Position numbers and translations under genes: made by a program
The notes under the pieces: model-generated
Seen by the model: only the letters and a program-made list of their open reading frames with translations
What the model was told of the DNA's origin: nothing
The model's database searches: none
Source: Marinobacterium profundum
GTDB lineage: Bacteria; Pseudomonadota; Gammaproteobacteria; Pseudomonadales; Balneatricaceae
Assembly (NCBI RefSeq): GCF_001528745.1
Contig: NZ_BCNS01000145.1
Coordinates: 1-64,000, forward strand
DNA length: 64,000 bases
Direction: 5' to 3'
Shown: positions 1 to 64,000 of the stretch, one piece after another
Layout: each line of letters begins with the position of its first letter
Position numbering within the stretch: position 1 is the stretch's first letter

Positions 1-16
1 AGAATGAAACACTACA

Positions 17-185
17 CTAGCTGCCTGTCGGACTTGACCGGTCGTAGCGAGGGAAAGTCCGTTTTGAGGCAGTTTTTGAGCTCTTTTGAGACGAATAGTG
101 GTTCTATTTAACGAAAAAGAGCGCGAAAAATGACCAAAATCGGCTTTTCCACAGTAGATCAGTGTTAAGTCCGACAGGTTGCTAG
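17..185. mobile_element. MITE-like element, copy 1 (169 bp)
   Basis: The left end ctagctgcctgtcggactt and the right end, whose reverse complement is ctagcaacctgtcggactt, form 19-bp inverted repeats with two mismatches. The interior has no credible ORF and matches the ends of a longer copy at 6415-6661. Its terminal CTAG (182-185) runs straight into the AGGAGG ribosome-binding site of the next gene, so the element sits between that gene and any older promoter. I infer a non-autonomous element mobilised by a transposase elsewhere; no transposase gene is in the window. Confidence 0.75.
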
Positions 186-197
186 GAGGGGCGAACT

Positions 198-962
198 ATG
201 CGCGTAAACAACTCAGACTTGGCGGGGTTCAGGGCAGTGCTCATGGGCATGGTGCTGATGCTGCCGGCTCTGCTGTCATCTGCGGTGCAGGCCGAAATCT
301 ACAAGTATGTGGATGAGCGTGGGCGCCAGGTCTTTGTCGACAGCCTTTCCAGAGTACCTGCGCAGTTTCGGGATCAGGTGGAAACACGTCGCCAGGCTTT
401 GCCAGGTCGTGGCGAGGCACCAGAGCAGACTGCAGCCCGGGCCGAACGGCAGCGGGATACGGATCTTTCCCGTCAGCGTAGCAAGCTGGAAAAACTGATG
501 CGAGAGAGTGAAACGCCGGTCAAGGTTGGCAACAATCGCGTGGTGGTGCCGGTCACGGTGGTTTACGGCGGGCGCAAGGCAAAAACCGAGATGGTGCTGG
601 ATACTGGCGCTACCAATACGGTGTTTCACAAGAGCGCGCTGGCGGGGCTGAATTATGCGGCCCAGCCTGGCGGTCGGGCGCGGGTGGCGGGCGGTGGCAG
701 TATCAATACCGAACTGGTGAGCTTTGACCGTATTGAAATCGGCCCCTATAGCCCGACGAATGTGCGTGCCATGGTGATCGAGCACCAGGGCCCGGCGGTT
801 GGGTCTGATGGGCTACTGGGCATGGACTTTCTGATGAACGTGCGTTATCGCATCGACTATGAGCGCCAGCTTATCCTGTGGGAGCCCGACCGTTACCAGG
901 AACTGCAGACGCTATTGCAGGGGCTCGACGCCAGTAGCGCGACCCCAACACTGCTGCAGTGA
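198..962 (+). CDS. DUF4124 / retropepsin-like aspartic protease, exported
   Basis: This 254-residue protein has a hydrophobic signal segment at about residues 12-32. A DUF4124-type motif follows (EIYKYVDERGRQVFVDS), then a charged, probably helical linker. A retropepsin-like domain fills about residues 110-240, with the catalytic triad motif VLDTGATNTVF and a second motif GLLGMDFL typical of clan AA single-domain proteases. The family is predicted periplasmic or membrane-associated; substrates are not established. The ATG at 198 has a strong AGGAGG eight bases upstream. That site overlaps the CTAG end of a MITE, so the present promoter may lie inside the element. It converges with the MTHFR-like gene, whose stop is 3 bp away. 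Confidence 0.8.
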   Translation: MRVNNSDLAGFRAVLMGMVLMLPALLSSAVQAEIYKYVDERGRQVFVDSLSRVPAQFRDQVETRRQALPGRGEAPEQTAARAERQRDTDLSRQRSKLEKLMRESETPVKVGNNRVVVPVTVVYGGRKAKTEMVLDTGATNTVFHKSALAGLNYAAQPGGRARVAGGGSINTELVSFDRIEIGPYSPTNVRAMVIEHQGPAVGSDGLLGMDFLMNVRYRIDYERQLILWEPDRYQELQTLLQGLDASSATPTLLQ

Positions 963-965
963 ACC

Positions 966-1919
966 TTAGAGCTGCTGTTCGGCGAGTTTCAGATCCAGCG
1001 TGGCCTTGAGCAGCTTGAACAGGCGGATCGATGCATCGATCTCGTCCTTGCGGTTGGTCAGACTTTCAATGTTCAGCCCCAGTGGAATGCCAAGGTCTGC
1101 CACGGATTCCAGTATCTGCTCCAGATTGCTGCGACACACCCGGATGGACTCGGCCAGCGGGTTAGCGGCATCCAGAATACGCCAGCGGGTGGCGTCGGGA
1201 ACCGAAATGCCCAGCCATTGCATGAACTCCAGCGTCTTGGCACTGCCACAGGGCGTGAAGGTCAGGATAATACGCTGCGGAGCCACACCGCGGCTGCGGC
1301 ATTCGCGGGCATAGCTGCTGAGCAGGTCGATCGTCGCCTGGGCATTGTAAACCGCCTGGGAGATAAAAAACTGGCAGCCTTGTTCAGCCTTGGCGAGCAG
1401 TCGCAGGTGTTCGTTACCTTTGCTGGCGTGGCGCTCGGCGATGGTGACACCACCCAGGTGAAAGTCCAGTGGATGCTGTTGCAGGGCTTCATAGGCCTTG
1501 GGCAGGGACAGCTGAATATCACCGTCCGATGACGGGCTGCCAACCAGTACCATATCCTGCACGTCGTACTGGCTGCGGGATTCTTCGAGCCAGCGCTCGA
1601 AATCGGCGCGGTCGCGCTGGGCGACACTCTTGTAGGTGATGATGGGGTGGTTGGAGCGCGTGCGCAGCAGGCTTGAGTATTCGCGCGGGTCCAGCGTTTG
1701 CATATAGGGGAACGGGCGCGGCTTGCTGGTACGGCTGCTTTCATCCTGAATGTCATAGACAATCAGACCGTCGTAATCGATTTGGCGCAGACGGGCGAGT
1801 AGCTTGTCGGCGATATCCGTCACTTTTTCAGGCTCCGTATTATCCCGTGGCGGCGTGGTTCCGACGAAATAGACGCCTCGAGTGGGATCGGAGAACTTCT
1901 GTTGTAAGGATATGCTCAT
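966..1919 (-). CDS. methylenetetrahydrofolate reductase-like protein
   Basis: This 317-residue protein has the layout of the MTHFR/MetF TIM-barrel family: VYFVGTTPPR at the N-terminus, YDGLIVYDIQDE, HLGGVTIAERH and, late in the barrel, CQFFISQAVYN, which resembles the MetF segment ending the FAD site. Length fits the family (about 290-320 residues), but the sequence is a divergent branch, not a close MetF. Family members reduce 5,10-methylene-THF to 5-methyl-THF, the methyl donor used by MetE, which is encoded 24 kb away. Whether this divergent protein has that activity cannot be told from sequence. It is a single-gene unit, divergent from the DUF1285 gene across an AT-rich gap. Confidence 0.7.
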   Translation of the reverse strand: MSISLQQKFSDPTRGVYFVGTTPPRDNTEPEKVTDIADKLLARLRQIDYDGLIVYDIQDESSRTSKPRPFPYMQTLDPREYSSLLRTRSNHPIITYKSVAQRDRADFERWLEESRSQYDVQDMVLVGSPSSDGDIQLSLPKAYEALQQHPLDFHLGGVTIAERHASKGNEHLRLLAKAEQGCQFFISQAVYNAQATIDLLSSYARECRSRGVAPQRIILTFTPCGSAKTLEFMQWLGISVPDATRWRILDAANPLAESIRVCRSNLEQILESVADLGIPLGLNIESLTNRKDEIDASIRLFKLLKATLDLKLAEQQL

Positions 1920-2090
1920 AGCGCGTTGGGCCGTATGTTCTGTCAGTTAAGTGCGGATAAGTCTAACAGTGAGTGAATTTCATGTAATTAGGTTATAAGG
2001 TGAAATCTTTTACACTTATGTTGAATGAGATTAATCTGCAGTCTCATTAGCCCTTTTTTCAGGCACTGCAATACACCAGGAGCCCTTGCC

Positions 2091-2651
2091 ATGACTGGAT
2101 TTGACCTCAATGAAGCCCATCGCGCACTGCAGCAGCAGGGTGACGGTATTGGACCGCTGGAACGCTGGAATCCTGACTTCTGCGGTGACATCGACATGCG
2201 TATCGGCCGTGATGGCACCTGGTATTACATGGGTACACCCATAGGCCGGGCGCCCATGGTGCGGTTGTTTTCCCGTGTACTCTGGCAGGAAGAGGGGCGT
2301 TATTTTCTGAAAACCCCGGTCGAAAAGGTGGGTATTCAGGTGGATGACCTGCCGTTTCAATTCGTGACACTTGAACAGCTTCAAACGGAAACCGGCCCTG
2401 AGCTGCATTTTACCAGCAAGACGGGGGATAAAATTGTGGCGGGCCCTGCGCACCCGTTGCGTGTGCTGCCACGGCCGGACAGCGACGAACCGGCACCTGA
2501 ACTGGAAGTACGTTTTGGCATGTGGGGTCGGGTCGGGCGCAATCTGTTTTATCAGCTGGTCGAAATGGCGGCAGCGGAGCCCGCCGCCGATGGGGGTGAA
2601 GAATTGGTGGTGTACAGCTGTGGCGAGCGTTTTCCCCTGGGCCGGTTGTAA
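2091..2651 (+). CDS. DUF1285 family protein
   Basis: A 186-residue soluble protein, recognised by the DUF1285 core: GPLERWNPDFCGDIDMRI, then GTWYYMGTPIGR and FSRVLWQEEGRYFLKTPVEK. Members are widespread in Proteobacteria and their function is unknown. I chose the ATG at 2091 because CAGGAG lies nine bases upstream; an in-frame ATG at 2025 has no ribosome-binding site and would add non-conserved residues. The C-terminal part (about 130-186) is less conserved and rich in alanine and glutamate. There is no signal peptide or membrane segment. Confidence 0.8.
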   Translation: MTGFDLNEAHRALQQQGDGIGPLERWNPDFCGDIDMRIGRDGTWYYMGTPIGRAPMVRLFSRVLWQEEGRYFLKTPVEKVGIQVDDLPFQFVTLEQLQTETGPELHFTSKTGDKIVAGPAHPLRVLPRPDSDEPAPELEVRFGMWGRVGRNLFYQLVEMAAAEPAADGGEELVVYSCGERFPLGRL

Positions 2652-2672
2652 CCGGGGGTAGGCCCTCTGCTA

Positions 2673-3077
2673 TCAGGCGCTGTCCAGTTCGCGTCTCAGC
2701 TGCTGCTCGAACACCGGGGTGGCCAGCAGCCAGTGGCGTACGTGATGGGTTTCGCACAGGGCAATGAGGCCACGCTGATGCAGGGCTTCGATGGCCTCTT
2801 CGCTGTCGTCTTCGTCTCCGCCGAGCAGCATCACCAGATCGTCCTGATATAGTTTGCCGCCGCAGAGTGCCGCCAGAACGCGAATTTCAAGGGTGCTGGC
2901 GGCAAATGGAAGGGTAAAACGGATGCGTTCAGCCATGCGGTCTGAGATCAGTGGCAGGCTGGAATGCGTGTTGTTGAACGGACAGCGATAGGGGATGGTT
3001 ACCCACTCAGCGCCGGGATGGGTATCCAGGGTACGCAGAATGGTGGCGGCGGATAGTCCGGAAGTTTTGCAGTCCAT
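2673..3077 (-). CDS. hypothetical protein, 134 residues
   Basis: I do not recognise this protein. It has no signal peptide or membrane helix. The middle and C-terminal parts (MAERIRFTLPF, then LEIRVLAALCGGKLYQDDLVMLLGG, a run of acidic residues, and ALHQRGLIALCETHH) look like a small winged-helix-style alpha/beta fold, which is only an impression. It is convergent with the DUF1285 gene. Codon use and GC content match the neighbours, which supports a real gene. A shorter product from the internal methionine at residue 48 is possible. Confidence 0.5.
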   Translation of the reverse strand: MDCKTSGLSAATILRTLDTHPGAEWVTIPYRCPFNNTHSSLPLISDRMAERIRFTLPFAASTLEIRVLAALCGGKLYQDDLVMLLGGDEDDSEEAIEALHQRGLIALCETHHVRHWLLATPVFEQQLRRELDSA

Positions 3078-3427
3078 GTAAAGGCCCTGTCAACGAATTG
3101 GGTAAGCCGGAGTGCCCGGCGGAGTCGGGACGCGCGCTGCCCCGGTAGTGTTCGCATCGAACATCCTGTGTTTTTGATGTAACACCTGGTGTACGTTGCC
3201 GGCGCCAGAAAGCCGGGCTAGACGCAGCCGGGAAACTGCATTGGATAAATTAGTCGCGCACTGGAGCGAAATGTCCCTGCTTGGCTGAGCAAAGTATAGT
3301 CAATATCGGCGCTGCTGCTTGGTGAGAAAATCGTCCTGTAACGGGAGCTGCTGGAGCGCAATCGGTGATTCAAAAGGATTATACTGATGGCAACTTTGCA
3401 TGGGCCTGATCGGGAGCCACGGACAGT
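3078..3427. other. intergenic region with possible promoters
   Basis: A 350-bp gap between divergent genes. A TATACT hexamer at 3380-3385 is a possible -10 for the plus-strand YaeH-family gene, but no good -35 stands at the right distance. I see no RNA gene, long repeat or strong terminator. Confidence 0.4.
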
Positions 3428-3817
3428 ATGAGCGATAAGCAGTTTGAGACCTTGATGGCCATGGGCGTTGAAGACGTGCAGGATGTCGAGCGTTACAGTA
3501 CCCGTACAGAAGGTGATGTGGATATCCTGAAACTCTATTATCACCGCCATCAGGGTGAGTGGTTTGCCAAGAGCAAGAAATTCAAGTTCAAGCGTCTGCA
3601 CAAGAGCGTAAAGGTCAGCGATGGCCTGGTGCCTTACCGTGCTACAACCGAGTCTTCACCCTATTATCTGCGCGCCGTTGCCGAGCTGGATAAGCTGGTG
3701 ACCCAGGAGAAGAGTTCGCTGGACCGCAAGGAACTGCTGCTTGAAGAACTGGATCACCTTGAAAAGGTTGTTGCCCGCAAGATTGAAGATCTGAAGCGCC
3801 AGATTGGCGAACTCTGA
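3428..3817 (+). CDS. yaeH: UPF0325/DUF3461 family protein (YaeH-like)
   Basis: A 129-residue protein matching the YaeH family: an MGVEDVQDVERYSTRTEGD opening, the core DILKLYYHRHQGEWFAKS, basic KFKFKRLHKSVK, and a long C-terminal coiled-coil-like helix from about residue 85 (LDRKELLLEELDHLEKVV). Length is the family norm of about 128. Function is unknown. It is a single-gene unit, convergent with the Lrp-type regulator. Start at the ATG following GGAGCCACGGACAGT is supported by a match to the family N-terminus. Confidence 0.85.
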   Translation: MSDKQFETLMAMGVEDVQDVERYSTRTEGDVDILKLYYHRHQGEWFAKSKKFKFKRLHKSVKVSDGLVPYRATTESSPYYLRAVAELDKLVTQEKSSLDRKELLLEELDHLEKVVARKIEDLKRQIGEL

Positions 3818-3867
3818 GTTTTTCGGTTGCTGTGCAAGCCGTTATCCTGCTCGGTGAGGGCTTGCCG

Positions 3868-4353
3868 TTAACGTGCCAGGTGATCGAGTGAATAGGCCGT
3901 ACGGTCCACGGGCTGGCGCAGCACGAAATTCGAAATGATTGATCGAACGCCGGCGATGGCGGTGAGTTTATTCAGCAGTAATTGCTGATAGTGATCCAGG
4001 TCCGGTACTACCACTTTGAGCACATAGTCCGCCGTGCTGCCGGTTATCAGGTAACACTCCATCACCTCCGCCAGTTCGCTGACGGTGGCTTCAAAACTGC
4101 GCAGCTTTTCCTGTGTCTGGGCTTCCAGCGATATATGCACCAGTACCGTCATGGGCAGGCCAATTTTGGCCGGATCCAGGATAACAACTTGGCGCGCGAC
4201 ATAGCCGCTGTCTTCCAGGCGCTTGATGCGCCGGCTGCAGGGCGTTGCCGACAGGCCGACCTGCTCGGCAATGTCCGCCACCGACAGACGTGCATCCTGT
4301 TGCAGCAGTTCCAGAATTCTGCGATCGGTGCGATCAAGCTTGTGTACTGACAT
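3868..4353 (-). CDS. Lrp/AsnC family transcriptional regulator
   Basis: A 161-residue protein with the standard two-domain layout. An N-terminal helix-turn-helix spans residues 7-55 (DRRILELLQQDARLS, then VGLSATPCSRRIKRLEDSG). A C-terminal effector-binding RAM domain spans about 70-150 (VLVHISLEAQTQEKLRSFEA, VMECYLITGSTADYVLKVVV). Lrp/AsnC proteins bind amino acids or other small metabolites and control metabolic genes as dimers or octamers. The ligand cannot be read from sequence. The gene stands alone with a 165-bp AT-rich upstream gap, so autoregulation is plausible. Confidence 0.88.
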   Translation of the reverse strand: MSVHKLDRTDRRILELLQQDARLSVADIAEQVGLSATPCSRRIKRLEDSGYVARQVVILDPAKIGLPMTVLVHISLEAQTQEKLRSFEATVSELAEVMECYLITGSTADYVLKVVVPDLDHYQQLLLNKLTAIAGVRSIISNFVLRQPVDRTAYSLDHLAR

Positions 4354-4518
4354 GCGGTCTCCAGAGCACAGAGCTGCTTGAGCGTCGTTGTCGTTGCTAA
4401 CGCCCTGCGCGCTCGGTACTGAATGTTATGTCGCTATCGAGTCGATTGAAGGTAAAAGAATGCAGCTTTTCAAGATTTAATGCACGTATTTATTATTAAA
4501 ATGCCTTTAATTGGTTTT

Positions 4519-5262
4519 TTATTTGTCTTGGTCGCCAACATCCGCACGCCGCAAGCGCGTGTAATAGGGCTCGAACAGCCTGGCAGCCTCGGGGCTGTGT
4601 AGTGGGTGTTCGGTATAGAGTGTCAGTTGCTGCGTGGTGCAGGGGCCGGGCTGTTTTGCCAGTTGCAGTATCACCCGGTGCGGGCTGTCTCCAGTGCAGG
4701 AGCTGACCCAAAGCCTGTGTCTTGGGTGGAGCTGCGTTGCAGGCAGTGCCGCTATCAGCAGCTCGCATTCCGGCAGCGGCAGCAATAGCCAGGCACGACC
4801 ATCGTCACTGAGCAGCCCATTGATGGCCTGTACCAGGTCGGCCAGCGGCAGGGCATCATTGTGGCGTGCCTGGGCCAGGCGCGCGCAGCTGTTGCGGGTG
4901 GAGTCGCTGAAAAAGGGCGGATTGCAGAGGATGGCATCGTAGTCCTGACTCGCGGGCAGGCTGCGAATGTCCGCTTCTGTCAGCTGCAGTCGATCGGCCC
5001 AGGGGGAAGCGGCGAAGTTACCGCGCGCTTCCTGCGCCGCGGCGGGGTCCAGTTCAATGGCATGGATCTGTGCCTGGCAACGCTGGGCGGCGAAGAGGGC
5101 GAGCAGGCCGGTACCTGTGCCAATATCCAGCAGTCGCCGTGCCTGTTCTACCGGTGCCCAGGCGCCCAGCAGGCTGGCGTCAGTCGTGACCTTCATGGCG
5201 CAGTTGGCCTGTTCGATACGAAATTCACGGCACTGGAAATAGCTGTTGCGGCGGCGGGCCAT
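4519..5262 (-). CDS. trmN6: tRNA1(Val) (adenine(37)-N6)-methyltransferase
   Basis: A 247-residue class I SAM-dependent methyltransferase of the TrmN6/YfiC type, which methylates N6 of A37 in tRNA1(Val). Diagnostic motifs are NSYFQCREFRIEQANCAMKV at the N-terminus, the SAM loop DIGTGTGLLALFAAQ near residue 45, and the catalytic N6-adenine signature CNPPFF near residue 112. I chose the ATG at 5262 because family members begin just before the NSYFQ block; the frame is open for 38 more codons but that stretch does not look conserved. It is divergent from the GIY-YIG gene. Confidence 0.85.
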   Translation of the reverse strand: MARRRNSYFQCREFRIEQANCAMKVTTDASLLGAWAPVEQARRLLDIGTGTGLLALFAAQRCQAQIHAIELDPAAAQEARGNFAASPWADRLQLTEADIRSLPASQDYDAILCNPPFFSDSTRNSCARLAQARHNDALPLADLVQAINGLLSDDGRAWLLLPLPECELLIAALPATQLHPRHRLWVSSCTGDSPHRVILQLAKQPGPCTTQQLTLYTEHPLHSPEAARLFEPYYTRLRRADVGDQDK

Positions 5263-5375
5263 GGGTGTCCTGTGGGGGTTCTGCCGGGGGAGCTGGCATG
5301 ATAATTCATTCGCGGGCTGCTGGGCAGACGCTGGCTTGAATAGTGTCGGCGATTTAACAACAATGGCAGCTGCCA

Positions 5376-5651
5376 ATGAAAGAGGGTGCTGTCTTGAGCG
5401 AGTCGTGCTGGTTTGTCTATATTCTAGCCTGTGCCGATGGCAGCCTTTACACCGGTGTAACCACTGATCCGCAACGGCGCCTGCGTGAGCACAACAGCGA
5501 TAATCGGCTTGGGGCGCGCTATACCCGCGCCCGTCGCCCGGTAGAGCTGCTCTGGCATGAACAGCTGCAAGGTCGCGCTGAGGCGCAGCGCCGGGAGTGG
5601 CAGATCAAGCGCATGCCCCGCAAGCGCAAGCTGGAACTTATTGCCGGCTGA
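5376..5651 (+). CDS. GIY-YIG domain protein, UPF0213 (YhbQ) type
   Basis: A 91-residue single-domain GIY-YIG protein. The signature is read as FVYILACADGSLYTGVTTD, followed by the conserved basic segment RRLREHNS and the C-terminal EWQIKRMPRKRKLELI. This is the small UPF0213 family, with members such as YhbQ reported to act on DNA; a cellular role is not settled. A TTG at 5394 (starting LSESCW) is an alternative start. The gene is followed by the repeat nest at 5652-6661. Confidence 0.85.
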   Translation: MKEGAVLSESCWFVYILACADGSLYTGVTTDPQRRLREHNSDNRLGARYTRARRPVELLWHEQLQGRAEAQRREWQIKRMPRKRKLELIAG

Positions 5652-5746
5652 GGTCGCAGGCTTTTATTCAAATCGACAACCGTCGCTGCGCGATGCTTGT
5701 CGGAAGTCGCAGGCTCATTCCAACCTACCCGGCCAAGCCCGATAGG

Positions 5747-5815
5747 CTAAAGCATTTTCACCTTACATCGACCCATTGCGATAGTTGACGAGATTAAGGT
5801 GACCCTGTTGGAGCT
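5747..5815. repeat. degenerate CTAG-ended element
   Basis: The stretch beginning aaagcattttcaccttac and continuing into atcgaccca resembles the left end of the ~105-bp elements at 6314 and 34401 (agcactttcatcttgcctcg). The right half is only weakly similar. I read it as a decayed fourth copy. Confidence 0.35.
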
Positions 5816-5852
5816 TGTGCAGGCTGGGATATCGGAGGCGGTTTGATGGCGC

Positions 5853-5884
5853 GTTACTTTCTTTGCTCGTGCAAAGAAAGTAAC
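5853..5884. repeat. 32-bp palindromic repeat, copy 1
   Basis: A perfect inverted repeat: 14-base arms gttactttctttgc and gcaaagaaagtaac around tcgt. The same sequence, with a different loop, occurs at 34141-34172, in both places followed by caaagaaag. Similar palindromes are scattered between genes in many proteobacteria. Transcribed, it would form a stable stem. Confidence 0.8.
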
Positions 5885-6313
5885 CAAAGAAAGCACGCCC
5901 CCATCAGCCGGCCTTCGGCTGCACTGCGCGCCGGAATGATGTCCCGGACGCCGCTAAAGGGACATCCATGTCCCTAATCGGCGGCTCGGCAGTCCCTGCC
6001 TCACCCCTTTGGGTCTGATCGGAACATAATCCCGGTGCTCGTCGGCTGCTGAGGGGATTGAGGGCCGTTCTGATCGTTATGTAGTGTAAGCCTGCGATGT
6101 GGTGGTCGGAGGATGCACGCCCCGTGACGAAGCCTATTCGCTGCACTCTGAGATCATTCAGCGGGCTGCGCTGAAGGTACATCCATGTACCTCATCGCAG
6201 GCGCATCAGTCCCTGTTGCGCCCCTTCGGGCCTGATCGCCGAATGACCTCAGTGCTCGCCGGCGTCATAAGGGGGAACAAGAGCTGCTCTGATGTTTCGG
6301 TGGCAGTAGGCAA
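5885..6313. repeat. two diverged copies of a ~200-bp intergenic block
   Basis: Two blocks share an order of motifs: acatccatgt followed by a cct-atcg segment, cagtccctg, and a gcccctt/cccctttggg segment. Block one runs from about 5885 to 6060 and block two from about 6093 to 6313. Block two is closely similar to 34195-34400. Both second-type copies continue directly into a CTAG-ended element, so the pair behaves as one composite of about 310 bp. I see no gene in this stretch. Confidence 0.6.
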
Positions 6314-6418
6314 CTAGAACACTTTCATTTCACATCGAGCCATATCCGGCCGCCTCGAAGTAAGAAACACTCAAAGCAACCTCGATCGACAGATAAGTGT
6401 TTCGTGAAAGTACTCTAG
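6314..6418. repeat. ~105-bp CTAG-ended element, copy 1
   Basis: It begins ctagaacactttcat and ends gtgaaagtactctag, which are imperfect inverted repeats. The interior carries cctcgaagtaag and cagataagtgtttcgtgaaa, shared almost word for word with copies at 33900-34014 and 34401-34502. Its terminal CTAG is shared with the start of the MITE at 6415. Confidence 0.75.
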
Positions 6419-6661
6419 CAGCCTGTCGGACTTGACCGGTCGTAGCGAGGGAAAGGCCGATTTGAGGCAGTTTTTGGGCTCTTTTGAGGCGACAAATCGG
6501 CAGGATTGCCGGTTTACACAGCGCTAGCTGCCCGAAGGGCAAGCTACAGGGATGTAGCTTGTGAATAGTGGTTCTCTTAGAACACATAAAATGACCCCTC
6601 TTTACAGAAGAGAAGTCGGCTTTTCCGCAGTAGATCAGTGTTAAGTCCGACAGGCTGCTAG
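6415..6661. mobile_element. MITE-like element, copy 2 (247 bp)
   Basis: Both ends read ctagcagcctgtcggactt inwards: a perfect 19-bp inverted repeat. The left 65 bp and right 50 bp match copy 1 at 17-185; the extra ~80 bp in the middle includes a hairpin around tagctgcccgaagggcaagcta. No ORF codes for a transposase. The right-hand CTAG supplies the TAG stop codon of the ycjF-like gene on the minus strand. Confidence 0.8.
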
Positions 6662-7737
6662 CCGCCTTTCGTACCCGTAAAGCGCTGTTTTAGGCGTTCG
6701 ATCAATGGTTGCAACAGAGTGCGCAGCCCCGGTTGCTGGTCCGGGGCAAAGGGTAATGGACGCAGCGCCCGCATTGCGGCCAGACCCAGTCTGGCCGAGA
6801 GTATGCCGGCGCCAAGTCCCTGGCCTGCCCGGGCGCTTACTACGCCGGTCAGAGCGGCACCGCCCAGGTCCCCCGATAGCTGATCAATGGTGATTTCGCT
6901 GGCGCCGACAAAACTGAGCTGCTGCAGCACCTGGCGTAGCAGTTTTAGTCGAGTGGGCAGGGAAGGCGCCACGCCGTATACCTGGGCTATGGCGTCGATC
7001 ATGCTGATACCGCGCCACAGCGCCAGCAGCATGTCGAGCGCCGCCCAGGGGCTGATCGCAACGGCGGCACCGGTCTGGGCGCTGTAGCGCGAGATAATCT
7101 GCATGGCGCTCTGGTCGAGCTGCTGCACAAAGTGCTGATCCAGGTGCTTCAGGGCTTCGACGTCATCGCTGTAATCCGGCAGTGTTGTCAGGGCCTTGTC
7201 GAGCAGGGCGGCCTGGGGTTTGTTGCTGTAAAAGCCCTGCATCGACTGCAACAGCGTCTTGCTGCGACCGTTACTGCGTCGCCCCGATAGCCGCTCAGCC
7301 AGCTGGCGCAGGCCGTTGAGTCGATCCAGGCTCCTGCGTGCGCCCAGGAAGGAGAACAGCGAACGCAGCGCCTGCAGCCCCACGCCACCCATCAGTGCGC
7401 CCAGTGCGGTGGCGATGAGCCAGTGGGCCTCACGCGCGGCATTGAACAGCTGTATCAGTTGGGCGCCGGCGATAACCAGTACCAGGGCCAGCAGGCCAAG
7501 CCCCAGGGCACGCAGGCCGCGCACCGGTATGCGTTCGAGCTGCAACTGCGCAAAATCAGGCGCACCGTTGCGGGTTTCGGTGATGGCGCTGGGCACGGCG
7601 TCGAGCTGGGCCTCGGCCTCGGGGACGAACTGCCGCGCTCGGCGTGGCGGCGCTTCGGATTCTGCTGAGAGAGTTTCAGGCTGAAACTGTCGGGCCGCGC
7701 GGTCTTCGGGGCTATCGGAGTTGCGGTTCACAGGCAT
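6658..7737 (-). CDS. ycjF: YcjF/DUF697 family inner-membrane protein
   Basis: This 359-residue protein has a disordered N-terminus (about 1-60, rich in Arg, Glu and Pro). Two hydrophobic segments follow at about 75-95 and 105-125 (LGLGLLALVLVIAGAQLIQL, then ALGALMGGVGLQAL). A soluble DUF697-type C-terminal domain contains SPWAALDMLLALWRGISMI. It pairs with YcjX: the ATG at 7737 overlaps the ycjX coding end by 10 bp, with GGGAG just upstream. In enterobacteria ycjX-ycjF follow the psp envelope-stress genes, so an envelope role is likely. The TAG stop lies inside the CTAG terminus of a MITE. Confidence 0.8.
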   Translation of the reverse strand: MPVNRNSDSPEDRAARQFQPETLSAESEAPPRRARQFVPEAEAQLDAVPSAITETRNGAPDFAQLQLERIPVRGLRALGLGLLALVLVIAGAQLIQLFNAAREAHWLIATALGALMGGVGLQALRSLFSFLGARRSLDRLNGLRQLAERLSGRRSNGRSKTLLQSMQGFYSNKPQAALLDKALTTLPDYSDDVEALKHLDQHFVQQLDQSAMQIISRYSAQTGAAVAISPWAALDMLLALWRGISMIDAIAQVYGVAPSLPTRLKLLRQVLQQLSFVGASEITIDQLSGDLGGAALTGVVSARAGQGLGAGILSARLGLAAMRALRPLPFAPDQQPGLRTLLQPLIERLKQRFTGTKGG

Positions 7738-9161
7738 TTGTCTCCCAATAACAGGTTAAGTACCGTATCCAGGCGAATATGGGGGATGGCGTCGCCGTTG
7801 CGCGCCGACAGGCCGACCGGGGGCTGCAGCGCAGGAATGCGCCAGTCCATCAGTTGCTGCCAGTGCTCGGGCTCCGGCAGGCGGCTCGGAAAGCGCGGAT
7901 GTACGTAGCCGATGGGCTTACCCTGGGCGTCCAGGCCCGATATGGCGCGATCGCCGCCGGCATCCACTTCGCGGGAGCAGCGCACAGCCGAAGTGGCCTC
8001 GCAGGACGGGGCTATGCCGTCGTATTCGGCGTGGCGATAGGCGTCGCTAACCAGGCTTGCCAGAAAACTGCGCACCGCCTCGTGATCATCCGAGATGACC
8101 TGGTCAATCTTGGTCGCGGCATAAAGCACGCGGTCGATGCGGGGGCGAAAGAGTTGTAGTAGTCGGCTCTGGTGGCCGTAATGGAAACTGTCAGTGATGC
8201 GGGTCAGGGCGGCGCGCATGTCATCGATATGGGCTGGGCCGCCATTGAGTGCCTGTACTACGTCGACCAGCACCAGCTGGCGGTCGATGCGGCTGAAAAA
8301 ATGCTTGTAGAAGGGCTCGACCAGTTCACTGACGTAGCGCTGATAGCCTTGTTTGAGCATGGCGTACCAGCTCGTTTTGTTCGCGCCCTTTAGTTGCTCG
8401 TCACTGAGGTCAGTCAGGTTGAGCAAGGGCACAAATGCCAGCAGCTGCGAGTCATCATCACGTCCTGGTAACAGGAAACGCCCCGGTTGCAGCTGACTTA
8501 GCCCCTGTTCCTTGCAGGTGCCGAGAAAGGCGCAAAAATCCCGATGCAACTTTTCCAGCTGTGCCGGGATCACATCGGCCAGCGGATCCAGTTTTTCCAG
8601 TGTGGCGAGCAGCTGTGGAGCCAGTGATGCTCGGGGTTCCTGTGCATATAACTGGGCGCACTCCAGGCTCCAGTCGCGAAAGCTGAGTTCGCGCAGGGGC
8701 AGGTCCAGCAGCCATTCGCCGGGATAGTCGCGTATTTCGAGCCAGAGGGAAAAATGATCCCGGGCGAAGGGGTTCAGGCGTCCGGACTTTTGTTTCAGAC
8801 GCAGCTCCAGCAGGCAGCCGCTGGTGTCCCGGGTGGGCTCGGGCCAGGCGGGTGGCTGGTTGCAGAGCCGATCCCAGGCGCTCTGGTACGGGAAGGCGGC
8901 CAGGCCCTCTGTTTCCAGCGGATGCAGGCGTACATCGATCAATTGGCCGCTCAGTACCGGTGAAAACCCGGGCAGGCTGGCGTTTTTGTGCTGCAGCAGC
9001 TGGTTGGTAAGGCTGGTGATAAAGGTGGACTTGCCGCTGCGACTCAGGCCGGTAACACCAATGCACAGACGTCGATCACGCAGGCGGTCCAGCTGAATGC
9101 CGGCCTGGCGGGTCAATTGTTCGCTGCGCGCGCGGGTACGGCGGATAAAGGCGTTCGACAT
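7728..9161 (-). CDS. ycjX: YcjX family (DUF463) GTP-binding protein
   Basis: A 477-residue P-loop protein of the YcjX family. The Walker A motif GLSRSGKSTF is near residue 40, and LWLEIRDYPGEWLLDLPL matches the conserved region that follows the switch segments. YATKIDQVI near residue 350 resembles the G4-like TKxD motif. YcjX proteins bind GTP and are linked to envelope stress together with YcjF, whose gene overlaps this one. I chose the ATG at 9161 because AGGA precedes it; an in-frame TTG at 9182 lacks a ribosome-binding site. The gene is divergent from the zinc operon. Confidence 0.85.
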   Translation of the reverse strand: MSNAFIRRTRARSEQLTRQAGIQLDRLRDRRLCIGVTGLSRSGKSTFITSLTNQLLQHKNASLPGFSPVLSGQLIDVRLHPLETEGLAAFPYQSAWDRLCNQPPAWPEPTRDTSGCLLELRLKQKSGRLNPFARDHFSLWLEIRDYPGEWLLDLPLRELSFRDWSLECAQLYAQEPRASLAPQLLATLEKLDPLADVIPAQLEKLHRDFCAFLGTCKEQGLSQLQPGRFLLPGRDDDSQLLAFVPLLNLTDLSDEQLKGANKTSWYAMLKQGYQRYVSELVEPFYKHFFSRIDRQLVLVDVVQALNGGPAHIDDMRAALTRITDSFHYGHQSRLLQLFRPRIDRVLYAATKIDQVISDDHEAVRSFLASLVSDAYRHAEYDGIAPSCEATSAVRCSREVDAGGDRAISGLDAQGKPIGYVHPRFPSRLPEPEHWQQLMDWRIPALQPPVGLSARNGDAIPHIRLDTVLNLLLGDKCL

Positions 9162-9267
9162 GGTGGCGGAAGCTTCCTGCAAGGCGCGGTTGGCTGGAGT
9201 CTGACAGGGCCTAATACTGCCACCGGCGGCGTCTGGGGTACAGGCGTATGCGGCTAGATTATTGTTT

Positions 9268-9282
9268 TGTTATATCGTAACA
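9268..9282. promoter_or_regulatory. putative Zur operator
   Basis: TGTTATATCGTAACA has perfect TGTTA/TAACA arms and matches the gammaproteobacterial Zur pattern GTTAT-N3-ATAAC with one mismatch. It lies 63 bp before a His-rich ZrgA-like gene and its ABC transporter. The match is by eye and the regulator is inferred from the operon it precedes. Confidence 0.6.
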
Positions 9283-9344
9283 TTTATCGAAATTTAACAG
9301 CGGGACTTTGCAAGGACCCGTAACGGATTGGAAGCTGGATACAG

Positions 9345-9998
9345 ATGAGCGTGATAAAAGGGACAGGGGCAAAGCGGCGTTTTGTTATGGCGACAGTGGT
9401 GGCCATGGCTGCCGGCACGGGGATGAGTCATGCGGCGGAGTTTGAGCAACAGTACGACGGCCATGCCCATGGCGTTGCGCAACTGGACCTGGTGCTGGAT
9501 GGATCCGAACTTATGTTGCAATTGTACTCACCGGCCATGAATCTGGTGGGTTTTGAACACCGCGCCCGCAGCGCCTCTGAGCGTCAGGCGGTGGATGCAG
9601 CGCTCGAAGGGCTGCACCAGGCAGAGCAGATGATCAAGCTTGACGCGGCAGCCGGTTGCACGCTCAGGCATGCCGAGGTCACCCAGGCGCTGCTGGATAC
9701 GGAAGAGCGCTCTGAAACTGCGGAGCATGGTCACGCAGAGGAACATGCCCACGAAGATGAGCACGACCACACACGCGCACATGAGCCCGAAGGGCAGGGT
9801 GAAGCTGGGCGAGCGCACACCGATTTTGAGGTCAGCTACGCGTTTCACTGCACGGCGCCCGAAAAACTAACGAGCATCGGCCTAGCATTCTTTGCCCGCT
9901 TTCCCGGCCTCGAAACTCTGGATGTGCGCATGATTACAGCGGATGGCCAGCGAGCGCTGACACTGGATTCCCACAACATCGATATCGGACTGCGCTAG
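9345..9998 (+). CDS. zrgA: ZrgA-like zinc uptake protein (DUF2796)
   Basis: This 217-residue exported protein has a signal segment at about residues 12-30 ending at HAAE. The DUF2796 opening (YDGHAHGVAQLDLVLDG) and closing parts (FEVSYAFHCTAPEKL) flank a His/Glu-rich loop at about residues 127-150 containing HAEEHAHEDEHDH. Such loops bind zinc in the periplasm. In Vibrio cholerae a DUF2796 protein is the first component of the ZrgABCDE zinc transporter. The gene leads an operon with an ABC ATPase (1-bp overlap), an FtsX-type permease and DUF3299, behind a Zur-like box. Confidence 0.82.
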   Translation: MSVIKGTGAKRRFVMATVVAMAAGTGMSHAAEFEQQYDGHAHGVAQLDLVLDGSELMLQLYSPAMNLVGFEHRARSASERQAVDAALEGLHQAEQMIKLDAAAGCTLRHAEVTQALLDTEERSETAEHGHAEEHAHEDEHDHTRAHEPEGQGEAGRAHTDFEVSYAFHCTAPEKLTSIGLAFFARFPGLETLDVRMITADGQRALTLDSHNIDIGLR

Positions 9999-10699
9999 TG
10001 CAATCACCTGCGATTGAAATTGACCGTCTTGGCTTTGCCTGGCGCCCGGGCACGGATGTGCTCAATATTGCCGAGCTCAGCGTGCAACGCGGCGAGAGGT
10101 TGTTCGTACAGGGGCGTTCCGGCAGTGGCAAGAGTACGCTGCTGAGCCTGATGGGGGGCATTGTGGTGCCAACCAGAGGACAGATTCGGCTGCTGGGCCA
10201 GTCGATGCAGGAGTTAGGAGCTGCGGCCCGTGATCGCTTTCGCGCCGATCATCTGGGCGTCATCTTTCAGCTGTTCAATCTGCTGCCCTATCTGTCGGTG
10301 CTGGAGAATGTGCTGTTGCCCTGTCATTTTTCCAGCGTGCGCCGGCAGCGGGTACTGGCGCGGGCGTCATCGCTGGAGGACGAAGCGGTACGGCTGCTAC
10401 AGCGCCTGCAACTGACGCAACCGGAGCTTTGGGGTCGTCAAGTATCGCAGTTGTCTATCGGGCAGCAGCAGCGGGTCGCAGCGGCACGGGCACTGATGGG
10501 TGGGCCTGAAATCATCATCGCCGATGAGCCGACCTCGGCTCTGGATGCAGAGAGTCGGGATGCCTTTGTCGATCTGCTGTTGCAGGAGTGCGCCGGGCAG
10601 GGCACCACGGTGCTCTTTGTCAGCCATGATGCGGCCTTGGCGCCGCGTTTCGATCGCACCCTGGTGCTGGAAACAGTGCGTCTGCCGGAGGTTGTCTGA
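9998..10699 (+). CDS. ABC transporter ATP-binding protein (zinc import operon)
   Basis: A 233-residue ATPase of the LolD/MacB type: Walker A GRSGSGKSTLLSL near residue 47, Q-loop FQLFNLLPYLSV, signature LSIGQQQRVAAARAL, Walker B IIIADEPTSALD, and H-loop FVSHD. The signature reads LSIGQ where LSGGQ is usual, a tolerated variant. Its GTG start overlaps the zrgA stop. The next ORF starts in its stop codon (TGATG). The LolD-like class partners FtsX/MacB permeases, which agrees with the following gene. It probably powers zinc acquisition with ZrgA. Confidence 0.85.
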   Translation: MQSPAIEIDRLGFAWRPGTDVLNIAELSVQRGERLFVQGRSGSGKSTLLSLMGGIVVPTRGQIRLLGQSMQELGAAARDRFRADHLGVIFQLFNLLPYLSVLENVLLPCHFSSVRRQRVLARASSLEDEAVRLLQRLQLTQPELWGRQVSQLSIGQQQRVAAARALMGGPEIIIADEPTSALDAESRDAFVDLLLQECAGQGTTVLFVSHDAALAPRFDRTLVLETVRLPEVV

Positions 10700-10961
10700 T
10701 GGCGATGTTATCCCTGGCGTTGAAAAACCTCAGAAACCGTGCCGGCAGTGCGGCCCTGACGGTACTGACGATCGCCATCAGCGTAATGTTGTTCTTAGCG
10801 GACGGTGTTGAGCACGGAACGGCGGTGCTTTTACTCGACTGTTACCTGTGTTGGCCGGAGGCTGTCTGATGGCAATGTTATCCCTGGCGTTGAAAAGCCT
10901 CAGAAACCGTGCCGGCAGTGCGGCCCTGACGGTGCTGACGATCGCCATCAGCGTAATGTTG
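10684..10961 (+). repeat. 108-bp tandem direct repeat, period 170 bp
   Basis: Positions 10684-10791 and 10854-10961 are the same 108 bp with about four differences. Each holds the end of a coding frame, the TGATG overlap and the first 31 codons of the permease. A 62-bp stretch (10792-10853), found in neither copy, separates them. The few differences imply a fairly recent duplication. Confidence 0.9.
10699..10869 (+). pseudogene. duplicated N-terminal fragment of the FtsX permease gene
   Basis: This 56-codon frame begins MAMLSLALKNLRNRAGSAAL, identical to the true permease apart from N/S at position 10. After residue 31 it diverges into an unrelated tail (FLADGVEHGTAV, then LLLDCYLCWPEAV) and stops. 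Its ATG overlaps the ATPase stop and its TGA overlaps the true permease ATG at 10869, so translation could pass ATPase - fragment - permease without a gap. The 170-bp period is not a multiple of three, yet coupling is preserved. It may be a neutral relic or a translated one-helix leader peptide. Confidence 0.75.
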
Positions 10962-12128
10962 CTGATCGGTGTAGAACAGGTTCGCACCGAGGCGCGCACC
11001 AGCTTTGCCAATACGCTGTCCGGAACCGATCTGATTGTGGGGGCGCGCACCGGCCAGACGCAGTTGCTGCTCTATTCGGTATTTCATATAGGCAATGCCA
11101 GCAACAATGTCGGCTGGGACAGCTACCGCACCATAGCGGCACATCCGCAGGTAGAGTGGACCATACCGCTGCTGCTGGGTGACTCGCACCGCGGCTTTCG
11201 CGTGCTGGGGACCAACGGCGATTACTTTCGCCACTACCGCTACGCCCGTGATCGTAATCTGGTCTTCAGTAGCGGTCAGCCGTTTGACGACCTGTTCGAG
11301 GTCGTGCTCGGGGCCCAGGTGGCGCGTGAACTGGGCTATCAGCTTGGCCAGGAGGCCGTGATTGCCCATGGCATGGGCAATACCAGCTTTGTGAAGCATG
11401 ACGACAAGCCGTTTCGCGTTGTCGGTATTCTGGCGCCCACCGCAACCCCCATAGACCGTACCCTGATGGTTAGCCCGCAGGCGATCCAGGCGATTCATCT
11501 GGACTGGCAGGCGGGCGTCAAGCTGCCGGGGAATTCGGTGTCCGCTGAAGAAGCCCGCGAGCAGGACCTGACACCCACCGAACTCACGGCCTTTATGGTG
11601 GGGCTCAAGTCCAGAATGTCGACATTCTCGCTGCAGCGCTCGATCAACAACTACCGCAAGGAGCCGCTGCAGGCGATCCTGCCAGGGGTGGCGCTGGCTG
11701 AACTCTGGAGTCTGATGGGTGTGGCAGAGCAGGCGCTGTTGGTGATTTCCGTGGCCGTAGTGTTCAGTGGCCTTGCCGGCCTGCTGACGGTCTTGCTGGG
11801 GAGCCTGAATGAGCGCCGGCGCGAGATCGCCATTTTGCGGTCCCTGGGGGCGCGTCCCTGGCAGTTGTTATCTTTACTGACCTTCGAAGCGGCCTTGCTG
11901 ACGCTGCTGGGGTCGGTGCTGGGCATGGCGCTGCTCTATATGGGTATTGCGCTGAGTCAGCCGCTGTTTGCCCAATGGCTCGGGCTGCAGCTGGATGTGT
12001 CGCTGCCCAGCGCCCGGCAATGGATTTTCCTCGCACTGGTGCAGGCAGCCGGTATACTCACGGGCCTGATTCCGGGCTGGCGGGCATACCGCTATTCGCT
12101 GGCCGATGGCATGACTATTCGTATATGA
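10869..12128 (+). CDS. FtsX/MacB-type ABC transporter permease
   Basis: A 419-residue membrane protein. One N-terminal helix (about residues 18-38, TVLTIAISVMLLIGVEQ) leads into a large periplasmic MacB-PCD-like region (about 40-280). An FtsX domain with three helices follows at about 285-415 (LLVISVAVVFSGLAGLLTVL, LLTLLGSVLGMALLYMGI, IFLALVQAAGILTGLIPGW). The motif NERRREIAILRSLGARPWQL is the typical FtsX cytoplasmic loop. It is the partner of the ATPase upstream and probably acts in zinc acquisition. I use the ATG at 10869, matching the duplicated copy. Confidence 0.85.
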   Translation: MAMLSLALKSLRNRAGSAALTVLTIAISVMLLIGVEQVRTEARTSFANTLSGTDLIVGARTGQTQLLLYSVFHIGNASNNVGWDSYRTIAAHPQVEWTIPLLLGDSHRGFRVLGTNGDYFRHYRYARDRNLVFSSGQPFDDLFEVVLGAQVARELGYQLGQEAVIAHGMGNTSFVKHDDKPFRVVGILAPTATPIDRTLMVSPQAIQAIHLDWQAGVKLPGNSVSAEEAREQDLTPTELTAFMVGLKSRMSTFSLQRSINNYRKEPLQAILPGVALAELWSLMGVAEQALLVISVAVVFSGLAGLLTVLLGSLNERRREIAILRSLGARPWQLLSLLTFEAALLTLLGSVLGMALLYMGIALSQPLFAQWLGLQLDVSLPSARQWIFLALVQAAGILTGLIPGWRAYRYSLADGMTIRI

Positions 12129-12138
12129 AAGGCGTTTT

Positions 12139-12675
12139 ATGAAAATCTTTGTTACGGCGTTTTTCGCGTTGCTGCTGACCCTGAGTCCATCACTCTGGGC
12201 GCTGGAAACCCTCAATGGCCAGGAGGTTGAGGCGCTGGAGTGGGATGCGCTTATGCCACCGGATTTCACCTTCGAGCAGGTGTATGGCACTCAGGACTTC
12301 GGTGATCTGGATGATTTCGATCCCCGGGCGCAGCAGAAACTCGATGACATGATGCAGGCATTGCAATCAGCGCCGGTGGTGCCGGAACTCGATGGCAAAA
12401 TGGTACGGATTCCAGGCTTTGTGGTTCCGCTGGATGGGGTCGGGCAGAAGGTCACCGAGTTTTTCCTGGTGCCCTATTTTGGCGCCTGTATTCACACCCC
12501 GCCACCGCCATCCAATCAGATTATCCTGACCCGCTTCGAACCCGGCACCGATGTGAAAAACCTGTTCGATGCGGTCTGGATTACCGGTACCCTCAAGGTG
12601 GAGAGCTTCGCCCACGAGGTCGCAGCGTCGGGCTATAGCATTGAGGCTTATCGCATAGAGCCGTACACCGAGTAA
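12139..12675 (+). CDS. DUF3299 domain protein, exported
   Basis: A 178-residue protein with a clear signal peptide (residues 1-21, cleavage near LWA-LE). It carries the DUF3299 core: DGKMVRIPGFVVPLDG, EFFLVPYFGACIHTPPPPSN and AVWITGTLKVES. A single Cys and His sit in the GACIHTPPPPSNQ motif and could bind metal. It lies 10 bp after the permease, and DUF3299 proteins often travel with ZrgA-type transporters, so a periplasmic role in zinc uptake is likely. The biochemical function is unknown. Confidence 0.8.
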   Translation: MKIFVTAFFALLLTLSPSLWALETLNGQEVEALEWDALMPPDFTFEQVYGTQDFGDLDDFDPRAQQKLDDMMQALQSAPVVPELDGKMVRIPGFVVPLDGVGQKVTEFFLVPYFGACIHTPPPPSNQIILTRFEPGTDVKNLFDAVWITGTLKVESFAHEVAASGYSIEAYRIEPYTE

Positions 12676-12749
12676 AAAGCGAATAGACACCGAATAAACC
12701 GCTCGTTGCGCAGAGCCGTGCGACCGGGCAGCATGATCAGGGACTAAGC

Positions 12750-13679
12750 ATGGACTCAATAGTCAGCGTTATAATGCAGGCCGGGCGTACCGGTATCGAG
12801 CTTGCGCTCTATGTTCTGTTACCCATCATGGTGGTGATGCTGGCGCTGATGAAACTGCTTGAAGCCCGCGGTGTACTGGCCTGGGTGGCCAATGCGTTGG
12901 CGCCGGTGCTACGTATTTTCGGTCTGCCGGGGCTGGGCATCTTTGCCATGGTCAAATTGCTGCTGGTGAGCTTTTCGGCGCCGGTGGCGACACTGGCGCT
13001 GATGGACCGCAATGGCACCTCGTCGCGCCATATCGCCGCGACCCTGGCCATGGTGCTGACCATGTCCCAGGCCAATGTGGTGTTTCCGATGCTGTCGGTC
13101 GGGTTGAACCTGCCGGTGATCATGGCGACTTCAGTGATTGGCGGCCTCTTTGCTGCCAGTGTGACCTACTATCTGCTGGCGCGGGCCTCAGCCTCTGAGC
13201 CTGCGGTAGAAGTGCCAGTAATAGTGCCGGGTGAGCGGCGCGGCACCATGGAAATTCTGGCCGAAGGTGGCCAGGAGGGCATGAAAATAGCGCTTGCCTC
13301 TCTGCCGATCCTGATTCTGGCGTTGTGCTTTGTGTATACACTCGAGGCCAGCGGCGCCATTACTCTGATCAGCGCGGTGCTGGCGCCGCTGCTGGCCTTG
13401 CTGGGGTTGCCGGAGGCCGCGGTTCTGCCCATCGTCACCAAGTTCATCGCCGGCGGCACGGCTTTTATGGGTGTTGTGCTGGATCTGATGAATCAGGGTC
13501 TGATCAGTGCCGCCGATCTGAATCGCATGGCGGGCTTTGTTACCAATCCGCTGGATCTGGCCGGCGTCGCTATCATGGCGGCGGCGGGCAAGCGCGTCGG
13601 GCGCGTGGCACGGGCTGCGGTCTGGGGTGCGCTGGCGGGTATGCTGTTGCGCGGCGTTCTGCATCTGCTGATTTTCTGA
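12750..13679 (+). CDS. nucleoside-recognition (Gate) domain membrane protein
   Basis: A 309-residue integral membrane protein with about eight hydrophobic helices in two similar halves. Each half has a Gate/nucleoside-recognition style segment (LAPVLRIFGLPGLGIFAMVK and LAPLLALLGLPEAAVLPIVT). The halves are joined by a charged loop at about residues 150-180. The family is related to spore-maturation SpmA/SpmB and nucleoside transporters; the substrate is unknown. A 74-bp gap separates it from the DUF3299 gene, so it may be read from the same operon, but a function in zinc transport is unproven. Confidence 0.75.
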   Translation: MDSIVSVIMQAGRTGIELALYVLLPIMVVMLALMKLLEARGVLAWVANALAPVLRIFGLPGLGIFAMVKLLLVSFSAPVATLALMDRNGTSSRHIAATLAMVLTMSQANVVFPMLSVGLNLPVIMATSVIGGLFAASVTYYLLARASASEPAVEVPVIVPGERRGTMEILAEGGQEGMKIALASLPILILALCFVYTLEASGAITLISAVLAPLLALLGLPEAAVLPIVTKFIAGGTAFMGVVLDLMNQGLISAADLNRMAGFVTNPLDLAGVAIMAAAGKRVGRVARAAVWGALAGMLLRGVLHLLIF

Positions 13680-13799
13680 TGATCTGGCTTTTTGAGTAGC
13701 GACCCAGGCCGAAGGTCCGTCTTGTCAGTGACGCTGGTCGCTGTCGGGGCGGCTAAGGTACACTTCGCTGCAATTTCCGTCGCCACAAGAGCCTGAACA

Positions 13800-14948
13800 A
13801 TGCGGTATCCCGAGACCAAACTGCCGAAGGTCGGAACAACCATCTTCACCGAGATGTCCCAGCTGGCCAATGCCACCGGCGCTATCAACCTGTCCCAGGG
13901 CTTTCCCGATTTTGATGCCCCCGCCGCCTTGCGTGAACGGGTCATCCATCATATCAACAGCGGCGCCAATCAGTATGCCCCCATGACCGGCGTGCCGGCG
14001 CTGCGCGAGGCCATCGCCCTCAAGTGTGAGCGCCTCTATGGTTACAAACCTTGCATGGACACAGAAGTGACCGTGACCTCTGGTGCCACCGAGGCCCTGT
14101 TCGCCGCGATCAGCGCTGTGGTAAGGCGCGACGATGAAGTCATCCTGTTCGATCCCTGTTACGACAGCTATGAACCTGCCATCGAACTCAATGGTGGCAA
14201 GGCGGTGCATCTGCCGCTGGATGAACAGGATTTCAGTATTGACTGGAACCGCCTGGCGGATGCGATCAACCCACGTACCCGCATGATCGTGATCAATACG
14301 CCGCATAACCCCACCGGCAGTGTGTTCGGTCGCGAAGACCTTGAGCGCCTTGCCGCGCTGGTGTGCGATACCGATATTCTGCTGATTGGCGATGAGGTCT
14401 ACGAGCACATTGTATTTGACGGTGCTGCCCACCAAAGCCTGCTGTGTCACCGGGAGTTGGCGCAGCGCAGCTTTGTAGTGTCGTCGTTCGGCAAGACCTA
14501 CCATGCCACCGGCTGGAAGCTGGGCTACTGCATTGCGCCTGCGCCCCTGAGTGCGGAGTTTCGCAAGGTGCACCAGTATCTGACGTTCAGCACCATGACC
14601 CCGGCGCAGCTTGGGCTGGCGGATTTTATGCTGGATGCGCCTGAGCACTATCTTGAGCTGCCGGCCTTCTATCAGGCCAAGCGCGATCTGTTCAGCGAAT
14701 TGATGGCGCCCAGTCGCTTCGGTTTGAAGCTGGCTCCTGGCACCTATTTCCAGCTGGCGGATTACAGCGCTATCAGTGATCTGCCCGATACCGACTTTGC
14801 CAAATGGCTAACGCGTGAGGCCGGTGTCGCAAGCATTCCGGTCTCGGTTTTCTGTCAGCAGCCGATGCAGCGCAAGCTGGTACGCTTTTGCTTTGCCAAG
14901 GGTGAGGACACTCTGCGGGAGGCGGCGGCACGACTATGCAAGATCTAA
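13800..14948 (+). CDS. mtnE: methionine aminotransferase (PLP-dependent)
   Basis: A 382-residue fold-type I aminotransferase of the YbdL/MtnE group, which transaminates 4-methylthio-2-oxobutanoate to methionine, the last step of methionine salvage. Motifs include NLSQGFPDFDAP at the N-terminus, INTPHNPTGSVF, the internal DEVYEHIVFD, and the PLP lysine in SSFGKTYHATGWKLGY (near residue 237). It overlaps the following omega-amidase gene by 13 bp. MtnE-type transaminases often use glutamine, giving 2-oxoglutaramate that the amidase removes, so the pair makes biochemical sense. Confidence 0.85.
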   Translation: MRYPETKLPKVGTTIFTEMSQLANATGAINLSQGFPDFDAPAALRERVIHHINSGANQYAPMTGVPALREAIALKCERLYGYKPCMDTEVTVTSGATEALFAAISAVVRRDDEVILFDPCYDSYEPAIELNGGKAVHLPLDEQDFSIDWNRLADAINPRTRMIVINTPHNPTGSVFGREDLERLAALVCDTDILLIGDEVYEHIVFDGAAHQSLLCHRELAQRSFVVSSFGKTYHATGWKLGYCIAPAPLSAEFRKVHQYLTFSTMTPAQLGLADFMLDAPEHYLELPAFYQAKRDLFSELMAPSRFGLKLAPGTYFQLADYSAISDLPDTDFAKWLTREAGVASIPVSVFCQQPMQRKLVRFCFAKGEDTLREAAARLCKI

Positions 14949-15754
14949 GCACTGCGCACGGTATGAACCCAGTGCAGGACCTTCGGATCAGCCTGGTGCA
15001 AACCGAACTGCACTGGCAGGACCCTGCCGCTAACTGGCAGCAGTTTGAACAGCTGCTGGCGCCCCTGGCCGGTACGACCGACCTGGTGGTGCTACCGGAA
15101 ATGTTTACCACCGGCTTTACCATGGCCCCCGAAGGCCTGGCAGAACCTGAGCAAGGCCCTACCTTGAACTGGATGCGCCAGCAGGCGGCGTTGCTGGGTG
15201 CAGCGCTGTGCGGCAGTGTGGTGACTCAAAAGGCCCAGGGTTATGTCAATCGGCTGCTGTTTGTCACCCCTGATGGTCAGGTACATCAGTACGACAAGCG
15301 GCATCTGTTTCGCATGGCTAATGAACATCAGCATTACGAAGCGGGCGCCTGCCGGGCGCTGATAGAATACCGCGGCTGGCGTATTCTGCCCTCTGTCTGC
15401 TATGACCTGCGTTTCCCTGTGTTTCTGCGCAATCGCAATGACTATGATCTGCTGCTCTGTGTAGCCAACTGGCCTTCAGCCAGGCGCCATCCCTGGCGGG
15501 TTCTGCTGCAGGCGCGTGCTATCGAAAACCTCTGTTACGTGGCCGGCGTCAACCGGGTGGGTCAGGATGGCAAGGGCTATGACTACAGTGGTGATTCCAT
15601 GCTGGTGGACTTCAAGGGGCAGGCGGTGCTGGACCAGCCGGCCGGTGAGCCCTTCGTTGCCACCACAACCCTGAGTGCTGCGGCGCTAACGGCATTTCGC
15701 GAAGCCTTCCCCGCCTGGCAGGACGCCGATGCTTTCGAGCTTGCGGACCTGTAA
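14936..15754 (+). CDS. mtnU: omega-amidase (nitrilase family, MtnU/YafV)
   Basis: A 272-residue nitrilase-superfamily amidase. The catalytic triad can be read as Glu in LPEMFTTGF, Lys in YDKRHLF and Cys in SVCYDLRFP. These flanks are those of omega-amidase (YafV/NIT2), which hydrolyses 2-oxoglutaramate to 2-oxoglutarate and ammonia. The overlap with mtnE supports a coupled transaminase-amidase step that makes the final salvage reaction irreversible. A later ATG at 14960 (MNPVQDLRISL) is a likely alternative start, closer to the family N-terminus. Confidence 0.85.
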   Translation: MQDLSTAHGMNPVQDLRISLVQTELHWQDPAANWQQFEQLLAPLAGTTDLVVLPEMFTTGFTMAPEGLAEPEQGPTLNWMRQQAALLGAALCGSVVTQKAQGYVNRLLFVTPDGQVHQYDKRHLFRMANEHQHYEAGACRALIEYRGWRILPSVCYDLRFPVFLRNRNDYDLLLCVANWPSARRHPWRVLLQARAIENLCYVAGVNRVGQDGKGYDYSGDSMLVDFKGQAVLDQPAGEPFVATTTLSAAALTAFREAFPAWQDADAFELADL

Positions 15755-16231
15755 CAGGGGCTTGCCGGCCGCCCGAGTAATAGGTGATAGCTGGTGTAGG
15801 GGGAGCAGTCCAATTAAAACGTCTGCTTGAAAAGGTTTCACGGGCGCCGCTGAGGAGGGCGCTATACTGGATACACGCCTGTGGCGCCTGTACGGATTTT
15901 GATCGTTATCAAGGCAGATCCACAAGGTGGGTGTACCAAACACCAATTGCCCTTTAATGGGCGTTTTGCCGGCATTGTTCCGGCTTGAGGGGGCAGGCCG
16001 AGAGCCTGCCCCTTTCCTTGCCTGCCGCTGATAGGCGACCTACTTTTAGGTTGTACAGTATGCAGGGTTAAAAACCCGCACCGATTTCTGTTCTTGCTGA
16101 GGCTCTGCCTTATTCAGGCTTCGCTCCATCGTGCAAATCCCTTACACTAGCGAGCCTGTCAGGCGGGACGCTGCAGCCTGTGTGCTGGTGCGCGTACTCC
16201 GCCGAGTTCAATCCCTAATCACAGGCCCGCA
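15755..16231. other. intergenic region between mtnU and mtnB
   Basis: This 477-bp gap holds two stem-loops pointing along the plus strand: a weak one near 15949-15970 followed by gtttt, and a strong one at 15990-16019. A TATACT at 15863-15868 has no good -35. The mtnB leader ends in a possible long-range pairing (gcctgtg at 16176-16182 with cacaggc at 16220-16226) that would cover the weak ribosome-binding site of mtnB. I find no known SAM riboswitch consensus here and no ORF worth calling. Confidence 0.45.
15990..16019 (+). terminator. intrinsic terminator downstream of mtnU
   Basis: A perfect 9-bp stem, ggggcaggc with gcctgcccc around cgaga, followed by tttcctt. It can end transcription from mtnE-mtnU or from a short transcript inside the gap. 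Confidence 0.65.
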
Positions 16232-16846
16232 ATGAGCAATAGTCACCCCCAGAGTATCATTGATGCCGGTCGCTGGATCGACGCCCAGGGCTGGTGCCCG
16301 GCCACCGGCGGCAACTTTTCACTGCGCAACGAAGCCGACGAGGTGCTGATAACCGCCTCGGGGCGGCACAAGGGGCATCTGTGCGAGGCCGACCTGCTGC
16401 GTGTAGATCTGGCCGGTACCGCACTGGATTCGACCCTCAAGCCTTCTGCCGAAACCCTGCTGCATACGCAGCTGTACCAGCTAGACCCGCAGATCGGTGC
16501 CGTGCTGCACACCCATTCGGTCAGCGCCACTGTGCTGTCGCTGACAACCCCTGGCGACTGGCTGGGCATCGAGCAGCTTGAAATGCAGAAGTCCCTCAGT
16601 GGTAATCAGACCCATGATGCGGCCATTCGTATCGCCATCTTCGACAACACCCAGGACATGCAGGCACTGGCGCAAACAGTGGCGCAGCGCTGGCAACAGG
16701 CTGCGCTGTCCTGGGGCCTGCTGGTTCGCGGCCACGGGCTCTATGCCTGGGGGCGTGATATGGCGGAGGCGCGGCGTCACCTGGAAGGGCTTGAGTTCCT
16801 GTTTGCCTGCCAGCTTGAACTGAAGCGTCTGAGAGTTGCACCATGA
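16232..16846 (+). CDS. mtnB: methylthioribulose-1-phosphate dehydratase
   Basis: A 204-residue class II aldolase-fold enzyme that dehydrates 5-methylthioribulose-1-phosphate in methionine salvage. The zinc site is visible as HTHSVSATVLS and a later RGHGLYAWG histidine. The ATGGNFSLRN opening (residues 23-32) is the typical phosphate-binding segment of MtnB. Length agrees with the family. It overlaps mtnC by 4 bp (ATGA) and starts the mtnB-mtnC-mtnD operon. The ATG at 16232 lacks a strong ribosome-binding site. Confidence 0.92.
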   Translation: MSNSHPQSIIDAGRWIDAQGWCPATGGNFSLRNEADEVLITASGRHKGHLCEADLLRVDLAGTALDSTLKPSAETLLHTQLYQLDPQIGAVLHTHSVSATVLSLTTPGDWLGIEQLEMQKSLSGNQTHDAAIRIAIFDNTQDMQALAQTVAQRWQQAALSWGLLVRGHGLYAWGRDMAEARRHLEGLEFLFACQLELKRLRVAP

Positions 16847-17520
16847 GCATCAAAGCCATACTGACCGATATTGAAGGCACCACCACCGATATCGCCTTCG
16901 TGCATCGGGTGCTGTTTCCCTACGCCTATGAGCGTTTGGCTGACTACCTGCGCGCCCACGCCGATGAGAGCGCGGTACAGGCCATTCTGGAGCAGGCGCG
17001 CGATGAACTGAAAGATCCTGCGGCCGATCTGGAAAGCCTGATCGGTGCTTTTCGTCACTGGATTGAGCAGGACCTCAAGGTCACGCCACTCAAGGCGTTG
17101 CAGGGGCTTATCTGGGTGCAGGGCTATCAGCAGGGGGATTTCCGGGGACACCTGTATGAGGACGCCCACCGCCTGTTGCAGCAATGGCACAGCGAGGGGA
17201 TAGAGCTCTACGTATTTTCGTCTGGCTCGGTCAAGGCCCAGCAGCTGATATTCGGCTACAGCGATTACGGTGATCTGACACCGCTGTTCAGTGGCTACTT
17301 CGATACCACCACGGGCCCCAAACGCGAAGCCCAGTCCTACAGCGCCATCGTTGCCAGCATTGGCTGTGCTGCCGATGAAATCCTGTTTCTGTCCGATATC
17401 GAACAGGAGCTCGATGCCGCGCGCGCGGCCGGCATGCACACAAGGCTGGTGGCCCGCGACGAGCCACCTGCGGCGCCTGGCCATGAGTGGGTTAGCTGTT
17501 TCGATGATATTTCTCTGTAA
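16843..17520 (+). CDS. mtnC: enolase-phosphatase E1
   Basis: A 225-residue HAD-family bifunctional enzyme that converts 2,3-diketo-5-methylthiopentyl-1-phosphate to the acireductone. Motif I is ILTDIEGTTTDIAF with the nucleophilic Asp and the EGTT signature of E1. Motif II is VFSSGSVKAQQL. The SGYFDTTTGPKREAQSY segment and FLSDIEQELDAAR complete motifs III/IV. Length is normal. The start overlaps the mtnB stop and mtnD follows after 47 bp, consistent with one mRNA. Confidence 0.93.
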   Translation: MSIKAILTDIEGTTTDIAFVHRVLFPYAYERLADYLRAHADESAVQAILEQARDELKDPAADLESLIGAFRHWIEQDLKVTPLKALQGLIWVQGYQQGDFRGHLYEDAHRLLQQWHSEGIELYVFSSGSVKAQQLIFGYSDYGDLTPLFSGYFDTTTGPKREAQSYSAIVASIGCAADEILFLSDIEQELDAARAAGMHTRLVARDEPPAAPGHEWVSCFDDISL

Positions 17521-17567
17521 ACTCTTTTTGCAAACCTCTCTCTGCAAACAGCGGTAAGGAAAACACC

Positions 17568-18110
17568 ATGAGTGCCATAACGGTCTATGCCGATAACAAT
17601 CCGCAGCAGGTGCTGTTGCAAAGCGAACAGGGCGAGCGCATCAGCGAGATATTGGCGGGTATCGGCGTCAATTTCGAGCGCTGGCAGGCAGCCTGCGACG
17701 TTAGCCCGCAGATGAGCGGCGACGAAATTATCGCTGCCTATAGTCGCCAGATTGATGACCTCAAGCGCAGTGCCGGCTATATCACCGTGGATGTGGTGAA
17801 TATGTCAGCGGATCATCCGCAAAAGGCCGAGTTCAGGCAGAAATTTCTGGCCGAACATACCCACAGCGAAGACGAAGTACGTTTCTTCGTGGCTGGTGAG
17901 GGCATGTTCTATCTGCACGTCGATGCCAAGGTCTATCAGGTGCTGTGCTGCAAGGACGACCTGATTTCAGTGCCGGCCAATACTACCCACTGGTTCGACA
18001 TGGGGCCTGAGCCGCGCTTTTGCGCCATTCGCCTGTTCAATGATCCGGCTGGCTGGGTGGCGAACTTTACCGGTTCGAGCATTGCAGAACAGTTCCCCAA
18101 GTTTGACTGA
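17568..18110 (+). CDS. mtnD: acireductone dioxygenase
   Basis: A 180-residue cupin that oxidises the acireductone to 4-methylthio-2-oxobutanoate and formate (iron form). Metal ligands appear as the His-x-His...Glu set in EHTHSEDEVRFFV and a later His in PANTTHWFDMG. Both segments are hallmark ARD motifs. TAAGGA stands 10 bases before the ATG. It ends the mtnBCD operon; its product is the substrate of MtnE encoded 2.6 kb upstream. Confidence 0.93.
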   Translation: MSAITVYADNNPQQVLLQSEQGERISEILAGIGVNFERWQAACDVSPQMSGDEIIAAYSRQIDDLKRSAGYITVDVVNMSADHPQKAEFRQKFLAEHTHSEDEVRFFVAGEGMFYLHVDAKVYQVLCCKDDLISVPANTTHWFDMGPEPRFCAIRLFNDPAGWVANFTGSSIAEQFPKFD

Positions 18111-18215
18111 TTATCAGCCCGCCTGAGTAGCCGGCAGCCACCGGTAGCCTTCGCGGATGCTGCTGGTGGTTACAGGGCCTGAACCCGTTTCGATTGACTG
18201 AAAACGTCCCTGGCG

Positions 18216-18245
18216 TTGCCGCTCGTGCGACCTTGTGACTACACT
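18216..18245 (+). promoter_or_regulatory. putative sigma-70 promoter for ggt
   Basis: TTGCCG and TACACT separated by 18 bp, 55 bp before the ggt ATG. Four of six positions match in each hexamer. Read by eye only. Confidence 0.35.
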
Positions 18246-18300
18246 GTGGGCTGTCCGTGGATGCGGACCCGCAGAACAGTAGTCATTCAAGGATGTTCAT

Positions 18301-20064
18301 ATGCAGCTTCCCATCAGATTAACAAACTCAATGTCCCTAACTCAGGGCAGAATAGCCCTGGCTTCCCTGCTGCTCGGTGCCTCAGTGTGGCTGATGCCGA
18401 CTGCCGTTCAGGCTGCAGCTATTCTGGAGGGGGATCGCAGCGTACCGGTCGATGCCCGCAATGGCATGGTCGTTACGAGTCATTACCTGGCCACCGACGA
18501 AGCCCTGAAGGTGCTTGAAAATGGCGGCAACGCCATTGATGCCGCCGTCACGGCAGCCTTTGCGCTGGCGGTCACGCAGCCGCGCTCGGGCAATATTGGC
18601 GGTGGCGGCTTTATGCTGGTGTCCTCGGAGACAGCCGGCGAAGTCGTGGCGATCGATTACCGCGAAAAGGCGCCCGCTGGAGCCACGCGGGACATGTTCC
18701 TGGACAAGGACGGCAATGCCGACAGCGAACTGAGTCGATACTCCCACAAAGCGGCCGGTGTGCCAGGGACAGTAGCGGGTCTGGCGCTGGCGCTGGAGAA
18801 ATACGGCACTCTGTCACTGGCCGATGCACTGGCACCGGCGATCCGACTGGCGGAAGAGGGTTTCGTTATACCGTCGCGATTCAGTGACGGCATTAAGGCC
18901 AGTGCCGAGACGCTGGGCAAGTTTGACTCCAGCGCCAAGGTGTTTTTCAAGCCCGATGGCAGTTTCTACGAGCCCGGCGAAGTCTTTGTGCAGAAGGACC
19001 TGGCGGCCACGCTCAAGCGCATTGCGGCCCAGGGTGTAAAAGGTTTTTACGAAGGCGAGACCGCCGATCTTATAGTGGCGCAGATGCAGCGTGGCGGTGG
19101 TCTGATCAGCCTTGACGATCTGAAAAATTATGCGCCCGCGATTCGCCAGCCGGTGCATGGCAGCTACCGCGGTTATGACGTCTACTCCATGAGCCCACCG
19201 AGCTCCGGCGGCACCCATGTAGTGCAGATTCTCAACATGCTGGAAGCCTATCCCATCGCAGAGAAGGGACATAACTCCGCGGCGACCATTCACCTGATGG
19301 CCGAATCCATGAAACGAGCCTACGCCGATCGTTCCGAATATCTGGGCGATACGGATTTCGTCAAGGTGCCGGTGGCCGGACTTACTTCTAAGGAATACGC
19401 CGCCGAGCTGCGTGCCGGTATTGATCCGAACAAAGCCACCGACAGCGCCAGCCTCAAGCCTGGCAATCCGGTGCCCTACGAGAGCAACGAGACCACACAC
19501 TTTTCGGTGGTCGACAAGTTTGGCAATGCCGTGTCCAACACCTACACCATCAATTTCAGTTATGGCTCGCACATAGTGGTCGATGGCGCCGGCTTTTTGC
19601 TGAACAACGAGATGGATGACTTCAGCGCCAAGCCCGGTGTAGCCAATGCTTACGGACTGCTGGGGGGCGAGGCAAACAAGGTTGAACCTGGCAAACGCAT
19701 GCTCAGCTCCATGTCACCCACCATAGTGCAGAAGGATGGCAAGAACTTCCTGGTGACTGGCAGCCCCGGCGGGTCGCGCATCATTACCACCACACTGCAG
19801 GTTCTGATGAACGTGATTGACCACAACCTCAATATCCAGGCGGCGGTGAGTGCGCCGCGGGTGCATCATCAGTGGCTGCCGGATGAAATTCGGGTGGAGG
19901 AGGGGATCAGCCCGGATACCGTGAAATTGCTTGAAGGGTTGGGGCACAAGGTGTCGCAGCAGGCCGCCATGGGCGCTATCCAGAGCATTATGGTGGGCGC
20001 GGATGGCACCTTTTATGGCGGCGCTGATCCCAGGCGCAGCACCTCGTCGGCGAAGGGATTCTAG
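18301..20064 (+). CDS. ggt: gamma-glutamyltransferase
   Basis: A 587-residue periplasmic Ntn-hydrolase that cleaves glutathione and other gamma-glutamyl compounds and self-processes into large and small subunits. A signal segment covers about residues 15-40. The large subunit has the GGNAIDAAVTAAFALAVTQP and GGFMLV motifs. The catalytic Thr that begins the small subunit lies in NETTHFSVVDKFGNAVSNTY (near residue 400). The oxyanion-loop motif MLSSMSPTIV and SPGGSRIITT follow. It can supply cysteine and glutamate, which fits its place among sulfur-metabolism genes. AAGGA precedes the ATG by seven bases. Confidence 0.92.
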   Translation: MQLPIRLTNSMSLTQGRIALASLLLGASVWLMPTAVQAAAILEGDRSVPVDARNGMVVTSHYLATDEALKVLENGGNAIDAAVTAAFALAVTQPRSGNIGGGGFMLVSSETAGEVVAIDYREKAPAGATRDMFLDKDGNADSELSRYSHKAAGVPGTVAGLALALEKYGTLSLADALAPAIRLAEEGFVIPSRFSDGIKASAETLGKFDSSAKVFFKPDGSFYEPGEVFVQKDLAATLKRIAAQGVKGFYEGETADLIVAQMQRGGGLISLDDLKNYAPAIRQPVHGSYRGYDVYSMSPPSSGGTHVVQILNMLEAYPIAEKGHNSAATIHLMAESMKRAYADRSEYLGDTDFVKVPVAGLTSKEYAAELRAGIDPNKATDSASLKPGNPVPYESNETTHFSVVDKFGNAVSNTYTINFSYGSHIVVDGAGFLLNNEMDDFSAKPGVANAYGLLGGEANKVEPGKRMLSSMSPTIVQKDGKNFLVTGSPGGSRIITTTLQVLMNVIDHNLNIQAAVSAPRVHHQWLPDEIRVEEGISPDTVKLLEGLGHKVSQQAAMGAIQSIMVGADGTFYGGADPRRSTSSAKGF

Positions 20065-20182
20065 TCGGCAGTTTGCCTGTGCTGAGGAATATTAGGGTTT
20101 GAGGTAGCCCCCGTGACGCCGCGCAACTAACTCCTGGCTGGTCTATTATTGAAGCAGACTTTTTCACAGAGGGGATACGGTG

Positions 20183-20584
20183 ATGTCCCGCGGACAGGAG
20201 AGGTATCATGAGCGGCAGCACGGGCTGTCGGTCTTTGGCAAGGATCTGGTACGACGCTGTGGCGCTCATTGCGAGCTGTGTGACCGCCAGGGCGTCAGGC
20301 TCAAGGTATTCGAAGTGCCTCCGATGGAGGCGCAGGCCAATTTCGAACACTGCGTCATGCTGTGTGAAGCCTGCATGCACCAGATTATCCACCCCAAAAA
20401 ACGCGACCCGCATCACTGGCGCTGCCTCACCAGGGCCGTGTGGAGCCAGACACCGGCGACCCGGGTTCTGGCCATTGCGTTGCTGGATAGCTTTATCGGC
20501 CGCGAAGACTGGGCCATGAAACTACACGAGCAGCTGTATCTGGATCCCGAAGAGCAACTCTGGGTGGATTCAATCGATTTTTAG
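20183..20584 (+). CDS. small zinc-ribbon (PhnA-like) protein
   Basis: A 133-residue soluble protein with two CxxC pairs in its N-terminal half: CELCD near residue 25 and CEACMHQI near residue 60. These would make a four-cysteine zinc site as in PhnA-type and some HNH-like proteins. The rest (HHWRCLTRAVWSQTPATRVLAIALL) is probably helical. The name is based on pattern only; function is unknown. ATG at 20180 or 20183 are equivalent choices. It follows ggt by 118 bp. Confidence 0.6.
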   Translation: MSRGQERYHERQHGLSVFGKDLVRRCGAHCELCDRQGVRLKVFEVPPMEAQANFEHCVMLCEACMHQIIHPKKRDPHHWRCLTRAVWSQTPATRVLAIALLDSFIGREDWAMKLHEQLYLDPEEQLWVDSIDF

Positions 20585-20669
20585 TTCGCCTTTTCCCAGT
20601 GCTGCCCAATCTCACTCTGCATCATAGTGGCCTTCCACACAGGAGGACCCGGCTTCGGAGTTTTGCCCG

Positions 20670-20927
20670 TTAGCTTTGGGCCCGAGGCGTAACGCCAAAC
20701 TCTATGGGTGTCAGGTAACCGTCCTGGTTGGCATCGAGTGAGCTGAAATAGTTTTTCAGGTCAGCAAAGGTGATGGATTCCTGCCAGCTGATTTTGCCAT
20801 CCTTGTCCGCATCCAGATCATTAAACAGTTCTTGCACCGGGTCGGCATGCAGGCTGGTGGATGCGGCAATCAGGGCTGCAGCCAGAGTCATGCTTAGGTT
20901 GTGTGTGGTCAGTCTGTTCATGGACAT
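20670..20927 (-). CDS. small exported EF-hand protein
   Basis: An 85-residue protein with a signal segment (about residues 8-27, MTLAAALIAASTSLHA). Two EF-hand loops follow: DADKDGKISWQE and DANQDGYLTPIE, each with Asp at positions 1, 3 and 5 and Glu at 12. It should bind calcium in the periplasm or outside the cell. AAGGAG stands five bases before the ATG at 20927; the frame is open further upstream, but that part has no ribosome-binding site. A similar two-hand protein is encoded at 37937-38206. Confidence 0.75.
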   Translation of the reverse strand: MSMNRLTTHNLSMTLAAALIAASTSLHADPVQELFNDLDADKDGKISWQESITFADLKNYFSSLDANQDGYLTPIEFGVTPRAQS

Positions 20928-21090
20928 CTCCTCTCCTTCTGATAAGTCTCGCAGTGCCTTGGGCGATATCCGTGCCAGAAAAACAAACACCATATATAAC
21001 AAGTAGTTAAATAAAAATATTGCTGCCCTTGTGTCGAATTGGAGCTTATGGCGAGAGAATGGCTGCAATAACTGTTACTTATTGGAGACA

Positions 21091-21119
21091 TTATCTTGTC
21101 TTGATTCAATAAATATAAC
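21091..21119 (+). promoter_or_regulatory. putative promoter of the 21126 small RNA
   Basis: TTATCT and TATAAC with a 17-bp spacer. The -10 matches five of six positions, the -35 three. The predicted start, seven bases downstream, is 21126, exactly where the RNA's closing helix begins. Confidence 0.4.
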
Positions 21120-21125
21120 TAATTC

Positions 21126-21302
21126 AGTGACTTAGGATGTTTTCTTTTGGCGACAGAGGGCAAGGAGGTGAGCACACAATGTGCCAGGCAGCAGTGCTGC
21201 TGAGGAGCAGGCTGTTGGGAAACAGGGGGTATTGCGCGAAGAGCACCTGGCATAGTCACTGGGAGAAGCCCGACCGGCTGCAGCGCCGGTCGGGCTTTGT
21301 TT
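21126..21302 (+). ncRNA. putative structured small RNA of unknown family
   Basis: A plus-strand segment between two minus-strand genes that ends in a strong plus-direction terminator, with no credible ORF. It folds on paper: agtgact (21126-21132) pairs with agtcact (21254-21260), and tgccagg (21182-21188) with cctggca (21246-21252), with one base between on the 3' side. Inside lie hairpins such as ctgtt-ggga-aacag and cagca/tgctg. Several GGA triplets, one in a loop, recall CsrA/RsmA-binding RNAs. I compared it by memory with cobalamin riboswitch, 6S, SRP, RNase P and tmRNA patterns and it fits none. Confidence 0.5.
21267..21302 (+). terminator. strong intrinsic terminator
   Basis: The stem pairs agcccgaccggc with gccggtcgggct around a short tgcagc loop and is followed by ttgttt. 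The T-tract is on the plus-strand side only, so it ends a plus-strand transcript and does not serve mtnA on the minus strand well. Confidence 0.8.
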
Positions 21303-21320
21303 ACAGCTGCTGGGGTTCGT

Positions 21321-22361
21321 TCACAGGCGAGCTGGTACTACGGAGAGGCGGCTGAGGGCGCCGGCCTCAATCTGCTGTGGCGACAGTACCTCGGTATCCA
21401 GAATCCAGCCGGTGACCAGTTTGGCCGGCGTCACATCAAAAGCCGGGTTGTATACCGGGGCATCTTCCGGACTCCAGCGCACCTTGCCAAAGCTGCCGCT
21501 AACGCCCTGAACTTCAGCCGCGGCGCGCTGCTCGATGGGAATCTGGCTGCCGTCCGGGCACTGAGGGTCAACCGTGGTGTAGGGCGCAACGACGTAAAAC
21601 GGCACCTGGTGATACTGGGCGTTGACCGCCAGTGAGTAGGTGCCCACCTTGTTGGCAAAGTCGCCGTTGGCGGCAATACGATCTGAGCCCACCAGAATGC
21701 AGTCTATCTTTCCCTGGGCCATAAGCATGGCGGCCATGCTGTCGCAGATCAGGGTGTAGGGTACCTGCAACTGGCGCATTTCCCAGCAGGTCAGCCGGCC
21801 GCCCTGTAACAGCGGTCGGGTTTCATCCACGTAGACATGAATGCCCTTGCCCTGGCGGTGGGCTTCTCCGATGACGCCTATGGCGGTACCGACACCGGCG
21901 GTGGCCAGACTGCCGGTATTACAATGGGTCAGGATGCGAGCGCCAGGGGCAATCAGGGCGGCACCGTTGCGGGCCATGTTCAGGCACAGCTGTATATCCT
22001 CCTCGAAGATGCCCTCGGCGCAGCCGGTCAATGCACTGGCACCTTGCTGCACCAGTGCCGCCAGCATGCGGTCCATGCAGTTCATCAGGTTTACCGCCGT
22101 GGGGCGGGCATCGCGCAGGGTCGCTGCGGCCTTTTCAAGCGCTGGAGTATCGCAGCCCTGTTCGGCCAGGTGTGCCAGCAGCAGGCTGGCGCCTATACCG
22201 ATCAGGGGGGCTCCGCGAATCTGCAGCTTGCGGATCATGTCCACCATGGCCTCCACCGAGGTGCATTCCAGCCAGTTTTCCTGGTCCGGCAGCTGGTGCT
22301 GATCCAGTACCCAGAGCTGCCCCTGCTGGTATTTCAAACTGGTGGAAATAAGGTCTTTCAT
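21321..22361 (-). CDS. mtnA: S-methyl-5-thioribose-1-phosphate isomerase
   Basis: A 346-residue isomerase, eIF2B-alpha fold, that turns methylthioribose-1-phosphate into methylthioribulose-1-phosphate, the MtnB substrate. Family motifs are [19 protein letters not shown], the catalytic Cys in [19 protein letters not shown], and the catalytic Asp in [30 protein letters not shown] is also typical. It is divergent from mtnK, with a 142-bp shared upstream region. There is no cap-type fusion or truncation. Confidence 0.93.
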
Positions 22362-22503
22362 GGCGAGTCACAACTGGCTGTCTAGAGGAGTGCGATACGA
22401 TAGCAAAGTGGCTGCGATGAAAATAGATGAAATTGCTGTAAGCAAATCGCCGGCGTTTTTGCCAGAATAGGCGCTTTTACACTGTATTTGACGGGCAGAG
22501 ACC

Positions 22504-23700
22504 ATGACCGACTGCAAGTTTTCCAGCGACGCCGAAGTAATTGCCTTTGCGCGGGATAATTCCGGCGTGTTTCCGGCAGGAGCCAAGCTGGGTGTCGAAG
22601 AGATCGGCGACGGCAATATCAATTTTGTGTACCGCGTCTATTCCGACGAAGGTACCAGCGTAATTATCAAGCAGGCACTGCACTATATCCGCATCATCGG
22701 TGAGGGCTGGCCGCTGTCCCAGGATCGTATCCGCATCGAAGCCGAAGCACTGCAGCAGGAAGCGGAGTTCTGCCCCGACCTGGTACCTCGGTTGTATCAT
22801 TTTGATACCGAGCGTTTTGCCATAGTGATGGAAGACATAGGCGCCCATGAAAACCTGCGTCATGCCCTGATCGCTAGAACCCGCTTGCCGTTGCTGGCCG
22901 AACATCTGGGGCGCTTTGCGGCGGAGACTTTGTTCCATACTTCGGATCTGTATCTGGATGCGCACCGCAAGAAAGAACTGGTGGGGCGCTTTATCAACCC
23001 GGATCTATGCAAAATTACCGAAGACCTTTTCTTCTGGGATCCGTACTGCGATCACGAGCGCAACAATATCAATCCGTTATTGTGGGACGAGGCCGAAGCC
23101 CTGTGGCAGGACGCGCCCCTGAAGCTGGAAGTGGCGAGGCTCAAACATCGCTTTTTGACCTGCGCCGAGGCCCTGCTGCACGGGGACCTGCATTCAGGGT
23201 CCGTGTTTGCCTGTGCCGAGGGCACCAAGGTGATAGATCCGGAATTCGCCTACTTTGGCCCTATCGGCTTTGATGTCGGCAGCCTGCTGGGCAATCTGTT
23301 GCTGAATTATGCCGGTCAGGCACAGCTGCCGGGCTCAGATGCCGAGCGCAGTGCCTATCAGGACTGGCTGCTGGAAACCATCGCCGGTTTCTGGAATACC
23401 TTTGCCAGTCGTTTTGATGCGCTGATGGTGGAGAAAACCCAGGATCCGTCGCTGAATCTGGCGCTCTATCGCGAGGCTTACCTGGCTGATCTGCTGGCCG
23501 ACAGCATCGGTTATGCGGGTACCGAGATGATTCGCCGTACCCTGGGGCTGGCTCATGTGGCCGATCTGGAATCAATTGAAGATCCGCAGCAGCGTGCTCT
23601 GGCCGAGAGTCAGGTGCTCAAGCTCGGCCGTGCCATGATAATGCAGCGTGGCCAGTTTGGCACAATCGATACGCTGATAGCGTTCGTGCGCGCCAACTGA
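22504..23700 (+). CDS. mtnK: S-methyl-5-thioribose kinase
   Basis: A 398-residue kinase of the APH/choline-kinase fold that phosphorylates methylthioribose at C1, the first committed salvage step after MTA nucleosidase. Motifs are GDGNINFVYRVYSDEGTSVI (nucleotide-binding beta hairpin with a Lys in VIIKQA), the catalytic loop LLHGDLHSGSVF, and IDPEFAYFGPIGFDVGSLLGN. Length is typical. Use of MtnK implies the MTA nucleosidase route, not MTA phosphorylase; no mtnN or mtnP is in the window. Confidence 0.93.
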   Translation: MTDCKFSSDAEVIAFARDNSGVFPAGAKLGVEEIGDGNINFVYRVYSDEGTSVIIKQALHYIRIIGEGWPLSQDRIRIEAEALQQEAEFCPDLVPRLYHFDTERFAIVMEDIGAHENLRHALIARTRLPLLAEHLGRFAAETLFHTSDLYLDAHRKKELVGRFINPDLCKITEDLFFWDPYCDHERNNINPLLWDEAEALWQDAPLKLEVARLKHRFLTCAEALLHGDLHSGSVFACAEGTKVIDPEFAYFGPIGFDVGSLLGNLLLNYAGQAQLPGSDAERSAYQDWLLETIAGFWNTFASRFDALMVEKTQDPSLNLALYREAYLADLLADSIGYAGTEMIRRTLGLAHVADLESIEDPQQRALAESQVLKLGRAMIMQRGQFGTIDTLIAFVRAN

Positions 23701-23782
23701 GGCTAAGCGGCGGGAACAGCGGTGGTCCAAGGGCTGCCGCTGTCTTACTGCGGCTGTGATGCGGATAGTTTCGAGGAACTCC

Positions 23783-24583
23783 TTAGCGGCCCTCTGACAT
23801 GAAATGATGATAGATCTGCACCAGCTCGTCTTCGGTGAAGGTCACCACCACCAGTTGCTGGCCCGGATGTATCAGGTCCGGATTTAGCCCCACCAAGCCC
23901 TGCTCATAATTGTAGATATAGGTTTCGCGGACCTTGTCATCTAGCACCTTGCCCAGAAAGGAGCTGCGGCTGTCTTGCAGGCGTTCGTCGGCATCCTGGG
24001 GAATGGCAACCTGGATGGATCCGCCCGCCTGGGGGAGTTCCAGACCTTGCGCAAAGGAGGTGATCAGGCCGTTGTTAAGAATGCCCCAGAGCCCTTCCTT
24101 ATCCAGTTCATTCACCGCATGGATATAAAAAATCTTGCCGTTGGCGAGCTCCGGATTGCTGAGCAATTCCTGCAGCGTGACTTGTCCTGCCAGTTGGGGC
24201 AGGGTGCCGCTGGAGAGTGCCTGCTGCGGGCTCCTGGCATCAGCGCGCTTGATGGACGGGCGCATGTCTACGGCATAGGCCGTCGCTGCTGCGGCATCAA
24301 TCAGGTCTGCATTGAGTTCCATTTCCAGTTCGACATTGTCCGACAGCACCTGGCTTTCAGGCAGCAGCAATAGCTGATTGGCGCTGACAAAGCTGTTGGC
24401 GCGGCCTATATCTATCGGCTGGTCGGCATTGGCGGTGAGCTGCTCTATATGGGATTGGGCCTGTTGACGCTCCTGATCGCTGATAACGACTTCGGTGGGC
24501 TCAGTAGCGTCCTGCGGTGCAAGAAACAGCCAGGCGGCGGTAATGGCCAGCGCTACGGTCACAATCAGTAGCAGTCGTTGCAT
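23783..24583 (-). CDS. hypothetical membrane-anchored protein with LysM-like C-terminus
   Basis: A 266-residue protein with one N-terminal hydrophobic anchor (residues 4-22, LLLIVTVALAITAAWLF). A long polar region follows. The C-terminal part (YIYNYEQGLVGLNPDLIHPGQQLVVV) resembles a LysM repeat, the Asn-Pro-x-x-Ile-x-x-Gly-Gln pattern. LysM domains bind peptidoglycan, so a periplasmic, wall-facing role is a guess. It converges with mtnK. Function unknown; the whole protein is not one I recognise. Confidence 0.65.
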   Translation of the reverse strand: MQRLLLIVTVALAITAAWLFLAPQDATEPTEVVISDQERQQAQSHIEQLTANADQPIDIGRANSFVSANQLLLLPESQVLSDNVELEMELNADLIDAAAATAYAVDMRPSIKRADARSPQQALSSGTLPQLAGQVTLQELLSNPELANGKIFYIHAVNELDKEGLWGILNNGLITSFAQGLELPQAGGSIQVAIPQDADERLQDSRSSFLGKVLDDKVRETYIYNYEQGLVGLNPDLIHPGQQLVVVTFTEDELVQIYHHFMSEGR

Positions 24584-24794
24584 CGGTGGGGCTCCCCTTT
24601 TTGCTTACGGACTAGGTTACAAACAGTCAAGGTTACTGAGCAGATTGAAGGGCGCTAAGCGCCGCGACCACTGTAGAACAGATCAGAGTGGGGGGAAAGT
24701 ATCGCAGCAAGGCTGGAAGTCCGGCTGCTTGCCCCGGGCCCCGCTATACTTTTGAGTCCAGCACACTGGCTGTGGCAATCAGATGGAGTAGGTC

Positions 24795-25400
24795 ATGACG
24801 GAGACGATCGAAGAGGTGCTGCTGTTCTGGTTCGGGCCGCTGCAAAATGGCGTTGCCTGTGAATCGAAACAGCGGCTCTGGTGGGAGGGGCGTGAAGAGG
24901 ATGATCGCCAGCTGGATGAGCTCTTTGGCGCTCTGGTGCGCCGCGCCATGCGGGGCGAACTTGACGCCTGGAGCAGCAACCCGCGCGGGCGACTGGGGCT
25001 GATTCTGCTGCTTGATCAGTTCAGTCGCAGCATTTACCGCGGCACGCCCGATGCCTTTGGCGGTGACGCCAGGGCGCTGCAGAACTGCCGTCAGGGTATA
25101 GCCCTGGGGCACGACCTTGCGCTGGAAACCACCGAAAGGCTGTTTTTCTATATGCCCCTGGAGCATGCAGAGTCGCTGGAAGCACAGGATCTGCATGTGG
25201 CTCAGCTGGAGTCACTGCGCCAGAGTCTCAATGGTGCGCATCGCAGCCTGATTGATAATGCGCTGGATTTTGCCCATCAGCACCGTGAGTTGATCCTGCG
25301 TTTTGGGCGCTTTCCCCACCGCAATGTTGCCCTTGAACGGGTCTCAACGGAGCAGGAACTGGCCTATCTAAATCAGTCGCACCGGCGCTGGGGTCAGTAG
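24795..25400 (+). CDS. DUF924 family protein
   Basis: A 201-residue all-helical protein of the DUF924 (tetratricopeptide-like) family. Diagnostic segments are EVLLFWFGP at the N-terminus, RLWWEGREEDD, LGLILLLDQFSRSIYRGTPDAFGGD, RLFFYMPLEHAE and the C-terminal FGRFPHRN. Members are common in Proteobacteria and their role is unknown. It is preceded by a modest GGAGTAGGTC. It reads towards metE, 140 bp away. Confidence 0.85.
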   Translation: MTETIEEVLLFWFGPLQNGVACESKQRLWWEGREEDDRQLDELFGALVRRAMRGELDAWSSNPRGRLGLILLLDQFSRSIYRGTPDAFGGDARALQNCRQGIALGHDLALETTERLFFYMPLEHAESLEAQDLHVAQLESLRQSLNGAHRSLIDNALDFAHQHRELILRFGRFPHRNVALERVSTEQELAYLNQSHRRWGQ

Positions 25401-25438
25401 AGCAGGGTCGGATTTTGATTCCTTTGAAAATGTCATCA

Positions 25439-25451
25439 TGAATTTAATTCA
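25439..25451. promoter_or_regulatory. MetR box upstream of metE
   Basis: TGAATTTAATTCA fits the MetR consensus TGAA-N5-TTCA exactly, 90 bp before the metE start. A weaker site, TGAAAAATACATCA, follows at about 25459. MetR, a LysR-type regulator using homocysteine, activates metE in enterobacteria. No metR gene is nearby; in many bacteria it is divergent from metE. Confidence 0.75.
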
Positions 25452-25540
25452 ATAAAATTGAAAAATACATCAATTTAACTAATTGTCATGCTTCGTCATA
25501 ATGGCTGCCACTTCAACGGCTGCATTAAGGGATGAATTCA

Positions 25541-27811
25541 ATGGCAACCACTCATACACTCGGTTTTCCACGCATTGGTGCTCAGCGCGAACTCAAGTTT
25601 GCCCTGGAAGCCTACTGGAATGGCAACAGCACGCGTGAGCAACTATTGCAGATTGGCAGTCGCATTCGCCAGCAGAACTGGTCGCAGCAGCAGCAGGCGG
25701 GTCAGGCGCGGGTGACCGTGAACGACTTCTCACTCTATGACCAGGTGCTGGACCATTCCTGCCTGCTGGGTGTGATTCCGGCGCGTTTTCAGGATGGATC
25801 AAGCGATGCCTTTGATACGGCCTTTCGCATGGCCCGCGGCCGGGCGCCGTCGGGTACGGCGGTACGTGCCTGTGAAATGACCAAGTGGTTCGATACCAAC
25901 TACCACTATCTGGTGCCGGAGCTCGAGGCGCAGCAGCGTTTTACCTTGTCGCCTGACAAGCTGCTGGCGGAAATTGCCGAAGCCAGGGCCGGTGGCTTTG
26001 ATGTCAAGCCGGTGCTGATCGGGCCTGTGACCTACCTCTGGCTGGCCAAATCCGCAGGCGAGAGCTTTGATCGTCTGCAGCTGCTGCCCGCATTGCTGCA
26101 GGCCTACGGCGAACTCTTTGACGTGCTGGCAAAACAGGGCGTGGAATGGCTCCAAATCGATGAGCCTGTTCTGATCCAGGAGCTGGAACCGAACTGGCAG
26201 CAGGCGCTGCAACAGGCTTATCAGGTTCTCTCTGGTACGCCATTGCGGCTGTTGCTGACGACCTACTTTGGCAACCTGGGAGATAATCTGAATCTGGCAT
26301 TGTCGCTGCCAGTGCAGGGTTTTCATCTGGATGCGGTGCGTGGCGGGCTTGAGTATCGCCGTGTACTGGCCGAACTGGGTGATGACCAGGTGCTGTCGCT
26401 GGGGGTGGTGGATGGACGCAATATCTGGAAAACCGATCTGTCGGCACGGCTGAACGAGCTGAAGTCAGTATCTGAGCAGCTGGGTGATCGACTCTGGCTG
26501 GCTAGTTCCTGTTCGTTACAGCATGTACCTGTGGATTTGGCCCAGGAGACGGCCTTTGATGCACAGCTGAGTAACTGGATGGCCTATGCAGTGCAAAAAC
26601 TCGAAGAGTTGCAGCTGCTGGAAGCGTCACTCAATGGCGGTAATGTTGCGGCGGCACTGGCGGATAACGCTCTGGCCCTGGCGGGGCGACGCAGCTCTGA
26701 GCGGGTGCATCGTGAGAGTGTCAAGCAGCGTTGTCAGCGACTCTCGCTCAAGGATGGCGAGCGGGGTCTTGAATATGCACAGCGGGCGCCACGCCAGCGC
26801 GAACGCCTGCAGCTGCCGGCCTTTCCCACCACGACCATAGGTTCTTTCCCGCAAACATCGAAAATTCGTCAGACCCGCGCCAGCTACAGACGCGGCGAGC
26901 TGACCGAGTCGCTCTATGTGGCCCAGATGCAGGCCGAGATCGCCGACTGCATTGTGCGTCAGGAGACGTGCGGGCTGGACATGCTGGTGCACGGTGAAGC
27001 CGAGCGCAACGACATGGTCGAGTACTTCGGTGAATTACTGCAGGGCTACGCCGTCAGCCAGAACGGCTGGGTGCAATCCTACGGCTCACGCTGCGTCAAA
27101 CCACCGGTCATTTACGGTGATGTTTACCGCGATGCCGCCATGACGGTGCAGTGGAGCCGTTACGCCCAGTCGCTGACCGCCAAGCCGGTCAAGGGCATGC
27201 TAACAGGGCCCGTGACCATGCTGCAGTGGGCTTTTGTGCGGGACGATCAGCCGCGTCAGCAAACCTGCCTGCAGGTGGCACTGGCACTGCGCGACGAAGT
27301 CTGCGAGCTTGAATCCGCTGGTATCGCCGCTATTCAAATCGATGAGCCCGCCATTCGGGAAGGCTTGCCCCTAAAGCGCAGCGAGTGGGATCACTACCTC
27401 GACTGGGCCGTCTATGCCTTTCGTGTTTCGGCCTGTGGTGTGGCGCCCGAAACCCAGATCCACACCCATATGTGCTATTCGGAGTTCAACGGCATTATCG
27501 AGGCAATTGCGGCCATGGATGCGGACGTGATTACCATCGAAACCAGCCGATCCAACATGACGCTGCTGGATGCCTTTATCGACTTCGAATACCCCAGCGA
27601 GATCGGGCCTGGTGTTTACGACATTCACAGCCCCAATGTGCCTGAGGTGGCGCAGATGGAAGCGCTGATGAAAAAGGCCGCCGAACGCATTCCAGCCGAG
27701 CGTCTGTGGGTCAACCCCGACTGCGGCCTCAAGACCCGTGGCTGGGAAGAGGTCGGGCCTAGCCTGGAGAACATGGTGGCGGCGGCAAAGCGTCTGCGCG
27801 CTGGTCTCTGA
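25541..27811 (+). CDS. metE: cobalamin-independent methionine synthase
   Basis: A 756-residue enzyme that moves the methyl group of 5-methyl-THF-polyglutamate to homocysteine. The N-terminal barrel begins [19 protein letters not shown]. The C-terminal catalytic barrel has the linker motif [12 protein letters not shown]. Zinc ligands are His and Cys in [10 protein letters not shown] (near residue 642) and Cys in [11 protein letters not shown] (near 727). I use the ATG at 25541, with TAAGG 10 bases upstream; the ATG at 25532 is too close to that site. It lies downstream of a perfect MetR box. Confidence 0.95.
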
Positions 27812-27929
27812 AGCCGACTTCTGACCACTGGCTGGCAGCGATACGGAGGTAAAATCGGTACACTATGGGACCCGCGCCAGGCGGCCAAAGACTGCCGGCG
27901 CTTCAGTCCCCTGTTTGCCGGAGCCCTTG

Positions 27930-30146
27930 ATGTCCGAATTGCTGCAATCCCCGCCAGATGTCAGCGCCAGTGCGCGCTGGCGCCAGCTGGTATGGCTGCA
28001 GGGTGATGCACTCTGGACACAGCAACAGGCCGCTGTACTGCTGGCGGCCACCGGTGCGCAGCAGGTGCTGTGGATTGGCCAGGAGGCGCCTGCGCCTTTC
28101 GAGGCAGTCCCGGCGCCTCGGGTGCAGCGCTGGCTGGGGCGCGAAACCGATGCCGTGGTGCTTGATGCTTACGCGGGTTTCAACCCCAATGCTTTTGGTC
28201 AGAGTGTCGGTACCCTGCGGGCAGGTGGCGTGCTGTTTTTGCTGACGCCTGCGGCCGCGCACTGGTGCCGGTTTGATGACCCTGAACACCAGAATCTGAC
28301 GACCTTGCCCTATGAGTCCACTGACGTAGGGAACCGCTTTTTAACGCACCTGATACGGGTGCTGCAGGCAGACCGTCAGGTTCTGTCTCTACTACAAGAT
28401 GCCCCCCAGGAACTGCCTGCGAGGCATTTTTTGTCTATTCATAAGCTCTCTGCCAGGCTGCGTGCCCTGCAGGCGAGCGCTTCCTCTGAAATCCTTCCTT
28501 TGAGCCATTGTGTAGCGCCATTTCGCAGTCGGGATCAGCAACAGGCTGTGGCCGAGATCCTGCAGGCGCTGAACGATGCCGTACCGCTGGTGCTGACGGC
28601 GGATCGCGGGCGTGGCAAAAGTGCGGCCCTGGGGCTGGCGGCAGCGGGCTGGCTTGAGCAGCACGGCGGTGACATTCTGGTCACGGCTCCGTCATTAAGT
28701 GCGCTGGATGCGCTTTTTGAGCGCGTGCAGGCGCAATTGCCGGGCGGTGAGTTCAAGGCGGGCTGTTACAGTCATGTACGGGGTTCGGTACGCTATCTGG
28801 CACCCGAGCGGCTGTTGCAGGCGGATTCCACACTGTGCGTCCAGGCTGAGTTGCTGCTGGTGGATGAAGCCGCTGCCATTCCGGCACCGGTGCTCAGCGG
28901 TCTGCTGGCGCGTTTTGATCGCATCTTGTTTGCCTCTACGGTACATGGATATGAAGGCACCGGGCGCGGCTTTGCGGTGCGCTTTAGGCGTGAGCTAGAG
29001 CGTCGGGCGCCGGGCTGGCGGGCGCTGAGCATGACAGAACCCGTGCGCTGGGGCGCGAATGATCCGCTGGAGGCGCTGTCGTTTCGGATGCTACTACTGG
29101 ATGCCGAGCCCGCTGAGCCTTCAGCGGTGCGCCATTTGACGACGGCAGCGCTGGAATATAGGCGCCTGGATCGCGATCAGCTGCTGCAGCAGTCGGCGTT
29201 GCTTGAACAGTTGTTTGGCTTGCTGGTGCTGGCGCATTATCGCACCACGCCTGGCGACCTGCGCATCCTGCTGGACAGTCCCAATCTTTCCGTCTGGGTT
29301 GCCTGTGCAGAAGGGCAACTGGTGGGGGCCTTGCTGGTCGTTGAAGAAGGCGACTTGCCAGCAGATCTTGCCGCGGCGATTCACGACGGCTACCGGCGCC
29401 CGGCAGGACATCTGATCCCCCAGGCACTGATTGGCCAGGAAGGCCTGCTGGCGGCGGCGCCGTTGCGTTGCTTAAGGGTGATGCGCATCGCGACCCATCC
29501 GGCGCTGGAACGTCGCGGCATTGCCAGTGCACTGCTGGCTGAGCTGGCTAGCTGGGCGCAAAATCAGGATGGCGAGGGTGCCGTCGACTACCTTGGCACC
29601 TGTTTTGGCATCAGCCAGGATTTGCTGGGCTTCTGGCGTCACAATGGCTACGAGGCCATCCGCCTGGGCATCACCAGGGATCCAGTGGGGGGAACCTTCG
29701 CCGGCATCCTGGCGCAGCCGGTCAGCGTGGCGGGGGCTGGGCTGATTCGTGCGGCACGTCAGCGACTGCGGACCCGTCTGCTGCATCAGTTGCCGGCACA
29801 GTTGAGGCAGCTGGAGGCCGATCTCGTGGTAGCGCTGTTGCCCAGTACTGACGTGGAGCTGGCGGATGACGAACGCGCAGAGCTCAATGCTTTCGCTGTG
29901 CACAAACGCGCTTTTGAAAGCTGCGAGCCGGTGTTGTGGACGCTTTGCAGCGCAGGGCCTGAGTACTGGCAGCGGGCGGGTCTTAGCCCACAGGCGCAGT
30001 GTTTGCTGGTGCGCAAGCTGCTGCAGCGCCACAGCTGGGAAGCCATCGCCGCAACCAGTGATGGCGGGCGTCGCCTGCTGGTAAGGCAGCTGAGAGAGGT
30101 AGCGGGGCGGTTGCTCTGTGTGCCGCCGATGGGCATGATGAGGTAA
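27930..30146 (+). CDS. tmcA: tRNA(Met) cytidine acetyltransferase
   Basis: A 738-residue protein that makes N4-acetylcytidine at the wobble base of elongator tRNA(Met), using ATP and acetyl-CoA. An N-terminal DUF1726-type region is followed by an RNA-helicase-like module with Walker A TADRGRGKSAA (near residue 225) and Walker B LLVDEAAAIP (near 310). A GNAT acetyltransferase domain carries RIATHPALERRGIASALL (near 520), and a C-terminal tRNA-binding tail follows. Start at 27930 is supported by GGAG six bases upstream. It is 118 bp after metE. Confidence 0.92.
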   Translation: MSELLQSPPDVSASARWRQLVWLQGDALWTQQQAAVLLAATGAQQVLWIGQEAPAPFEAVPAPRVQRWLGRETDAVVLDAYAGFNPNAFGQSVGTLRAGGVLFLLTPAAAHWCRFDDPEHQNLTTLPYESTDVGNRFLTHLIRVLQADRQVLSLLQDAPQELPARHFLSIHKLSARLRALQASASSEILPLSHCVAPFRSRDQQQAVAEILQALNDAVPLVLTADRGRGKSAALGLAAAGWLEQHGGDILVTAPSLSALDALFERVQAQLPGGEFKAGCYSHVRGSVRYLAPERLLQADSTLCVQAELLLVDEAAAIPAPVLSGLLARFDRILFASTVHGYEGTGRGFAVRFRRELERRAPGWRALSMTEPVRWGANDPLEALSFRMLLLDAEPAEPSAVRHLTTAALEYRRLDRDQLLQQSALLEQLFGLLVLAHYRTTPGDLRILLDSPNLSVWVACAEGQLVGALLVVEEGDLPADLAAAIHDGYRRPAGHLIPQALIGQEGLLAAAPLRCLRVMRIATHPALERRGIASALLAELASWAQNQDGEGAVDYLGTCFGISQDLLGFWRHNGYEAIRLGITRDPVGGTFAGILAQPVSVAGAGLIRAARQRLRTRLLHQLPAQLRQLEADLVVALLPSTDVELADDERAELNAFAVHKRAFESCEPVLWTLCSAGPEYWQRAGLSPQAQCLLVRKLLQRHSWEAIAATSDGGRRLLVRQLREVAGRLLCVPPMGMMR

Positions 30147-30236
30147 CTTGAATCCGGGCCTGTGCATTGCAGTGGCCGTTACTGGAATAACAGAAATCGG
30201 GCAGGACGGGCAATGCTTGCCTGTCAGGAGGGGTGG

Positions 30237-30638
30237 ATGCGGCCAGGCGTGGTGCGGGGATTTTATCTGGTAGCCGGGATGCTGGCACTGCTGCTCGGTG
30301 CCATCGGTGTTGTGTTGCCACTGCTGCCGACCACGCCCTTTGTCATTCTGGCGGCCTTCTGCTTTTCACGCAGTTCCGAGCGGCTGCACCAGTGGCTGCT
30401 GAATCAGCGCCTGTTCGGGCCGCTGATTCGTGACTGGGAAGCCCATGGCGTCATTCCGCTGCGCATCAAGTGCCTGTCTACGACCATGATGCTGGTACTG
30501 GTCAGCTATCCCATGCTGTTTCGTGATTTTGACTGGCGCCTCAAGGCACTGACCGGTGTGTCCATTCTCTGTGGACTCTTGTACATCTGGAGCCGCCCGT
30601 CGGTGCCGGCCCCGAATGCCTCCCGCCAGAGTGCTTAA
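30237..30638 (+). CDS. YbaN/DUF454 inner-membrane protein
   Basis: A 133-residue membrane protein of the YbaN family. The diagnostic stretch GVVLPLLPTTPFVILAAFCF sits in the first hairpin (about residues 8-50), followed by the soluble SERLHQWLLNQRLFGPLIRDWE segment and two more helices (about 80-120). Function unknown. ATG at 30237 has AGGAGGGG directly upstream, so I prefer it to the upstream in-frame ATG at 30162. It converges with the MOSC gene with a 4-bp overlap of stops. Confidence 0.85.
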   Translation: MRPGVVRGFYLVAGMLALLLGAIGVVLPLLPTTPFVILAAFCFSRSSERLHQWLLNQRLFGPLIRDWEAHGVIPLRIKCLSTTMMLVLVSYPMLFRDFDWRLKALTGVSILCGLLYIWSRPSVPAPNASRQSA

Positions 30639-31444
30639 TGAGGCGTCCAAAGTTCCAGTATTTCGACCTCCATGCCCACTTCCAGTACAGCTTCGTTCTG
30701 CGGTACCAGATTCTGGCCGAACAACACCTGGCCCTTTTCGCCACGGCGATATTTGGCCAGGGTGCGCAGCGGTTGCTGCTGCGGGTTGGCAAGCGCGGTT
30801 TGGGTGTCCAGATTGACCATCAGGCAGCGAGAGCAGGGTTTGACGAACTCCAGCTCCAGGCTGCCAATGCGGATGCGCTTCCAGTGGTCTTCTGCATAGG
30901 GCTCGCTGTCGGCGATGACGAGATTGGGGCGAAACTGACCCATACTGAGCGGTGTCTCGCAGCGCCTGGAAAGATCTTGCAGTGAACCCTGGCCAATCAG
31001 CAACAGCGGATAGCCGTCTGCAAAGGCCACAGGGGCCTCGGGGTTGAGTGCGGTTACGCGCCTTGATGCTGCACCGAAGTAGAGCAGCTGGCAGGGCAAA
31101 CCGAGGTAGTCGCTGAACCAGCGATCCGCCGCCTCGCTGCACTGCTGGCCCTGTACCTCATCGTCCCAGACCTGAACGGGCTGGTAGCGGGTTGAAAACT
31201 GGTTGTAGCTCAAATGCAGATCAGGGCAGCCCTCTGCGCTCAGAATCAGGCCATCAGCCCAAAGCGTGGCGCGCACGCGCAAAAGGGCCGGGTGCTTGCG
31301 GGCGGTGAGAAAACGGCCGTGGCTGTCGGCCAGTACAAAGCGCCGATCGAAGGCGAGCCCTGCGCGTTCCACGAAAGCGCGCTCAAGGCGCAGACCTGCG
31401 GTCGATTTAATGGGATAGATATGCAGGTCGGACAGGTAAGGCAT
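30635..31444 (-). CDS. MOSC domain protein (YcbX-like)
   Basis: A 269-residue protein with a MOSC N-terminal beta-barrel (LSDLHIYPIKSTAGLRLERA) and a MOSC core (about residues 130-265). The conserved MOSC cysteine is in FVKPCSRCLMVNLD, the likely molybdenum-cofactor ligand. The layout fits YcbX, a molybdoprotein that reduces N-hydroxylated bases; it lacks the C-terminal ferredoxin domain seen in E. coli YcbX, so it must use a separate electron donor if active. Rof is encoded just upstream on the same strand. Confidence 0.82.
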   Translation of the reverse strand: MPYLSDLHIYPIKSTAGLRLERAFVERAGLAFDRRFVLADSHGRFLTARKHPALLRVRATLWADGLILSAEGCPDLHLSYNQFSTRYQPVQVWDDEVQGQQCSEAADRWFSDYLGLPCQLLYFGAASRRVTALNPEAPVAFADGYPLLLIGQGSLQDLSRRCETPLSMGQFRPNLVIADSEPYAEDHWKRIRIGSLELEFVKPCSRCLMVNLDTQTALANPQQQPLRTLAKYRRGEKGQVLFGQNLVPQNEAVLEVGMEVEILELWTPH

Positions 31445-31464
31445 CGTTGCTCCTTGGACGTGTT

Positions 31465-31701
31465 TCAGTAGGGTAGCTTGCTTATAATGCGATCAAGACG
31501 GATACGCAGCGGCTCGCCGTGACTGGATAGGGCGATAAGATATTCTTCCCCTCTGGGGTATTCAAGGTCGACAAATTCGATCCGATCCTGCATGAAAGTG
31601 CCATCGGCATCGCGCCAGTGCACCTCATAGCGCAGCCGGCGCATGCACGCGAGCTCAAATCCGTCGTGTACTTCACAGTTGATGGGCGTGTAGCTATGCA
31701 T
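31465..31701 (-). CDS. rof: Rho-binding antiterminator (Rof/YaeO family)
   Basis: A 78-residue protein whose N-terminus (YTPINCEVHDGFELACMRR) matches the Rof signature PINC-x3-x-D-x-x-ELAC. The C-terminal EYLIALSSHGEPLRIRLDRI fits the Sm-like fold of Rof. Rof binds Rho and blocks its RNA binding, reducing Rho-dependent termination. AGGAGGGT precedes the ATG. It may be read together with the MOSC gene 20 bp downstream. The window also has an RfaH-type ops site before the capsule operon, a second antitermination system. Confidence 0.88.
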   Translation of the reverse strand: MHSYTPINCEVHDGFELACMRRLRYEVHWRDADGTFMQDRIEFVDLEYPRGEEYLIALSSHGEPLRIRLDRIISKLPY

Positions 31702-31853
31702 GGGGTGACCCTCCTGTGCCGACAGTATAGGCTGACGCTACCAGAACCAATATTGTCTTAACCACTATCGATGCCGGTATCACTGATCCAGATGGCCCAC
31801 CACAGGCGTAACCCTGTAGAGGGTTGATCAGGACGCGGACTTTGAAGCTGCCC

Positions 31854-31884
31854 TCGACAGCGGATTTTGCACTACGGCTATAAT
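31854..31884 (+). promoter_or_regulatory. putative promoter for the DUF3820-SYLF-CigR operon
   Basis: TCGACA and a perfect TATAAT -10 (31879-31884) with a 19-bp spacer, 32 bp before the first ATG. The spacer is longer than ideal. Confidence 0.4.
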
Positions 31885-31915
31885 TGACACAGATGCGCAG
31901 AGCCACAGGAGTACT

Positions 31916-32152
31916 ATGAATCTTGATCCGCAACAGCTGGTAAAAATTGCCAATATGAAAATGCCATTTGGCAAATACAAGGGGCGGGTTTTGCTGGATC
32001 TGCCTGAGCCTTATATGGTGTGGTTCGCTCGGCAGGGCTTTCCCGGCGGCGAGCTCGGCAACCTGTTGCGCATGTTGTACGAAATCAAACTCAACGGGCT
32101 GGAGGCGGTGGTCGAACCACTGCGTCGACAGCACAGGGGAGAAAAATCATGA
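31916..32152 (+). CDS. DUF3820 family protein
   Basis: A 78-residue cytosolic protein of the DUF3820 family: MKMPFGKYKGRVLLDLPEPY and WFARQGFPGGELGNLL are the diagnostic segments. The MPFGKYKG motif resembles a short exonuclease-associated segment; the function is not known. The stop overlaps the ATG of the SYLF gene (ATGA), so they are co-translated. CAGGAG stands near the start. Confidence 0.85.
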   Translation: MNLDPQQLVKIANMKMPFGKYKGRVLLDLPEPYMVWFARQGFPGGELGNLLRMLYEIKLNGLEAVVEPLRRQHRGEKS

Positions 32153-32685
32153 AACTTCAGGTTCTGTTTATACCGTTGCTGTGGCTGATGCTAGCACTGC
32201 CGGCCCAGGCCGCATCGAGCCAGGAAATCGATGCCAAGGCGACTGAAGCCATGCAGCGGTTCTATCAGCACAGCAGCGCCGGGCGAGAGTTGGCTGAGCG
32301 TGCCGCCGGTGTGCTGGTGTTCCCAGAGGTTTACAAGGCGGGTGTTGGCATTGGCGGTGAGTACGGTGAAGGTGCGCTCCGGGTATCCGGCGTTACGGTC
32401 GATTATTACAGTACAGCCGCGGCCTCCATCGGGTTTCAGTTGGGTGCGCAGATCAAGAGTCAGGTGATTTTGTTTATGACGCAGGACGCCCTGAATCGCT
32501 TTCGCCGCGGCGATGGCTGGGAGGCTGGCGTCGATGGCAGTGTTGCCATTGCGGATATAGGCGCCGGTGGCACTATCGACTCCAATACGCTGCAGTCGCC
32601 CATTATCGGCTTTATATTTTCCAACAAGGGATTGATGTACAACCTTACGCTGGAAGGCTCAAAATTCACACGGATGAACAAATGA
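32149..32685 (+). CDS. SYLF/YSC84-type lipid-binding exported protein
   Basis: A 178-residue exported protein with a signal peptide (residues 1-21, ending PAQA-AS). The SYLF (Ysc84) core is visible: AAGVLVFPEVYKAGVGIGGE, then YYSTAAASIGFQLGAQ, GVDGSVAIADIGAGG and GFIFSNKGLMYNLTLEG. SYLF domains bind phospholipids. It starts inside the DUF3820 stop and overlaps the CigR-type gene, so three genes form one tight operon. Confidence 0.85.
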   Translation: MKLQVLFIPLLWLMLALPAQAASSQEIDAKATEAMQRFYQHSSAGRELAERAAGVLVFPEVYKAGVGIGGEYGEGALRVSGVTVDYYSTAAASIGFQLGAQIKSQVILFMTQDALNRFRRGDGWEAGVDGSVAIADIGAGGTIDSNTLQSPIIGFIFSNKGLMYNLTLEGSKFTRMNK

Positions 32686-33311
32686 TGCGAATCAAGTCAG
32701 TAGTACCTGTGGCTCTTTTAGTGGCCGCGTTTTCCCTATCCTTCTCAGGAGCGGCTTTCTCGCAAAAGCCGGAGCCTGAAGACGGCAAGCAATACGATAA
32801 AAAGCATGACAAAAAGAACGGCAACCAAGGTGAGAAAAAATCGGATAAAGCTGCAGGGAATAAGCACGAGCGTGTCGATGCAAACAGCCTGGAAGCACAT
32901 GGCACAGCGGGCAGTGCCCGTAATGGCCAGGACATGCTCCTGCTTGCGCCTTTGGTAAGCCAGGACCGGGATCATATCCGCCAGTACTTGAGCACCGGCG
33001 ATGCCGGCTTTGAGGGCAACTCTGATGATGGCCAGGGCAAGCACAAGACCTTGCCATCTGGCTTGCAGAAAAAGCTCGATCGTGGCGGAGAGCTGCCCCC
33101 AGGCTGGCAAAAAAAGGTCACCCGGGGTGAAGTGCTGGAGCCGGATCTGATCCGCCATGCGCAGCGTCTGCCCGCTGATCTTAACCAGAGGTTGCGGGGC
33201 TATGATGCCGGTACCGAACTGTTGTTACTGGAAGATCGCGTTGTGAGAGTCGCCACGGGTCAGGGTACGGTACTGGATGTAATTGATATTGCTGATATAT
33301 TGGTGCGTTAG
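32685..33311 (+). CDS. CigR/RcnB-like exported protein
   Basis: A 208-residue protein with a signal peptide (about residues 1-26). A Lys/Asp/Gly-rich, probably disordered region follows at about 28-65. The C-terminal part has the CigR pattern LPSGLQKKLDRGGELPPGWQ and LPADLNQRLRG, then a short beta-rich end. CigR in Salmonella is an anti-virulence regulator; in other bacteria this family is uncharacterised. ATG at 32682 and 32685 are both possible; both overlap the preceding stop. Confidence 0.75.
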   Translation: MRIKSVVPVALLVAAFSLSFSGAAFSQKPEPEDGKQYDKKHDKKNGNQGEKKSDKAAGNKHERVDANSLEAHGTAGSARNGQDMLLLAPLVSQDRDHIRQYLSTGDAGFEGNSDDGQGKHKTLPSGLQKKLDRGGELPPGWQKKVTRGEVLEPDLIRHAQRLPADLNQRLRGYDAGTELLLLEDRVVRVATGQGTVLDVIDIADILVR

Positions 33312-33334
33312 CTTCTACTGTAGCGGAAAGCGTC

Positions 33335-33811
33335 ATGACACCGGCGATCAATGCGGCGAAAAAGGCCAAAGTCAGTTTCCAGATTCATGAGTATGCCCAC
33401 GATCCAGCGGCGCCATCCTATGGGCTGGAAGCGGCGGATGCATTGGGCCAGTCACCGCTGCGGGTATTCAAAACCTTGCTGGTGGCACTTAATGGTGACG
33501 GTCGCCGTCTGGCGGTTGCGGTGGTGCCGGTATCCGGCCTGCTGGATCTAAAGGCAGTAGCCGCGGCGCTGGGCTGCAAAAAAGTGACTATGGCTGAAGC
33601 CCCTGATGCGGAACGCACCAGCGGCTACGTGCTCGGCGGAATCAGTCCGCTGGGGCAGAAAAAACGCCTGCCAACGGTGCTGGATAGCAGTGCCCTGACA
33701 TTTCCCAGCATTTACACAAGCGCGGGTCGTCGCGGGCTGGAAATCGAAATGGCGGCCACGGATCTGATAGCGCTGACCGGCGCGGTTACGGCGCCTATTG
33801 GCCGGGATTGA
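33335..33811 (+). CDS. ybaK: Cys-tRNA(Pro)/Cys-tRNA(Cys) deacylase, YbaK/EbsC
   Basis: A 158-residue YbaK-type editing protein that hydrolyses Cys-tRNA(Pro). Family segments are MTPAINAAKKAKVSFQIHEY, GLEAADALGQSPLRVFKTLL, VPVSGLLDLKAVAAALGCKK and TSGYVLGGISPLGQKKRLPT, the last with the catalytic-site Gly and Lys. It follows the CigR-like gene by 23 bp. A 687-bp repeat-rich gap follows. Confidence 0.9.
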   Translation: MTPAINAAKKAKVSFQIHEYAHDPAAPSYGLEAADALGQSPLRVFKTLLVALNGDGRRLAVAVVPVSGLLDLKAVAAALGCKKVTMAEAPDAERTSGYVLGGISPLGQKKRLPTVLDSSALTFPSIYTSAGRRGLEIEMAATDLIALTGAVTAPIGRD

Positions 33812-33899
33812 TAGAGGCTGTGCGGTTTTTGCTGCACGCTTTCTCTGTTTTAAGGTTCAGTATTCTGAACCTGGTCCGCACACCAAAATTTATAATGTA

Positions 33900-34014
33900 C
33901 TAGAACCGTTTCACAGGGTGTTCATCTTGCCTCGATCCATATCAGGGCACCTCGAAGTAAGGAAGTACTCAAAGCAACCTCGACAGATAAGTGTTTCGTG
34001 AAAATTCTCTTGGA
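33900..34014. repeat. CTAG-ended element, copy 2 (about 115 bp, damaged right end)
   Basis: It begins ctagaaccgtttcac and shares cctcgaagtaaggaagtac and cagataagtgtttcgtgaaa with the copies at 6314 and 34401. Its right end reads attctcttgg where ctctag is expected, and it has a short insertion near the left end. Confidence 0.65.
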
Positions 34015-34140
34015 GGCCGTCCGACAAGACTCAAGCTACTTGGTTTTGGTCATTGAACAGGAGGGCATCCTTCGAAAGAGTCCGTATTACAACCGGCTAC
34101 GGTGACTTTCTGATGCTCCCTGTTACGACCTCCTGGTCGT

Positions 34141-34172
34141 GTTACTTTCTTTGCACGCGCAAAGAAAGTAAC
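34141..34172. repeat. 32-bp palindromic repeat, copy 2
   Basis: Perfect 14-base arms gttactttctttgc and gcaaagaaagtaac around acgc. It is followed by caaagaaagg, as in copy 1 at 5853. Confidence 0.8.
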
Positions 34173-34194
34173 CAAAGAAAGGCGCCTATGTGGT

Positions 34195-34400
34195 TGATAC
34201 GTACAGCCCCCGATGAAGCCTTTTCGCTGCGCTCTGAGCCCCTGCGGCGGGCTCCGCTGAAGGCACATCCATGTACCTCATCGGAGGCGCAACAGTCCCT
34301 GTTGCGCCCCTTCGGGCCAATTCGCCGCATGACCACAGTGCTCGCCGGCTTCATAAGGGGGAAGCAAGAGCCGCTCTGATGTTTCAGTGACCGTAGGTAA
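34195..34400. repeat. ~200-bp intergenic block, copy adjoining a CTAG element
   Basis: It is closely similar to 6093-6313 (shared stretches include acatccatgtacctcatcg, cagtccctgttgcgcccctt and ataagggggaa). The conserved frame in both copies is a by-product of DNA-level conservation, not a gene. Confidence 0.65.
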
Positions 34401-34502
34401 CTAGAGCACTTTCATCTTGCCTCGACCCACAGCCGGGCGCCTCGAAGTAAGGAAGTACTCAAAGCAACCTCGACAGATAAGTGTTTCGTGAAAATGCTCT
34501 AG
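34401..34502. repeat. CTAG-ended element, copy 3 (102 bp)
   Basis: It begins ctagagcactttcat and ends gtgaaaatgctctag, near-perfect inverted repeats. Its right-hand CTAG supplies the TAG stop codon of glrR on the minus strand. Confidence 0.75.
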
Positions 34503-35899
34503 CTGATCTTGCGAGTGGAAACCCGGGCGCTGTCGCGGCTGTCCGCCCGGTTGCTCATATCGCCTGGCTTGAAGTCGCTGGCTTCCAGGCTGTGGCGATT
34601 CAGCAGCTTGTAGAAGTCGGTACGGTTGCGCTGCGCAATGCGTGCTGCGTGGGTTACATTGCCTTCAGTGATACGCAGAACCTTGATGAGGTAACGGCGT
34701 TCAAAATCGGCCCGGGCCTCGTTGAACGAGGGTACAACGCGTTCCTGATTAGCCAGCGCCTGGGAGACCAGCCCTTCGGACACAATGGGGCTGTTGCTGA
34801 GCGCGACGACCTGCTCGAGCACGTTTTCCAGCTGCCGCACATTACCGGGCCAGGCGGCCTGAGCCAGCAGGTGAATGGCGCCGGGTGAAATGCCGCGTAC
34901 CTTGGGGTTGTGGCGATCAGATGCCTTGCTCAGGAAGTGTCGCGCCAACAGTGGTATATCTTCCGGGCGCTCGCGCAGGGCTGGCAAGTCCAGATTGACG
35001 ACGTTGAGGCGATAGTAAAGGTCTTCCCTGAACTCCTGCGCCTCTATCGCCTGTTCCAGATTGCGGTGCGTGGCGGAAATGATGCGCACATCAATGGGCA
35101 CGCTTTCGGTAGAGCCCACAGCGCGAACGGTGCGCTCCTGCAGCGCCCGCAGCAGTTTTACCTGCAGCGGCTGGGGCATGTCGCCAATTTCGTCCAGAAA
35201 TAAAGTGCCGCCGTGCGCCGCCTGAAACAGTCCCCGATGCTGGGTAATGGCGCCGGTAAAGGCGCCCTTGTTATGACCAAATAGCTCGGATTCCAGCAGT
35301 TGCTCTGGCAGAGCGCCGCAGTTGATGGCGACGAAGGCCTTGTTGGCGCGGCGGCTGGCCTTGTGGATGGCCTTGGCAAAGCACTCCTTGCCACTGCCGC
35401 TGGCACCGGTAATCAGCAGGCTGACGTCGGACTCTGCGACACGCTGAGCCTGCAGCAGCAGGGATTCTATGGCGGGGCTGGCGCCAATGATGCCGGCACG
35501 CCATTCCTGATCCTGACGCCGTGCGCTGGACTTGAGCGCTGCACGGACTGTATCCAGCAGCTGGTCGCGGTCAATGGGCTTGGTCAGAAAAGCATGGACG
35601 CCACGCTGGGTTGCAGATACGGCTTCTGGAATCGAGCCGTGGGCGGTCATGATGATGACAGGCAGATCGGGCCGTCGACGCTGCACCTGTTCAAACAGCG
35701 CCATGCCGTCCATATGGTCCATGCGCAGGTCGGTAATGATCAGATCCACAGTATCGCCGGACAGCAGCTGCAGCGCTTCCTGGCCGCTTTCAGCGGTGCT
35801 TATCCGGTAGTCCAGTGCCTGCAGGCGCATTTTGAGCAGCATTAGCAGTGCGCTGTCGTCATCGACTAGCAGGAGGTGTGGGGTTCTGTTCATGATCAT
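34499..35899 (-). CDS. glrR: sigma-54-dependent response regulator GlrR (QseF)
   Basis: A 466-residue NtrC-type regulator. The receiver domain (about 8-120) has the phospho-acceptor Asp in DLIITDLRMD. The AAA+ domain (about 140-370) has GASGSGKECFAKAIH, the sigma-54 contact motif GAFTGA and Walker B GGTLFLDEIG. The C-terminal HTH is GNVTHAARIAQRNRTDFYKLL. After DFK about 20 residues extend the protein, ending in a TAG provided by an inserted repeat. In enterobacteria GlrR activates the sRNA genes that control glucosamine-6-phosphate synthase. Its start overlaps the qseG stop by 4 bp. Confidence 0.88.
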   Translation of the reverse strand: MIMNRTPHLLLVDDDSALLMLLKMRLQALDYRISTAESGQEALQLLSGDTVDLIITDLRMDHMDGMALFEQVQRRRPDLPVIIMTAHGSIPEAVSATQRGVHAFLTKPIDRDQLLDTVRAALKSSARRQDQEWRAGIIGASPAIESLLLQAQRVAESDVSLLITGASGSGKECFAKAIHKASRRANKAFVAINCGALPEQLLESELFGHNKGAFTGAITQHRGLFQAAHGGTLFLDEIGDMPQPLQVKLLRALQERTVRAVGSTESVPIDVRIISATHRNLEQAIEAQEFREDLYYRLNVVNLDLPALRERPEDIPLLARHFLSKASDRHNPKVRGISPGAIHLLAQAAWPGNVRQLENVLEQVVALSNSPIVSEGLVSQALANQERVVPSFNEARADFERRYLIKVLRITEGNVTHAARIAQRNRTDFYKLLNRHSLEASDFKPGDMSNRADSRDSARVSTRKIS

Positions 35900-36432
35900 A
35901 AATCCTTGCGTTGTCGCGTGATCTCTTGTTCCAGATCTGTGAGCGCTTCTATCTTGCGAGTTAATTCAGCGATCTGGGAGCTCTGTTGTTGTATCTGGGC
36001 ATTCTGTTGTTCCAGCTGGACATTCTGCTGCTGTATCAGGACTTTTTGTTGCTGGCGTACTTCCAGCTGGCTTTTGTGAACATCCATGTAGCGGTCTGCA
36101 GTGCAATCAGCGCTGGGATAAAGCGGCAGGCTGGCTAGCAGGCTGCGACCCTGGCTGAATTGTTCGGCACTGGCCATGGGACTGGTGAGCAGCAGTGCTT
36201 CGAGCGCCTTGTCGTTGCTTCGAGTGGCCTCGGCCAATTGCTGTTTGCGAGTCAGGTCAGTCTGCGTCAGGTAGCGCTGCTGCTGTTGCAGCAGATCTGC
36301 CAGGGCATCATTACTGACGTAGCAGGCGGGGCCCGAGTTACTGGTTATTGGCTCCAAGGCCTCGGGTATCTGGCAACCGAGGAGACTCAACAAAAAGGGT
36401 GCGGCCAGCAGATTACGAGGCATGGCTGTCAT
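35896..36432 (-). CDS. qseG: QseG-like outer-membrane lipoprotein
   Basis: A 178-residue lipoprotein. The lipobox is LLSLLGC near residue 20 after a hydrophobic signal. A region with two further Cys and a long glutamine-rich coiled coil (about 115-175, QQQNVQLEQQNAQIQQQSSQ) follow. Its place between glrK and glrR is that of qseG/yfhG, whose product assists GlrK at the membrane. Sequence similarity to enterobacterial QseG is low, so the name rests mainly on position and lipoprotein nature. It overlaps glrK by 20 bp. Confidence 0.7.
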   Translation of the reverse strand: MTAMPRNLLAAPFLLSLLGCQIPEALEPITSNSGPACYVSNDALADLLQQQQRYLTQTDLTRKQQLAEATRSNDKALEALLLTSPMASAEQFSQGRSLLASLPLYPSADCTADRYMDVHKSQLEVRQQQKVLIQQQNVQLEQQNAQIQQQSSQIAELTRKIEALTDLEQEITRQRKDL

Positions 36433-37831
36433 TCACCGCGGGTAACATGATTCTGAACACCACTTTGTGATCGGCATTATGGGCAAGGGATAGTGTGGCA
36501 CCCAGAGCGACGGCGGCGTCATGCGCAACGCTCAGGCCAATGCCTGAACCCTTGAGGGGGCCTCGACGCCGATTTATACCCTGGAAAAAAGGTTTGAAAA
36601 TCTGTTCAATTTCGACGGCCGGAATGGTTGGCCCTATGTTGCCTATATCAATATGCATCTGGCCGTCCTGTATCTGATAGCAGACACTGAGTTCTCCCTT
36701 CTCATCCCCGTAGTAAATCGCATTTGAGATCAAATTGCTGAGAATTCGATGCAACATGGCCTTGTCGGTAGGCCATTTGACGTCTTTCTCCGGCCGTTCC
36801 AGTAGAATTTGTTTTTGTTCCAGCATCAGCTTGTGCGGATGCAGGGCTGCATTAAGGCAACTGTCCAGGCTGGTGTTGCGCACATCCAGCGGCCCGGGCT
36901 GCTGCAGGCGATTGTAGTCCAGCAATTGCTCAATCAGGGTTTGCAGTTCGAAGCTGTTGCGTTGAATCAGCTCAATAATCTCGCGTTGGTTGTCCGTGAG
37001 CGGGCCTGCAACTTCCTCTGCCATCAGGTCTGAACCTTCGCGCAGCGTGGACAGTGGCGTCTTAAGCTCATGTGAAATATGGCGCAGAAAGCGCTGCTTT
37101 TCCTCTTCGAGTTCGTTTAGATGATCGCCCAGCCAGTCGAGCTGGGCGTTCAGGTCGACCAGTTCGCGCGGCCCGCGCAGCGGTTTGGTTTTCTGGGGCT
37201 GGCCATGACCCAGGGCGCGGATGCGTCCAATCAGCTGGCTGACCGGGCGACTGATGCGCAGGCTGAAGAACAGCATCAGCAGCGCCGAGAGGGCAATCAG
37301 AATGGCTGCCAGTAGCCAGAGCGCCTGCTGTGTGGCGCGGGCCTGGCTGTCCAGCTCAGCGAGTCGCTGCTCCAGCTGGAGGTTGCTTTCGCTGATAAGC
37401 TCGCCGGTCAATAATGCTAGCTGCTCCAGCAGTGGCAGGCCGATTTCACCATCCTGTGCCTGTTCGATCAGGCTCAGCGTATCCTGCAATGAGGGTATAA
37501 CCGGATTGCCGTTAAGCAGAAAGCTCTGAATATCCAGTTGATTGCGGTAATGGCCGATCTGCTCCTGCTGGCGTTCGCGTAATTCACTGCGCTGCAAGAT
37601 GGCGTACTGGCGCGCCGAACGCAGTATATCCTCGGCCAGCACATTGAGCTGCAGGTTGCGCTGGCTGATATCCAGCGACAGGCGCGCTTCTTCGCGGCCC
37701 TGGCGTGCCTGTTCGACAAGCTCGTTGCTGGCCTGCAGCAGGAGTATGCCCAAAGGTGTGACGACCAGCAAAAACGCCAGCAGGATCAACTGTCTGAGTG
37801 AACCGGCGCGCCAGCGATGTGTCGGGGTCAT
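36413..37831 (-). CDS. glrK: sensor histidine kinase GlrK (QseE)
   Basis: A 472-residue sensor kinase. Membrane helices lie at about residues 12-32 (LILLAFLLVVTPLGILLL) and 170-192 (LWLLAAILIALSALLMLFF), enclosing a periplasmic helical domain. A HAMP segment, HisKA with the phospho-His in RHISHELKTPLSTLREG, and a HATPase domain with NLISNAIYYGDEKG and KGSGIGLSVAHDA follow. It should phosphorylate GlrR. I prefer the ATG at 37831 (MTPTHRWRAG); an earlier in-frame ATG at 37873 exists. glrK-qseG-glrR overlap one another and form one operon. Confidence 0.86.
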   Translation of the reverse strand: MTPTHRWRAGSLRQLILLAFLLVVTPLGILLLQASNELVEQARQGREEARLSLDISQRNLQLNVLAEDILRSARQYAILQRSELRERQQEQIGHYRNQLDIQSFLLNGNPVIPSLQDTLSLIEQAQDGEIGLPLLEQLALLTGELISESNLQLEQRLAELDSQARATQQALWLLAAILIALSALLMLFFSLRISRPVSQLIGRIRALGHGQPQKTKPLRGPRELVDLNAQLDWLGDHLNELEEEKQRFLRHISHELKTPLSTLREGSDLMAEEVAGPLTDNQREIIELIQRNSFELQTLIEQLLDYNRLQQPGPLDVRNTSLDSCLNAALHPHKLMLEQKQILLERPEKDVKWPTDKAMLHRILSNLISNAIYYGDEKGELSVCYQIQDGQMHIDIGNIGPTIPAVEIEQIFKPFFQGINRRRGPLKGSGIGLSVAHDAAVALGATLSLAHNADHKVVFRIMLPAVNDSHAS

Positions 37832-37936
37832 GGGGCGGTTCCGAAGACTGGATGAGTAGTTATTATCTATCAAATGAAATCTGCCGTTAAGCGCAGAGGG
37901 TGCAGTCAGGGGTTGGTACCCTTGGCGCAGGTCTCT

Positions 37937-38206
37937 TTATACGCGTACCGAGTCCAGCTCCTGCGGGCTAAGGTAACCATCCAGATTCAGATCCATGCGA
38001 TAAAATACCAGAGCGAGGGTTTTGTGCTGGCGTGCTTCGATAAAGCTCAGCTTGCCATCGGCATTGCGATCAAGCTGGTAGAACGCTGGCATGGAAATCC
38101 GGGGGAGGCCTGCAGGCATTCTTTCGGTGGCTGCGGCGGGGCTTAACGGCAGCCAGAGCGCCAGTAATGTCAGGGTGCCGGCCTTAATTGTGGAGGAAAT
38201 TATCAT
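37937..38206 (-). CDS. small exported EF-hand protein
   Basis: An 89-residue protein with a signal peptide (about residues 6-26, LTLLALWLPLSPAAA). Two EF-hand loops follow: DRNADGKLSFIE and DLNLDGYLSPQE, each with acidic residues at positions 1, 3, 5 and 12. It is similar in size and layout to the protein encoded at 20670-20927. It stands immediately upstream of glrK on the same strand, but a 105-bp gap makes co-transcription uncertain. Confidence 0.75.
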   Translation of the reverse strand: MIISSTIKAGTLTLLALWLPLSPAAATERMPAGLPRISMPAFYQLDRNADGKLSFIEARQHKTLALVFYRMDLNLDGYLSPQELDSVRV

Positions 38207-38504
38207 TCAGGCTTTCCCTGTCGGTGAAGTGAAGCGGTAATACAATATACATGCCGTAGCTTAATAAATGTAATAAAAACAATTAGTTAAAATTTTAATT
38301 TCGGATTTTTGCTGCGCCTGTTGAGCCTGACCCTCGATACATACCTGAATTGATGACTCTATATGCAGACATATGCTTAGTGTTTATCTTTAATTTATTA
38401 ATTATCAATAACTTGAGGTGTATCAATATGGCGACAGTGGGTGGCGTTTTGCGAGTGTCAGTGCTTAGACAGCGGGGTCTGCCCTATTCATTATCTGCGC
38501 CGGC

Positions 38505-38795
38505 TCAGGCGAGGTTGTCTGGAATTGGGCTGGCTTCGCCATGATCGTCGATGGGAAAGCTTGTGCGTGGCGGCAGAGCTATATGTGCCGTGTCGTCGCC
38601 TTGGCGCGTCGGGGCATCACCCAGGTAAGAGTGGGTTGAGAGCGCCTCGGCAGGCTGTGTTGGCAGTGCAGGTGCGGGAATTCGGGATTCAATATCCACC
38701 GGTTGAACCGGGCCCGGCTTCATAGCTTCATTGGCGGCGCCAAGGGTTGCAGCGGCAACAATAATGCCGCACAGCAGCAGGACAGATTCTTTCAC
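38505..38795 (-). CDS. hypothetical exported protein, 96 residues
   Basis: A small protein with an N-terminal signal segment (KESVLLLCGIIVAAATLGAA). The rest is Pro-rich and polar (PAPALPTQPAEA), probably disordered. The start is a GTG at 38795 with AAGGAG seven bases upstream, which is the main support. I do not recognise it. The preceding 298 bp (38207-38504) is AT-rich and shows no gene. Confidence 0.45.
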   Translation of the reverse strand: MKESVLLLCGIIVAAATLGAANEAMKPGPVQPVDIESRIPAPALPTQPAEALSTHSYLGDAPTRQGDDTAHIALPPRTSFPIDDHGEASPIPDNLA

Positions 38796-39152
38796 GGTTG
38801 AACTCCTTGTCAGATTAGATCAGGGCTGATGCTGCCCTTATTGGTGTCTCTGATATCAAGAGTCGTGCCATTTTAATTTATATGTTTAAAAACAAATGGT
38901 TATTTCGTTCAGTGCCTGGCTGACGGTGCCACTGTAGCTTTTGGGTTACCGTTGAAGAATAAATCTGTCTCTTTTGGGAGACGCCTCAGCGTCCGCAATA
39001 TGAAAACATAACAAAAACAGTGAATTAGTGGTCGCTTGACGGCGACGCCCAAGGGGCGAGCAGGCGATCATGGACAGGGTGCGGTGCCGGTTATCCCGGC
39101 ACGGCTGAATTGCCGCAGCTGTGTTGCTGCAGTTGTTATTGCGGGGGCTTTG
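38796..39152. other. intergenic region
   Basis: This 357-bp gap contains AT-rich sequence and a hairpin near 39088-39105 (ggtgccggttatcccggcac) downstream of the dodecin gene. The hairpin lacks a T-tract on the minus strand. Nothing else is evident. Confidence 0.35.
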
Positions 39153-39359
39153 TTAATCGAGCCGGAAGCCGATTTTGACGACAACCTGGAAGTGCGCGAC
39201 CTTGCCATCCTGGATGTGGCCGCGCATTTCCTTGACTTCGAACCAGTCGAGATTTTCCAGTGATGCAGCAGCCTTGGTAACCGCTTTCTGGATGGCATCG
39301 TCATAACCGATGGTGGATGAACCTGCGACTTCGATCAGCTTGTAGACATGTTCTGACAT
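39153..39359 (-). CDS. dodecin (flavin-binding)
   Basis: A 68-residue dodecin: HVYKLIEVAGSSTIGYDDAI, then LDWFEVKEMRGHIQDGKVAH and FQVVVKIGFRL. The Trp in DWFEV stacks on bound flavin in known dodecins, and Gln in FQVVVK contacts it. Twelve subunits form a hollow storage sphere for FMN/riboflavin. It is a single-gene unit with a good GAGG ahead of the ATG. Confidence 0.93.
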   Translation of the reverse strand: MSEHVYKLIEVAGSSTIGYDDAIQKAVTKAAASLENLDWFEVKEMRGHIQDGKVAHFQVVVKIGFRLD

Positions 39360-39408
39360 TGGGAAAACCTCGCTATTGGCGGCCGCACCAACCGGCGGCT
39401 GTCCTTAA

Positions 39409-40275
39409 CTAATAGCAGCGGGTGTCCGGTTCTTCGATGATGGGGTTACATAATTCGCCAATTCCTTCAATTTCCACCCTTACCCGGTCGCCCGGCTTCA
39501 TATAGCCCCGTGGCTTCATGGCGACCCCTACACCGGAGCTGGTGCCGGTAGCGATGATATCGCCCGGCTCCAGCGTGCAGACCGTGGAAAGGGTGGCGAT
39601 GAGCTGGTAGCAGTTGAAAATAAGATGGCGGGTGTTGCTGTGCTGGCGCAGTTCGTCATTGACCCAGGTACGCAGCTCAAGATTGTGCGGGTCAATCGAG
39701 TCGCCAGTTTCAATCCAGGGTCCTATGGGGCCATGGGTATCGAAGGATTTGCCCAGCGTCCAGGTGGGGGATTTTACCTGCCAGTCCCGCACTGAAACAT
39801 CATTGGCAATGGTGTAACCGGCAATCACGCTGGCGGCCTTGTCCAGGGGGACATGGCGGCAGCGCCGGCCGATGACGATGGCCAGTTCGCCTTCGTAGTC
39901 GAGTTTATCGGAGATGCGGGGTTTGTGAATCGCCTCGCCGGGCCCGATAACGCAGCTGGTTTGCTTGTTGAATATGGTGGGGAATTCGGGTGTCGCCAAG
40001 CCTGTTTCCTGAATATGGTCGGCGTAATTGAGGCCGACACCGAGAAACTTGCCCGGGCGCGGCACCGGCGCCAGCAAACGGGCCTGATCCAGCGCGATGC
40101 TGGCGCGGGGCTCTGAGGCGAGCTGCTGTAGTCGCTGCAGGGCAGGAGCTCCTGCAGTGAGCAGTGCAATCATGTCGCCGGGTAACTCTGGATCGGCGGC
40201 GGCATCGATAATTCGGTCATCGATCAGGGCACCGACGGACTGGCGCCCCTGGTGTTCAAAGGTGATCAAGCGCAT
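39409..40275 (-). CDS. fumarylacetoacetate hydrolase family protein
   Basis: A 288-residue enzyme with an N-terminal cap (about 1-70, MRLITFEHQGRQSVGALID) and an FAH catalytic domain. Metal ligands are in the DYEGELAIVIG Glu pair and the ANDVSVRDWQ Asp. GVGLNYADHIQETG and TGTSSGVGVAM are typical. Family members hydrolyse or isomerise C-C bonds in beta-dicarbonyl acids; specificity is open. A TetR-family regulator lies 53 bp upstream on the same strand and could control it. Confidence 0.85.
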   Translation of the reverse strand: MRLITFEHQGRQSVGALIDDRIIDAAADPELPGDMIALLTAGAPALQRLQQLASEPRASIALDQARLLAPVPRPGKFLGVGLNYADHIQETGLATPEFPTIFNKQTSCVIGPGEAIHKPRISDKLDYEGELAIVIGRRCRHVPLDKAASVIAGYTIANDVSVRDWQVKSPTWTLGKSFDTHGPIGPWIETGDSIDPHNLELRTWVNDELRQHSNTRHLIFNCYQLIATLSTVCTLEPGDIIATGTSSGVGVAMKPRGYMKPGDRVRVEIEGIGELCNPIIEEPDTRCY

Positions 40276-40328
40276 GGGCGGGCTCCAATCTTGGCGGCTG
40301 TTTTTGGCTGTTCTTCAAGTCGTGCTGG

Positions 40329-40976
40329 TCAGGCGTGGAGGCTGTCAGTGTGCGCAGTGGCGGGCGTTGATGCAAGATCGGGCGCTGTACGAGCGGGGTT
40401 GAGTGCGAGCAGTAGCTGGTGAATGATACCGTCATATACCGAGGGCTCAGGGCGCTTTTTGCTCATGACGCGCAGTCCCCAAATGCCGTTCATCAGGAAC
40501 TGACTCAGGATGGCAGCGCTGGTGTCGGTGTGCAGTTCACCACTGTCAATGGCACGCTGCAGGGTGGTGGCCAGGTGCTGCTCGATGCGGTTCAGGTGTG
40601 CGCTGATGCGCTGGCGCATTTCGTCATCCTGGGAGCCCAGCTCCAGCAGAGTGTTGACCATCAGGCAGCCGCGCCCGTCTGTATCCGCAATCAGTTCCAG
40701 GCGCAGGCGGCTGAACAGAGCTTCAATTGCTGACATTGGCGTCGCTGCGGCAACGAGTTCTGCCTCGATACCCGCCAGGCGATTGCCGGCGTAGGTGTCG
40801 ATAATTTCGAGAAAAAGAGTGCGCTTGCTGTGAAAGGCGCCGTACAGAGAGCCGGGCTTGAGTTTTGTGGCCTTCACCAGGGTATTGATGGAGGTTGCGC
40901 CATAGCCGAAGTGCCAGAATACGTTCATTGCAGACGAGATGACCTCGGCGCGAACAAATTCAACCGGTCTGGCCAT
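40329..40976 (-). CDS. TetR family transcriptional regulator
   Basis: A 215-residue regulator. The N-terminal HTH is AMNVFWHFGYGATSINTLVK followed by LKPGSLYGAFHSKRTLFLE, the classic TetR pattern. The C-terminal ligand domain is helical. The NemR/AcuR-like subgroup senses reactive carbonyls or organic acids, but I cannot assign a ligand. ATG at 40976 (MARPVEF) is the likely start, with an earlier ATG at 40991. A 75-bp gap to the divergent lipoprotein gene could hold its operator. Confidence 0.85.
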   Translation of the reverse strand: MARPVEFVRAEVISSAMNVFWHFGYGATSINTLVKATKLKPGSLYGAFHSKRTLFLEIIDTYAGNRLAGIEAELVAAATPMSAIEALFSRLRLELIADTDGRGCLMVNTLLELGSQDDEMRQRISAHLNRIEQHLATTLQRAIDSGELHTDTSAAILSQFLMNGIWGLRVMSKKRPEPSVYDGIIHQLLLALNPARTAPDLASTPATAHTDSLHA

Positions 40977-41051
40977 GGGTGTGTTCTCCACATCAAATGC
41001 GGCTATTATCGGTAACCTCGTAGAACATTCAACCTAAAAGTAACATTTAAT

Positions 41052-42029
41052 ATGCTTATTTTAAGAGCAGGTGCAGTCTGCCTGCTGTCCGCGGCGGTTC
41101 TTGTTGCTGGATGCACCTTGCTACCGCGGCCGACAGATGGCGTTGCACTGCAATTTTACCGAGGAGAAGTGTCTCCCAAGGGGGATGGCTGGGTGATGCG
41201 CCCCTGTTATTCCCGCCGGAGCAGGATCTTGATTGACCCGCAGGGCCTGCTGGCGGCACGCTACGCTGAGCAGAGCGTATTGCCGGGCTTGCCACTCTAT
41301 ATGGAGCTCAGGGCCAGTGCGGTCGGCGAGGTTAAGCAGCTATTGCTGGTCGGTGGTGATAGTCGCGCCTGTGCCGCTGAGCTCGATGGCATATTTCTGC
41401 GTGCAGCCGGAGTGGCGCCCGATTGGGCGGCGGATCTGTCGGGTGATCGGCTGGAAGTGCGGGATCAGAGCCGGCGCGTGCGCTTTCGCTTCACTGTAGA
41501 GAAGGGGACAAGCTGGCGTGGTGATCCACTCTGGAGTGGCAGTCTCACAACCCCGGATGGCAAGAGTCGCGACCTTAAGCTGCGCTTGACGGAATCCGGT
41601 GCCGATGAGTCCGGCTGTCGAGATGATTCGGGTGTCTGGTATGGCTTGAGTGTCGATATGAGACTCGACGGGCGCCGCTATCAGGGCTGTGGTCGCTACG
41701 GTGATCTGACCCGTGCGTCACTGGCCGGACGCTACTCCCGGGTGCTGGTGTCCGGCGATGGGCCGCAACGCAGCACTGTCCTTGAATTAAGTGCAGAGGG
41801 GAGCGCCATTCTGACCGAGGATACACACGATGCAAGGCCTGCTGTAAGGCGTGATGGCAGCTGGCGCTGGTTGTCGACGGGCAAGCTGATGCTGCACCTT
41901 TTTCAGCGTGATGGCCTGGATGAGCAACAGGTGCGCCTGTTCAATCGCCAGCTAGATGGGACCCTGGTGCTGGAAGGCCGGGTTTTCGCATCTGATGGTC
42001 CAGGCTTGCGGCTGTCTCGCGAGTACTGA
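41052..42029 (+). CDS. hypothetical lipoprotein, 325 residues
   Basis: A signal with lipobox AAVLVAGC (Cys at residue 21) marks this as a lipoprotein. The mature part looks like a set of beta-rich modules: a first module (about 30-130), a second around residues 140-215 with Cys in SGCRDD and GCGRYG, like small COG3650-style lipoproteins, and a third to the end resembling NlpE/META-type barrels (WLSTGKLMLHLF). Function unknown. It starts 61 bp after the divergent TetR gene ends its promoter side. Confidence 0.7.
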   Translation: MLILRAGAVCLLSAAVLVAGCTLLPRPTDGVALQFYRGEVSPKGDGWVMRPCYSRRSRILIDPQGLLAARYAEQSVLPGLPLYMELRASAVGEVKQLLLVGGDSRACAAELDGIFLRAAGVAPDWAADLSGDRLEVRDQSRRVRFRFTVEKGTSWRGDPLWSGSLTTPDGKSRDLKLRLTESGADESGCRDDSGVWYGLSVDMRLDGRRYQGCGRYGDLTRASLAGRYSRVLVSGDGPQRSTVLELSAEGSAILTEDTHDARPAVRRDGSWRWLSTGKLMLHLFQRDGLDEQQVRLFNRQLDGTLVLEGRVFASDGPGLRLSREY

Positions 42030-42049
42030 CCAGGTGTTTTTTACTATGC

Positions 42050-42129
42050 GCAGGTTGCAGGCCCGAAAGGGCGTAACCCTGCAATGAACCATCGATTGAT
42101 GGGTTTCGCTGCGCTGCACCGCATCCTAC
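42050..42129. repeat. REP-like palindromic repeat, copy 1
   Basis: gcaggttgca at the left and gcatcctac at the right are loosely inverted. The core gtaaccctgcaatgaacc and atgggtttcgctgcgctgca recur in copy 2. Repeats of this kind (atgggtttcgc...cctac) are common between genes in Pseudomonas-related bacteria. Confidence 0.65.
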
Positions 42130-42162
42130 GTGGCAGAAGTCTGCCGGTTAGAACCCGAAAAT

Positions 42163-42250
42163 GTAAGTTGGGTGCAGCCCCAAAGGTGCGTAACCAAACA
42201 ATGAGCGATCGATTGATTGATGGGTTTCGCTTCGTTGCACCACAACCTAC
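42163..42250. repeat. REP-like palindromic repeat, copy 2
   Basis: gtaagttgggtgca at the left is inverted as tgcaccacaacctac at the right. It shares gatgggtttcgct and cgtaacc with copy 1, 34 bp away, forming a direct pair. Confidence 0.7.
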
Positions 42251-42552
42251 ATATTGTGTCTGTATAATGCTCGCAGGCTGTTTTTTGAGTGCGGGTTCGC
42301 GGCTGAGGTGGGCTCTGGTCAATCTTGAAGCGCTTGCAAGAGTTGTACAAAGCGTGCCCAGGTTACTTCTGGTGTCAGCTGGTAGGCATGCGGATTTAGT
42401 ACTTGTGCCTATAGCCAGGCGGGGCAAAGTCTGAAAAAATGCGCGGCCTCTCGCTGTGTCGAGTGGTCGAGGTGTCGGATTGAGCCCCGTGAAATGTTAC
42501 ATACAAGCGAGATTAGCCGGGGCGTTGAGGATTGCCCAATACACAACCTTCG

Positions 42553-42563
42553 GGCGGTAGCGT
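42553..42563 (+). promoter_or_regulatory. ops element (RfaH recruitment site)
   Basis: GGCGGTAGCGT is an exact match to the ops core of JUMPstart sequences, followed by GTCTGG. It stands 402 bp before the first gene of a long capsule operon on the same strand, as expected in a 5' leader. RfaH binds ops in the paused complex and suppresses termination over long polysaccharide operons. Confidence 0.8.
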
Positions 42564-42964
42564 GTCTGGCGCATATCTGCAGCTTGTCGGACTTAGCACT
42601 GACCTACTGCGGAAAAGGCGCGTGGGTTGCGCTGCGCAACGCGCAGCTGTCGTCGATTGGCTCCACTAAATCAGTCGCTTGAGTCGCGGGGGCTATATAG
42701 GTTCAGCCTTGTGGCTGCCCCCTGCAGAATAGTAGTATTCTTGGCGCGCGGCCTATCCCGTCAGGATTCAGTATAGTGGCCAGGCAGTGTTTGAAGCTTG
42801 TGTTGTGCCAGTGGATGTATAAAAACTCGTTAGTCCTTGTTCCGTCGGGCCAGGCAGTCATTCTGTTTTTTTTGGGCGTTTTTGCGCACAGCAAAGATTG
42901 CCAATCAGAACACGCCGACGAATCCGATAGTTATGAAAGAGCATAAAAGAGGTTTCTGTAGCAG
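42564..42964 (+). other. long leader of the capsule operon
   Basis: This 401-bp stretch separates the ops core from the first gene. It holds a MITE remnant (42577-42620) and a T8 tract at 42869-42876 followed by gggcg and ttttt. I see no ORF with a ribosome-binding site. Putative -10 sequences near 42773 and 42822 lack well-placed -35s. Confidence 0.45.
42577..42620. mobile_element. remnant of the MITE family
   Basis: ctgcagcttgtcggactta and the following gcactgacctactgcggaa match the right end of the MITEs at 17 and 6415 in reverse orientation, with about five changes. The rest of the element is lost. It starts 14 bp after the ops core. Confidence 0.6.
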
Positions 42965-43360
42965 ATGCATCGAAATATAGAGAACTTCGCCAAACTGTCA
43001 GTCGCAGCGCTGGCAGTGGTTGTCCTGGCGGGTTGTAGCGCATGGGGCGGTGGCAATGAGTCCGCATATGCAGGTAGCGTGTCCCCGGCGTCGAAGGGAC
43101 AGGCTTTGTCCGCCGAGGTTTCTGCGTTTCTGGCACAAAGTGCCGAGTTTTCGAGCCGGTCTTTCCCGAACAGCTACTGGGGTGAGAGTGTCGACGTGAC
43201 CGCCAGTGCACGCTACTTTGCCGCCAGTGGTCGCTACTGTCGTGAGGTGGCAATCGATACAGCTACGGGTACTCAGTCCGGCCGCTGGCTGACCTGTGAG
43301 ACCAGCAGCGGTCAGTGGGCCGCCGTGCGTCCACTTGGTCGTACTCTGGTCGCCCAGTGA
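42965..43360 (+). CDS. lipoprotein at the head of the capsule operon
   Basis: A 131-residue lipoprotein: basic N-terminus, hydrophobic stretch and lipobox VVLAGCS (Cys near residue 24). A short Gly/Ser region leads into a compact domain with two Cys (GRYCREV and WLTCETS), the pattern of 17-kDa-antigen-like or RT0821-type surface domains. It is first after the ops leader and 49 bp before the export gene, so it probably serves assembly or surface retention of the polysaccharide; this is inferred from context. Confidence 0.7.
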   Translation: MHRNIENFAKLSVAALAVVVLAGCSAWGGGNESAYAGSVSPASKGQALSAEVSAFLAQSAEFSSRSFPNSYWGESVDVTASARYFAASGRYCREVAIDTATGTQSGRWLTCETSSGQWAAVRPLGRTLVAQ

Positions 43361-43409
43361 TCTGCATACAGGCGTATAGCCACTCAGTACAGCGAATGGA
43401 ACTCTTGCA

Positions 43410-45119
43410 ATGAAATCTGTTGTTTATCGTAGAATCACCCCGCCGTACGTGTTTGCTGCCATTTTGGCTACGGTATCGTCGCTGGCAAGTGCTATCGGCA
43501 TCGAATCCTCCGTGCTTCCCGAGAGTCAGCAGGCCCAGCTGATCCCGGAAAAAATTGATGATCAGGTGAATACCAACTGGCGTACCGGCACCTATGCATC
43601 GCCCGTACAGCCCCTGCCTCCAATGACTGATGGCACCGAAATTCGCCCCTTTGGCGCTGACCTGTTCAGTGGCGGCTTTCGCGGTGTACGTGCCGATGGC
43701 CTGAATTCAACCTACCAGCTGGTGCCTGGCGATCAGATTACACTGCGTATCTGGGGCGCTGTTGAATTCGAACGTGTGCTGCCGGTGGATGCGCAGGGCA
43801 ATATATTCCTTCCAGCCATTGGCCCTGTCATGGTGCAGGGGCTGACTAACGGTGAGCTTAACAGCCGTGTTACCAGGGCAGTACGGTCGGTTTACCCGGA
43901 AAACGTTCAGGTCTATACCAACTTGCAGGGCGTGCAACCGGTGGCCGTGTTTGTCACCGGCTATGTGACGAATCCCGGTCGTTATGCTGGCACCCCCAGT
44001 GATTCACTGCTGTATTTCCTCGACCAGGCCGGCGGTATCGATGCCCAGCTGGGCAGCTACCGCCAGGTTAAGGTATTGCGTGACAAGAAGGTTGTCGCCA
44101 AGGCTGATCTCTATGATTTCCTGCTAAATGGCACTATGGCGCGCTTGCAGTTCCAGGATGGCGATACGGTCGTAGTGGCAGAGCGGGGGCCGGCGGTAAC
44201 AGTCACTGGTGATGTGGAGCGCAGCTATCGCTACGAGCTGGCGAATGACAGCATGAACGGTGCCGCGTTGCTGGATCTTGCGCGCCTCAAGCCGGATGTA
44301 TCCCATGTACTGCTGCGGGGCGGTCGCACGGACGGGCCTATATCGCTGTACTACTCACTGGCAGAATTTCCACAACAGACGCTGACGAATGGCGACGAAG
44401 TGCTGTTCAGTGCCGATCAGCGGGACGAAACCATAGTGGTACAGCTCGAAGGCAGTTACTACGGGCCTTCGCGCTATGCGTTACCCAAGAGCGCTCGCCT
44501 GAATGAATTGCTTGATGCCGTGGCCGTGCCGCGTGAACTGACGGCGGTACACAGCATTTCCTTGCGCAGGCTAAGCGTGGCGGAGCAGCAGAAACAGGCC
44601 TTGCAGGAAAGTCTGCGTCGCCTGGAAACCACCTACCTGGGTGCGCCGTCTGCGACGCCGCAGGAAGCGCAGGTACGGGTGCAGGAAGCCGAGCTGATCA
44701 CTCAGTTCGTTGCCCGTGCGTCCCAGGTCGAGCCCAGTGGCCGCCTGGTGGTGGCGCACAACGACCGTATCACCGATATCCGCCTGCAGGATGGCGATGT
44801 TATTACTCTGCCTGAACTCAGTGACTCCCTGCTCATTAGCGGCGAAATACTGGTGCCGCAGTCGGTGGTCTTTACGCCAGGGCTCTCGGTTAATGACTAT
44901 ATCGAGGCCTCGGGCGGCTATACCCAACACGCGGATGACGACCGTATTCTGGTCGTGCGCCAGAATGGCGAGGTGCGTGATGCCGATGATGTTGAACTGC
45001 GCGCGGGTGATGAAATTCTGGTGTTGCCGGATGTACCGACCAAAAACCTGCAGCTGGCCACCAGTATTTCCCAGATCATCTTTCAGATCGCCGTCGCCGC
45101 CAAAGTTGCACTGGATTGA
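43410..45119 (+). CDS. kpsD: polysaccharide export outer-membrane protein (KpsD-like)
   Basis: A 569-residue exported protein with a signal segment (about 10-28). A poly-export domain (YQLVPGDQITLRIWG, IFLPAIGPVMVQGLT) at about residues 105-185 and SLBB beta-grasp domains (VFVTGYVTNPGRYAGTP, and later LLISGEILVPQSVVF) follow. A coiled coil lies between SLBB units (about 385-425). Size and order match KpsD (about 558 residues), the OPX protein of ABC-dependent capsules. It should form the periplasmic/outer-membrane channel with KpsE. The first of four linked export genes. Confidence 0.88.
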   Translation: MKSVVYRRITPPYVFAAILATVSSLASAIGIESSVLPESQQAQLIPEKIDDQVNTNWRTGTYASPVQPLPPMTDGTEIRPFGADLFSGGFRGVRADGLNSTYQLVPGDQITLRIWGAVEFERVLPVDAQGNIFLPAIGPVMVQGLTNGELNSRVTRAVRSVYPENVQVYTNLQGVQPVAVFVTGYVTNPGRYAGTPSDSLLYFLDQAGGIDAQLGSYRQVKVLRDKKVVAKADLYDFLLNGTMARLQFQDGDTVVVAERGPAVTVTGDVERSYRYELANDSMNGAALLDLARLKPDVSHVLLRGGRTDGPISLYYSLAEFPQQTLTNGDEVLFSADQRDETIVVQLEGSYYGPSRYALPKSARLNELLDAVAVPRELTAVHSISLRRLSVAEQQKQALQESLRRLETTYLGAPSATPQEAQVRVQEAELITQFVARASQVEPSGRLVVAHNDRITDIRLQDGDVITLPELSDSLLISGEILVPQSVVFTPGLSVNDYIEASGGYTQHADDDRILVVRQNGEVRDADDVELRAGDEILVLPDVPTKNLQLATSISQIIFQIAVAAKVALD

Positions 45120-45186
45120 TCTTGCTGGTTGATACAGACACGCGGGCCACTGAGCCCGCGTTATTTTTAAGCGGAGTCTTATTCTT

Positions 45187-45972
45187 TTGAAAACCCGTAC
45201 ACCCTGGCAGGTTACCCGGTCGGTTTGGTACGCGCTCTTTATGCGTGAGGCTGTCGCCCGTACCATGGCCGACCGCATGGCCTGGTTCTGGATGATTGCA
45301 GAGCCGGTAGCAGTTATTGCCATTATGGTCGCTATTCGAAGCGTGGTGTCGGGAGGGCGGCATATAGCTGGAGCTGACTTTGTCCCCTGGCTAATTACGG
45401 GTCTACTTGGGTTTTTCCTGTTTCGCGAGAATATGATGCGATCCTTAGGGGCTGTGGAATCAAACAAGGGGCTTTTCGCATATCGTCAAGTGAAAACTGT
45501 CGATCCAGTGTTGGTGCGCTGTTTCCTTGAAGGTATGCTGAAGACATTTATATTTCTGTTGTTTATTGCTACAGGTATTCTGCTTGATGCAGGGCTGACA
45601 CCTGCCAATCCGATGGCGGCTCTTTTCGATTGGATATCTCTTTGGGTATTAGGGTTAGGGGTTGGCTTGACTTTATCGGCGGCTTCCTCACTTGTGCCAG
45701 AGATAGGGCGACTTGTCCGCATCATAACCTTGCCCTTGCTGATCATCTCCGGTGTCATTATTCCTTTGAATTATCTACCTCACGATTTTCAACAGTATGT
45801 GCTCTGGAATCCTATTGTGCATGGTCTTGAGCATATGAGGGAAAGCTTTTTTCCGGAGTACCGTTCGCTTGATGGTGTAAGTCTTACTTATCTCTGGTTT
45901 TGGGCATTAAGTCTGACATCGCTCGGCTTAATTCTACATCTGCGGTTCGAGATGAGATTGAAAACGCAATGA
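45187..45972 (+). CDS. kpsM: capsule ABC transporter permease (KpsM-like)
   Basis: A 261-residue ABC-2 permease with six predicted helices, opening with FMREAVARTMADRMAWFWMI, the KpsM/BexB start. Other typical parts are FRENMMRS, a re-entrant loop near residue 170 (LVPEIGRLVRIITLPLLIISG) and the final helix near 240. It exports lipid-linked capsule across the inner membrane with KpsT. The start is TTG at 45187, with GGAG ten bases upstream. The stop overlaps the kpsT ATG. Its GC content is lower than that of kpsD. Confidence 0.9.
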   Translation: MKTRTPWQVTRSVWYALFMREAVARTMADRMAWFWMIAEPVAVIAIMVAIRSVVSGGRHIAGADFVPWLITGLLGFFLFRENMMRSLGAVESNKGLFAYRQVKTVDPVLVRCFLEGMLKTFIFLLFIATGILLDAGLTPANPMAALFDWISLWVLGLGVGLTLSAASSLVPEIGRLVRIITLPLLIISGVIIPLNYLPHDFQQYVLWNPIVHGLEHMRESFFPEYRSLDGVSLTYLWFWALSLTSLGLILHLRFEMRLKTQ

Positions 45973-46646
45973 TCCGCATAACCAACCTGTATAAACGTTA
46001 TCATAATCATCATGGTAGCGACTGGGTGTTACGTGATATCAATCTGGAGATTCCAGCCAATGTAAGCGTAGGGCTGGTAGGGCGAAATGGGGCAGGAAAG
46101 TCAACCCTGCTACGCCTGATTGGTGGTATGGATAACCCGGATCGAGGTGCTATCTCGCGTGACTGCAGAGTTTCCTGGCCTATTGGTTTATCGGGCGGGT
46201 TTCAGAGTGCTATGACGGGTAGGCAAAATGTAAAGTTTGTTGCCCGTATTCACGGTGGTGAGCGAAATCTAAGGGAAGTGATAGAGCGGGTCGAGGAGTT
46301 TGCAGAGATTGGCGCTGCTTTTGATGAGCCAGTTAGAACTTACTCTTCAGGTATGCGCGCTCGCTTGGCATTTGGCCTGTCTCTGGCGTTCGATTTTGAC
46401 GTTTATTTGTCTGATGAAGCTACGGCGGTCGGTGATCGGATGTTCAAACTGAAGGCTTCAAAGGCCTTCAGGGATAGAGTGGGAAAATGCAGCCTTATTA
46501 TGGTGTCCCACAGTGAGGGAATACTCCGGGAGTTATGTCAGGCTGGTATCTGGCTCCACCAGGGAAACGCTATCTGGTTTGATGATATCAATGATGCTAT
46601 CAATGCATATCACGGTAGTTCTGGCGCTGGAACCAAGACTAAATAA
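45969..46646 (+). CDS. kpsT: capsule ABC transporter ATP-binding protein (KpsT-like)
   Basis: A 225-residue ATPase of the ABC-2 polysaccharide family. Walker A is GRNGAGKSTLLRL near residue 45. The signature YSSGMRARLAFGLSLAF and Walker B FDVYLSDEATAVGD are those of KpsT. HSEGILRELC is the switch region. Starting at the ATG overlapping the kpsM stop gives the usual 220-residue length; the frame is open further upstream inside kpsM. Confidence 0.92.
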   Translation: MIRITNLYKRYHNHHGSDWVLRDINLEIPANVSVGLVGRNGAGKSTLLRLIGGMDNPDRGAISRDCRVSWPIGLSGGFQSAMTGRQNVKFVARIHGGERNLREVIERVEEFAEIGAAFDEPVRTYSSGMRARLAFGLSLAFDFDVYLSDEATAVGDRMFKLKASKAFRDRVGKCSLIMVSHSEGILRELCQAGIWLHQGNAIWFDDINDAINAYHGSSGAGTKTK

Positions 46647-46683
46647 ATTTTTATGAATACCTCGAATATTAATTCATATTCAA

Positions 46684-47799
46684 ATGGTGCTTAAGGATAG
46701 TGAGTCCGAGATGAAGCAGTTCTTCCGTCAATACCCCTACTGGTTTGTTTGTGCCATTTCCATTTTAGTAGTGACAGTCTATTGGAGTCTATGGGCAAGT
46801 GATCGTTATGTTTCGGAAAGTAACGTCGTTCTGGAAAGTCCACAGATTGCGGCGCCGACACTTAGCTTTTCTTCTTTGCTAAGTGGTGGAGGCGCAACAA
46901 GTGGCGATATGCTACTGCTGCGTGACTATCTTCTTTCTGTTGATATGCTGCGTTATATAGACAGTGAGTTGGGCTTTCGCGAGCATTATTCCAGCACTGA
47001 ATTCGATATATTTTCCCGTCTCTTCGACAAGAATGCGCCTATCGAGGATCTGCATGAGTACTATCTAAAACGGGTTTCGGTTGAGCTCGACGATTACGCA
47101 CAGGTACTGCGTATCAGGGTCCAGGCATTCAGCCCTGAAATGGCCCATGCGATTACCTCTTTGCTGCTGAGCAAGGGTGAAGCCCATATGAATGCCATGG
47201 GGCAACGGCTGGCCGAAGAGCAGGTGCGTTTTCTGGAAGGCCAAGTGAGCCAGCTGAGCGAAAGCTTCAATGCGACCCGCCAGTCTCTGCTTGATTACCA
47301 GAACAAGAATGGCCTGGTGTCACCTACAGGAACAGTGGAAAGCCTCAGCGTTGTCGTAGCCAATCTTGAGGCACAGCTCGCCAACCTTAAAGCGAAGCGC
47401 ACTGTATTGGCGAGTTATCAGAGCAGGCGCTCGCCCGAAGTACTGCGTGTGGGTAGTGAAATTGATGCCCTTAATCAGCAGATAAAACAGGAGCGCGCGC
47501 GTATGGCGCAGCAGTCTGGCGGTGCTCTGAACGTTATGTCATCAGAATATCAAACGCTGGAGCTGAGGGCTCAGTTTGCCCAGGACAGTTACTCCGGTGC
47601 ACTGGCAGCGCTGGAGAACACCCGAATTGAAGCCGCGCGCAAGCTTAAACAAGTTTCTGTTTTGCAGAGCCCGACATTGCCCGAATATCCAGTAGAGCCT
47701 CGCCGTCTCTATAACATAATAGTTTTCGCTATTATTACGCTTTTTTTGGTCCTGATACTACAAATGTTGGTGCTCATCGTAAAAGATCATCGAGACTGA
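46684..47799 (+). CDS. kpsE: capsule export inner-membrane protein (KpsE-like, PCP family)
   Basis: A 371-residue polysaccharide co-polymerase-like protein. Two membrane helices lie near the ends (about 20-38 YWFVCAISILVVTVYWSL, and 342-362 NIIVFAIITLFLVLILQML). A long periplasmic coiled coil (about 170-320, EEQVRFLEGQVSQLSESF) separates them. LLRDYLLSVDML and the C-terminal VKDHRD match KpsE/BexC. It links KpsMT to KpsD. Start is uncertain: ATG at 46684 has no ribosome-binding site and ATG at 46711 (MKQFFRQY) only a weak one; both give the same mature protein. Confidence 0.87.
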   Translation: MVLKDSESEMKQFFRQYPYWFVCAISILVVTVYWSLWASDRYVSESNVVLESPQIAAPTLSFSSLLSGGGATSGDMLLLRDYLLSVDMLRYIDSELGFREHYSSTEFDIFSRLFDKNAPIEDLHEYYLKRVSVELDDYAQVLRIRVQAFSPEMAHAITSLLLSKGEAHMNAMGQRLAEEQVRFLEGQVSQLSESFNATRQSLLDYQNKNGLVSPTGTVESLSVVVANLEAQLANLKAKRTVLASYQSRRSPEVLRVGSEIDALNQQIKQERARMAQQSGGALNVMSSEYQTLELRAQFAQDSYSGALAALENTRIEAARKLKQVSVLQSPTLPEYPVEPRRLYNIIVFAIITLFLVLILQMLVLIVKDHRD

Positions 47800-47840
47800 T
47801 AATGAGGCAGAGTGTGGGTAAGAAAGTGGTCTTGATCACC

Positions 47841-47869
47841 GACGGTGCGGCTTCTTGAGGCCGCCCGTC
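47841..47869 (+). terminator. hairpin with delayed T-tract inside the capsule operon
   Basis: gacggtgcggc pairs with gccgcccgtc (one bulged T) around ttcttga. A ttttt run starts 13 bases later, so it is a poor intrinsic terminator. It lies between the export genes and the synthesis genes and might attenuate transcription in the absence of RfaH. Confidence 0.4.
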
Positions 47870-47975
47870 AGTAATGGTCAGTTTTTAAGGCGATGGTTAC
47901 AGGCCAGGTCGATATTTTTTGGTTTCATCGTTGAGTCCTGTCGTTTTTGAATGAAAAGCAAGAGTTAATGATAAA

Positions 47976-48437
47976 GTGAAAAAGAAAACGAATGCTATGG
48001 ATAGTGATTATCAAGCTTTAAGTGAATCAGATTTATTCGACTCATCTTGGTATTTGAGTCAGTATTTCGATGTGAAAAAAATTGGAATGGATCCCGTTGA
48101 ACATTTTATCCGCTATGGCTGGATGATGCGACGAAACCCTTCCATTCGATTTAGTACCCGCGAATATTTACGTCAGAATCCCGATGTCGAGCAGGCTGGC
48201 GTTAATCCTTTGTTACACTTTATTCGCACAGGCATGACGGAAGGGCGCAGCGCACCGCCCGTAAATCGAGTGGAAACGGATATTGCCGTCCCTCCATCGC
48301 TAATACCCGCTACAGAAAAAGCGGCAACTGTATCAGATGGGCATTGGCCCGAAAGTCAGCTGCCAGATACTCAGAAACTCCTTGAGCACTATTTTACTCG
48401 TTGCCAGGAACTGGAATACAAACTGATGGACCGTTGA
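47976..48437 (+). CDS. short capsule-repeat protein (two N-terminal-type modules)
   Basis: A 153-residue protein with two copies of a ~38-residue module: [29 protein letters not shown] (about 21-57) and [29 protein letters not shown] (about 58-93). Such modules usually sit at the N-terminus of large capsule or surface glycan glycosyltransferases; here they stand alone, with a polar C-terminal tail. Start is GTG at 47976 or ATG at 47997. It may be a detached docking or regulatory piece for the 1735-residue glycosyltransferase downstream, or a leftover of a lost enzyme. Function is not known. Confidence 0.6.
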
Positions 48438-48447
48438 GAAAATTATG

Positions 48448-49566
48448 ATGAAAGTATTGACAGTATTTGGGACGCGTCCGGAAGCTATTAAAATGGCGCC
48501 GCTGGCGCTGCAGCTGGCTATGGATGAACGCTTCGAGGCGAAAGTCTGTGTAACCGCGCAACACCGGGAGATGCTGGACCAGGTGCTCGGTCTGTTTGAA
48601 TTGAAGCCAGACTTTGATCTGAACCTTATGAAGCCGGGGCAGGACCTCACCGATGTCACTACCGGTATTCTACATGGCCTGAAAGGCGTATTTGCCGAGT
48701 ACAAACCAGATATCGTACTGGTGCATGGCGATACTGCCACAACATTTGCTACTACGCTGGCGGCCTACTATCAACAGATTCCGGTTGGGCATGTGGAGGC
48801 GGGATTGCGCACCGGCAATATCTATTCTCCTTGGCCGGAAGAGGGTAATCGCAAGTTGACTGGCGCGTTGGCCAATATCCATTTTGCCCCGACGGCGACG
48901 TCCCGCTCGAACTTGCTGAAAGAGGGAATCAGCGAAGCGCACATCCATGTGACCGGCAATACGGTGATCGATGCGTTGCTGGAGGTCGTGCGAAAGCTGG
49001 ACAAGAAACCAGAGCTTGCGATAGCGCAGCGCCAGCAGTTCGGTTTTCTCGACGATGATAAAAAGATGGTGCTGGTAACCGGGCACCGTCGCGAGAGTTT
49101 TGGTGGCGGTTTCGAGCGCATCTGCCAGGCACTGGCCAAAACAGCCGAGGCGCACCCGGATGTACAGATTGTTTATCCGGTCCACCTCAATCCAAATGTA
49201 CAGGAACCGGTTAAGCGGTTACTGGCGGCGCACGACAACATCCACTTGATCGCCCCGCAGGACTACCTGCCTTTCGTCTACCTGATGAACCGCGCCCATA
49301 TCATCCTGACCGATTCCGGCGGCATCCAGGAGGAAGCGCCCTCCCTTGGCAAACCGGTACTGGTCATGCGCGACACCACCGAGCGGCCTGAGGCGATAGA
49401 GGCCGGCACGGTAAAGTTGGTAGGAACGGATGTCGCAACTATTATCCGGGAGCTGAATACGCTTCTGACCGATCAGGATGCCTACAACGCCATGAGCTAT
49501 GCACATAACCCCTACGGCGATGGGGAAGCCTGCCAGCGCATCCGCGATACTCTTGCCGCTCTCTGA
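48448..49566 (+). CDS. wecB: UDP-N-acetylglucosamine 2-epimerase
   Basis: A 372-residue non-hydrolysing epimerase converting UDP-GlcNAc to UDP-ManNAc. Motifs are [68 protein letters not shown] and [19 protein letters not shown]. All catalytic-region segments are intact and length is normal. A preceding ATG (48445) gives one more residue. It is paired with wecC, 21 bp downstream, to make UDP-ManNAcA. Confidence 0.95.
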
Positions 49567-49587
49567 TTTTGATTTAAGGACTTTATG

Positions 49588-50865
49588 ATGAATTTTGAAA
49601 CCATTTCTGTAATCGGCCTGGGTTACATTGGTCTGCCAACTGCTGCTGTCTTCGCCTCGCGCAAGAAAAAGGTCATCGGCGTTGATGTCAATCAGCACGC
49701 TGTCGATACCATCAATAAGGGCGAGATACATATAGTCGAGCCAGAGCTTGATATTGTCGTACATGCGGCCGTTACTGAGGGCTATCTGCGGGCCACTACC
49801 AAGCCGGAGCCCGCTGATGCCTTTCTGGTGGCGGTGCCTACGCCTTTCATCCATGATGCAACTGGCGGTACTCATAAGGCTGATTTGAGTTACATCAAAT
49901 CCGCCAGCGAGTCTCTCGCATCGGTGCTGAAGAAAGGCGACCTGGTGGTTCTGGAATCAACCAGTCCCGTTGGCGCAACGGAGCAGATGGCGCAGTGGCT
50001 GGCCCAGGCGCGCCCGGACCTGACCTTTCCGCAGACGCACGGTGAAGCATCCGATATTCGCATTGCCCATTGCCCGGAACGCGTGCTCCCGGGCCATGTA
50101 GTGCGTGAGCTGGTGGAAAACGACAGGGTCATCGGTGGTATGACCCCGAAGTGTTCGGAAGCAGCAAAGGCGGTTTACAAGATCTTCGTACAGGGCGAGT
50201 GCGTCATTACTAATGCCCGTACAGCGGAAATGGCAAAACTCACGGAAAACAGCTCCCGAGATGTCAGTATCGCCTTCGCAAACGAGCTTTCGGTTATCTG
50301 CGCCAAGCTTGATATCAATGTATGGGAGTTGATCGCGCTGGCCAACCGTCATCCGCGCGTCAATATTCTGCAGCCGGGTGCTGGTGTCGGTGGGCACTGT
50401 ATTGCTGTTGACCCCTGGTTTATCGTGGATTCCTGCCCCGAAGAGGCACGCCTGATCCGCACTGCCCGCGAAGTCAATGATGGCAAGCCGCTATGGGTGT
50501 TGGAGCAGGTGAGGGCTAAGCTAGAAGCCTATCACCAGGGGCACCCGGGTGCGACCCGCGCCGATATCACAGTGGCCTGCCTGGGCATTGCCTTTAAGCC
50601 TGATATTGATGATCTGCGCGAGAGCCCGGCGCTGGGAATCGCCGAGGCGGTTGCCGAACTGGGGTGTCAGGTACAGGTCGTCGAGCCCAATATTGAAGCC
50701 CTGCCGAAGCGGCTGCAAGGTGGGAATGTAGCTCTGGTTAGCTTCGATGAAGCCCTGACTCAGGCTGATGTCATTTGTGTGCTGGTTAAACACAAGCCGT
50801 TTATCGAGCAGGCTGACGCAGTGCGCCAGAAAGCCAGTGTCGTCGATGCCGTGGGTCTACTTTAA
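49588..50865 (+). CDS. wecC: UDP-N-acetyl-D-mannosamine dehydrogenase
   Basis: A 425-residue UDP-sugar dehydrogenase: NAD-binding GLGYIGLPTAAVFASRKK, STSPVGATEQMAQWL, ENSSRDVSIAFANELS with the catalytic Asn/Lys neighbourhood, and the active-site Cys in GVGGHCIAVDPWF. The ManNAc-specific WecC group is recognised by GGTHKADLSYI and the C-terminal DDLRESPALGIA. It oxidises UDP-ManNAc to UDP-ManNAcA, giving the uronic acid probably built into this capsule. It ends the nucleotide-sugar pair. Confidence 0.93.
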   Translation: MNFETISVIGLGYIGLPTAAVFASRKKKVIGVDVNQHAVDTINKGEIHIVEPELDIVVHAAVTEGYLRATTKPEPADAFLVAVPTPFIHDATGGTHKADLSYIKSASESLASVLKKGDLVVLESTSPVGATEQMAQWLAQARPDLTFPQTHGEASDIRIAHCPERVLPGHVVRELVENDRVIGGMTPKCSEAAKAVYKIFVQGECVITNARTAEMAKLTENSSRDVSIAFANELSVICAKLDINVWELIALANRHPRVNILQPGAGVGGHCIAVDPWFIVDSCPEEARLIRTAREVNDGKPLWVLEQVRAKLEAYHQGHPGATRADITVACLGIAFKPDIDDLRESPALGIAEAVAELGCQVQVVEPNIEALPKRLQGGNVALVSFDEALTQADVICVLVKHKPFIEQADAVRQKASVVDAVGLL

Positions 50866-50900
50866 AAAGGTGGGTAGCTCCTAAAAAGAGGGTAGCTCCT
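50864..50900. repeat. tandem ~18-bp direct repeat after wecC
   Basis: aaaaaggtgggtagctcct (50864-50882) is followed by taaaaagagggtagctcct (50883-50901). The first copy begins inside the wecC stop region. No function is evident. Confidence 0.6.
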
Positions 50901-51016
50901 AGTAGCCTGCCTTTATACGTCGAGCAGCATCTAATCAGGATGCTGTTCGTAGTGAATAGAAAACCCCCATAACCGCATCAACGCTGGAGCCTGTTTCCGG
51001 TTGATCACCCTCCCCA

Positions 51017-51051
51017 CCTGGCCGTTATTCGACGCAAGAATAACGACCAGG
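51017..51051. other. near-perfect hairpin upstream of the glycosyltransferase gene
   Basis: cctggccgttattc pairs with gaataacgaccagg around gacgcaa (one mismatch), 42 bp before the ATG of the giant gene. No T-tract follows on either strand, so a terminator is unlikely. A translational or RNA-stability element is possible. Confidence 0.5.
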
Positions 51052-51092
51052 CAAAAGTCTGTTGCTCTACATTCCTGGATTGCTCTTTATAA

Positions 51093-54000
51093 ATGGATAC
51101 TTTGATATATCAGGCCACTGAACTGGCCGGTCAGCCGTCTACCCCAATAAGTCCGATCGAAGGGCGTATTGCCTATGTTGTCAGTCATGGCGCCAGCTAT
51201 GCGAGCAATGGGTATGCAGTGCGCACCCAGGGCGTTGCGCAGGCACTGAATGGGCACGGCTTTGAGACGCTCTGTTTCGTAAGGCCAGGAAGGCCCTGGG
51301 AGCTGGGTGCCAGAAAAGGCAGCACTCGGCCAGAAATGACGGTAAAAGGCGTTCGCTATATCCATAGCCGCTGGCCGCACGACCGCGCCCCGAAAGACGA
51401 GAGTGAGCACCTGGAGGCCAGCGTTGAGCGCTTTATCGAGCTGTTTCGCGTCTACCGCCCCGCGGTGGTAGTCGCAGCATCCAACTATATAGTAGGGCTG
51501 CCCGCCTGGGTCGCCGCCAAGCGCCTGGGTTTGCCGTTCTACAACGAGGTGAGAGGGTTCTGGGAGCTGTCGCGAGCTGCCCGCGAACCTGTATTTGAAA
51601 AGATGGCAGCGTTCAAGCAGGAAACCGAACGCGACACCTTCGTGGCCAAGCAGGCGCCAAAGGTGTTCACACTCAATCACCCCATGAAGGAAGAGCTGAT
51701 CAGGCGTGGCGTTGACGCCAGTCGTATTGACATCATGCCCAACGGGGTAAACGAGCTGCCGGATATCAAACCCGCTGACCCGGCGCTTAAAGTCAGTCTT
51801 GGCATCGAAGCAGGGGACAAGGTGTTGGGGTATGTGGGCAGCTTCAACCCCTATGAAGGGTTGGATACATTGATTGAAGCCTGTGCGGACCTGGTCAAAC
51901 AGGGCGAGCCGATCAAGCTTCTACTGGTAGGTGATGATCAGCCAGTAACCACTGCCACTGGTTCCGTAACTAAGCTCGGCGAACAGCCCTGGCTGATTCA
52001 GGTGGGCCGTGTTCCACATGAGCAGGTGAGTGACTACTATGCGCTGATTGACCTGGTGGTGATTCCTCGTAAGAAGCTGCCTGTATGTGAACTTGTTCCG
52101 CCAATGAAGGCAGTGGAGGCGCTCTCTTTCCAAAAAGCAGTCGTTGTTTCAGATATCGCTCCACTGGCGGAGTTCGCAAAACACTATTCCCAGATAAGTA
52201 CATTTAAGGCTGATAATACCCAGTCCCTTGCAGCTAGCCTCAAGGATTGTCTGGGCAAGGCCAAAAAGACCCAGTCCAATCTGGCCGAGCTGAGCTTTAG
52301 CTGCGCTGTTACGCCACTGGCGAAGGGGTTGGGTGCTCCAATCCAGCAAAGCATGCCTGTCGCTCCTCTGCGTGCTGGCAAGGCTGCCAAGGTCGATCTG
52401 GATAAGTGCGATTATCAAACCGCCAGTCAGCTGTTTTATAAAGAGGGCAACCTGAATGAAACTCTGCAGATATTGAACCACCTGCTGCAGAAGAAGGTTA
52501 AGTTCGATAAAGCCCAACGTGATTTTCATGAGTTTGTTAAAGGCTTGGCGCGCCTGCAGGGCGGCTGGCAGCTGCCACCGCGCCAACCCAATGCAGGCCT
52601 GCTGACACGCCGCAAACAGCTGCTTTACTGCCTGCACCAGTCAGTGCCGCATACCACTAATGGGTACTCAACCCGCTCTCATGGTATTGCCACAGGGTTA
52701 CAGCACGCCGGCTGGAAAGTCAGTGCAAGTACCCGTACAGGCTTCCCTTGGGATTCCAATATCAAGGTAGCGGGAAAGGGCTACCACCTGGAGCAAGTGG
52801 ACGGTGTTACCTATACCGCCGCTGCCGGCTGGAGTCTTAGCAAAACCCCGTTGGATCGTTATCTGGCGGAAGCCGCCGATCACTTCCTGCGTGAAGCACA
52901 GACCTGTGGTGCTGAGGTGATCGTCGCGGCTTCCAACCATATCACTGCGTTGCCGGCGCTGATGGCGGCCAGGCGACTGGGCTTGCCGTTCGTCTATGAG
53001 GTGCGCGGGCTCTGGGAGGTCACTCAGGCATCTACACAACCGGAGTGGATGGACTCCGACCGTTACCATTTGATGAAGGCACTGGAGGCACACACAGCAC
53101 GGGAAGCGGATCTTGTGATTACGCTGACCGAAGAACTGGCCGATGAGCTGGTGCAGCGCGGTACCCAGCGTGAACGAATCAAAGTGGTCCCCAATGCAGT
53201 GGATGCAACCCGCTTTACCCCCAGGCCGGCAGCCCCTGAGATTCTTAAGCAGCTCAACCTCAAGGCTGGCGTGCCGGTAATCGGCTACGCTGGCAGTACT
53301 GTGGCTTATGAAGGCCTGGAATTGCTGCTGGAAGCTCTAGCCGAGCTAAAAAAGGCCGGTATCAGCTTCTACTTCGTCCTGGTGGGTGATGGCAAAGTGA
53401 TCGATACCGTTAAAGCCAAAGCTAAAGAACTCAAGATCGAAGAGGCCTGCCGCTTCACGGGGCGTATCCCGTTTGATCAGGTGCCGCATTATCTCGCCTG
53501 CATGGATATCATGCCGATCCCGCGTCTGTCTTCAGCCGTTACCGAGATGGTTTCCCCGCTCAAGCCGCTGGAAGCGATGGCGATGGGCAAAGCCGTAGTG
53601 CTGTCAGATGTCTCGCCGCATGCAGTCTTTGCCGGCAACAACGAGCGTGGTCGCCTGTTTAGCAAGGATAACCTTGCCTCCCTTAGGGATACACTGAAGG
53701 AGCTGATTGCCAGTCCAGAGGAACGTGAGCGACTGGGTAAGGCGGCACGTGCGTGGATAGAGCAGGAACGCACCTGGAACCGGGTTACTGATAATTACAG
53801 CCGGGCCATTGATGAGCTGTTGGCGAATCGGCAGCCGATAGCGGCTGATAAAAACTTGCAACAGATCACTCTGGGCCTGATCGCCGACCAATTTACCACC
53901 GATACTCTGCGCAGTGCGGTCAAAGTAGTGCGCCTGTCACCCGACAACTGGCGGCAGGAACTGCAGCATCAGCCGATTGATGCACTTTTTGTGGAATCCG

Positions 54001-56300
54001 CCTGGAAGGGCAACGAGGGGCAGTGGCACCGTAAGGTGGGCTACTACAGTGATGAAGAGTTCGCTGATCTCAAGGTATTGTTGTCGCACTGTCGCAACGA
54101 CGGCATACCCACGCTGTTCTGGAACAAGGAAGACCCGGTTCACTTTGACCGCTTCCGCAAAGCTGCGAGCCTGTGTGATCACGTCTTTACGACCGATAGT
54201 CGCCGGATTATTCCCTATCTGTCCACGCCGGATGCCGTCACTCGAACGGTCAGCGGTTGTCCTTTCTATGCGTCGCCCAAGATCCACAACCTGTTGCCTT
54301 CAACACGGGCATGGCAGCCAACTGCGGCCTATGGTGGCACTTACTACGGCGAACGCTACCCGGAACGTACCGAGTACATGGACAAGATCATGAGTGCGGC
54401 TGCGCCCTTAGGCTTGACCATCTACGACCGCCAGCACGGCGACTCGGAATCCCCCTACAAATACCCAGGCGGTCTAGGCGGCTATGTCGCCGGCAGCCTC
54501 AGTTACGAAGAGATGATCCAGGCCTACAAGGCCCACCCTGTGCAGATCAACGTCAACTCGGTACTCGACTCCCCCACCATGTTCTCACGCCGGGTGATGG
54601 AAGCGGCGGCCTGTGGCTCGCCGATCATCTCTGGCCCGGCTCTGGGCATGAACCGCTATCTGGAAGGGGCAGGCCAGGTGGTACAGACCGAAAGCGAAGC
54701 GGCTCAGGTGCTGGAAAACCTGCAGCACCATCCCGCCTACCGCTGGCGCCTGGCCCTGAAAGGGGCGCGGGCGGTGATGCGTGCGCATACAACCGGGTTC
54801 CGCCTCGCCCAGATGCTCAGGACCGCCGGTATGGTAATTAAGGCACCGGAACTACACAGCATTCTGCTGTACACCCTGGAGCTTACCGAAACCGCAGCTG
54901 ATCGACTGTTGGCACAGACTGTAAAACCGGCAAGTGTGGTTTGTGAGCGCTGCCGGCCTGCCGACAGAGCCAAACTGGAAGCTGCTGGCATAGGGTGCCA
55001 ATCGCCAGAACAGATTGTTCTGAATTCCAGCCAGCAAGTGCTGCTTGCCACCCCAGGAGCCTTGGAAAACCTGGAGCCTGAGGATATTGAGGACCTGGCC
55101 TGGGCAGCCAGTTATGCGCCTCAGAATCGCATCGGATTTGTACATGATACTGTAGTGGCAGAAAACCAGTGGCCGGGCGTAGCACTGGAAAGCAAGCAGA
55201 TTGATATAGGCCTGCAGCTGCTGCACGATATTCAGCCACAGCGCCTGCAGGAGCTCACCAGCTGGGCCGAGCAACAGCCGACGCTGGCTTTGAGAAAACC
55301 GCCTCGAGCCTATGAACAGGCGCCCAATATAGCACCGAAGAAAACAGTGGTAATTGCCGGGCACGACCTCAAGTTCATCAAGCCGTTCTATCCTTACTTT
55401 ACCCAAGAGGGTAATCGAATCCTGCTTGATTTCTGGAATGGCCATAATCAGCATAACGAAACCGCCAGTCAGCGGCTGGTGGAGCAGGCCGACACAGTGT
55501 TCTGTGAATGGATGTTGGGCAATGCCATCTGGTACGGCAAGCACAAGCGAAAAGGCCAGAAGTTGGTAGGGCGGCTACACGCCCAGGAGTTGCGCAGTGC
55601 ACTGTTTGACAAGGTGCCGTTCGAACAGTTTGAAACGGTACTTTTTGTCGGCCCTCACATGCTGCGCCAGGGCGTTGCCAAGAATCCGATACTGAAGAAG
55701 AACGGCAGCGTGGTGTACAACGGCGTGGATGTTGAAGGGCTGCAAGCCGTGCCGCGCAAACCCACTAATGAGAAGGTGCTCGGCATGGTGGGAATTGTGC
55801 CGCAGAGTAAGCGGCTGGATCGCGCTTTGGACATTCTCAAGGAGTTGCGCAAGGAAGATGGCGATTACACCCTGCGCATCAAAGGCAAGCGACCGGAAGA
55901 TTATCCCTGGATGGCCAACCGCCCCGAGGAAATGGCCTGGTACGAGCAGCAGTACAGCCGGCTGGAAGAAGACCTGCTGTTGAAAGGTGCCGTCATTTTC
56001 GATCCCCACGGTAACGATATGCCGGAGTGGTATGCCGGCATCGATTATGTGCTCTCGACCAGTGACTTTGAAAGCTTCCACTTTACCATTGCCGATGGCG
56101 CCGCGGCAGGCTGTACGCCGGTCATATTGCCTTGGGAAGGTGCGGATGAGATCTATCCGAAAGAGTGGGTCTACCCTGATATCAAAGTCGCTGCGAAGGG
56201 CATAAAAGCCGGGTCTGGTGATCGGCTTAGAATAAAAGAATTTGCCAAGTCAAAATTTGATATTAACGTCACTTTCGATTATTTTATAAAACTTATCTAG
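51093..56300 (+). CDS. giant multidomain glycosyltransferase (about four GT modules)
   Basis: A 1735-residue cytosolic protein. Module 1 (about 25-395) and module 2 (about 505-915) are GT4-like: each has an N-terminal NGYxxRT/SHGIA opening, FYNEVRGFWELS or FVYEVRGLWEVT, and VLGYVGSFNPYEGLDTL or VIGYAGSTVAYEGLELL. Module 3 (about 920-1245) resembles CgeB/GT1 proteins (DSPTMFSRRVMEAAACGSPI). A short, degenerate GT2-like segment (about 1250-1390) links to module 4 (about 1415-1735), with VVYNGVDVEGL and a late FESFHFTIADGAAAGCTPVI, a GT4-type nucleotide site. It probably builds the polymer repeat. The frame is unbroken throughout. Confidence 0.82.
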   Translation: MDTLIYQATELAGQPSTPISPIEGRIAYVVSHGASYASNGYAVRTQGVAQALNGHGFETLCFVRPGRPWELGARKGSTRPEMTVKGVRYIHSRWPHDRAPKDESEHLEASVERFIELFRVYRPAVVVAASNYIVGLPAWVAAKRLGLPFYNEVRGFWELSRAAREPVFEKMAAFKQETERDTFVAKQAPKVFTLNHPMKEELIRRGVDASRIDIMPNGVNELPDIKPADPALKVSLGIEAGDKVLGYVGSFNPYEGLDTLIEACADLVKQGEPIKLLLVGDDQPVTTATGSVTKLGEQPWLIQVGRVPHEQVSDYYALIDLVVIPRKKLPVCELVPPMKAVEALSFQKAVVVSDIAPLAEFAKHYSQISTFKADNTQSLAASLKDCLGKAKKTQSNLAELSFSCAVTPLAKGLGAPIQQSMPVAPLRAGKAAKVDLDKCDYQTASQLFYKEGNLNETLQILNHLLQKKVKFDKAQRDFHEFVKGLARLQGGWQLPPRQPNAGLLTRRKQLLYCLHQSVPHTTNGYSTRSHGIATGLQHAGWKVSASTRTGFPWDSNIKVAGKGYHLEQVDGVTYTAAAGWSLSKTPLDRYLAEAADHFLREAQTCGAEVIVAASNHITALPALMAARRLGLPFVYEVRGLWEVTQASTQPEWMDSDRYHLMKALEAHTAREADLVITLTEELADELVQRGTQRERIKVVPNAVDATRFTPRPAAPEILKQLNLKAGVPVIGYAGSTVAYEGLELLLEALAELKKAGISFYFVLVGDGKVIDTVKAKAKELKIEEACRFTGRIPFDQVPHYLACMDIMPIPRLSSAVTEMVSPLKPLEAMAMGKAVVLSDVSPHAVFAGNNERGRLFSKDNLASLRDTLKELIASPEERERLGKAARAWIEQERTWNRVTDNYSRAIDELLANRQPIAADKNLQQITLGLIADQFTTDTLRSAVKVVRLSPDNWRQELQHQPIDALFVESAWKGNEGQWHRKVGYYSDEEFADLKVLLSHCRNDGIPTLFWNKEDPVHFDRFRKAASLCDHVFTTDSRRIIPYLSTPDAVTRTVSGCPFYASPKIHNLLPSTRAWQPTAAYGGTYYGERYPERTEYMDKIMSAAAPLGLTIYDRQHGDSESPYKYPGGLGGYVAGSLSYEEMIQAYKAHPVQINVNSVLDSPTMFSRRVMEAAACGSPIISGPALGMNRYLEGAGQVVQTESEAAQVLENLQHHPAYRWRLALKGARAVMRAHTTGFRLAQMLRTAGMVIKAPELHSILLYTLELTETAADRLLAQTVKPASVVCERCRPADRAKLEAAGIGCQSPEQIVLNSSQQVLLATPGALENLEPEDIEDLAWAASYAPQNRIGFVHDTVVAENQWPGVALESKQIDIGLQLLHDIQPQRLQELTSWAEQQPTLALRKPPRAYEQAPNIAPKKTVVIAGHDLKFIKPFYPYFTQEGNRILLDFWNGHNQHNETASQRLVEQADTVFCEWMLGNAIWYGKHKRKGQKLVGRLHAQELRSALFDKVPFEQFETVLFVGPHMLRQGVAKNPILKKNGSVVYNGVDVEGLQAVPRKPTNEKVLGMVGIVPQSKRLDRALDILKELRKEDGDYTLRIKGKRPEDYPWMANRPEEMAWYEQQYSRLEEDLLLKGAVIFDPHGNDMPEWYAGIDYVLSTSDFESFHFTIADGAAAGCTPVILPWEGADEIYPKEWVYPDIKVAAKGIKAGSGDRLRIKEFAKSKFDINVTFDYFIKLI

Positions 56301-56318
56301 TAAGGCTTGCTGTAGAAA

Positions 56319-57008
56319 ATGGATACGCAAAGAATTGAAATTGAGGTGAGCGGTCGAAATTTTGTTTTTTACTTCACGCCTGCTCAGGATAAAGATAAGC
56401 CTATATTGTTTATATTTCACGGGCATGGCTATTCATCAACGCCATCGGGTTTTAAAAGCCCTAATTGGAATGTTGTGTGTCCAATGGATAATTATGGCTA
56501 CGAAGGGCTGGGGTCTTGGTATCTAGGAGAAAGTGGAGATCTATTTTGGGTGGATGCTATGGCAGAGATCCTACGTTATGTAAGAGAGTATGCAGGCAAT
56601 GGCAGGCTTTATATGTGGGGCTCTAGTATGGGCGGCTATGCCAGTATTCTCTACGGGCACCTGTTAGGGGCTCGTGCGATATATGCTAATGTTCCTCAGA
56701 CCCTGCTTTTGGGGTCCAAGTACTCTTGTAATGGAATGTTTAAGTTTTTTTCCCCTATCTTCAATGGAAACGAACAGAGTGAGTATAATGATTTAAAGAA
56801 AATTTTGATTCTAAGAACGTCATGCAAATATTTTTTATGCTTCAACCAGCTTGAAGGATCAAACTATTTATCTGAACAAGGTCTTGATTTTATAACTCAT
56901 TTGCATTCGTTCAAACAGCCCATGTATGTAGAAATTAGGCCTCAGTCCGCTCATGGGAAAAATCATGGTGTGAGTGAGGCTATTTCGTTATTTAAGAAAT
57001 ATAACTAA
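56319..57008 (+). CDS. alpha/beta hydrolase-like protein of the capsule locus
   Basis: A 229-residue protein with an alpha/beta-hydrolase core: ILFIFHGHGYSS (oxyanion-loop HG), the nucleophile elbow MWGSSMGGYASIL (Ser near residue 111) and a possible catalytic His in AHGKNHG near the C-terminus. No signal peptide is seen. Similar Gly-Ser-Ser-Met-Gly-Gly proteins occur in capsule and secretion loci as esterases or acyltransferase partners. With the acetyltransferase encoded downstream it could set polymer O-acetylation; that is an inference. It starts the AT-rich part of the locus. Confidence 0.6.
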   Translation: MDTQRIEIEVSGRNFVFYFTPAQDKDKPILFIFHGHGYSSTPSGFKSPNWNVVCPMDNYGYEGLGSWYLGESGDLFWVDAMAEILRYVREYAGNGRLYMWGSSMGGYASILYGHLLGARAIYANVPQTLLLGSKYSCNGMFKFFSPIFNGNEQSEYNDLKKILILRTSCKYFLCFNQLEGSNYLSEQGLDFITHLHSFKQPMYVEIRPQSAHGKNHGVSEAISLFKKYN

Positions 57009-57039
57009 TAGAATTTTAGAGTAGGTTGAAGTATAAAAT

Positions 57040-58071
57040 ATGAAGTTATATCTGCATATCGGAATGCCAAAGTCGGCATCAAGTACAATTCAAAATTTCA
57101 TTTATGAATCTAGAAATGAACTGTCCGTAAGGGATTTTTTGATACCTGATTTTTTAGGAAAGAAAAATCATAGGATGATTTTTAGTTTTCTGAAAGGTAA
57201 GTTTGGTGAGTATGATGCAGGAATATATTTAAGAAATGCAAAAGACGGAAATGAAAAAAATAAAATAATATCTCGAGTTGAAGCGAATATTAAAAAATTT
57301 CTTGAAGCTGGGCAGGATTATAATAAAGTAATTATTTCATGTGAGCAGTTGGCATCGCTGGGTCAGAGGGAAATACAATACCTTTATGATTTCATTAGCC
57401 CATATTTTTCATCCATTTCAGTGATAGTTTATTTTCGTCGTCAGGATCTAATGGCTGTTAGTGGATATAATACTCAAGTTATATCAGGGCGCTATAAGTT
57501 GTTTCATGACTCGTTTTCTTTTTCAAGTACACCAACTCCGGCTTTTTTATATGATAAAATTTTGCAGAAATGGTCTAATGTTTTCGGAGAGTCAGTTATA
57601 AAAGTAAGAACTCTAGATCCCGAATATACGATTTCTGGCAATGTTATTTCAGATTTTCAAGATGCTATTGGGGTTAGTTTTCCTGTATCCAAAAGTGCTG
57701 AGACGAAAGAAAACTCTTCATTATCAGCAGCGACACTCGAGTTTGTGCGTTGTCTAAATGAAAGACTTTCTAAAGAAAATTTGGACTTGTATAAGCAAGC
57801 TGGTATATCAGGTATAACTCAGCCTTATGCTAAAAAGGCAAAACAATTGCATGCAAGATTCTATCCGGGGCGAGAGAGTGCCGAAAGGTTTTATGGGCTG
57901 TTTGATCAAAGTAATCGTATGGTAGCGAATAAATGGCTTGGTAGGAATGATTTGTTTTCTGGTGATTTTAGTATGTATCCAGAAGAAACAATAGCTCCTA
58001 CAGACGCTGAAGTGAAAGATGCAGCTATTGAATTCTTGGTAGCATTGCTTACTTCTGGTGACAGGGACTGA
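57040..58071 (+). CDS. sulfotransferase-like protein
   Basis: A 343-residue protein with the 5'-phosphosulfate-binding loop at its very N-terminus: LYLHIGMPKSASSTIQNF. VIVYFRRQDLMAVSGYNTQV, about residue 130, fits the second (3'-phosphate, Arg...Ser) motif of PAPS sulfotransferases. The same loop, HVGYPKSASTALQ, opens the fused enzyme encoded at 59605. Predicted role: transfer sulfate from PAPS to the capsule or its precursor in the cytoplasm. It is AT-rich and lacks close spacing to the hydrolase gene (31 bp). Confidence 0.75.
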   Translation: MKLYLHIGMPKSASSTIQNFIYESRNELSVRDFLIPDFLGKKNHRMIFSFLKGKFGEYDAGIYLRNAKDGNEKNKIISRVEANIKKFLEAGQDYNKVIISCEQLASLGQREIQYLYDFISPYFSSISVIVYFRRQDLMAVSGYNTQVISGRYKLFHDSFSFSSTPTPAFLYDKILQKWSNVFGESVIKVRTLDPEYTISGNVISDFQDAIGVSFPVSKSAETKENSSLSAATLEFVRCLNERLSKENLDLYKQAGISGITQPYAKKAKQLHARFYPGRESAERFYGLFDQSNRMVANKWLGRNDLFSGDFSMYPEETIAPTDAEVKDAAIEFLVALLTSGDRD

Positions 58072-58077
58072 ATTGAT

Positions 58078-58704
58078 ATGTCGAAAAATGAAAATTCTGT
58101 TGAAAAGATAATCTCCATTTTCGGTGATTTACTGGATTCTCCATTACCGTCAGTAACGGATATATGGGAGGTAGCACAAGCTAAATTGAATAGCGGGGAT
58201 TTAAAAGAGGCGAATAAATGTTATCAGCTAAATCACTTGTTACATAATTCACATGTGCCAAATTCTTCGAAAATTGGAAAAGGTGTAAAGTTTGCTTATG
58301 GTGGTATAGGATTGATTATCCATAACGACTGTGAAATACGAGATTATGCGGTAATTGGTTCCAATGTGACGATTGGTGGGCGGGCTAGATCAAAGTATAG
58401 AATATCAGAAGATGGCAAAAGAGTTTATGTGCCCTTGATTGATAAGTACGCTTATGTCGCAACCGGTGCTGTAATTTTAGGAGGTGTGACAATAGGAAGT
58501 ATGAGTATTGTTGGAGCTAACGCTGTTGTAATACAGGATGTCCCGCATTTATCGATTGTGGCAGGTAGTCCTTCAAAAATTATTGGTAAAATAACTGTCG
58601 ATAATTGCTTAAGTTATAAGAGTACCTTTTCTATTTTTAGAAATGTATCTGATGGAGCGTATGTAGATATCGTCAAGTCTATCGAACAGTCTAAGTCATT
58701 ATAG
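58078..58704 (+). CDS. hexapeptide-repeat acetyltransferase (CysE-like)
   Basis: A 208-residue left-handed beta-helix acyltransferase. Hexapeptide-type turns begin near residue 60 (NSSKIGKGVKFAYGGIGLII) and continue through IGSNVTIGG, VILGGVTIGSMSIVGANAVV and end SIVAGSPSKIIGK. An N-terminal helical part (about 1-60) recalls the serine O-acetyltransferase fold, but a Ser-acetylating role is only one possibility; in a capsule locus it more likely acetylates a sugar or precursor. It overlaps no gene: 6 bp after the sulfotransferase stop, then a 210-bp gap. Confidence 0.75.
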   Translation: MSKNENSVEKIISIFGDLLDSPLPSVTDIWEVAQAKLNSGDLKEANKCYQLNHLLHNSHVPNSSKIGKGVKFAYGGIGLIIHNDCEIRDYAVIGSNVTIGGRARSKYRISEDGKRVYVPLIDKYAYVATGAVILGGVTIGSMSIVGANAVVIQDVPHLSIVAGSPSKIIGKITVDNCLSYKSTFSIFRNVSDGAYVDIVKSIEQSKSL

Positions 58705-58914
58705 TCTTCTTTGGCTTGGAATGGCGGAATAGATACGGTACTTGGCTTTTAAACGCTATTTTGTGTGTAATAAAATAAGTAAGCGAATTGTAGGCAGTGT
58801 GCTAACACATTTTGGACCTTAATGTATAACGTGTTTTTGTTAAATAAGTGATTGTCGGTGGTAGTTTAGTTTATGCATTTTGGTATTTAGTTTTTTAGTT
58901 ATTGGGAATCAGAA

Positions 58915-59583
58915 TTGGTACTGTTAAAAGATAATTTTATTTTCTTGAAGCCTAGAAAAGTTGCTGGCACGTCTTTTGAGATTGCTCTTAGTCGCTATGC
59001 TGGTAATAATGATATTGTCACTCCGGTATCCCCAAATGACGAGGAGCTTAGGAAAGCGTTGGGATTCACTTCGCCTCGAAACTTTATGGATGAAAAAGGC
59101 CAGGTAGTATTTAGAAACCACATTTCTGCAGCTGAAGCAAGGAAGAAACTTGGCAGCGGGGCGTGGAATTCGTTGAAAAAAGTTTCAATTGTTCGAAATC
59201 CTTTTGATGTGTATGTCTCTTTGTTCTTTTATCACAACGGACCGGCTGCGGATATTTCGAGGCTTTCTGAGTGGTATATCGGAGGTGAGGGGGAGGCATA
59301 CCTAGGTGTCAATCACAAGCAATATTACATAGCTGAGCGACTCGTTGTTGATAATTTTATAAGATATGAAAAATTGAAAGAAGGTATATTGTCTTTAGAG
59401 GATTTTTTTCCAAAACTGAAGGGATTGTATAATTCTTTCAGCTCAATTAAGGCCAAATCAGGGATTAGAAGTCCTGAGTCTTATGATCTGATTGATATTT
59501 ACTCAAGGCATGTTTGTCTTAAGAAAAAAATTGAAAGTGTGCATAGGTTTGAAATAAATGAGTTTGGTTACTCATTGGGATGA
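58915..59583 (+). CDS. sulfotransferase family protein
   Basis: A 222-residue protein with the P-loop-like 5'-PSB motif FIFLKPRKVAGTSFEIAL and a 3'-PB-like motif VSIVRNPFDVYVSLFFYH. The pattern (KVAGTS and RNPFDVYVS) fits the Sulfotransfer_2-type family rather than the LHIGMPKSAS type next to it. The start is TTG at 58915, with GGGAAT a little upstream; the ATG choice is poor because the PSB motif lies at residue 9. It may sulfate a different position from its neighbours. Very AT-rich. Confidence 0.7.
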   Translation: MVLLKDNFIFLKPRKVAGTSFEIALSRYAGNNDIVTPVSPNDEELRKALGFTSPRNFMDEKGQVVFRNHISAAEARKKLGSGAWNSLKKVSIVRNPFDVYVSLFFYHNGPAADISRLSEWYIGGEGEAYLGVNHKQYYIAERLVVDNFIRYEKLKEGILSLEDFFPKLKGLYNSFSSIKAKSGIRSPESYDLIDIYSRHVCLKKKIESVHRFEINEFGYSLG

Positions 59584-59604
59584 CTGAATTAAGTAGGATT
59601 TTAA

Positions 59605-62289
59605 GTGTTTAAATACCGCTTTCTGATTCATGTTGGGTACCCAAAGTCGGCATCAACAGCTCTTCAAGATACATTGTTTCACTATAGGTGTCTGTTGAAG
59701 AAAAATGGAGTGCTTTACCCAGAAGTACTAATGATAGGAGAGTCTACCAAGCACGAGGAGCTATTTCGTCTTTTACGTTTAAATCGTGTTGATCAAGCCT
59801 TGAAAGTGCTCAAGAAAGAGCTTGCTCAGCATGATAATATTCATACGATTATTCTATCAACAGAATCTATTGTTAATCAGCTATACCATATTGAAGAGTC
59901 CCGTTGGGTAGAGTTTTTTGAGAAAATTAAGCTGCTTGGCTCCTTGGAATTACTCTTGATTAAGCGTGATTCGAAAGGTTTCTTTAAATCCTACTATAAA
60001 CAGGCAGTCGTGAATCAGTTATCACCGCTGATGAGTATTTACTCGACGCCACTTACTCTTCTCGACTTTGCTGAGTTAACCTCTGTACGTCAGTTAGTTG
60101 ATGTGGATGCTGTTGTAAATAAACTAGAAAAGGTTTCGGACTCATCTGTTCGAGTGTTTGACTTTGGTTCTAGAGTTGTAGAAGGCATTTTAAACTGGCT
60201 AGTCCAAGAAAAGCTTCCAATAGAGGTGCCTCAGATTAGTAATGTTAGCCTTCAGCCTGAAGAGGTAGAGTTGATTCGGCAGTTAAACACTATGAGGCTG
60301 GAAACTAAAGTACGAAATGCTTGGTTTCGTTTGTTAACAAAATCTCGCTGTCTTGGTAGTAGCACTGCTCTTAATTTGGCTGGCCGGTCTAAAGATGAAG
60401 ATATGCTAGTGTTGAATCCTGAGTTTTTGTTGAAAGTTCAGCCGGGAAGAAATAAAGCCTTGGATGTGGATGATGAAAAGTTAAGTTTGCTTGCTTCCGA
60501 TGTTTATCAATTACTATGCGACTTTCAGCGTGGATGTGCACCTTTCTACTCACTCGAAAATAAGAAACAGGTATTCATGATATTAAGATCAGATGACTCG
60601 TTTGAATTAAAATATTGCGTTCATAAGCGACTTGAACAGCTATTGTCTGCTTCGAATAATATATTGCTGGGAGAGAATCTTTTTGAAAATAAGAAGTTAG
60701 AACTTGCTCCTTTTGAGGCTGTGAACCATTCTGGTTGGGATAGCTGGGAGCAGGATCCGCTTAATAATCGCAGCTGGCAGTGGAGGCTGAATTGGTTCTC
60801 TTTTCTACCGTATTTGCTGGCGCACCATCGGGCAGTTCGTAATGATGAAGTACTGGGTTTTGGTTGTGAGGCCATACAATCCTGGTTAGATAAGTACCTA
60901 CAAACAGATACCACCTACCCTTTTGAGTTTATTTGGCACGACCATGCCACTGCACTACGTGCAGAGCAGTTGATACTGTTTGTTTTTTACTGTCGGTATT
61001 ATGCGCCCGAGTGGGCCGAGCTGCATGCCAAGTTTCTCCAATATATGGAGAATGCATTGGTGGTACATGGACAGTGGCTAGCTAAGGACAGCTTCTATTC
61101 CGAACACACTAACCATGGTCTGGAACAGGCCAGAGTGCTTCTGTTGCTGGGAACAGTTTTTGACGGTGTGCAGGCTGGTGAGTGGCGGCAAAAAGCCATT
61201 CGCCGCATCAGTAGTGAACTGAACTTTTCGTTTACCAGGGAGGGGGTCCACGTCGAGAATAGTCCCGCTTATCATATCTTTGTGTTTAAGGTCTTTATTG
61301 GCATATTAAAAGATTATCCGGCTAACTTGCTGGGTGATCTCGCTGAACAGTTTGAGCACTTTTCTACTAAAGCGTTGGGCTTTATAACGCATATCCTGCG
61401 TCCTGATGGCCTTTTGCCGCCCATTGGCGATACTGAGCAGTTGCCTACATCGGACGCCTACCGGGATATGTTCGGAGATACGCCGGAGTATCGGTATTTT
61501 CTTTACGCCCTGACTCAGGGACAGGAGGGAACAATACCACCTGCTTTAAATCGCGTGTATCCCCAGTCTGGCTATGCTGTTTTCCGTGATCGCTGGCCCT
61601 CCAAAGGAGACTTCAGTAATGCCTTCCATCTGATCACCAAGGTGGGATGTTCAAGTCGTTACCATCACCAGCAGGATGAAGGTCATATCAGTCTGTATGC
61701 CGGAGGAGAAGATTGGTTGATCGACTCGGGACTCTATAATTACGTGAATAACGACCCTGTAAGAAAATATATGAGAAGTCGGTTGGCACATAATGTTCCA
61801 ATAATAGAAAACACGCGCTACTCAGAAAGTTTTGAGAATAGGTTGGCTTCATGGAAGGTGTTGTCCTCAAGTGAAGATGAACATAAACCTTATGTTTCCA
61901 TGCAAATTGGCGTCTTGGATGGCATTTCTCAAGTAAGAAAGGTGCTTTTTGATAAGGCGGCCACTTCACTTCAAGTTGTTGATACAATTCAGTCGGATGA
62001 TATTTTTGAGAGGAATTATACATTGCTTTGGCATGTGCCTAGTGATAAAAAGATAAATATTGACGATGGGTTGATTTCTATTTCGGCTCAGGACGGAAAA
62101 AGAATGGAGATTTCTTTTAGAGGAGATGCTCCGGATAATATTTCGTTCGCTACCGGTATAAGAAAAGATCGTGTATTAAGCTGTATCTCTTATAAAGCCA
62201 ATAGTTATGAAAGTAGTCAGATTATAAGGGTTCTTTTTAAAAAGCGTTTAGGGCTTCATGTTCATAGCGAATTTAATTTTGTTTTTTAG
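59605..62289 (+). CDS. sulfotransferase - heparinase II/III fusion protein
   Basis: An 894-residue protein, GTG start. The N-terminal part (about 1-300) is a sulfotransferase: FLIHVGYPKSASTALQDTLF at residues 6-25 and LELLLIKRDSKGFFKSYYKQ near 115. The C-terminal part (about 365-894) has the heparinase II/III layout: a helical toroid with EHTNHGLEQARVLLL (Asn near 502) and HVENSPAYHIFVFK (Tyr near 555), then a beta domain with SSRYHHQQDEGHISLYAGG (His near 690) and DSGLYNY. These fit the Asn/Tyr/His catalytic set of such lyases. No signal peptide is visible, so both domains would work in the cytoplasm. Confidence 0.82.
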   Translation: MFKYRFLIHVGYPKSASTALQDTLFHYRCLLKKNGVLYPEVLMIGESTKHEELFRLLRLNRVDQALKVLKKELAQHDNIHTIILSTESIVNQLYHIEESRWVEFFEKIKLLGSLELLLIKRDSKGFFKSYYKQAVVNQLSPLMSIYSTPLTLLDFAELTSVRQLVDVDAVVNKLEKVSDSSVRVFDFGSRVVEGILNWLVQEKLPIEVPQISNVSLQPEEVELIRQLNTMRLETKVRNAWFRLLTKSRCLGSSTALNLAGRSKDEDMLVLNPEFLLKVQPGRNKALDVDDEKLSLLASDVYQLLCDFQRGCAPFYSLENKKQVFMILRSDDSFELKYCVHKRLEQLLSASNNILLGENLFENKKLELAPFEAVNHSGWDSWEQDPLNNRSWQWRLNWFSFLPYLLAHHRAVRNDEVLGFGCEAIQSWLDKYLQTDTTYPFEFIWHDHATALRAEQLILFVFYCRYYAPEWAELHAKFLQYMENALVVHGQWLAKDSFYSEHTNHGLEQARVLLLLGTVFDGVQAGEWRQKAIRRISSELNFSFTREGVHVENSPAYHIFVFKVFIGILKDYPANLLGDLAEQFEHFSTKALGFITHILRPDGLLPPIGDTEQLPTSDAYRDMFGDTPEYRYFLYALTQGQEGTIPPALNRVYPQSGYAVFRDRWPSKGDFSNAFHLITKVGCSSRYHHQQDEGHISLYAGGEDWLIDSGLYNYVNNDPVRKYMRSRLAHNVPIIENTRYSESFENRLASWKVLSSSEDEHKPYVSMQIGVLDGISQVRKVLFDKAATSLQVVDTIQSDDIFERNYTLLWHVPSDKKINIDDGLISISAQDGKRMEISFRGDAPDNISFATGIRKDRVLSCISYKANSYESSQIIRVLFKKRLGLHVHSEFNFVF

Positions 62290-62457
62290 GCTAATATTTT
62301 TTTAAGTTCTTGAAATACATGACATCTGCTGCAAAGCTGGCGCTACTTCTAGTAGCCTTTCCGGTTGATAGGAGCATGTGTGGCGTGCTTGGGCTTTTCG
62401 AAATATTTAGTTGTTTTGGTGTAAAAGTTCCGTTAAAAGACTTTCAGGGTGAACTGT

Positions 62458-63810
62458 ATGCAATCCAAGTTTTTTGGCACTGATGGTATTCGTGGCCGCG
62501 TCGGTGAATTTCCGATGACGCCGGAATTCGTCATGAAATTGGGCTGGGCGGCCGGCAAGGTACTGGGCGCGGATGGAACCAGCGAGGTACTGATCGGCAA
62601 GGATACCCGCGCCAGCGGTTATATGCTGGAATCGGCCTTCGAGGCGGGATTGTCCGCGGCGGGTGTCGGTATCGCTCTGGTCGGACCATTGCCCACACCG
62701 GCTGTCGCCTATCTGGCGTCGACCTTTCGGGCGAATGCGGGGGTGGTGATCAGCGCTTCGCACAATCCTTATTATGACAACGGCATCAAATTCTTTTCCG
62801 GCCAGGGAGCCAAGATCAGCGACGAGCAGCAGCAGGCTATCGAGGCGCTGTTGCAACAGGCGCTGGCGAATGGTATCGACTGTGTGCCCTCGGAGCAGCT
62901 GGGCAAGGCGCGGCGTATCGAGGATGCTGCCGGGCGCTATATCGAGTACTGCAAGGGTACCTTCCCCGCTGGCCTTAGCCTGCGTGGGCTTAAGATCGTC
63001 GTCGACAGCGCTAATGGCGCCGCCTACAAGGTGGCCGCTAAAGTCTACGAAGAGCTCGGCGCTAAAGTTATCAGCATTCACGACCAGCCCGATGGCATGA
63101 ATATTAATGCGGGCTGTGGAGCGACCGACTTAAAGAGCCTTGTGGAGGCGGTGGTTGCGCAGGGGGCGGATGTCGGCATTGCACTTGATGGCGACGCGGA
63201 TCGGATCATGATGGTCGATGCCCTTGGAGAAGTTGTCGACGGCGACCAGATTCTGTACCTGCTGGCAAAGGATGCCCGCGCCCAGGGCTATACCGGCGGT
63301 GTGGTGGGGACTCAGATGTCGAATCTCGGCCTCGAGCTTGCGCTAAAGGAACTGGGCGTGGAGTTTTTACGTGCGAAGGTCGGCGACCGCTATGTCAGCG
63401 AACAGCTGCGAGAGTCGGGATGGCGCCTGGGCGGTGAAAATTCTGGTCATATCCTGCTGCTCGACCACGGTTCCACCGGGGATGCCATTATTGCTTCGCT
63501 GCAGGTACTAAAGCTGATGTCCACCGAGTCCCCACCCCTGCCTTTGCACGCCTTGACCGGAAAAATGCAGCGCTATCCGCAAACGCTGATCAATGTTGGT
63601 TATTCGCTTGTGAGCGGCTCAGATCCGTTGGGTCAGCCACAGGTCCAGACGACCTTGCAGCAGATTGAAACTGAGCTGGCGAGCATCGGGCGGGTACTGC
63701 TGCGCAAGTCGGGTACCGAGCCGTTGATTCGTGTTATGGTCGAGGCCGTCGACGCCGCAGTAGCGCGGCAGGCGGCTGTGCGTCTCGCGGCCGTAATCGA
63801 GCAAATCTGA
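62458..63810 (+). CDS. glmM: phosphoglucosamine mutase
   Basis: A 450-residue alpha-D-phosphohexomutase converting glucosamine-6-phosphate to glucosamine-1-phosphate. Motifs are [18 protein letters not shown], the phospho-Ser loop [19 protein letters not shown], the metal site LDGDADR, the sugar-specificity loop GGENSGHIL and the phosphate-binding [14 protein letters not shown] is high again, unlike the preceding 6 kb, so this is back in host-like DNA. It supplies the UDP-GlcNAc that WecB and WecC use. I prefer the ATG at 62458 over the upstream GTG at 62449. Confidence 0.93.
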
Positions 63811-63962
63811 GCTGCCCAAAGCATTGGGTGAAGCCCCACGGCTCAGGATGTAAGGCCTCACCCGGGCGGGGGCCGGAATGTCGCTATGTGCTGAACGCTC
63901 TGGGATGAAGTTGTTTGCACGCGGTAAAGACCATCAGGATTATTAGCAAGCAAGGTTACAAG

Positions 63963-64000
63963 ATGAACGATAAAGAGCCCGAGGTTCGGGGTTCGAAGCT
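63963..64000 (+). CDS. start of a further gene, cut by the window edge
   Basis: An ATG at 63963 opens MNDKEPEVRGSKL and continues past the window end. CAAGG stands seven to eleven bases upstream. Too little is present to identify it; genes for KpsC/KpsS-type transferases would be welcome here but there is no evidence yet. Confidence 0.35.
   Translation, partial: MNDKEPEVRGSK

Follow-up and report, generated by a model that had tools for sequence, protein, structure and literature searches.

A sulfotransferase-like/Hepar_II_III fusion protein of Marinobacterium profundum and its possible role in tailoring a capsular polysaccharide

The window analysed here, 64,000 nucleotides (positions 1 to 64,000 of contig NZ_BCNS01000145.1) from Marinobacterium profundum, includes a gene that joins a sulfotransferase-like domain to a heparinase II/III-type module. 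An earlier sequence-based reading (the first-pass annotation) took the product for an enzyme that sulfates and cleaves a glycan. The question addressed is whether the protein cuts a capsular polymer or reshapes its sugars.

The fusion gene and its locus

The GTG-to-TAG frame of the fusion gene (Table 1) is unbroken and encodes 894 amino acids. The chance of so long an open frame is ~1.5e-25 at the local base composition, and the other five frames have 41–94 stops each over the same stretch. Proteins that are 58–59% identical to the 894-aa protein, aligned over residues 3–892 or 4–892, are encoded by three Halomonadaceae (L006, L007 and L008), representing 3 of the 12 loci found elsewhere. Hence, the frame is genuine and not an assembly join, and the fusion, as judged by these sequences, occurs in four species. 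The dN/dS ratio for L007 and L008, the one informative pair since synonymous sites were saturated in most other pairs, is ~0.20 for residues 1–310 and ~0.08 for residues 331–894, and both halves are under purifying selection. The single two-module chain described in the first-pass annotation is therefore upheld, and the further proteins with both domains that it sought are those of L006–L008. A frameshift or sequencing error joining two genes, which it named as the alternative, is ruled out by the full-length relatives, the frame statistics and the dN/dS values.

The absence of a signal peptide, also noted earlier, agrees with a crude hydropathy test, in which the N-terminus is not signal-like (maximum over 12 residues of 0.68, compared with 2.2 in a KpsD-like control). 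The same applies to seven standalone members of the module group (0.24–1.44).

The surrounding genes probably constitute a locus for a sulfated, ABC-transporter-dependent (Kdo-primed) capsule, given the presence of KpsM/T/E/D and KpsC genes and genes for PAPS supply, though the Kps names rest on similarity and several scores lie below NCBIfam cut-offs. A KpsC-like gene, CysDNC and a CysQ-like gene are found downstream, and the only APS kinase detected in the genome is encoded ~15 kb from the fusion gene. CysNC is in or near all four fused loci (~15 kb away in this genome, and in L006–L008) and in the flanks of two of the seven unfused loci (L012 and L013). The sulfated capsule locus with WecB and WecC that had been proposed is thus probable. 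UDP-ManNAcA would be the product of the WecC-like dehydrogenase, as the latter is paired with WecB. The association of the large glycosyltransferase with Hepar genes is biased because loci were picked through Hep, and in the reverse test only two of five distant WecBC-glycosyltransferase loci had a detectable Hepar gene.

Table 1. Features of the fusion gene and the capsule locus (positions in the window)
Feature	Position	Strand	Remarks
Poly_export/SLBB (KpsD-like) export protein	43410..45119	+	Pfam
KpsM-like ABC transporter membrane protein	45187..45972	+	NCBIfam KpsM 127.8 bits, cut-off 300 missed
KpsT-like ABC transporter ATPase	45900..46646	+	by similarity
KpsE/BexC/CtrB-like export protein	46684..47799	+	E 1.1e-87, below curated cut-off
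WecB, UDP-GlcNAc 2-epimerase	48445..49566	+	
WecC-like UDP-sugar dehydrogenase	49585..50865	+	
Multi-module glycosyltransferase, 1735 aa	51093..56300	+	counterpart in every Hep locus compared (loci picked through Hep)
Alpha/beta-hydrolase-like protein	56319..57008	+	Pfam 24.2 bits, cut-off 25.8; relative fused to Hepar module in L070
Second sulfotransferase-like protein	57040..58071	+	same PK loop; no Pfam sulfotransferase match of its own
Hexapeptide acyltransferase	58078..58704	+	
Third sulfotransferase-like protein	58915..59583	+	Pfam below cut-off; homologues in L007 and L008
Fused sulfotransferase-like/Hepar_II_III protein	59605..62289	+	894 aa, GTG start, TAG stop
Probable PAPS-sulfotransferase-like domain	59605..60534	+	residues 1–310; profile E 3.6e-5, AF2 pLDDT 82, weak Foldseek match
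HVGYPKSAST loop, presumed PAPS-type phosphate-binding	59629..59658	+	residues 9–18, K14 invariant
S85-T-E87	59857..59865	+	S and E invariant
R121-x7-S129, presumed 3'-phosphate-binding-type motif	59965..59991	+	R121 and S129 invariant (13/13)
Variable linker	60535..60594	+	residues 311–330; 25% identical to each of L006–L008
Hepar_II_III_N, alpha/alpha toroid	60706..61458	+	residues 368–618; Pfam E 1.1e-18, 68.1 bits, cut-off 22
N503-H504	61111..61116	+	N503 aligns with heparinase III Asn240 (carboxylate neutraliser)
Y556	61270..61272	+	aligns with heparinase III Tyr294
Hepar_II_III_C, beta-sheet domain	61552..62136	+	residues 650–844; Pfam E 2.6e-17, 63.6 bits, cut-off 24
H687	61663..61665	+	aligns with heparinase III His424
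Phosphoglucomutase-family protein, GlmM by position and similarity	62449..63810	+	right flank of variable segment

The Hepar_II_III module

Residues 368–844 are assigned to a Hepar_II_III module closest to PL12 heparinase III (HepC). The Asn, Tyr and His residues recognised in the first-pass annotation were recovered in alignment with that enzyme, and the catalytic Asn, His, Tyr and His are all kept in 20 of 20 aligned modules. A Foldseek search with the full-length model returned 4mmi (E 1.8e-19) and 4fnv (TM 0.49/0.64), indicating the toroid plus beta-sheet fold, and profile matches of the module were the lyases 5jmd, 4mmh and 4fnv. Superposition on heparinase III chains gave an rmsd of 9–13 Å. 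The model is middling (pLDDT 73, pTM 0.51), and its pLDDT falls below 50 at residues 546–552, 607–615 and 682–690, around the expected active site; hence it is silent on proton geometry. Unlike heparinase III, to which it is 15–17% identical in fold alignments, the protein falls far below the NCBIfam HepC equivalog cut-offs (73.6 bits against 700 and 60.5 against 600), lacks a signal-like N-terminus, lies in a biosynthetic locus and carries a sulfotransferase-like fusion, and any lyase activity is a prediction. To our knowledge, no bacterial epimerase is known in Hepar_II_III, and the characterised bacterial members are lyases. A DS-epi chain was absent from the profile matches of the module, which, together with the close solved relatives found being lyases, counts against epimerisation; none was present among the best 50 of 607 fold matches, which include all 36 at E ≤ 0.001.

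Cleavage, as claimed in the first-pass annotation, nevertheless does not follow from the module. According to the available text of PMC8006597, DS-epi1 is a C5-epimerase of the heparinase fold, and all of its catalytic residues are kept in heparinase II; the catalytic residues therefore cannot separate a lyase from an epimerase.

Modules of the relatives are standalone or fused to an FkbM methyltransferase (L011 and, by alignment, L014) or to an alpha/beta-hydrolase-like domain (L070). A sulfotransferase is not fused in 7 of the 11 A1 members, so the two functions need not be coupled within a single chain. The module appears to be a fixed part that acts on the polymer and to which different decorators can be attached. 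As regards a single origin of the fusion, the module of the window is unplaced in the module tree, the fused group taking two changes and lying on one branch side in 2% of bootstrap trees. L018 (G087) was not counted as independent, its module being identical to that of L010 over the compared columns; the two are probably the same genome.

If the module is a lyase, it would perform beta-elimination in the cytoplasm for trimming, release or quality control of the polymer, and the sulfotransferase would cap or protect finished stretches. The closeness to PL12 lyases in both fold and profile searches and the completeness of the Asn/Tyr/His set favour such editing or length control, which the first-pass annotation also suggested, as does the location of the lyases AlgL and VexL in biosynthetic loci of other uronate polymers. 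However, lyases of the AlgL/VexL type are periplasmic, whereas the present modules are not signal-like by hydropathy. Moreover, the methyltransferase, hydrolase-like and sulfotransferase-like fusions would fit modification better than degradation, and L014 has three consecutive Hepar-type genes. An editing lyase is a realistic possibility, ranking slightly behind the epimerase proposed below.

The N-terminal domain

Residues 1–310 are probably a divergent PAPS-sulfotransferase-like domain. Of the two Pfam assignments suggested earlier, Hepar_II_III was obtained with both of its domains above cut-off, but a search of residues 1–322 gave no family and no sulfotransferase model above cut-off. Instead, a profile built from 13 relatives matched solved sulfotransferases, 3rnl being the best (E 3.6e-5) and 5x2b following at 4.4e-4; 24 of the 26 matches at E ≤ 10 are sulfotransferases. 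Six of the 13 relatives match Sulfotransfer_1 at E ≤ 1 (best 2.7e-7). H9, G11, K14, Q21, S85, E87, R121 and S129 are invariant in all 13. The HVGYPKSAST loop reported at the start of the chain was confirmed, and its phosphate-binding role is presumed from sulfotransferase families; likewise, R121-x7-S129 presumably binds the 3'-phosphate. E87 is a candidate catalytic base.

That the domain is another kind of P-loop enzyme, which would be compatible with any other explanation of the protein, is improbable. It would account for the failure of the domain alone to match Pfam, for a weak match to the NCBIfam adenylyl-sulfate kinase (E 0.029, residues 60–139), and for the Foldseek search of the domain model, which gave nothing at E ≤ 0.001 and placed epsilon/zeta-toxin chains above the best sulfotransferase (3rnl, rank 4, E 3.6e-3, a weak TM of 0.37/0.46). 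The profile matches, including the top one, the invariance of K14, R121 and S129, the Sulfotransfer_1 matches of the relatives and the PAPS genes near the fusion gene argue against it. The domain would be expected to possess sulfotransferase activity.

A phage or plasmid source of the domain was considered and rejected. There was no phage match, and of 24 viral-contig stretches fitting a pattern none could be confirmed; plasmid matches were partial, none of 14 records spanning 80% of the query.

Predicted role in capsule synthesis

Human DS-epi2 (DSEL), as described in the available parts of PMC8006597 and PMC9957132, combines a heparinase-fold, uronate-acting epimerase and a predicted sulfotransferase domain in one chain for synthesis of a sulfated glycan. 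As this dermatan sulfate enzyme pairs similar domains, the bacterial fusion may reshape polymer sugars and not cut. The statement that no such protein has been described accordingly holds at most for the present domain order; a bacterial sulfotransferase-heparinase fusion was not found in the literature among the matches listed. DSEL, a Golgi membrane protein, carries its predicted sulfotransferase domain, which PF00685 recognises, at the C-terminal end, and the present protein has no sequence match to DS-epi in profile searches.

We propose, with a probability of roughly 0.45, that the fusion is a bifunctional enzyme that tailors the capsule in the cytoplasm by coupling C5-epimerisation to sulfation, and slightly prefer this to an editing or length-control lyase. 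The large glycosyltransferase would build a polymer in which ManNAcA is the constituent expected from WecB/WecC, and the Hepar module would bind the nascent chain. Asn503/His504 would neutralise the uronate carboxylate, and Tyr556/His687 would take off and give back the C5 proton, inverting C5 and converting D-ManNAcA to L-GulNAcA. Using PAPS from the nearby CysDNC, the N-terminal domain would sulfate the same or a neighbouring residue, which would lock the otherwise reversible epimerisation, as proposed for 4-O-sulfation in dermatan sulfate in the available text of PMC9957132. The finished chain would be exported via KpsMTED. More tentatively, the protein may be a bacterial counterpart of DS-epi2, one cytoplasmic enzyme that epimerises and sulfates a HexNAcA capsule, its lyase-fold module serving in related capsule loci as a reusable uronate-handling platform for sulfotransferase, methyltransferase or hydrolase domains. 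The joining of the module or its relatives to several unrelated decorators would also suit a catalytically silent scaffold that binds the polymer and offers it to them, but this is very unlikely given the four catalytic residues kept in 20 of 20 modules and the lower dN/dS of the Hepar half in L007 and L008.

In the available text of PMC9957132, sulfotransferase activity of DS-epi2 was undetected on the substrates tested, and the complex with D4ST-1 was formed by DSE and not by DSEL. Both were counted against a coupled epimerase.

The usual annotation of Hepar_II_III proteins is that of a lyase. Should the biosynthetic group epimerise instead, annotations of this kind in capsule and exopolysaccharide loci would be mistaken, there would be a candidate enzyme for L-GulNAcA-type residues, and the ancestry of the animal dermatan epimerases could be tested; these are structurally near bacterial lyases, the direction of transfer being left open in the available text of PMC8006597. 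Such an enzyme, soluble and with epimerase and sulfotransferase in one chain, would also have a use in the production of sulfated glycosaminoglycan mimics. As a lyase, the protein would edit a sulfated capsule in the cytoplasm, which would be unusual.

In favour of the proposed conversion, an origin from D-ManNAcA through C5 inversion has been suggested for L-GulNAcA of the Vibrio VPS; the available text of PMC3901696 names no inverting enzyme and does not mention sulfate. The sulfated CPS cluster of Cobetia marina KMM 1449 (PMC11766843), whose main text as available contains no word starting with "lyase", resembles the present locus in having kpsETMD, kpsSC, cysDNC/Q, sulfate permease and sulfotransferase genes, but its Rha/Man repeat is derived from dTDP-Rha and GDP-Man.

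Reading frame and counterparts of the fusion

The fusion gene is read through 894 codons without interruption from a GTG start to a TAG stop. The probability of so long an open frame arising by chance at the local base composition is ~1.5e-25, and the remaining five frames carry 41–94 stops each. A pattern-based scan of one genome per species, which makes the locus counts lower bounds, revealed relatives at at least 12 loci. Full-length counterparts, matching residues 3–892 or 4–892 with a best-segment identity of 58–59%, are present at three of the 12 (L006–L008, from Chromohalobacter moromii, Vreelandella titanicae and Halomonas campaniensis). Eight (L009–L016) have the heparinase II/III-type (Hep) module alone, with the alignment beginning at residues 315–330 (L016 is apparently a fragment), and the match at L017 is confined to the N-terminus of the fusion. 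Between L007 and L008, dN/dS is 0.153/0.756 for residues 1–310 and 0.098/1.264 for residues 331–894; the linker (residues 311–330) is just 25% identical between the window protein and each of L006–L008. As judged by sequence, the fusion is natural, and a frameshift or join of two genes, the refuting case named in the first-pass annotation, is ruled against by the full-length counterparts.

Full-length matches were confined to the own genome in the genus (1/7), family (1/116) and order (1/390 sampled, scoring at most two candidates per genome) samples, with some match to either half in 2, 10 and 38, respectively. In the class sample (n=369), a profile search that chiefly models the Hep part gave a near-complete match in the own genome only and weaker matches in five others.

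Sulfotransferase-like and Hep domains

Residues 1–322 matched no Pfam model, which leaves the earlier call of a PAPS sulfotransferase with weaker evidence. H9, G11, K14, Q21, S85, E87, R121 and S129 are common to 13 relatives, and the spacing from R121 to S129 is eight residues, the distance that sulfotransferases have at their 3'-phosphate site. The profile of the 13 relatives matched the sulfotransferase 3rnl (E 3.6e-5), sulfotransferases made up 24 of its 26 matches at E <= 10, and Sulfotransfer_1 was matched by 6/13 members at E <= 1 (best 2.7e-7). Foldseek with the domain model (pLDDT 82) gave nothing at E <= 0.001, and epsilon/zeta-toxin chains (1.2e-3) ranked above 3rnl (3.6e-3, rank 4). 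The family profile and the Sulfotransfer_1 matches of relatives speak for the call, the missing Pfam match of residues 1–322 and the Foldseek result against it; the domain is very probably a divergent sulfotransferase. The same domain type occurs alongside glycosyltransferase domains at L077 (Capsule_synth, GT2) and L017 (GT2).

The heparinase II/III-type module was confirmed by Hepar_II_III_N (residues 368–618, E 1.1e-18) and Hepar_II_III_C (650–844, E 2.6e-17), both above the Pfam cut-off. The AF2 model of the fusion, built from 11 sequences, has a mean pLDDT of 73 and pTM of 0.51, with pLDDT under 50 at 546–552, 607–615 and 682–690, surrounding the expected active site. Its top Foldseek match was heparinase III/HepC (4mmi, E 1.8e-19), followed, in the best 50 of 607, by PL15, PL33 and PL17 lyases, with superpositions at rmsd 7–13 Å. 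PDB sequence searches matched heparinase III, every other match having E > 0.5. N503, Y556 and H687 align by sequence with 4MMH Asn240, Tyr294 and His424 (by our count, chain position + 24 throughout), described as the neutraliser and base/acid (PMC12088678). The positions of N503, H504, Y556 and H687 are kept in 20/20 aligned modules (11 of the Hep alignment and 9 more). Given this conservation and the heparinase III alignment, the sequence of the Hep module possesses the residues required for C5-proton abstraction.

Predicted reaction

A simple hydropathy test showed no signal-like N-terminus in the fusion or in the seven standalone members, in agreement with the first-pass annotation; hence the fusion would be expected to act in the cytoplasm on the polymer before export. 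There, the Hep module may epimerise a uronate polymer in a reaction coupled to sulfation (probability about 0.45). Besides the missing signal, this reading draws on parallels: DS-epi1, a dermatan sulfate epimerase, is reported to have all its catalytic residues in common with heparinase II, and human DS-epi2 a predicted C-terminal sulfotransferase domain (PMC8006597), for which activity was reportedly not found with the substrates tried; 4-O-sulfation is proposed as a lock on reversible epimerisation (PMC9957132). In Vibrio VPS, C5 inversion of D-ManNAcA is suggested as the source of L-GulNAcA (PMC3901696). Epimerisation is slightly favoured over a cytoplasmic lyase, proposed earlier for length control or editing, which is a tentative alternative.

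The sulfotransferase-like part, Hepar part and cluster type are each already known. The pairing also exists in animals, in the opposite domain order, so the earlier claim of an undescribed protein would apply at most to this order of domains; no described bacterial fusion was found in the literature searched, among the matches listed.

Probable capsule locus and partners of the Hep module

Upstream of the fusion lie genes for KpsD-, KpsM-, KpsT- and KpsE-like transport proteins, WecB, WecC and a 1735-aa multi-module glycosyltransferase, then an alpha/beta-hydrolase-like protein and a hexapeptide acyltransferase that lies between two sulfotransferase-like proteins; the downstream neighbour is GlmM. 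Past the window, the contig encodes a further 'HIPKTAGTS' protein (no Pfam match at E <= 1e-4), Capsule_synth (KpsC-like), anion/sulfate symporter-like and inositol-monophosphatase-family (CysQ-like) proteins, CysD and CysNC; the sole APS kinase detected in the genome lies in this region. A kps + cysDNC/Q cluster of this general kind is reported to make the sulfated capsule of Cobetia marina (PMC11766843). The low GC of the 56–62.5 kb segment suggests a putative exchangeable cassette; within the fusion gene, GC is 39.6% and 36.6% at the ends and 48.3% in the catalytic core.

Coordinates of the features discussed
Feature	Location	Strand	Description
Fusion gene	window 59605-62289	+	894 aa
Large glycosyltransferase	window 51093-56300		1735 aa, several glycosyltransferase modules
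Low-GC segment	window 56-62.5 kb		GC 31-49% per 500 bases; whole window 55.5%
L077 protein	L077:2228-6004	-	1258 aa; Capsule_synth, GT2, C-terminal region with same sulfotransferase-like loop
L014 Hepar-type genes	L014:8336-16223		three consecutive: DUF6270-Hepar fusion, Hepar-FkbM fusion, tandem close paralogue
CysD frame, own genome	L055:13625-15412 (contig C145 ~75.6-77.4 kb)		CysD within one 595-aa frame; weak HTH_29 match
Other Hepar-type genes, own genome	L057:9440-13783 (contig C18)		two, among sugar-kinase and oxidoreductase-like genes

The large glycosyltransferase, possibly a one-chain capsule synthase from its modules, was matched at all 11 loci L006–L016 (just 36% at L016) and CysNC was present at five (L006, L007, L008, L012, L013), both counts referring to loci picked through the Hep module. 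When the comparison was turned round, five other order-sample genomes had the glycosyltransferase C-module (39–45% identity), with a Hepar gene directly behind it in two (L065, L066); L064, L067 and L068 had no frame of >= 120 aa matching the Hep module by blastp, and Hepar was absent from the five of their proteins that were scanned. Parts of the 1735-aa protein are split over two proteins in L064–L067.

FkbM methyltransferase lies C-terminal to the Hep module at L011 (by Pfam) and L014 (by alignment). At L070, which is the same protein as L019, Hepar (Pfam) follows an N-terminal region that shares 40% identity with the 56319 hydrolase-like protein of the window. Fusions of DUF6270 to a different Hepar-type domain occur at L009 and L014, scoring 33.9 bits (above cut-off) and 22.4 bits (slightly below cut-off), respectively. 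With such varied partners, the Hep module looks like a polymer-acting unit onto which decorating enzymes are joined. C-terminal extensions of ~170–200 aa occur at L007, L008, L012, L013 and L015; the two scanned (L007, L012) had no Pfam match.

The 595-aa CysD frame is possibly a regulator-CysD fusion or a sequencing join, and L007 differs in having a separate 261-aa 'KHLSPE' protein immediately before CysD. Unlike the capsule copy, the two contig C18 Hepar-type genes probably serve alginate catabolism, a guess from the sequences of their neighbours.
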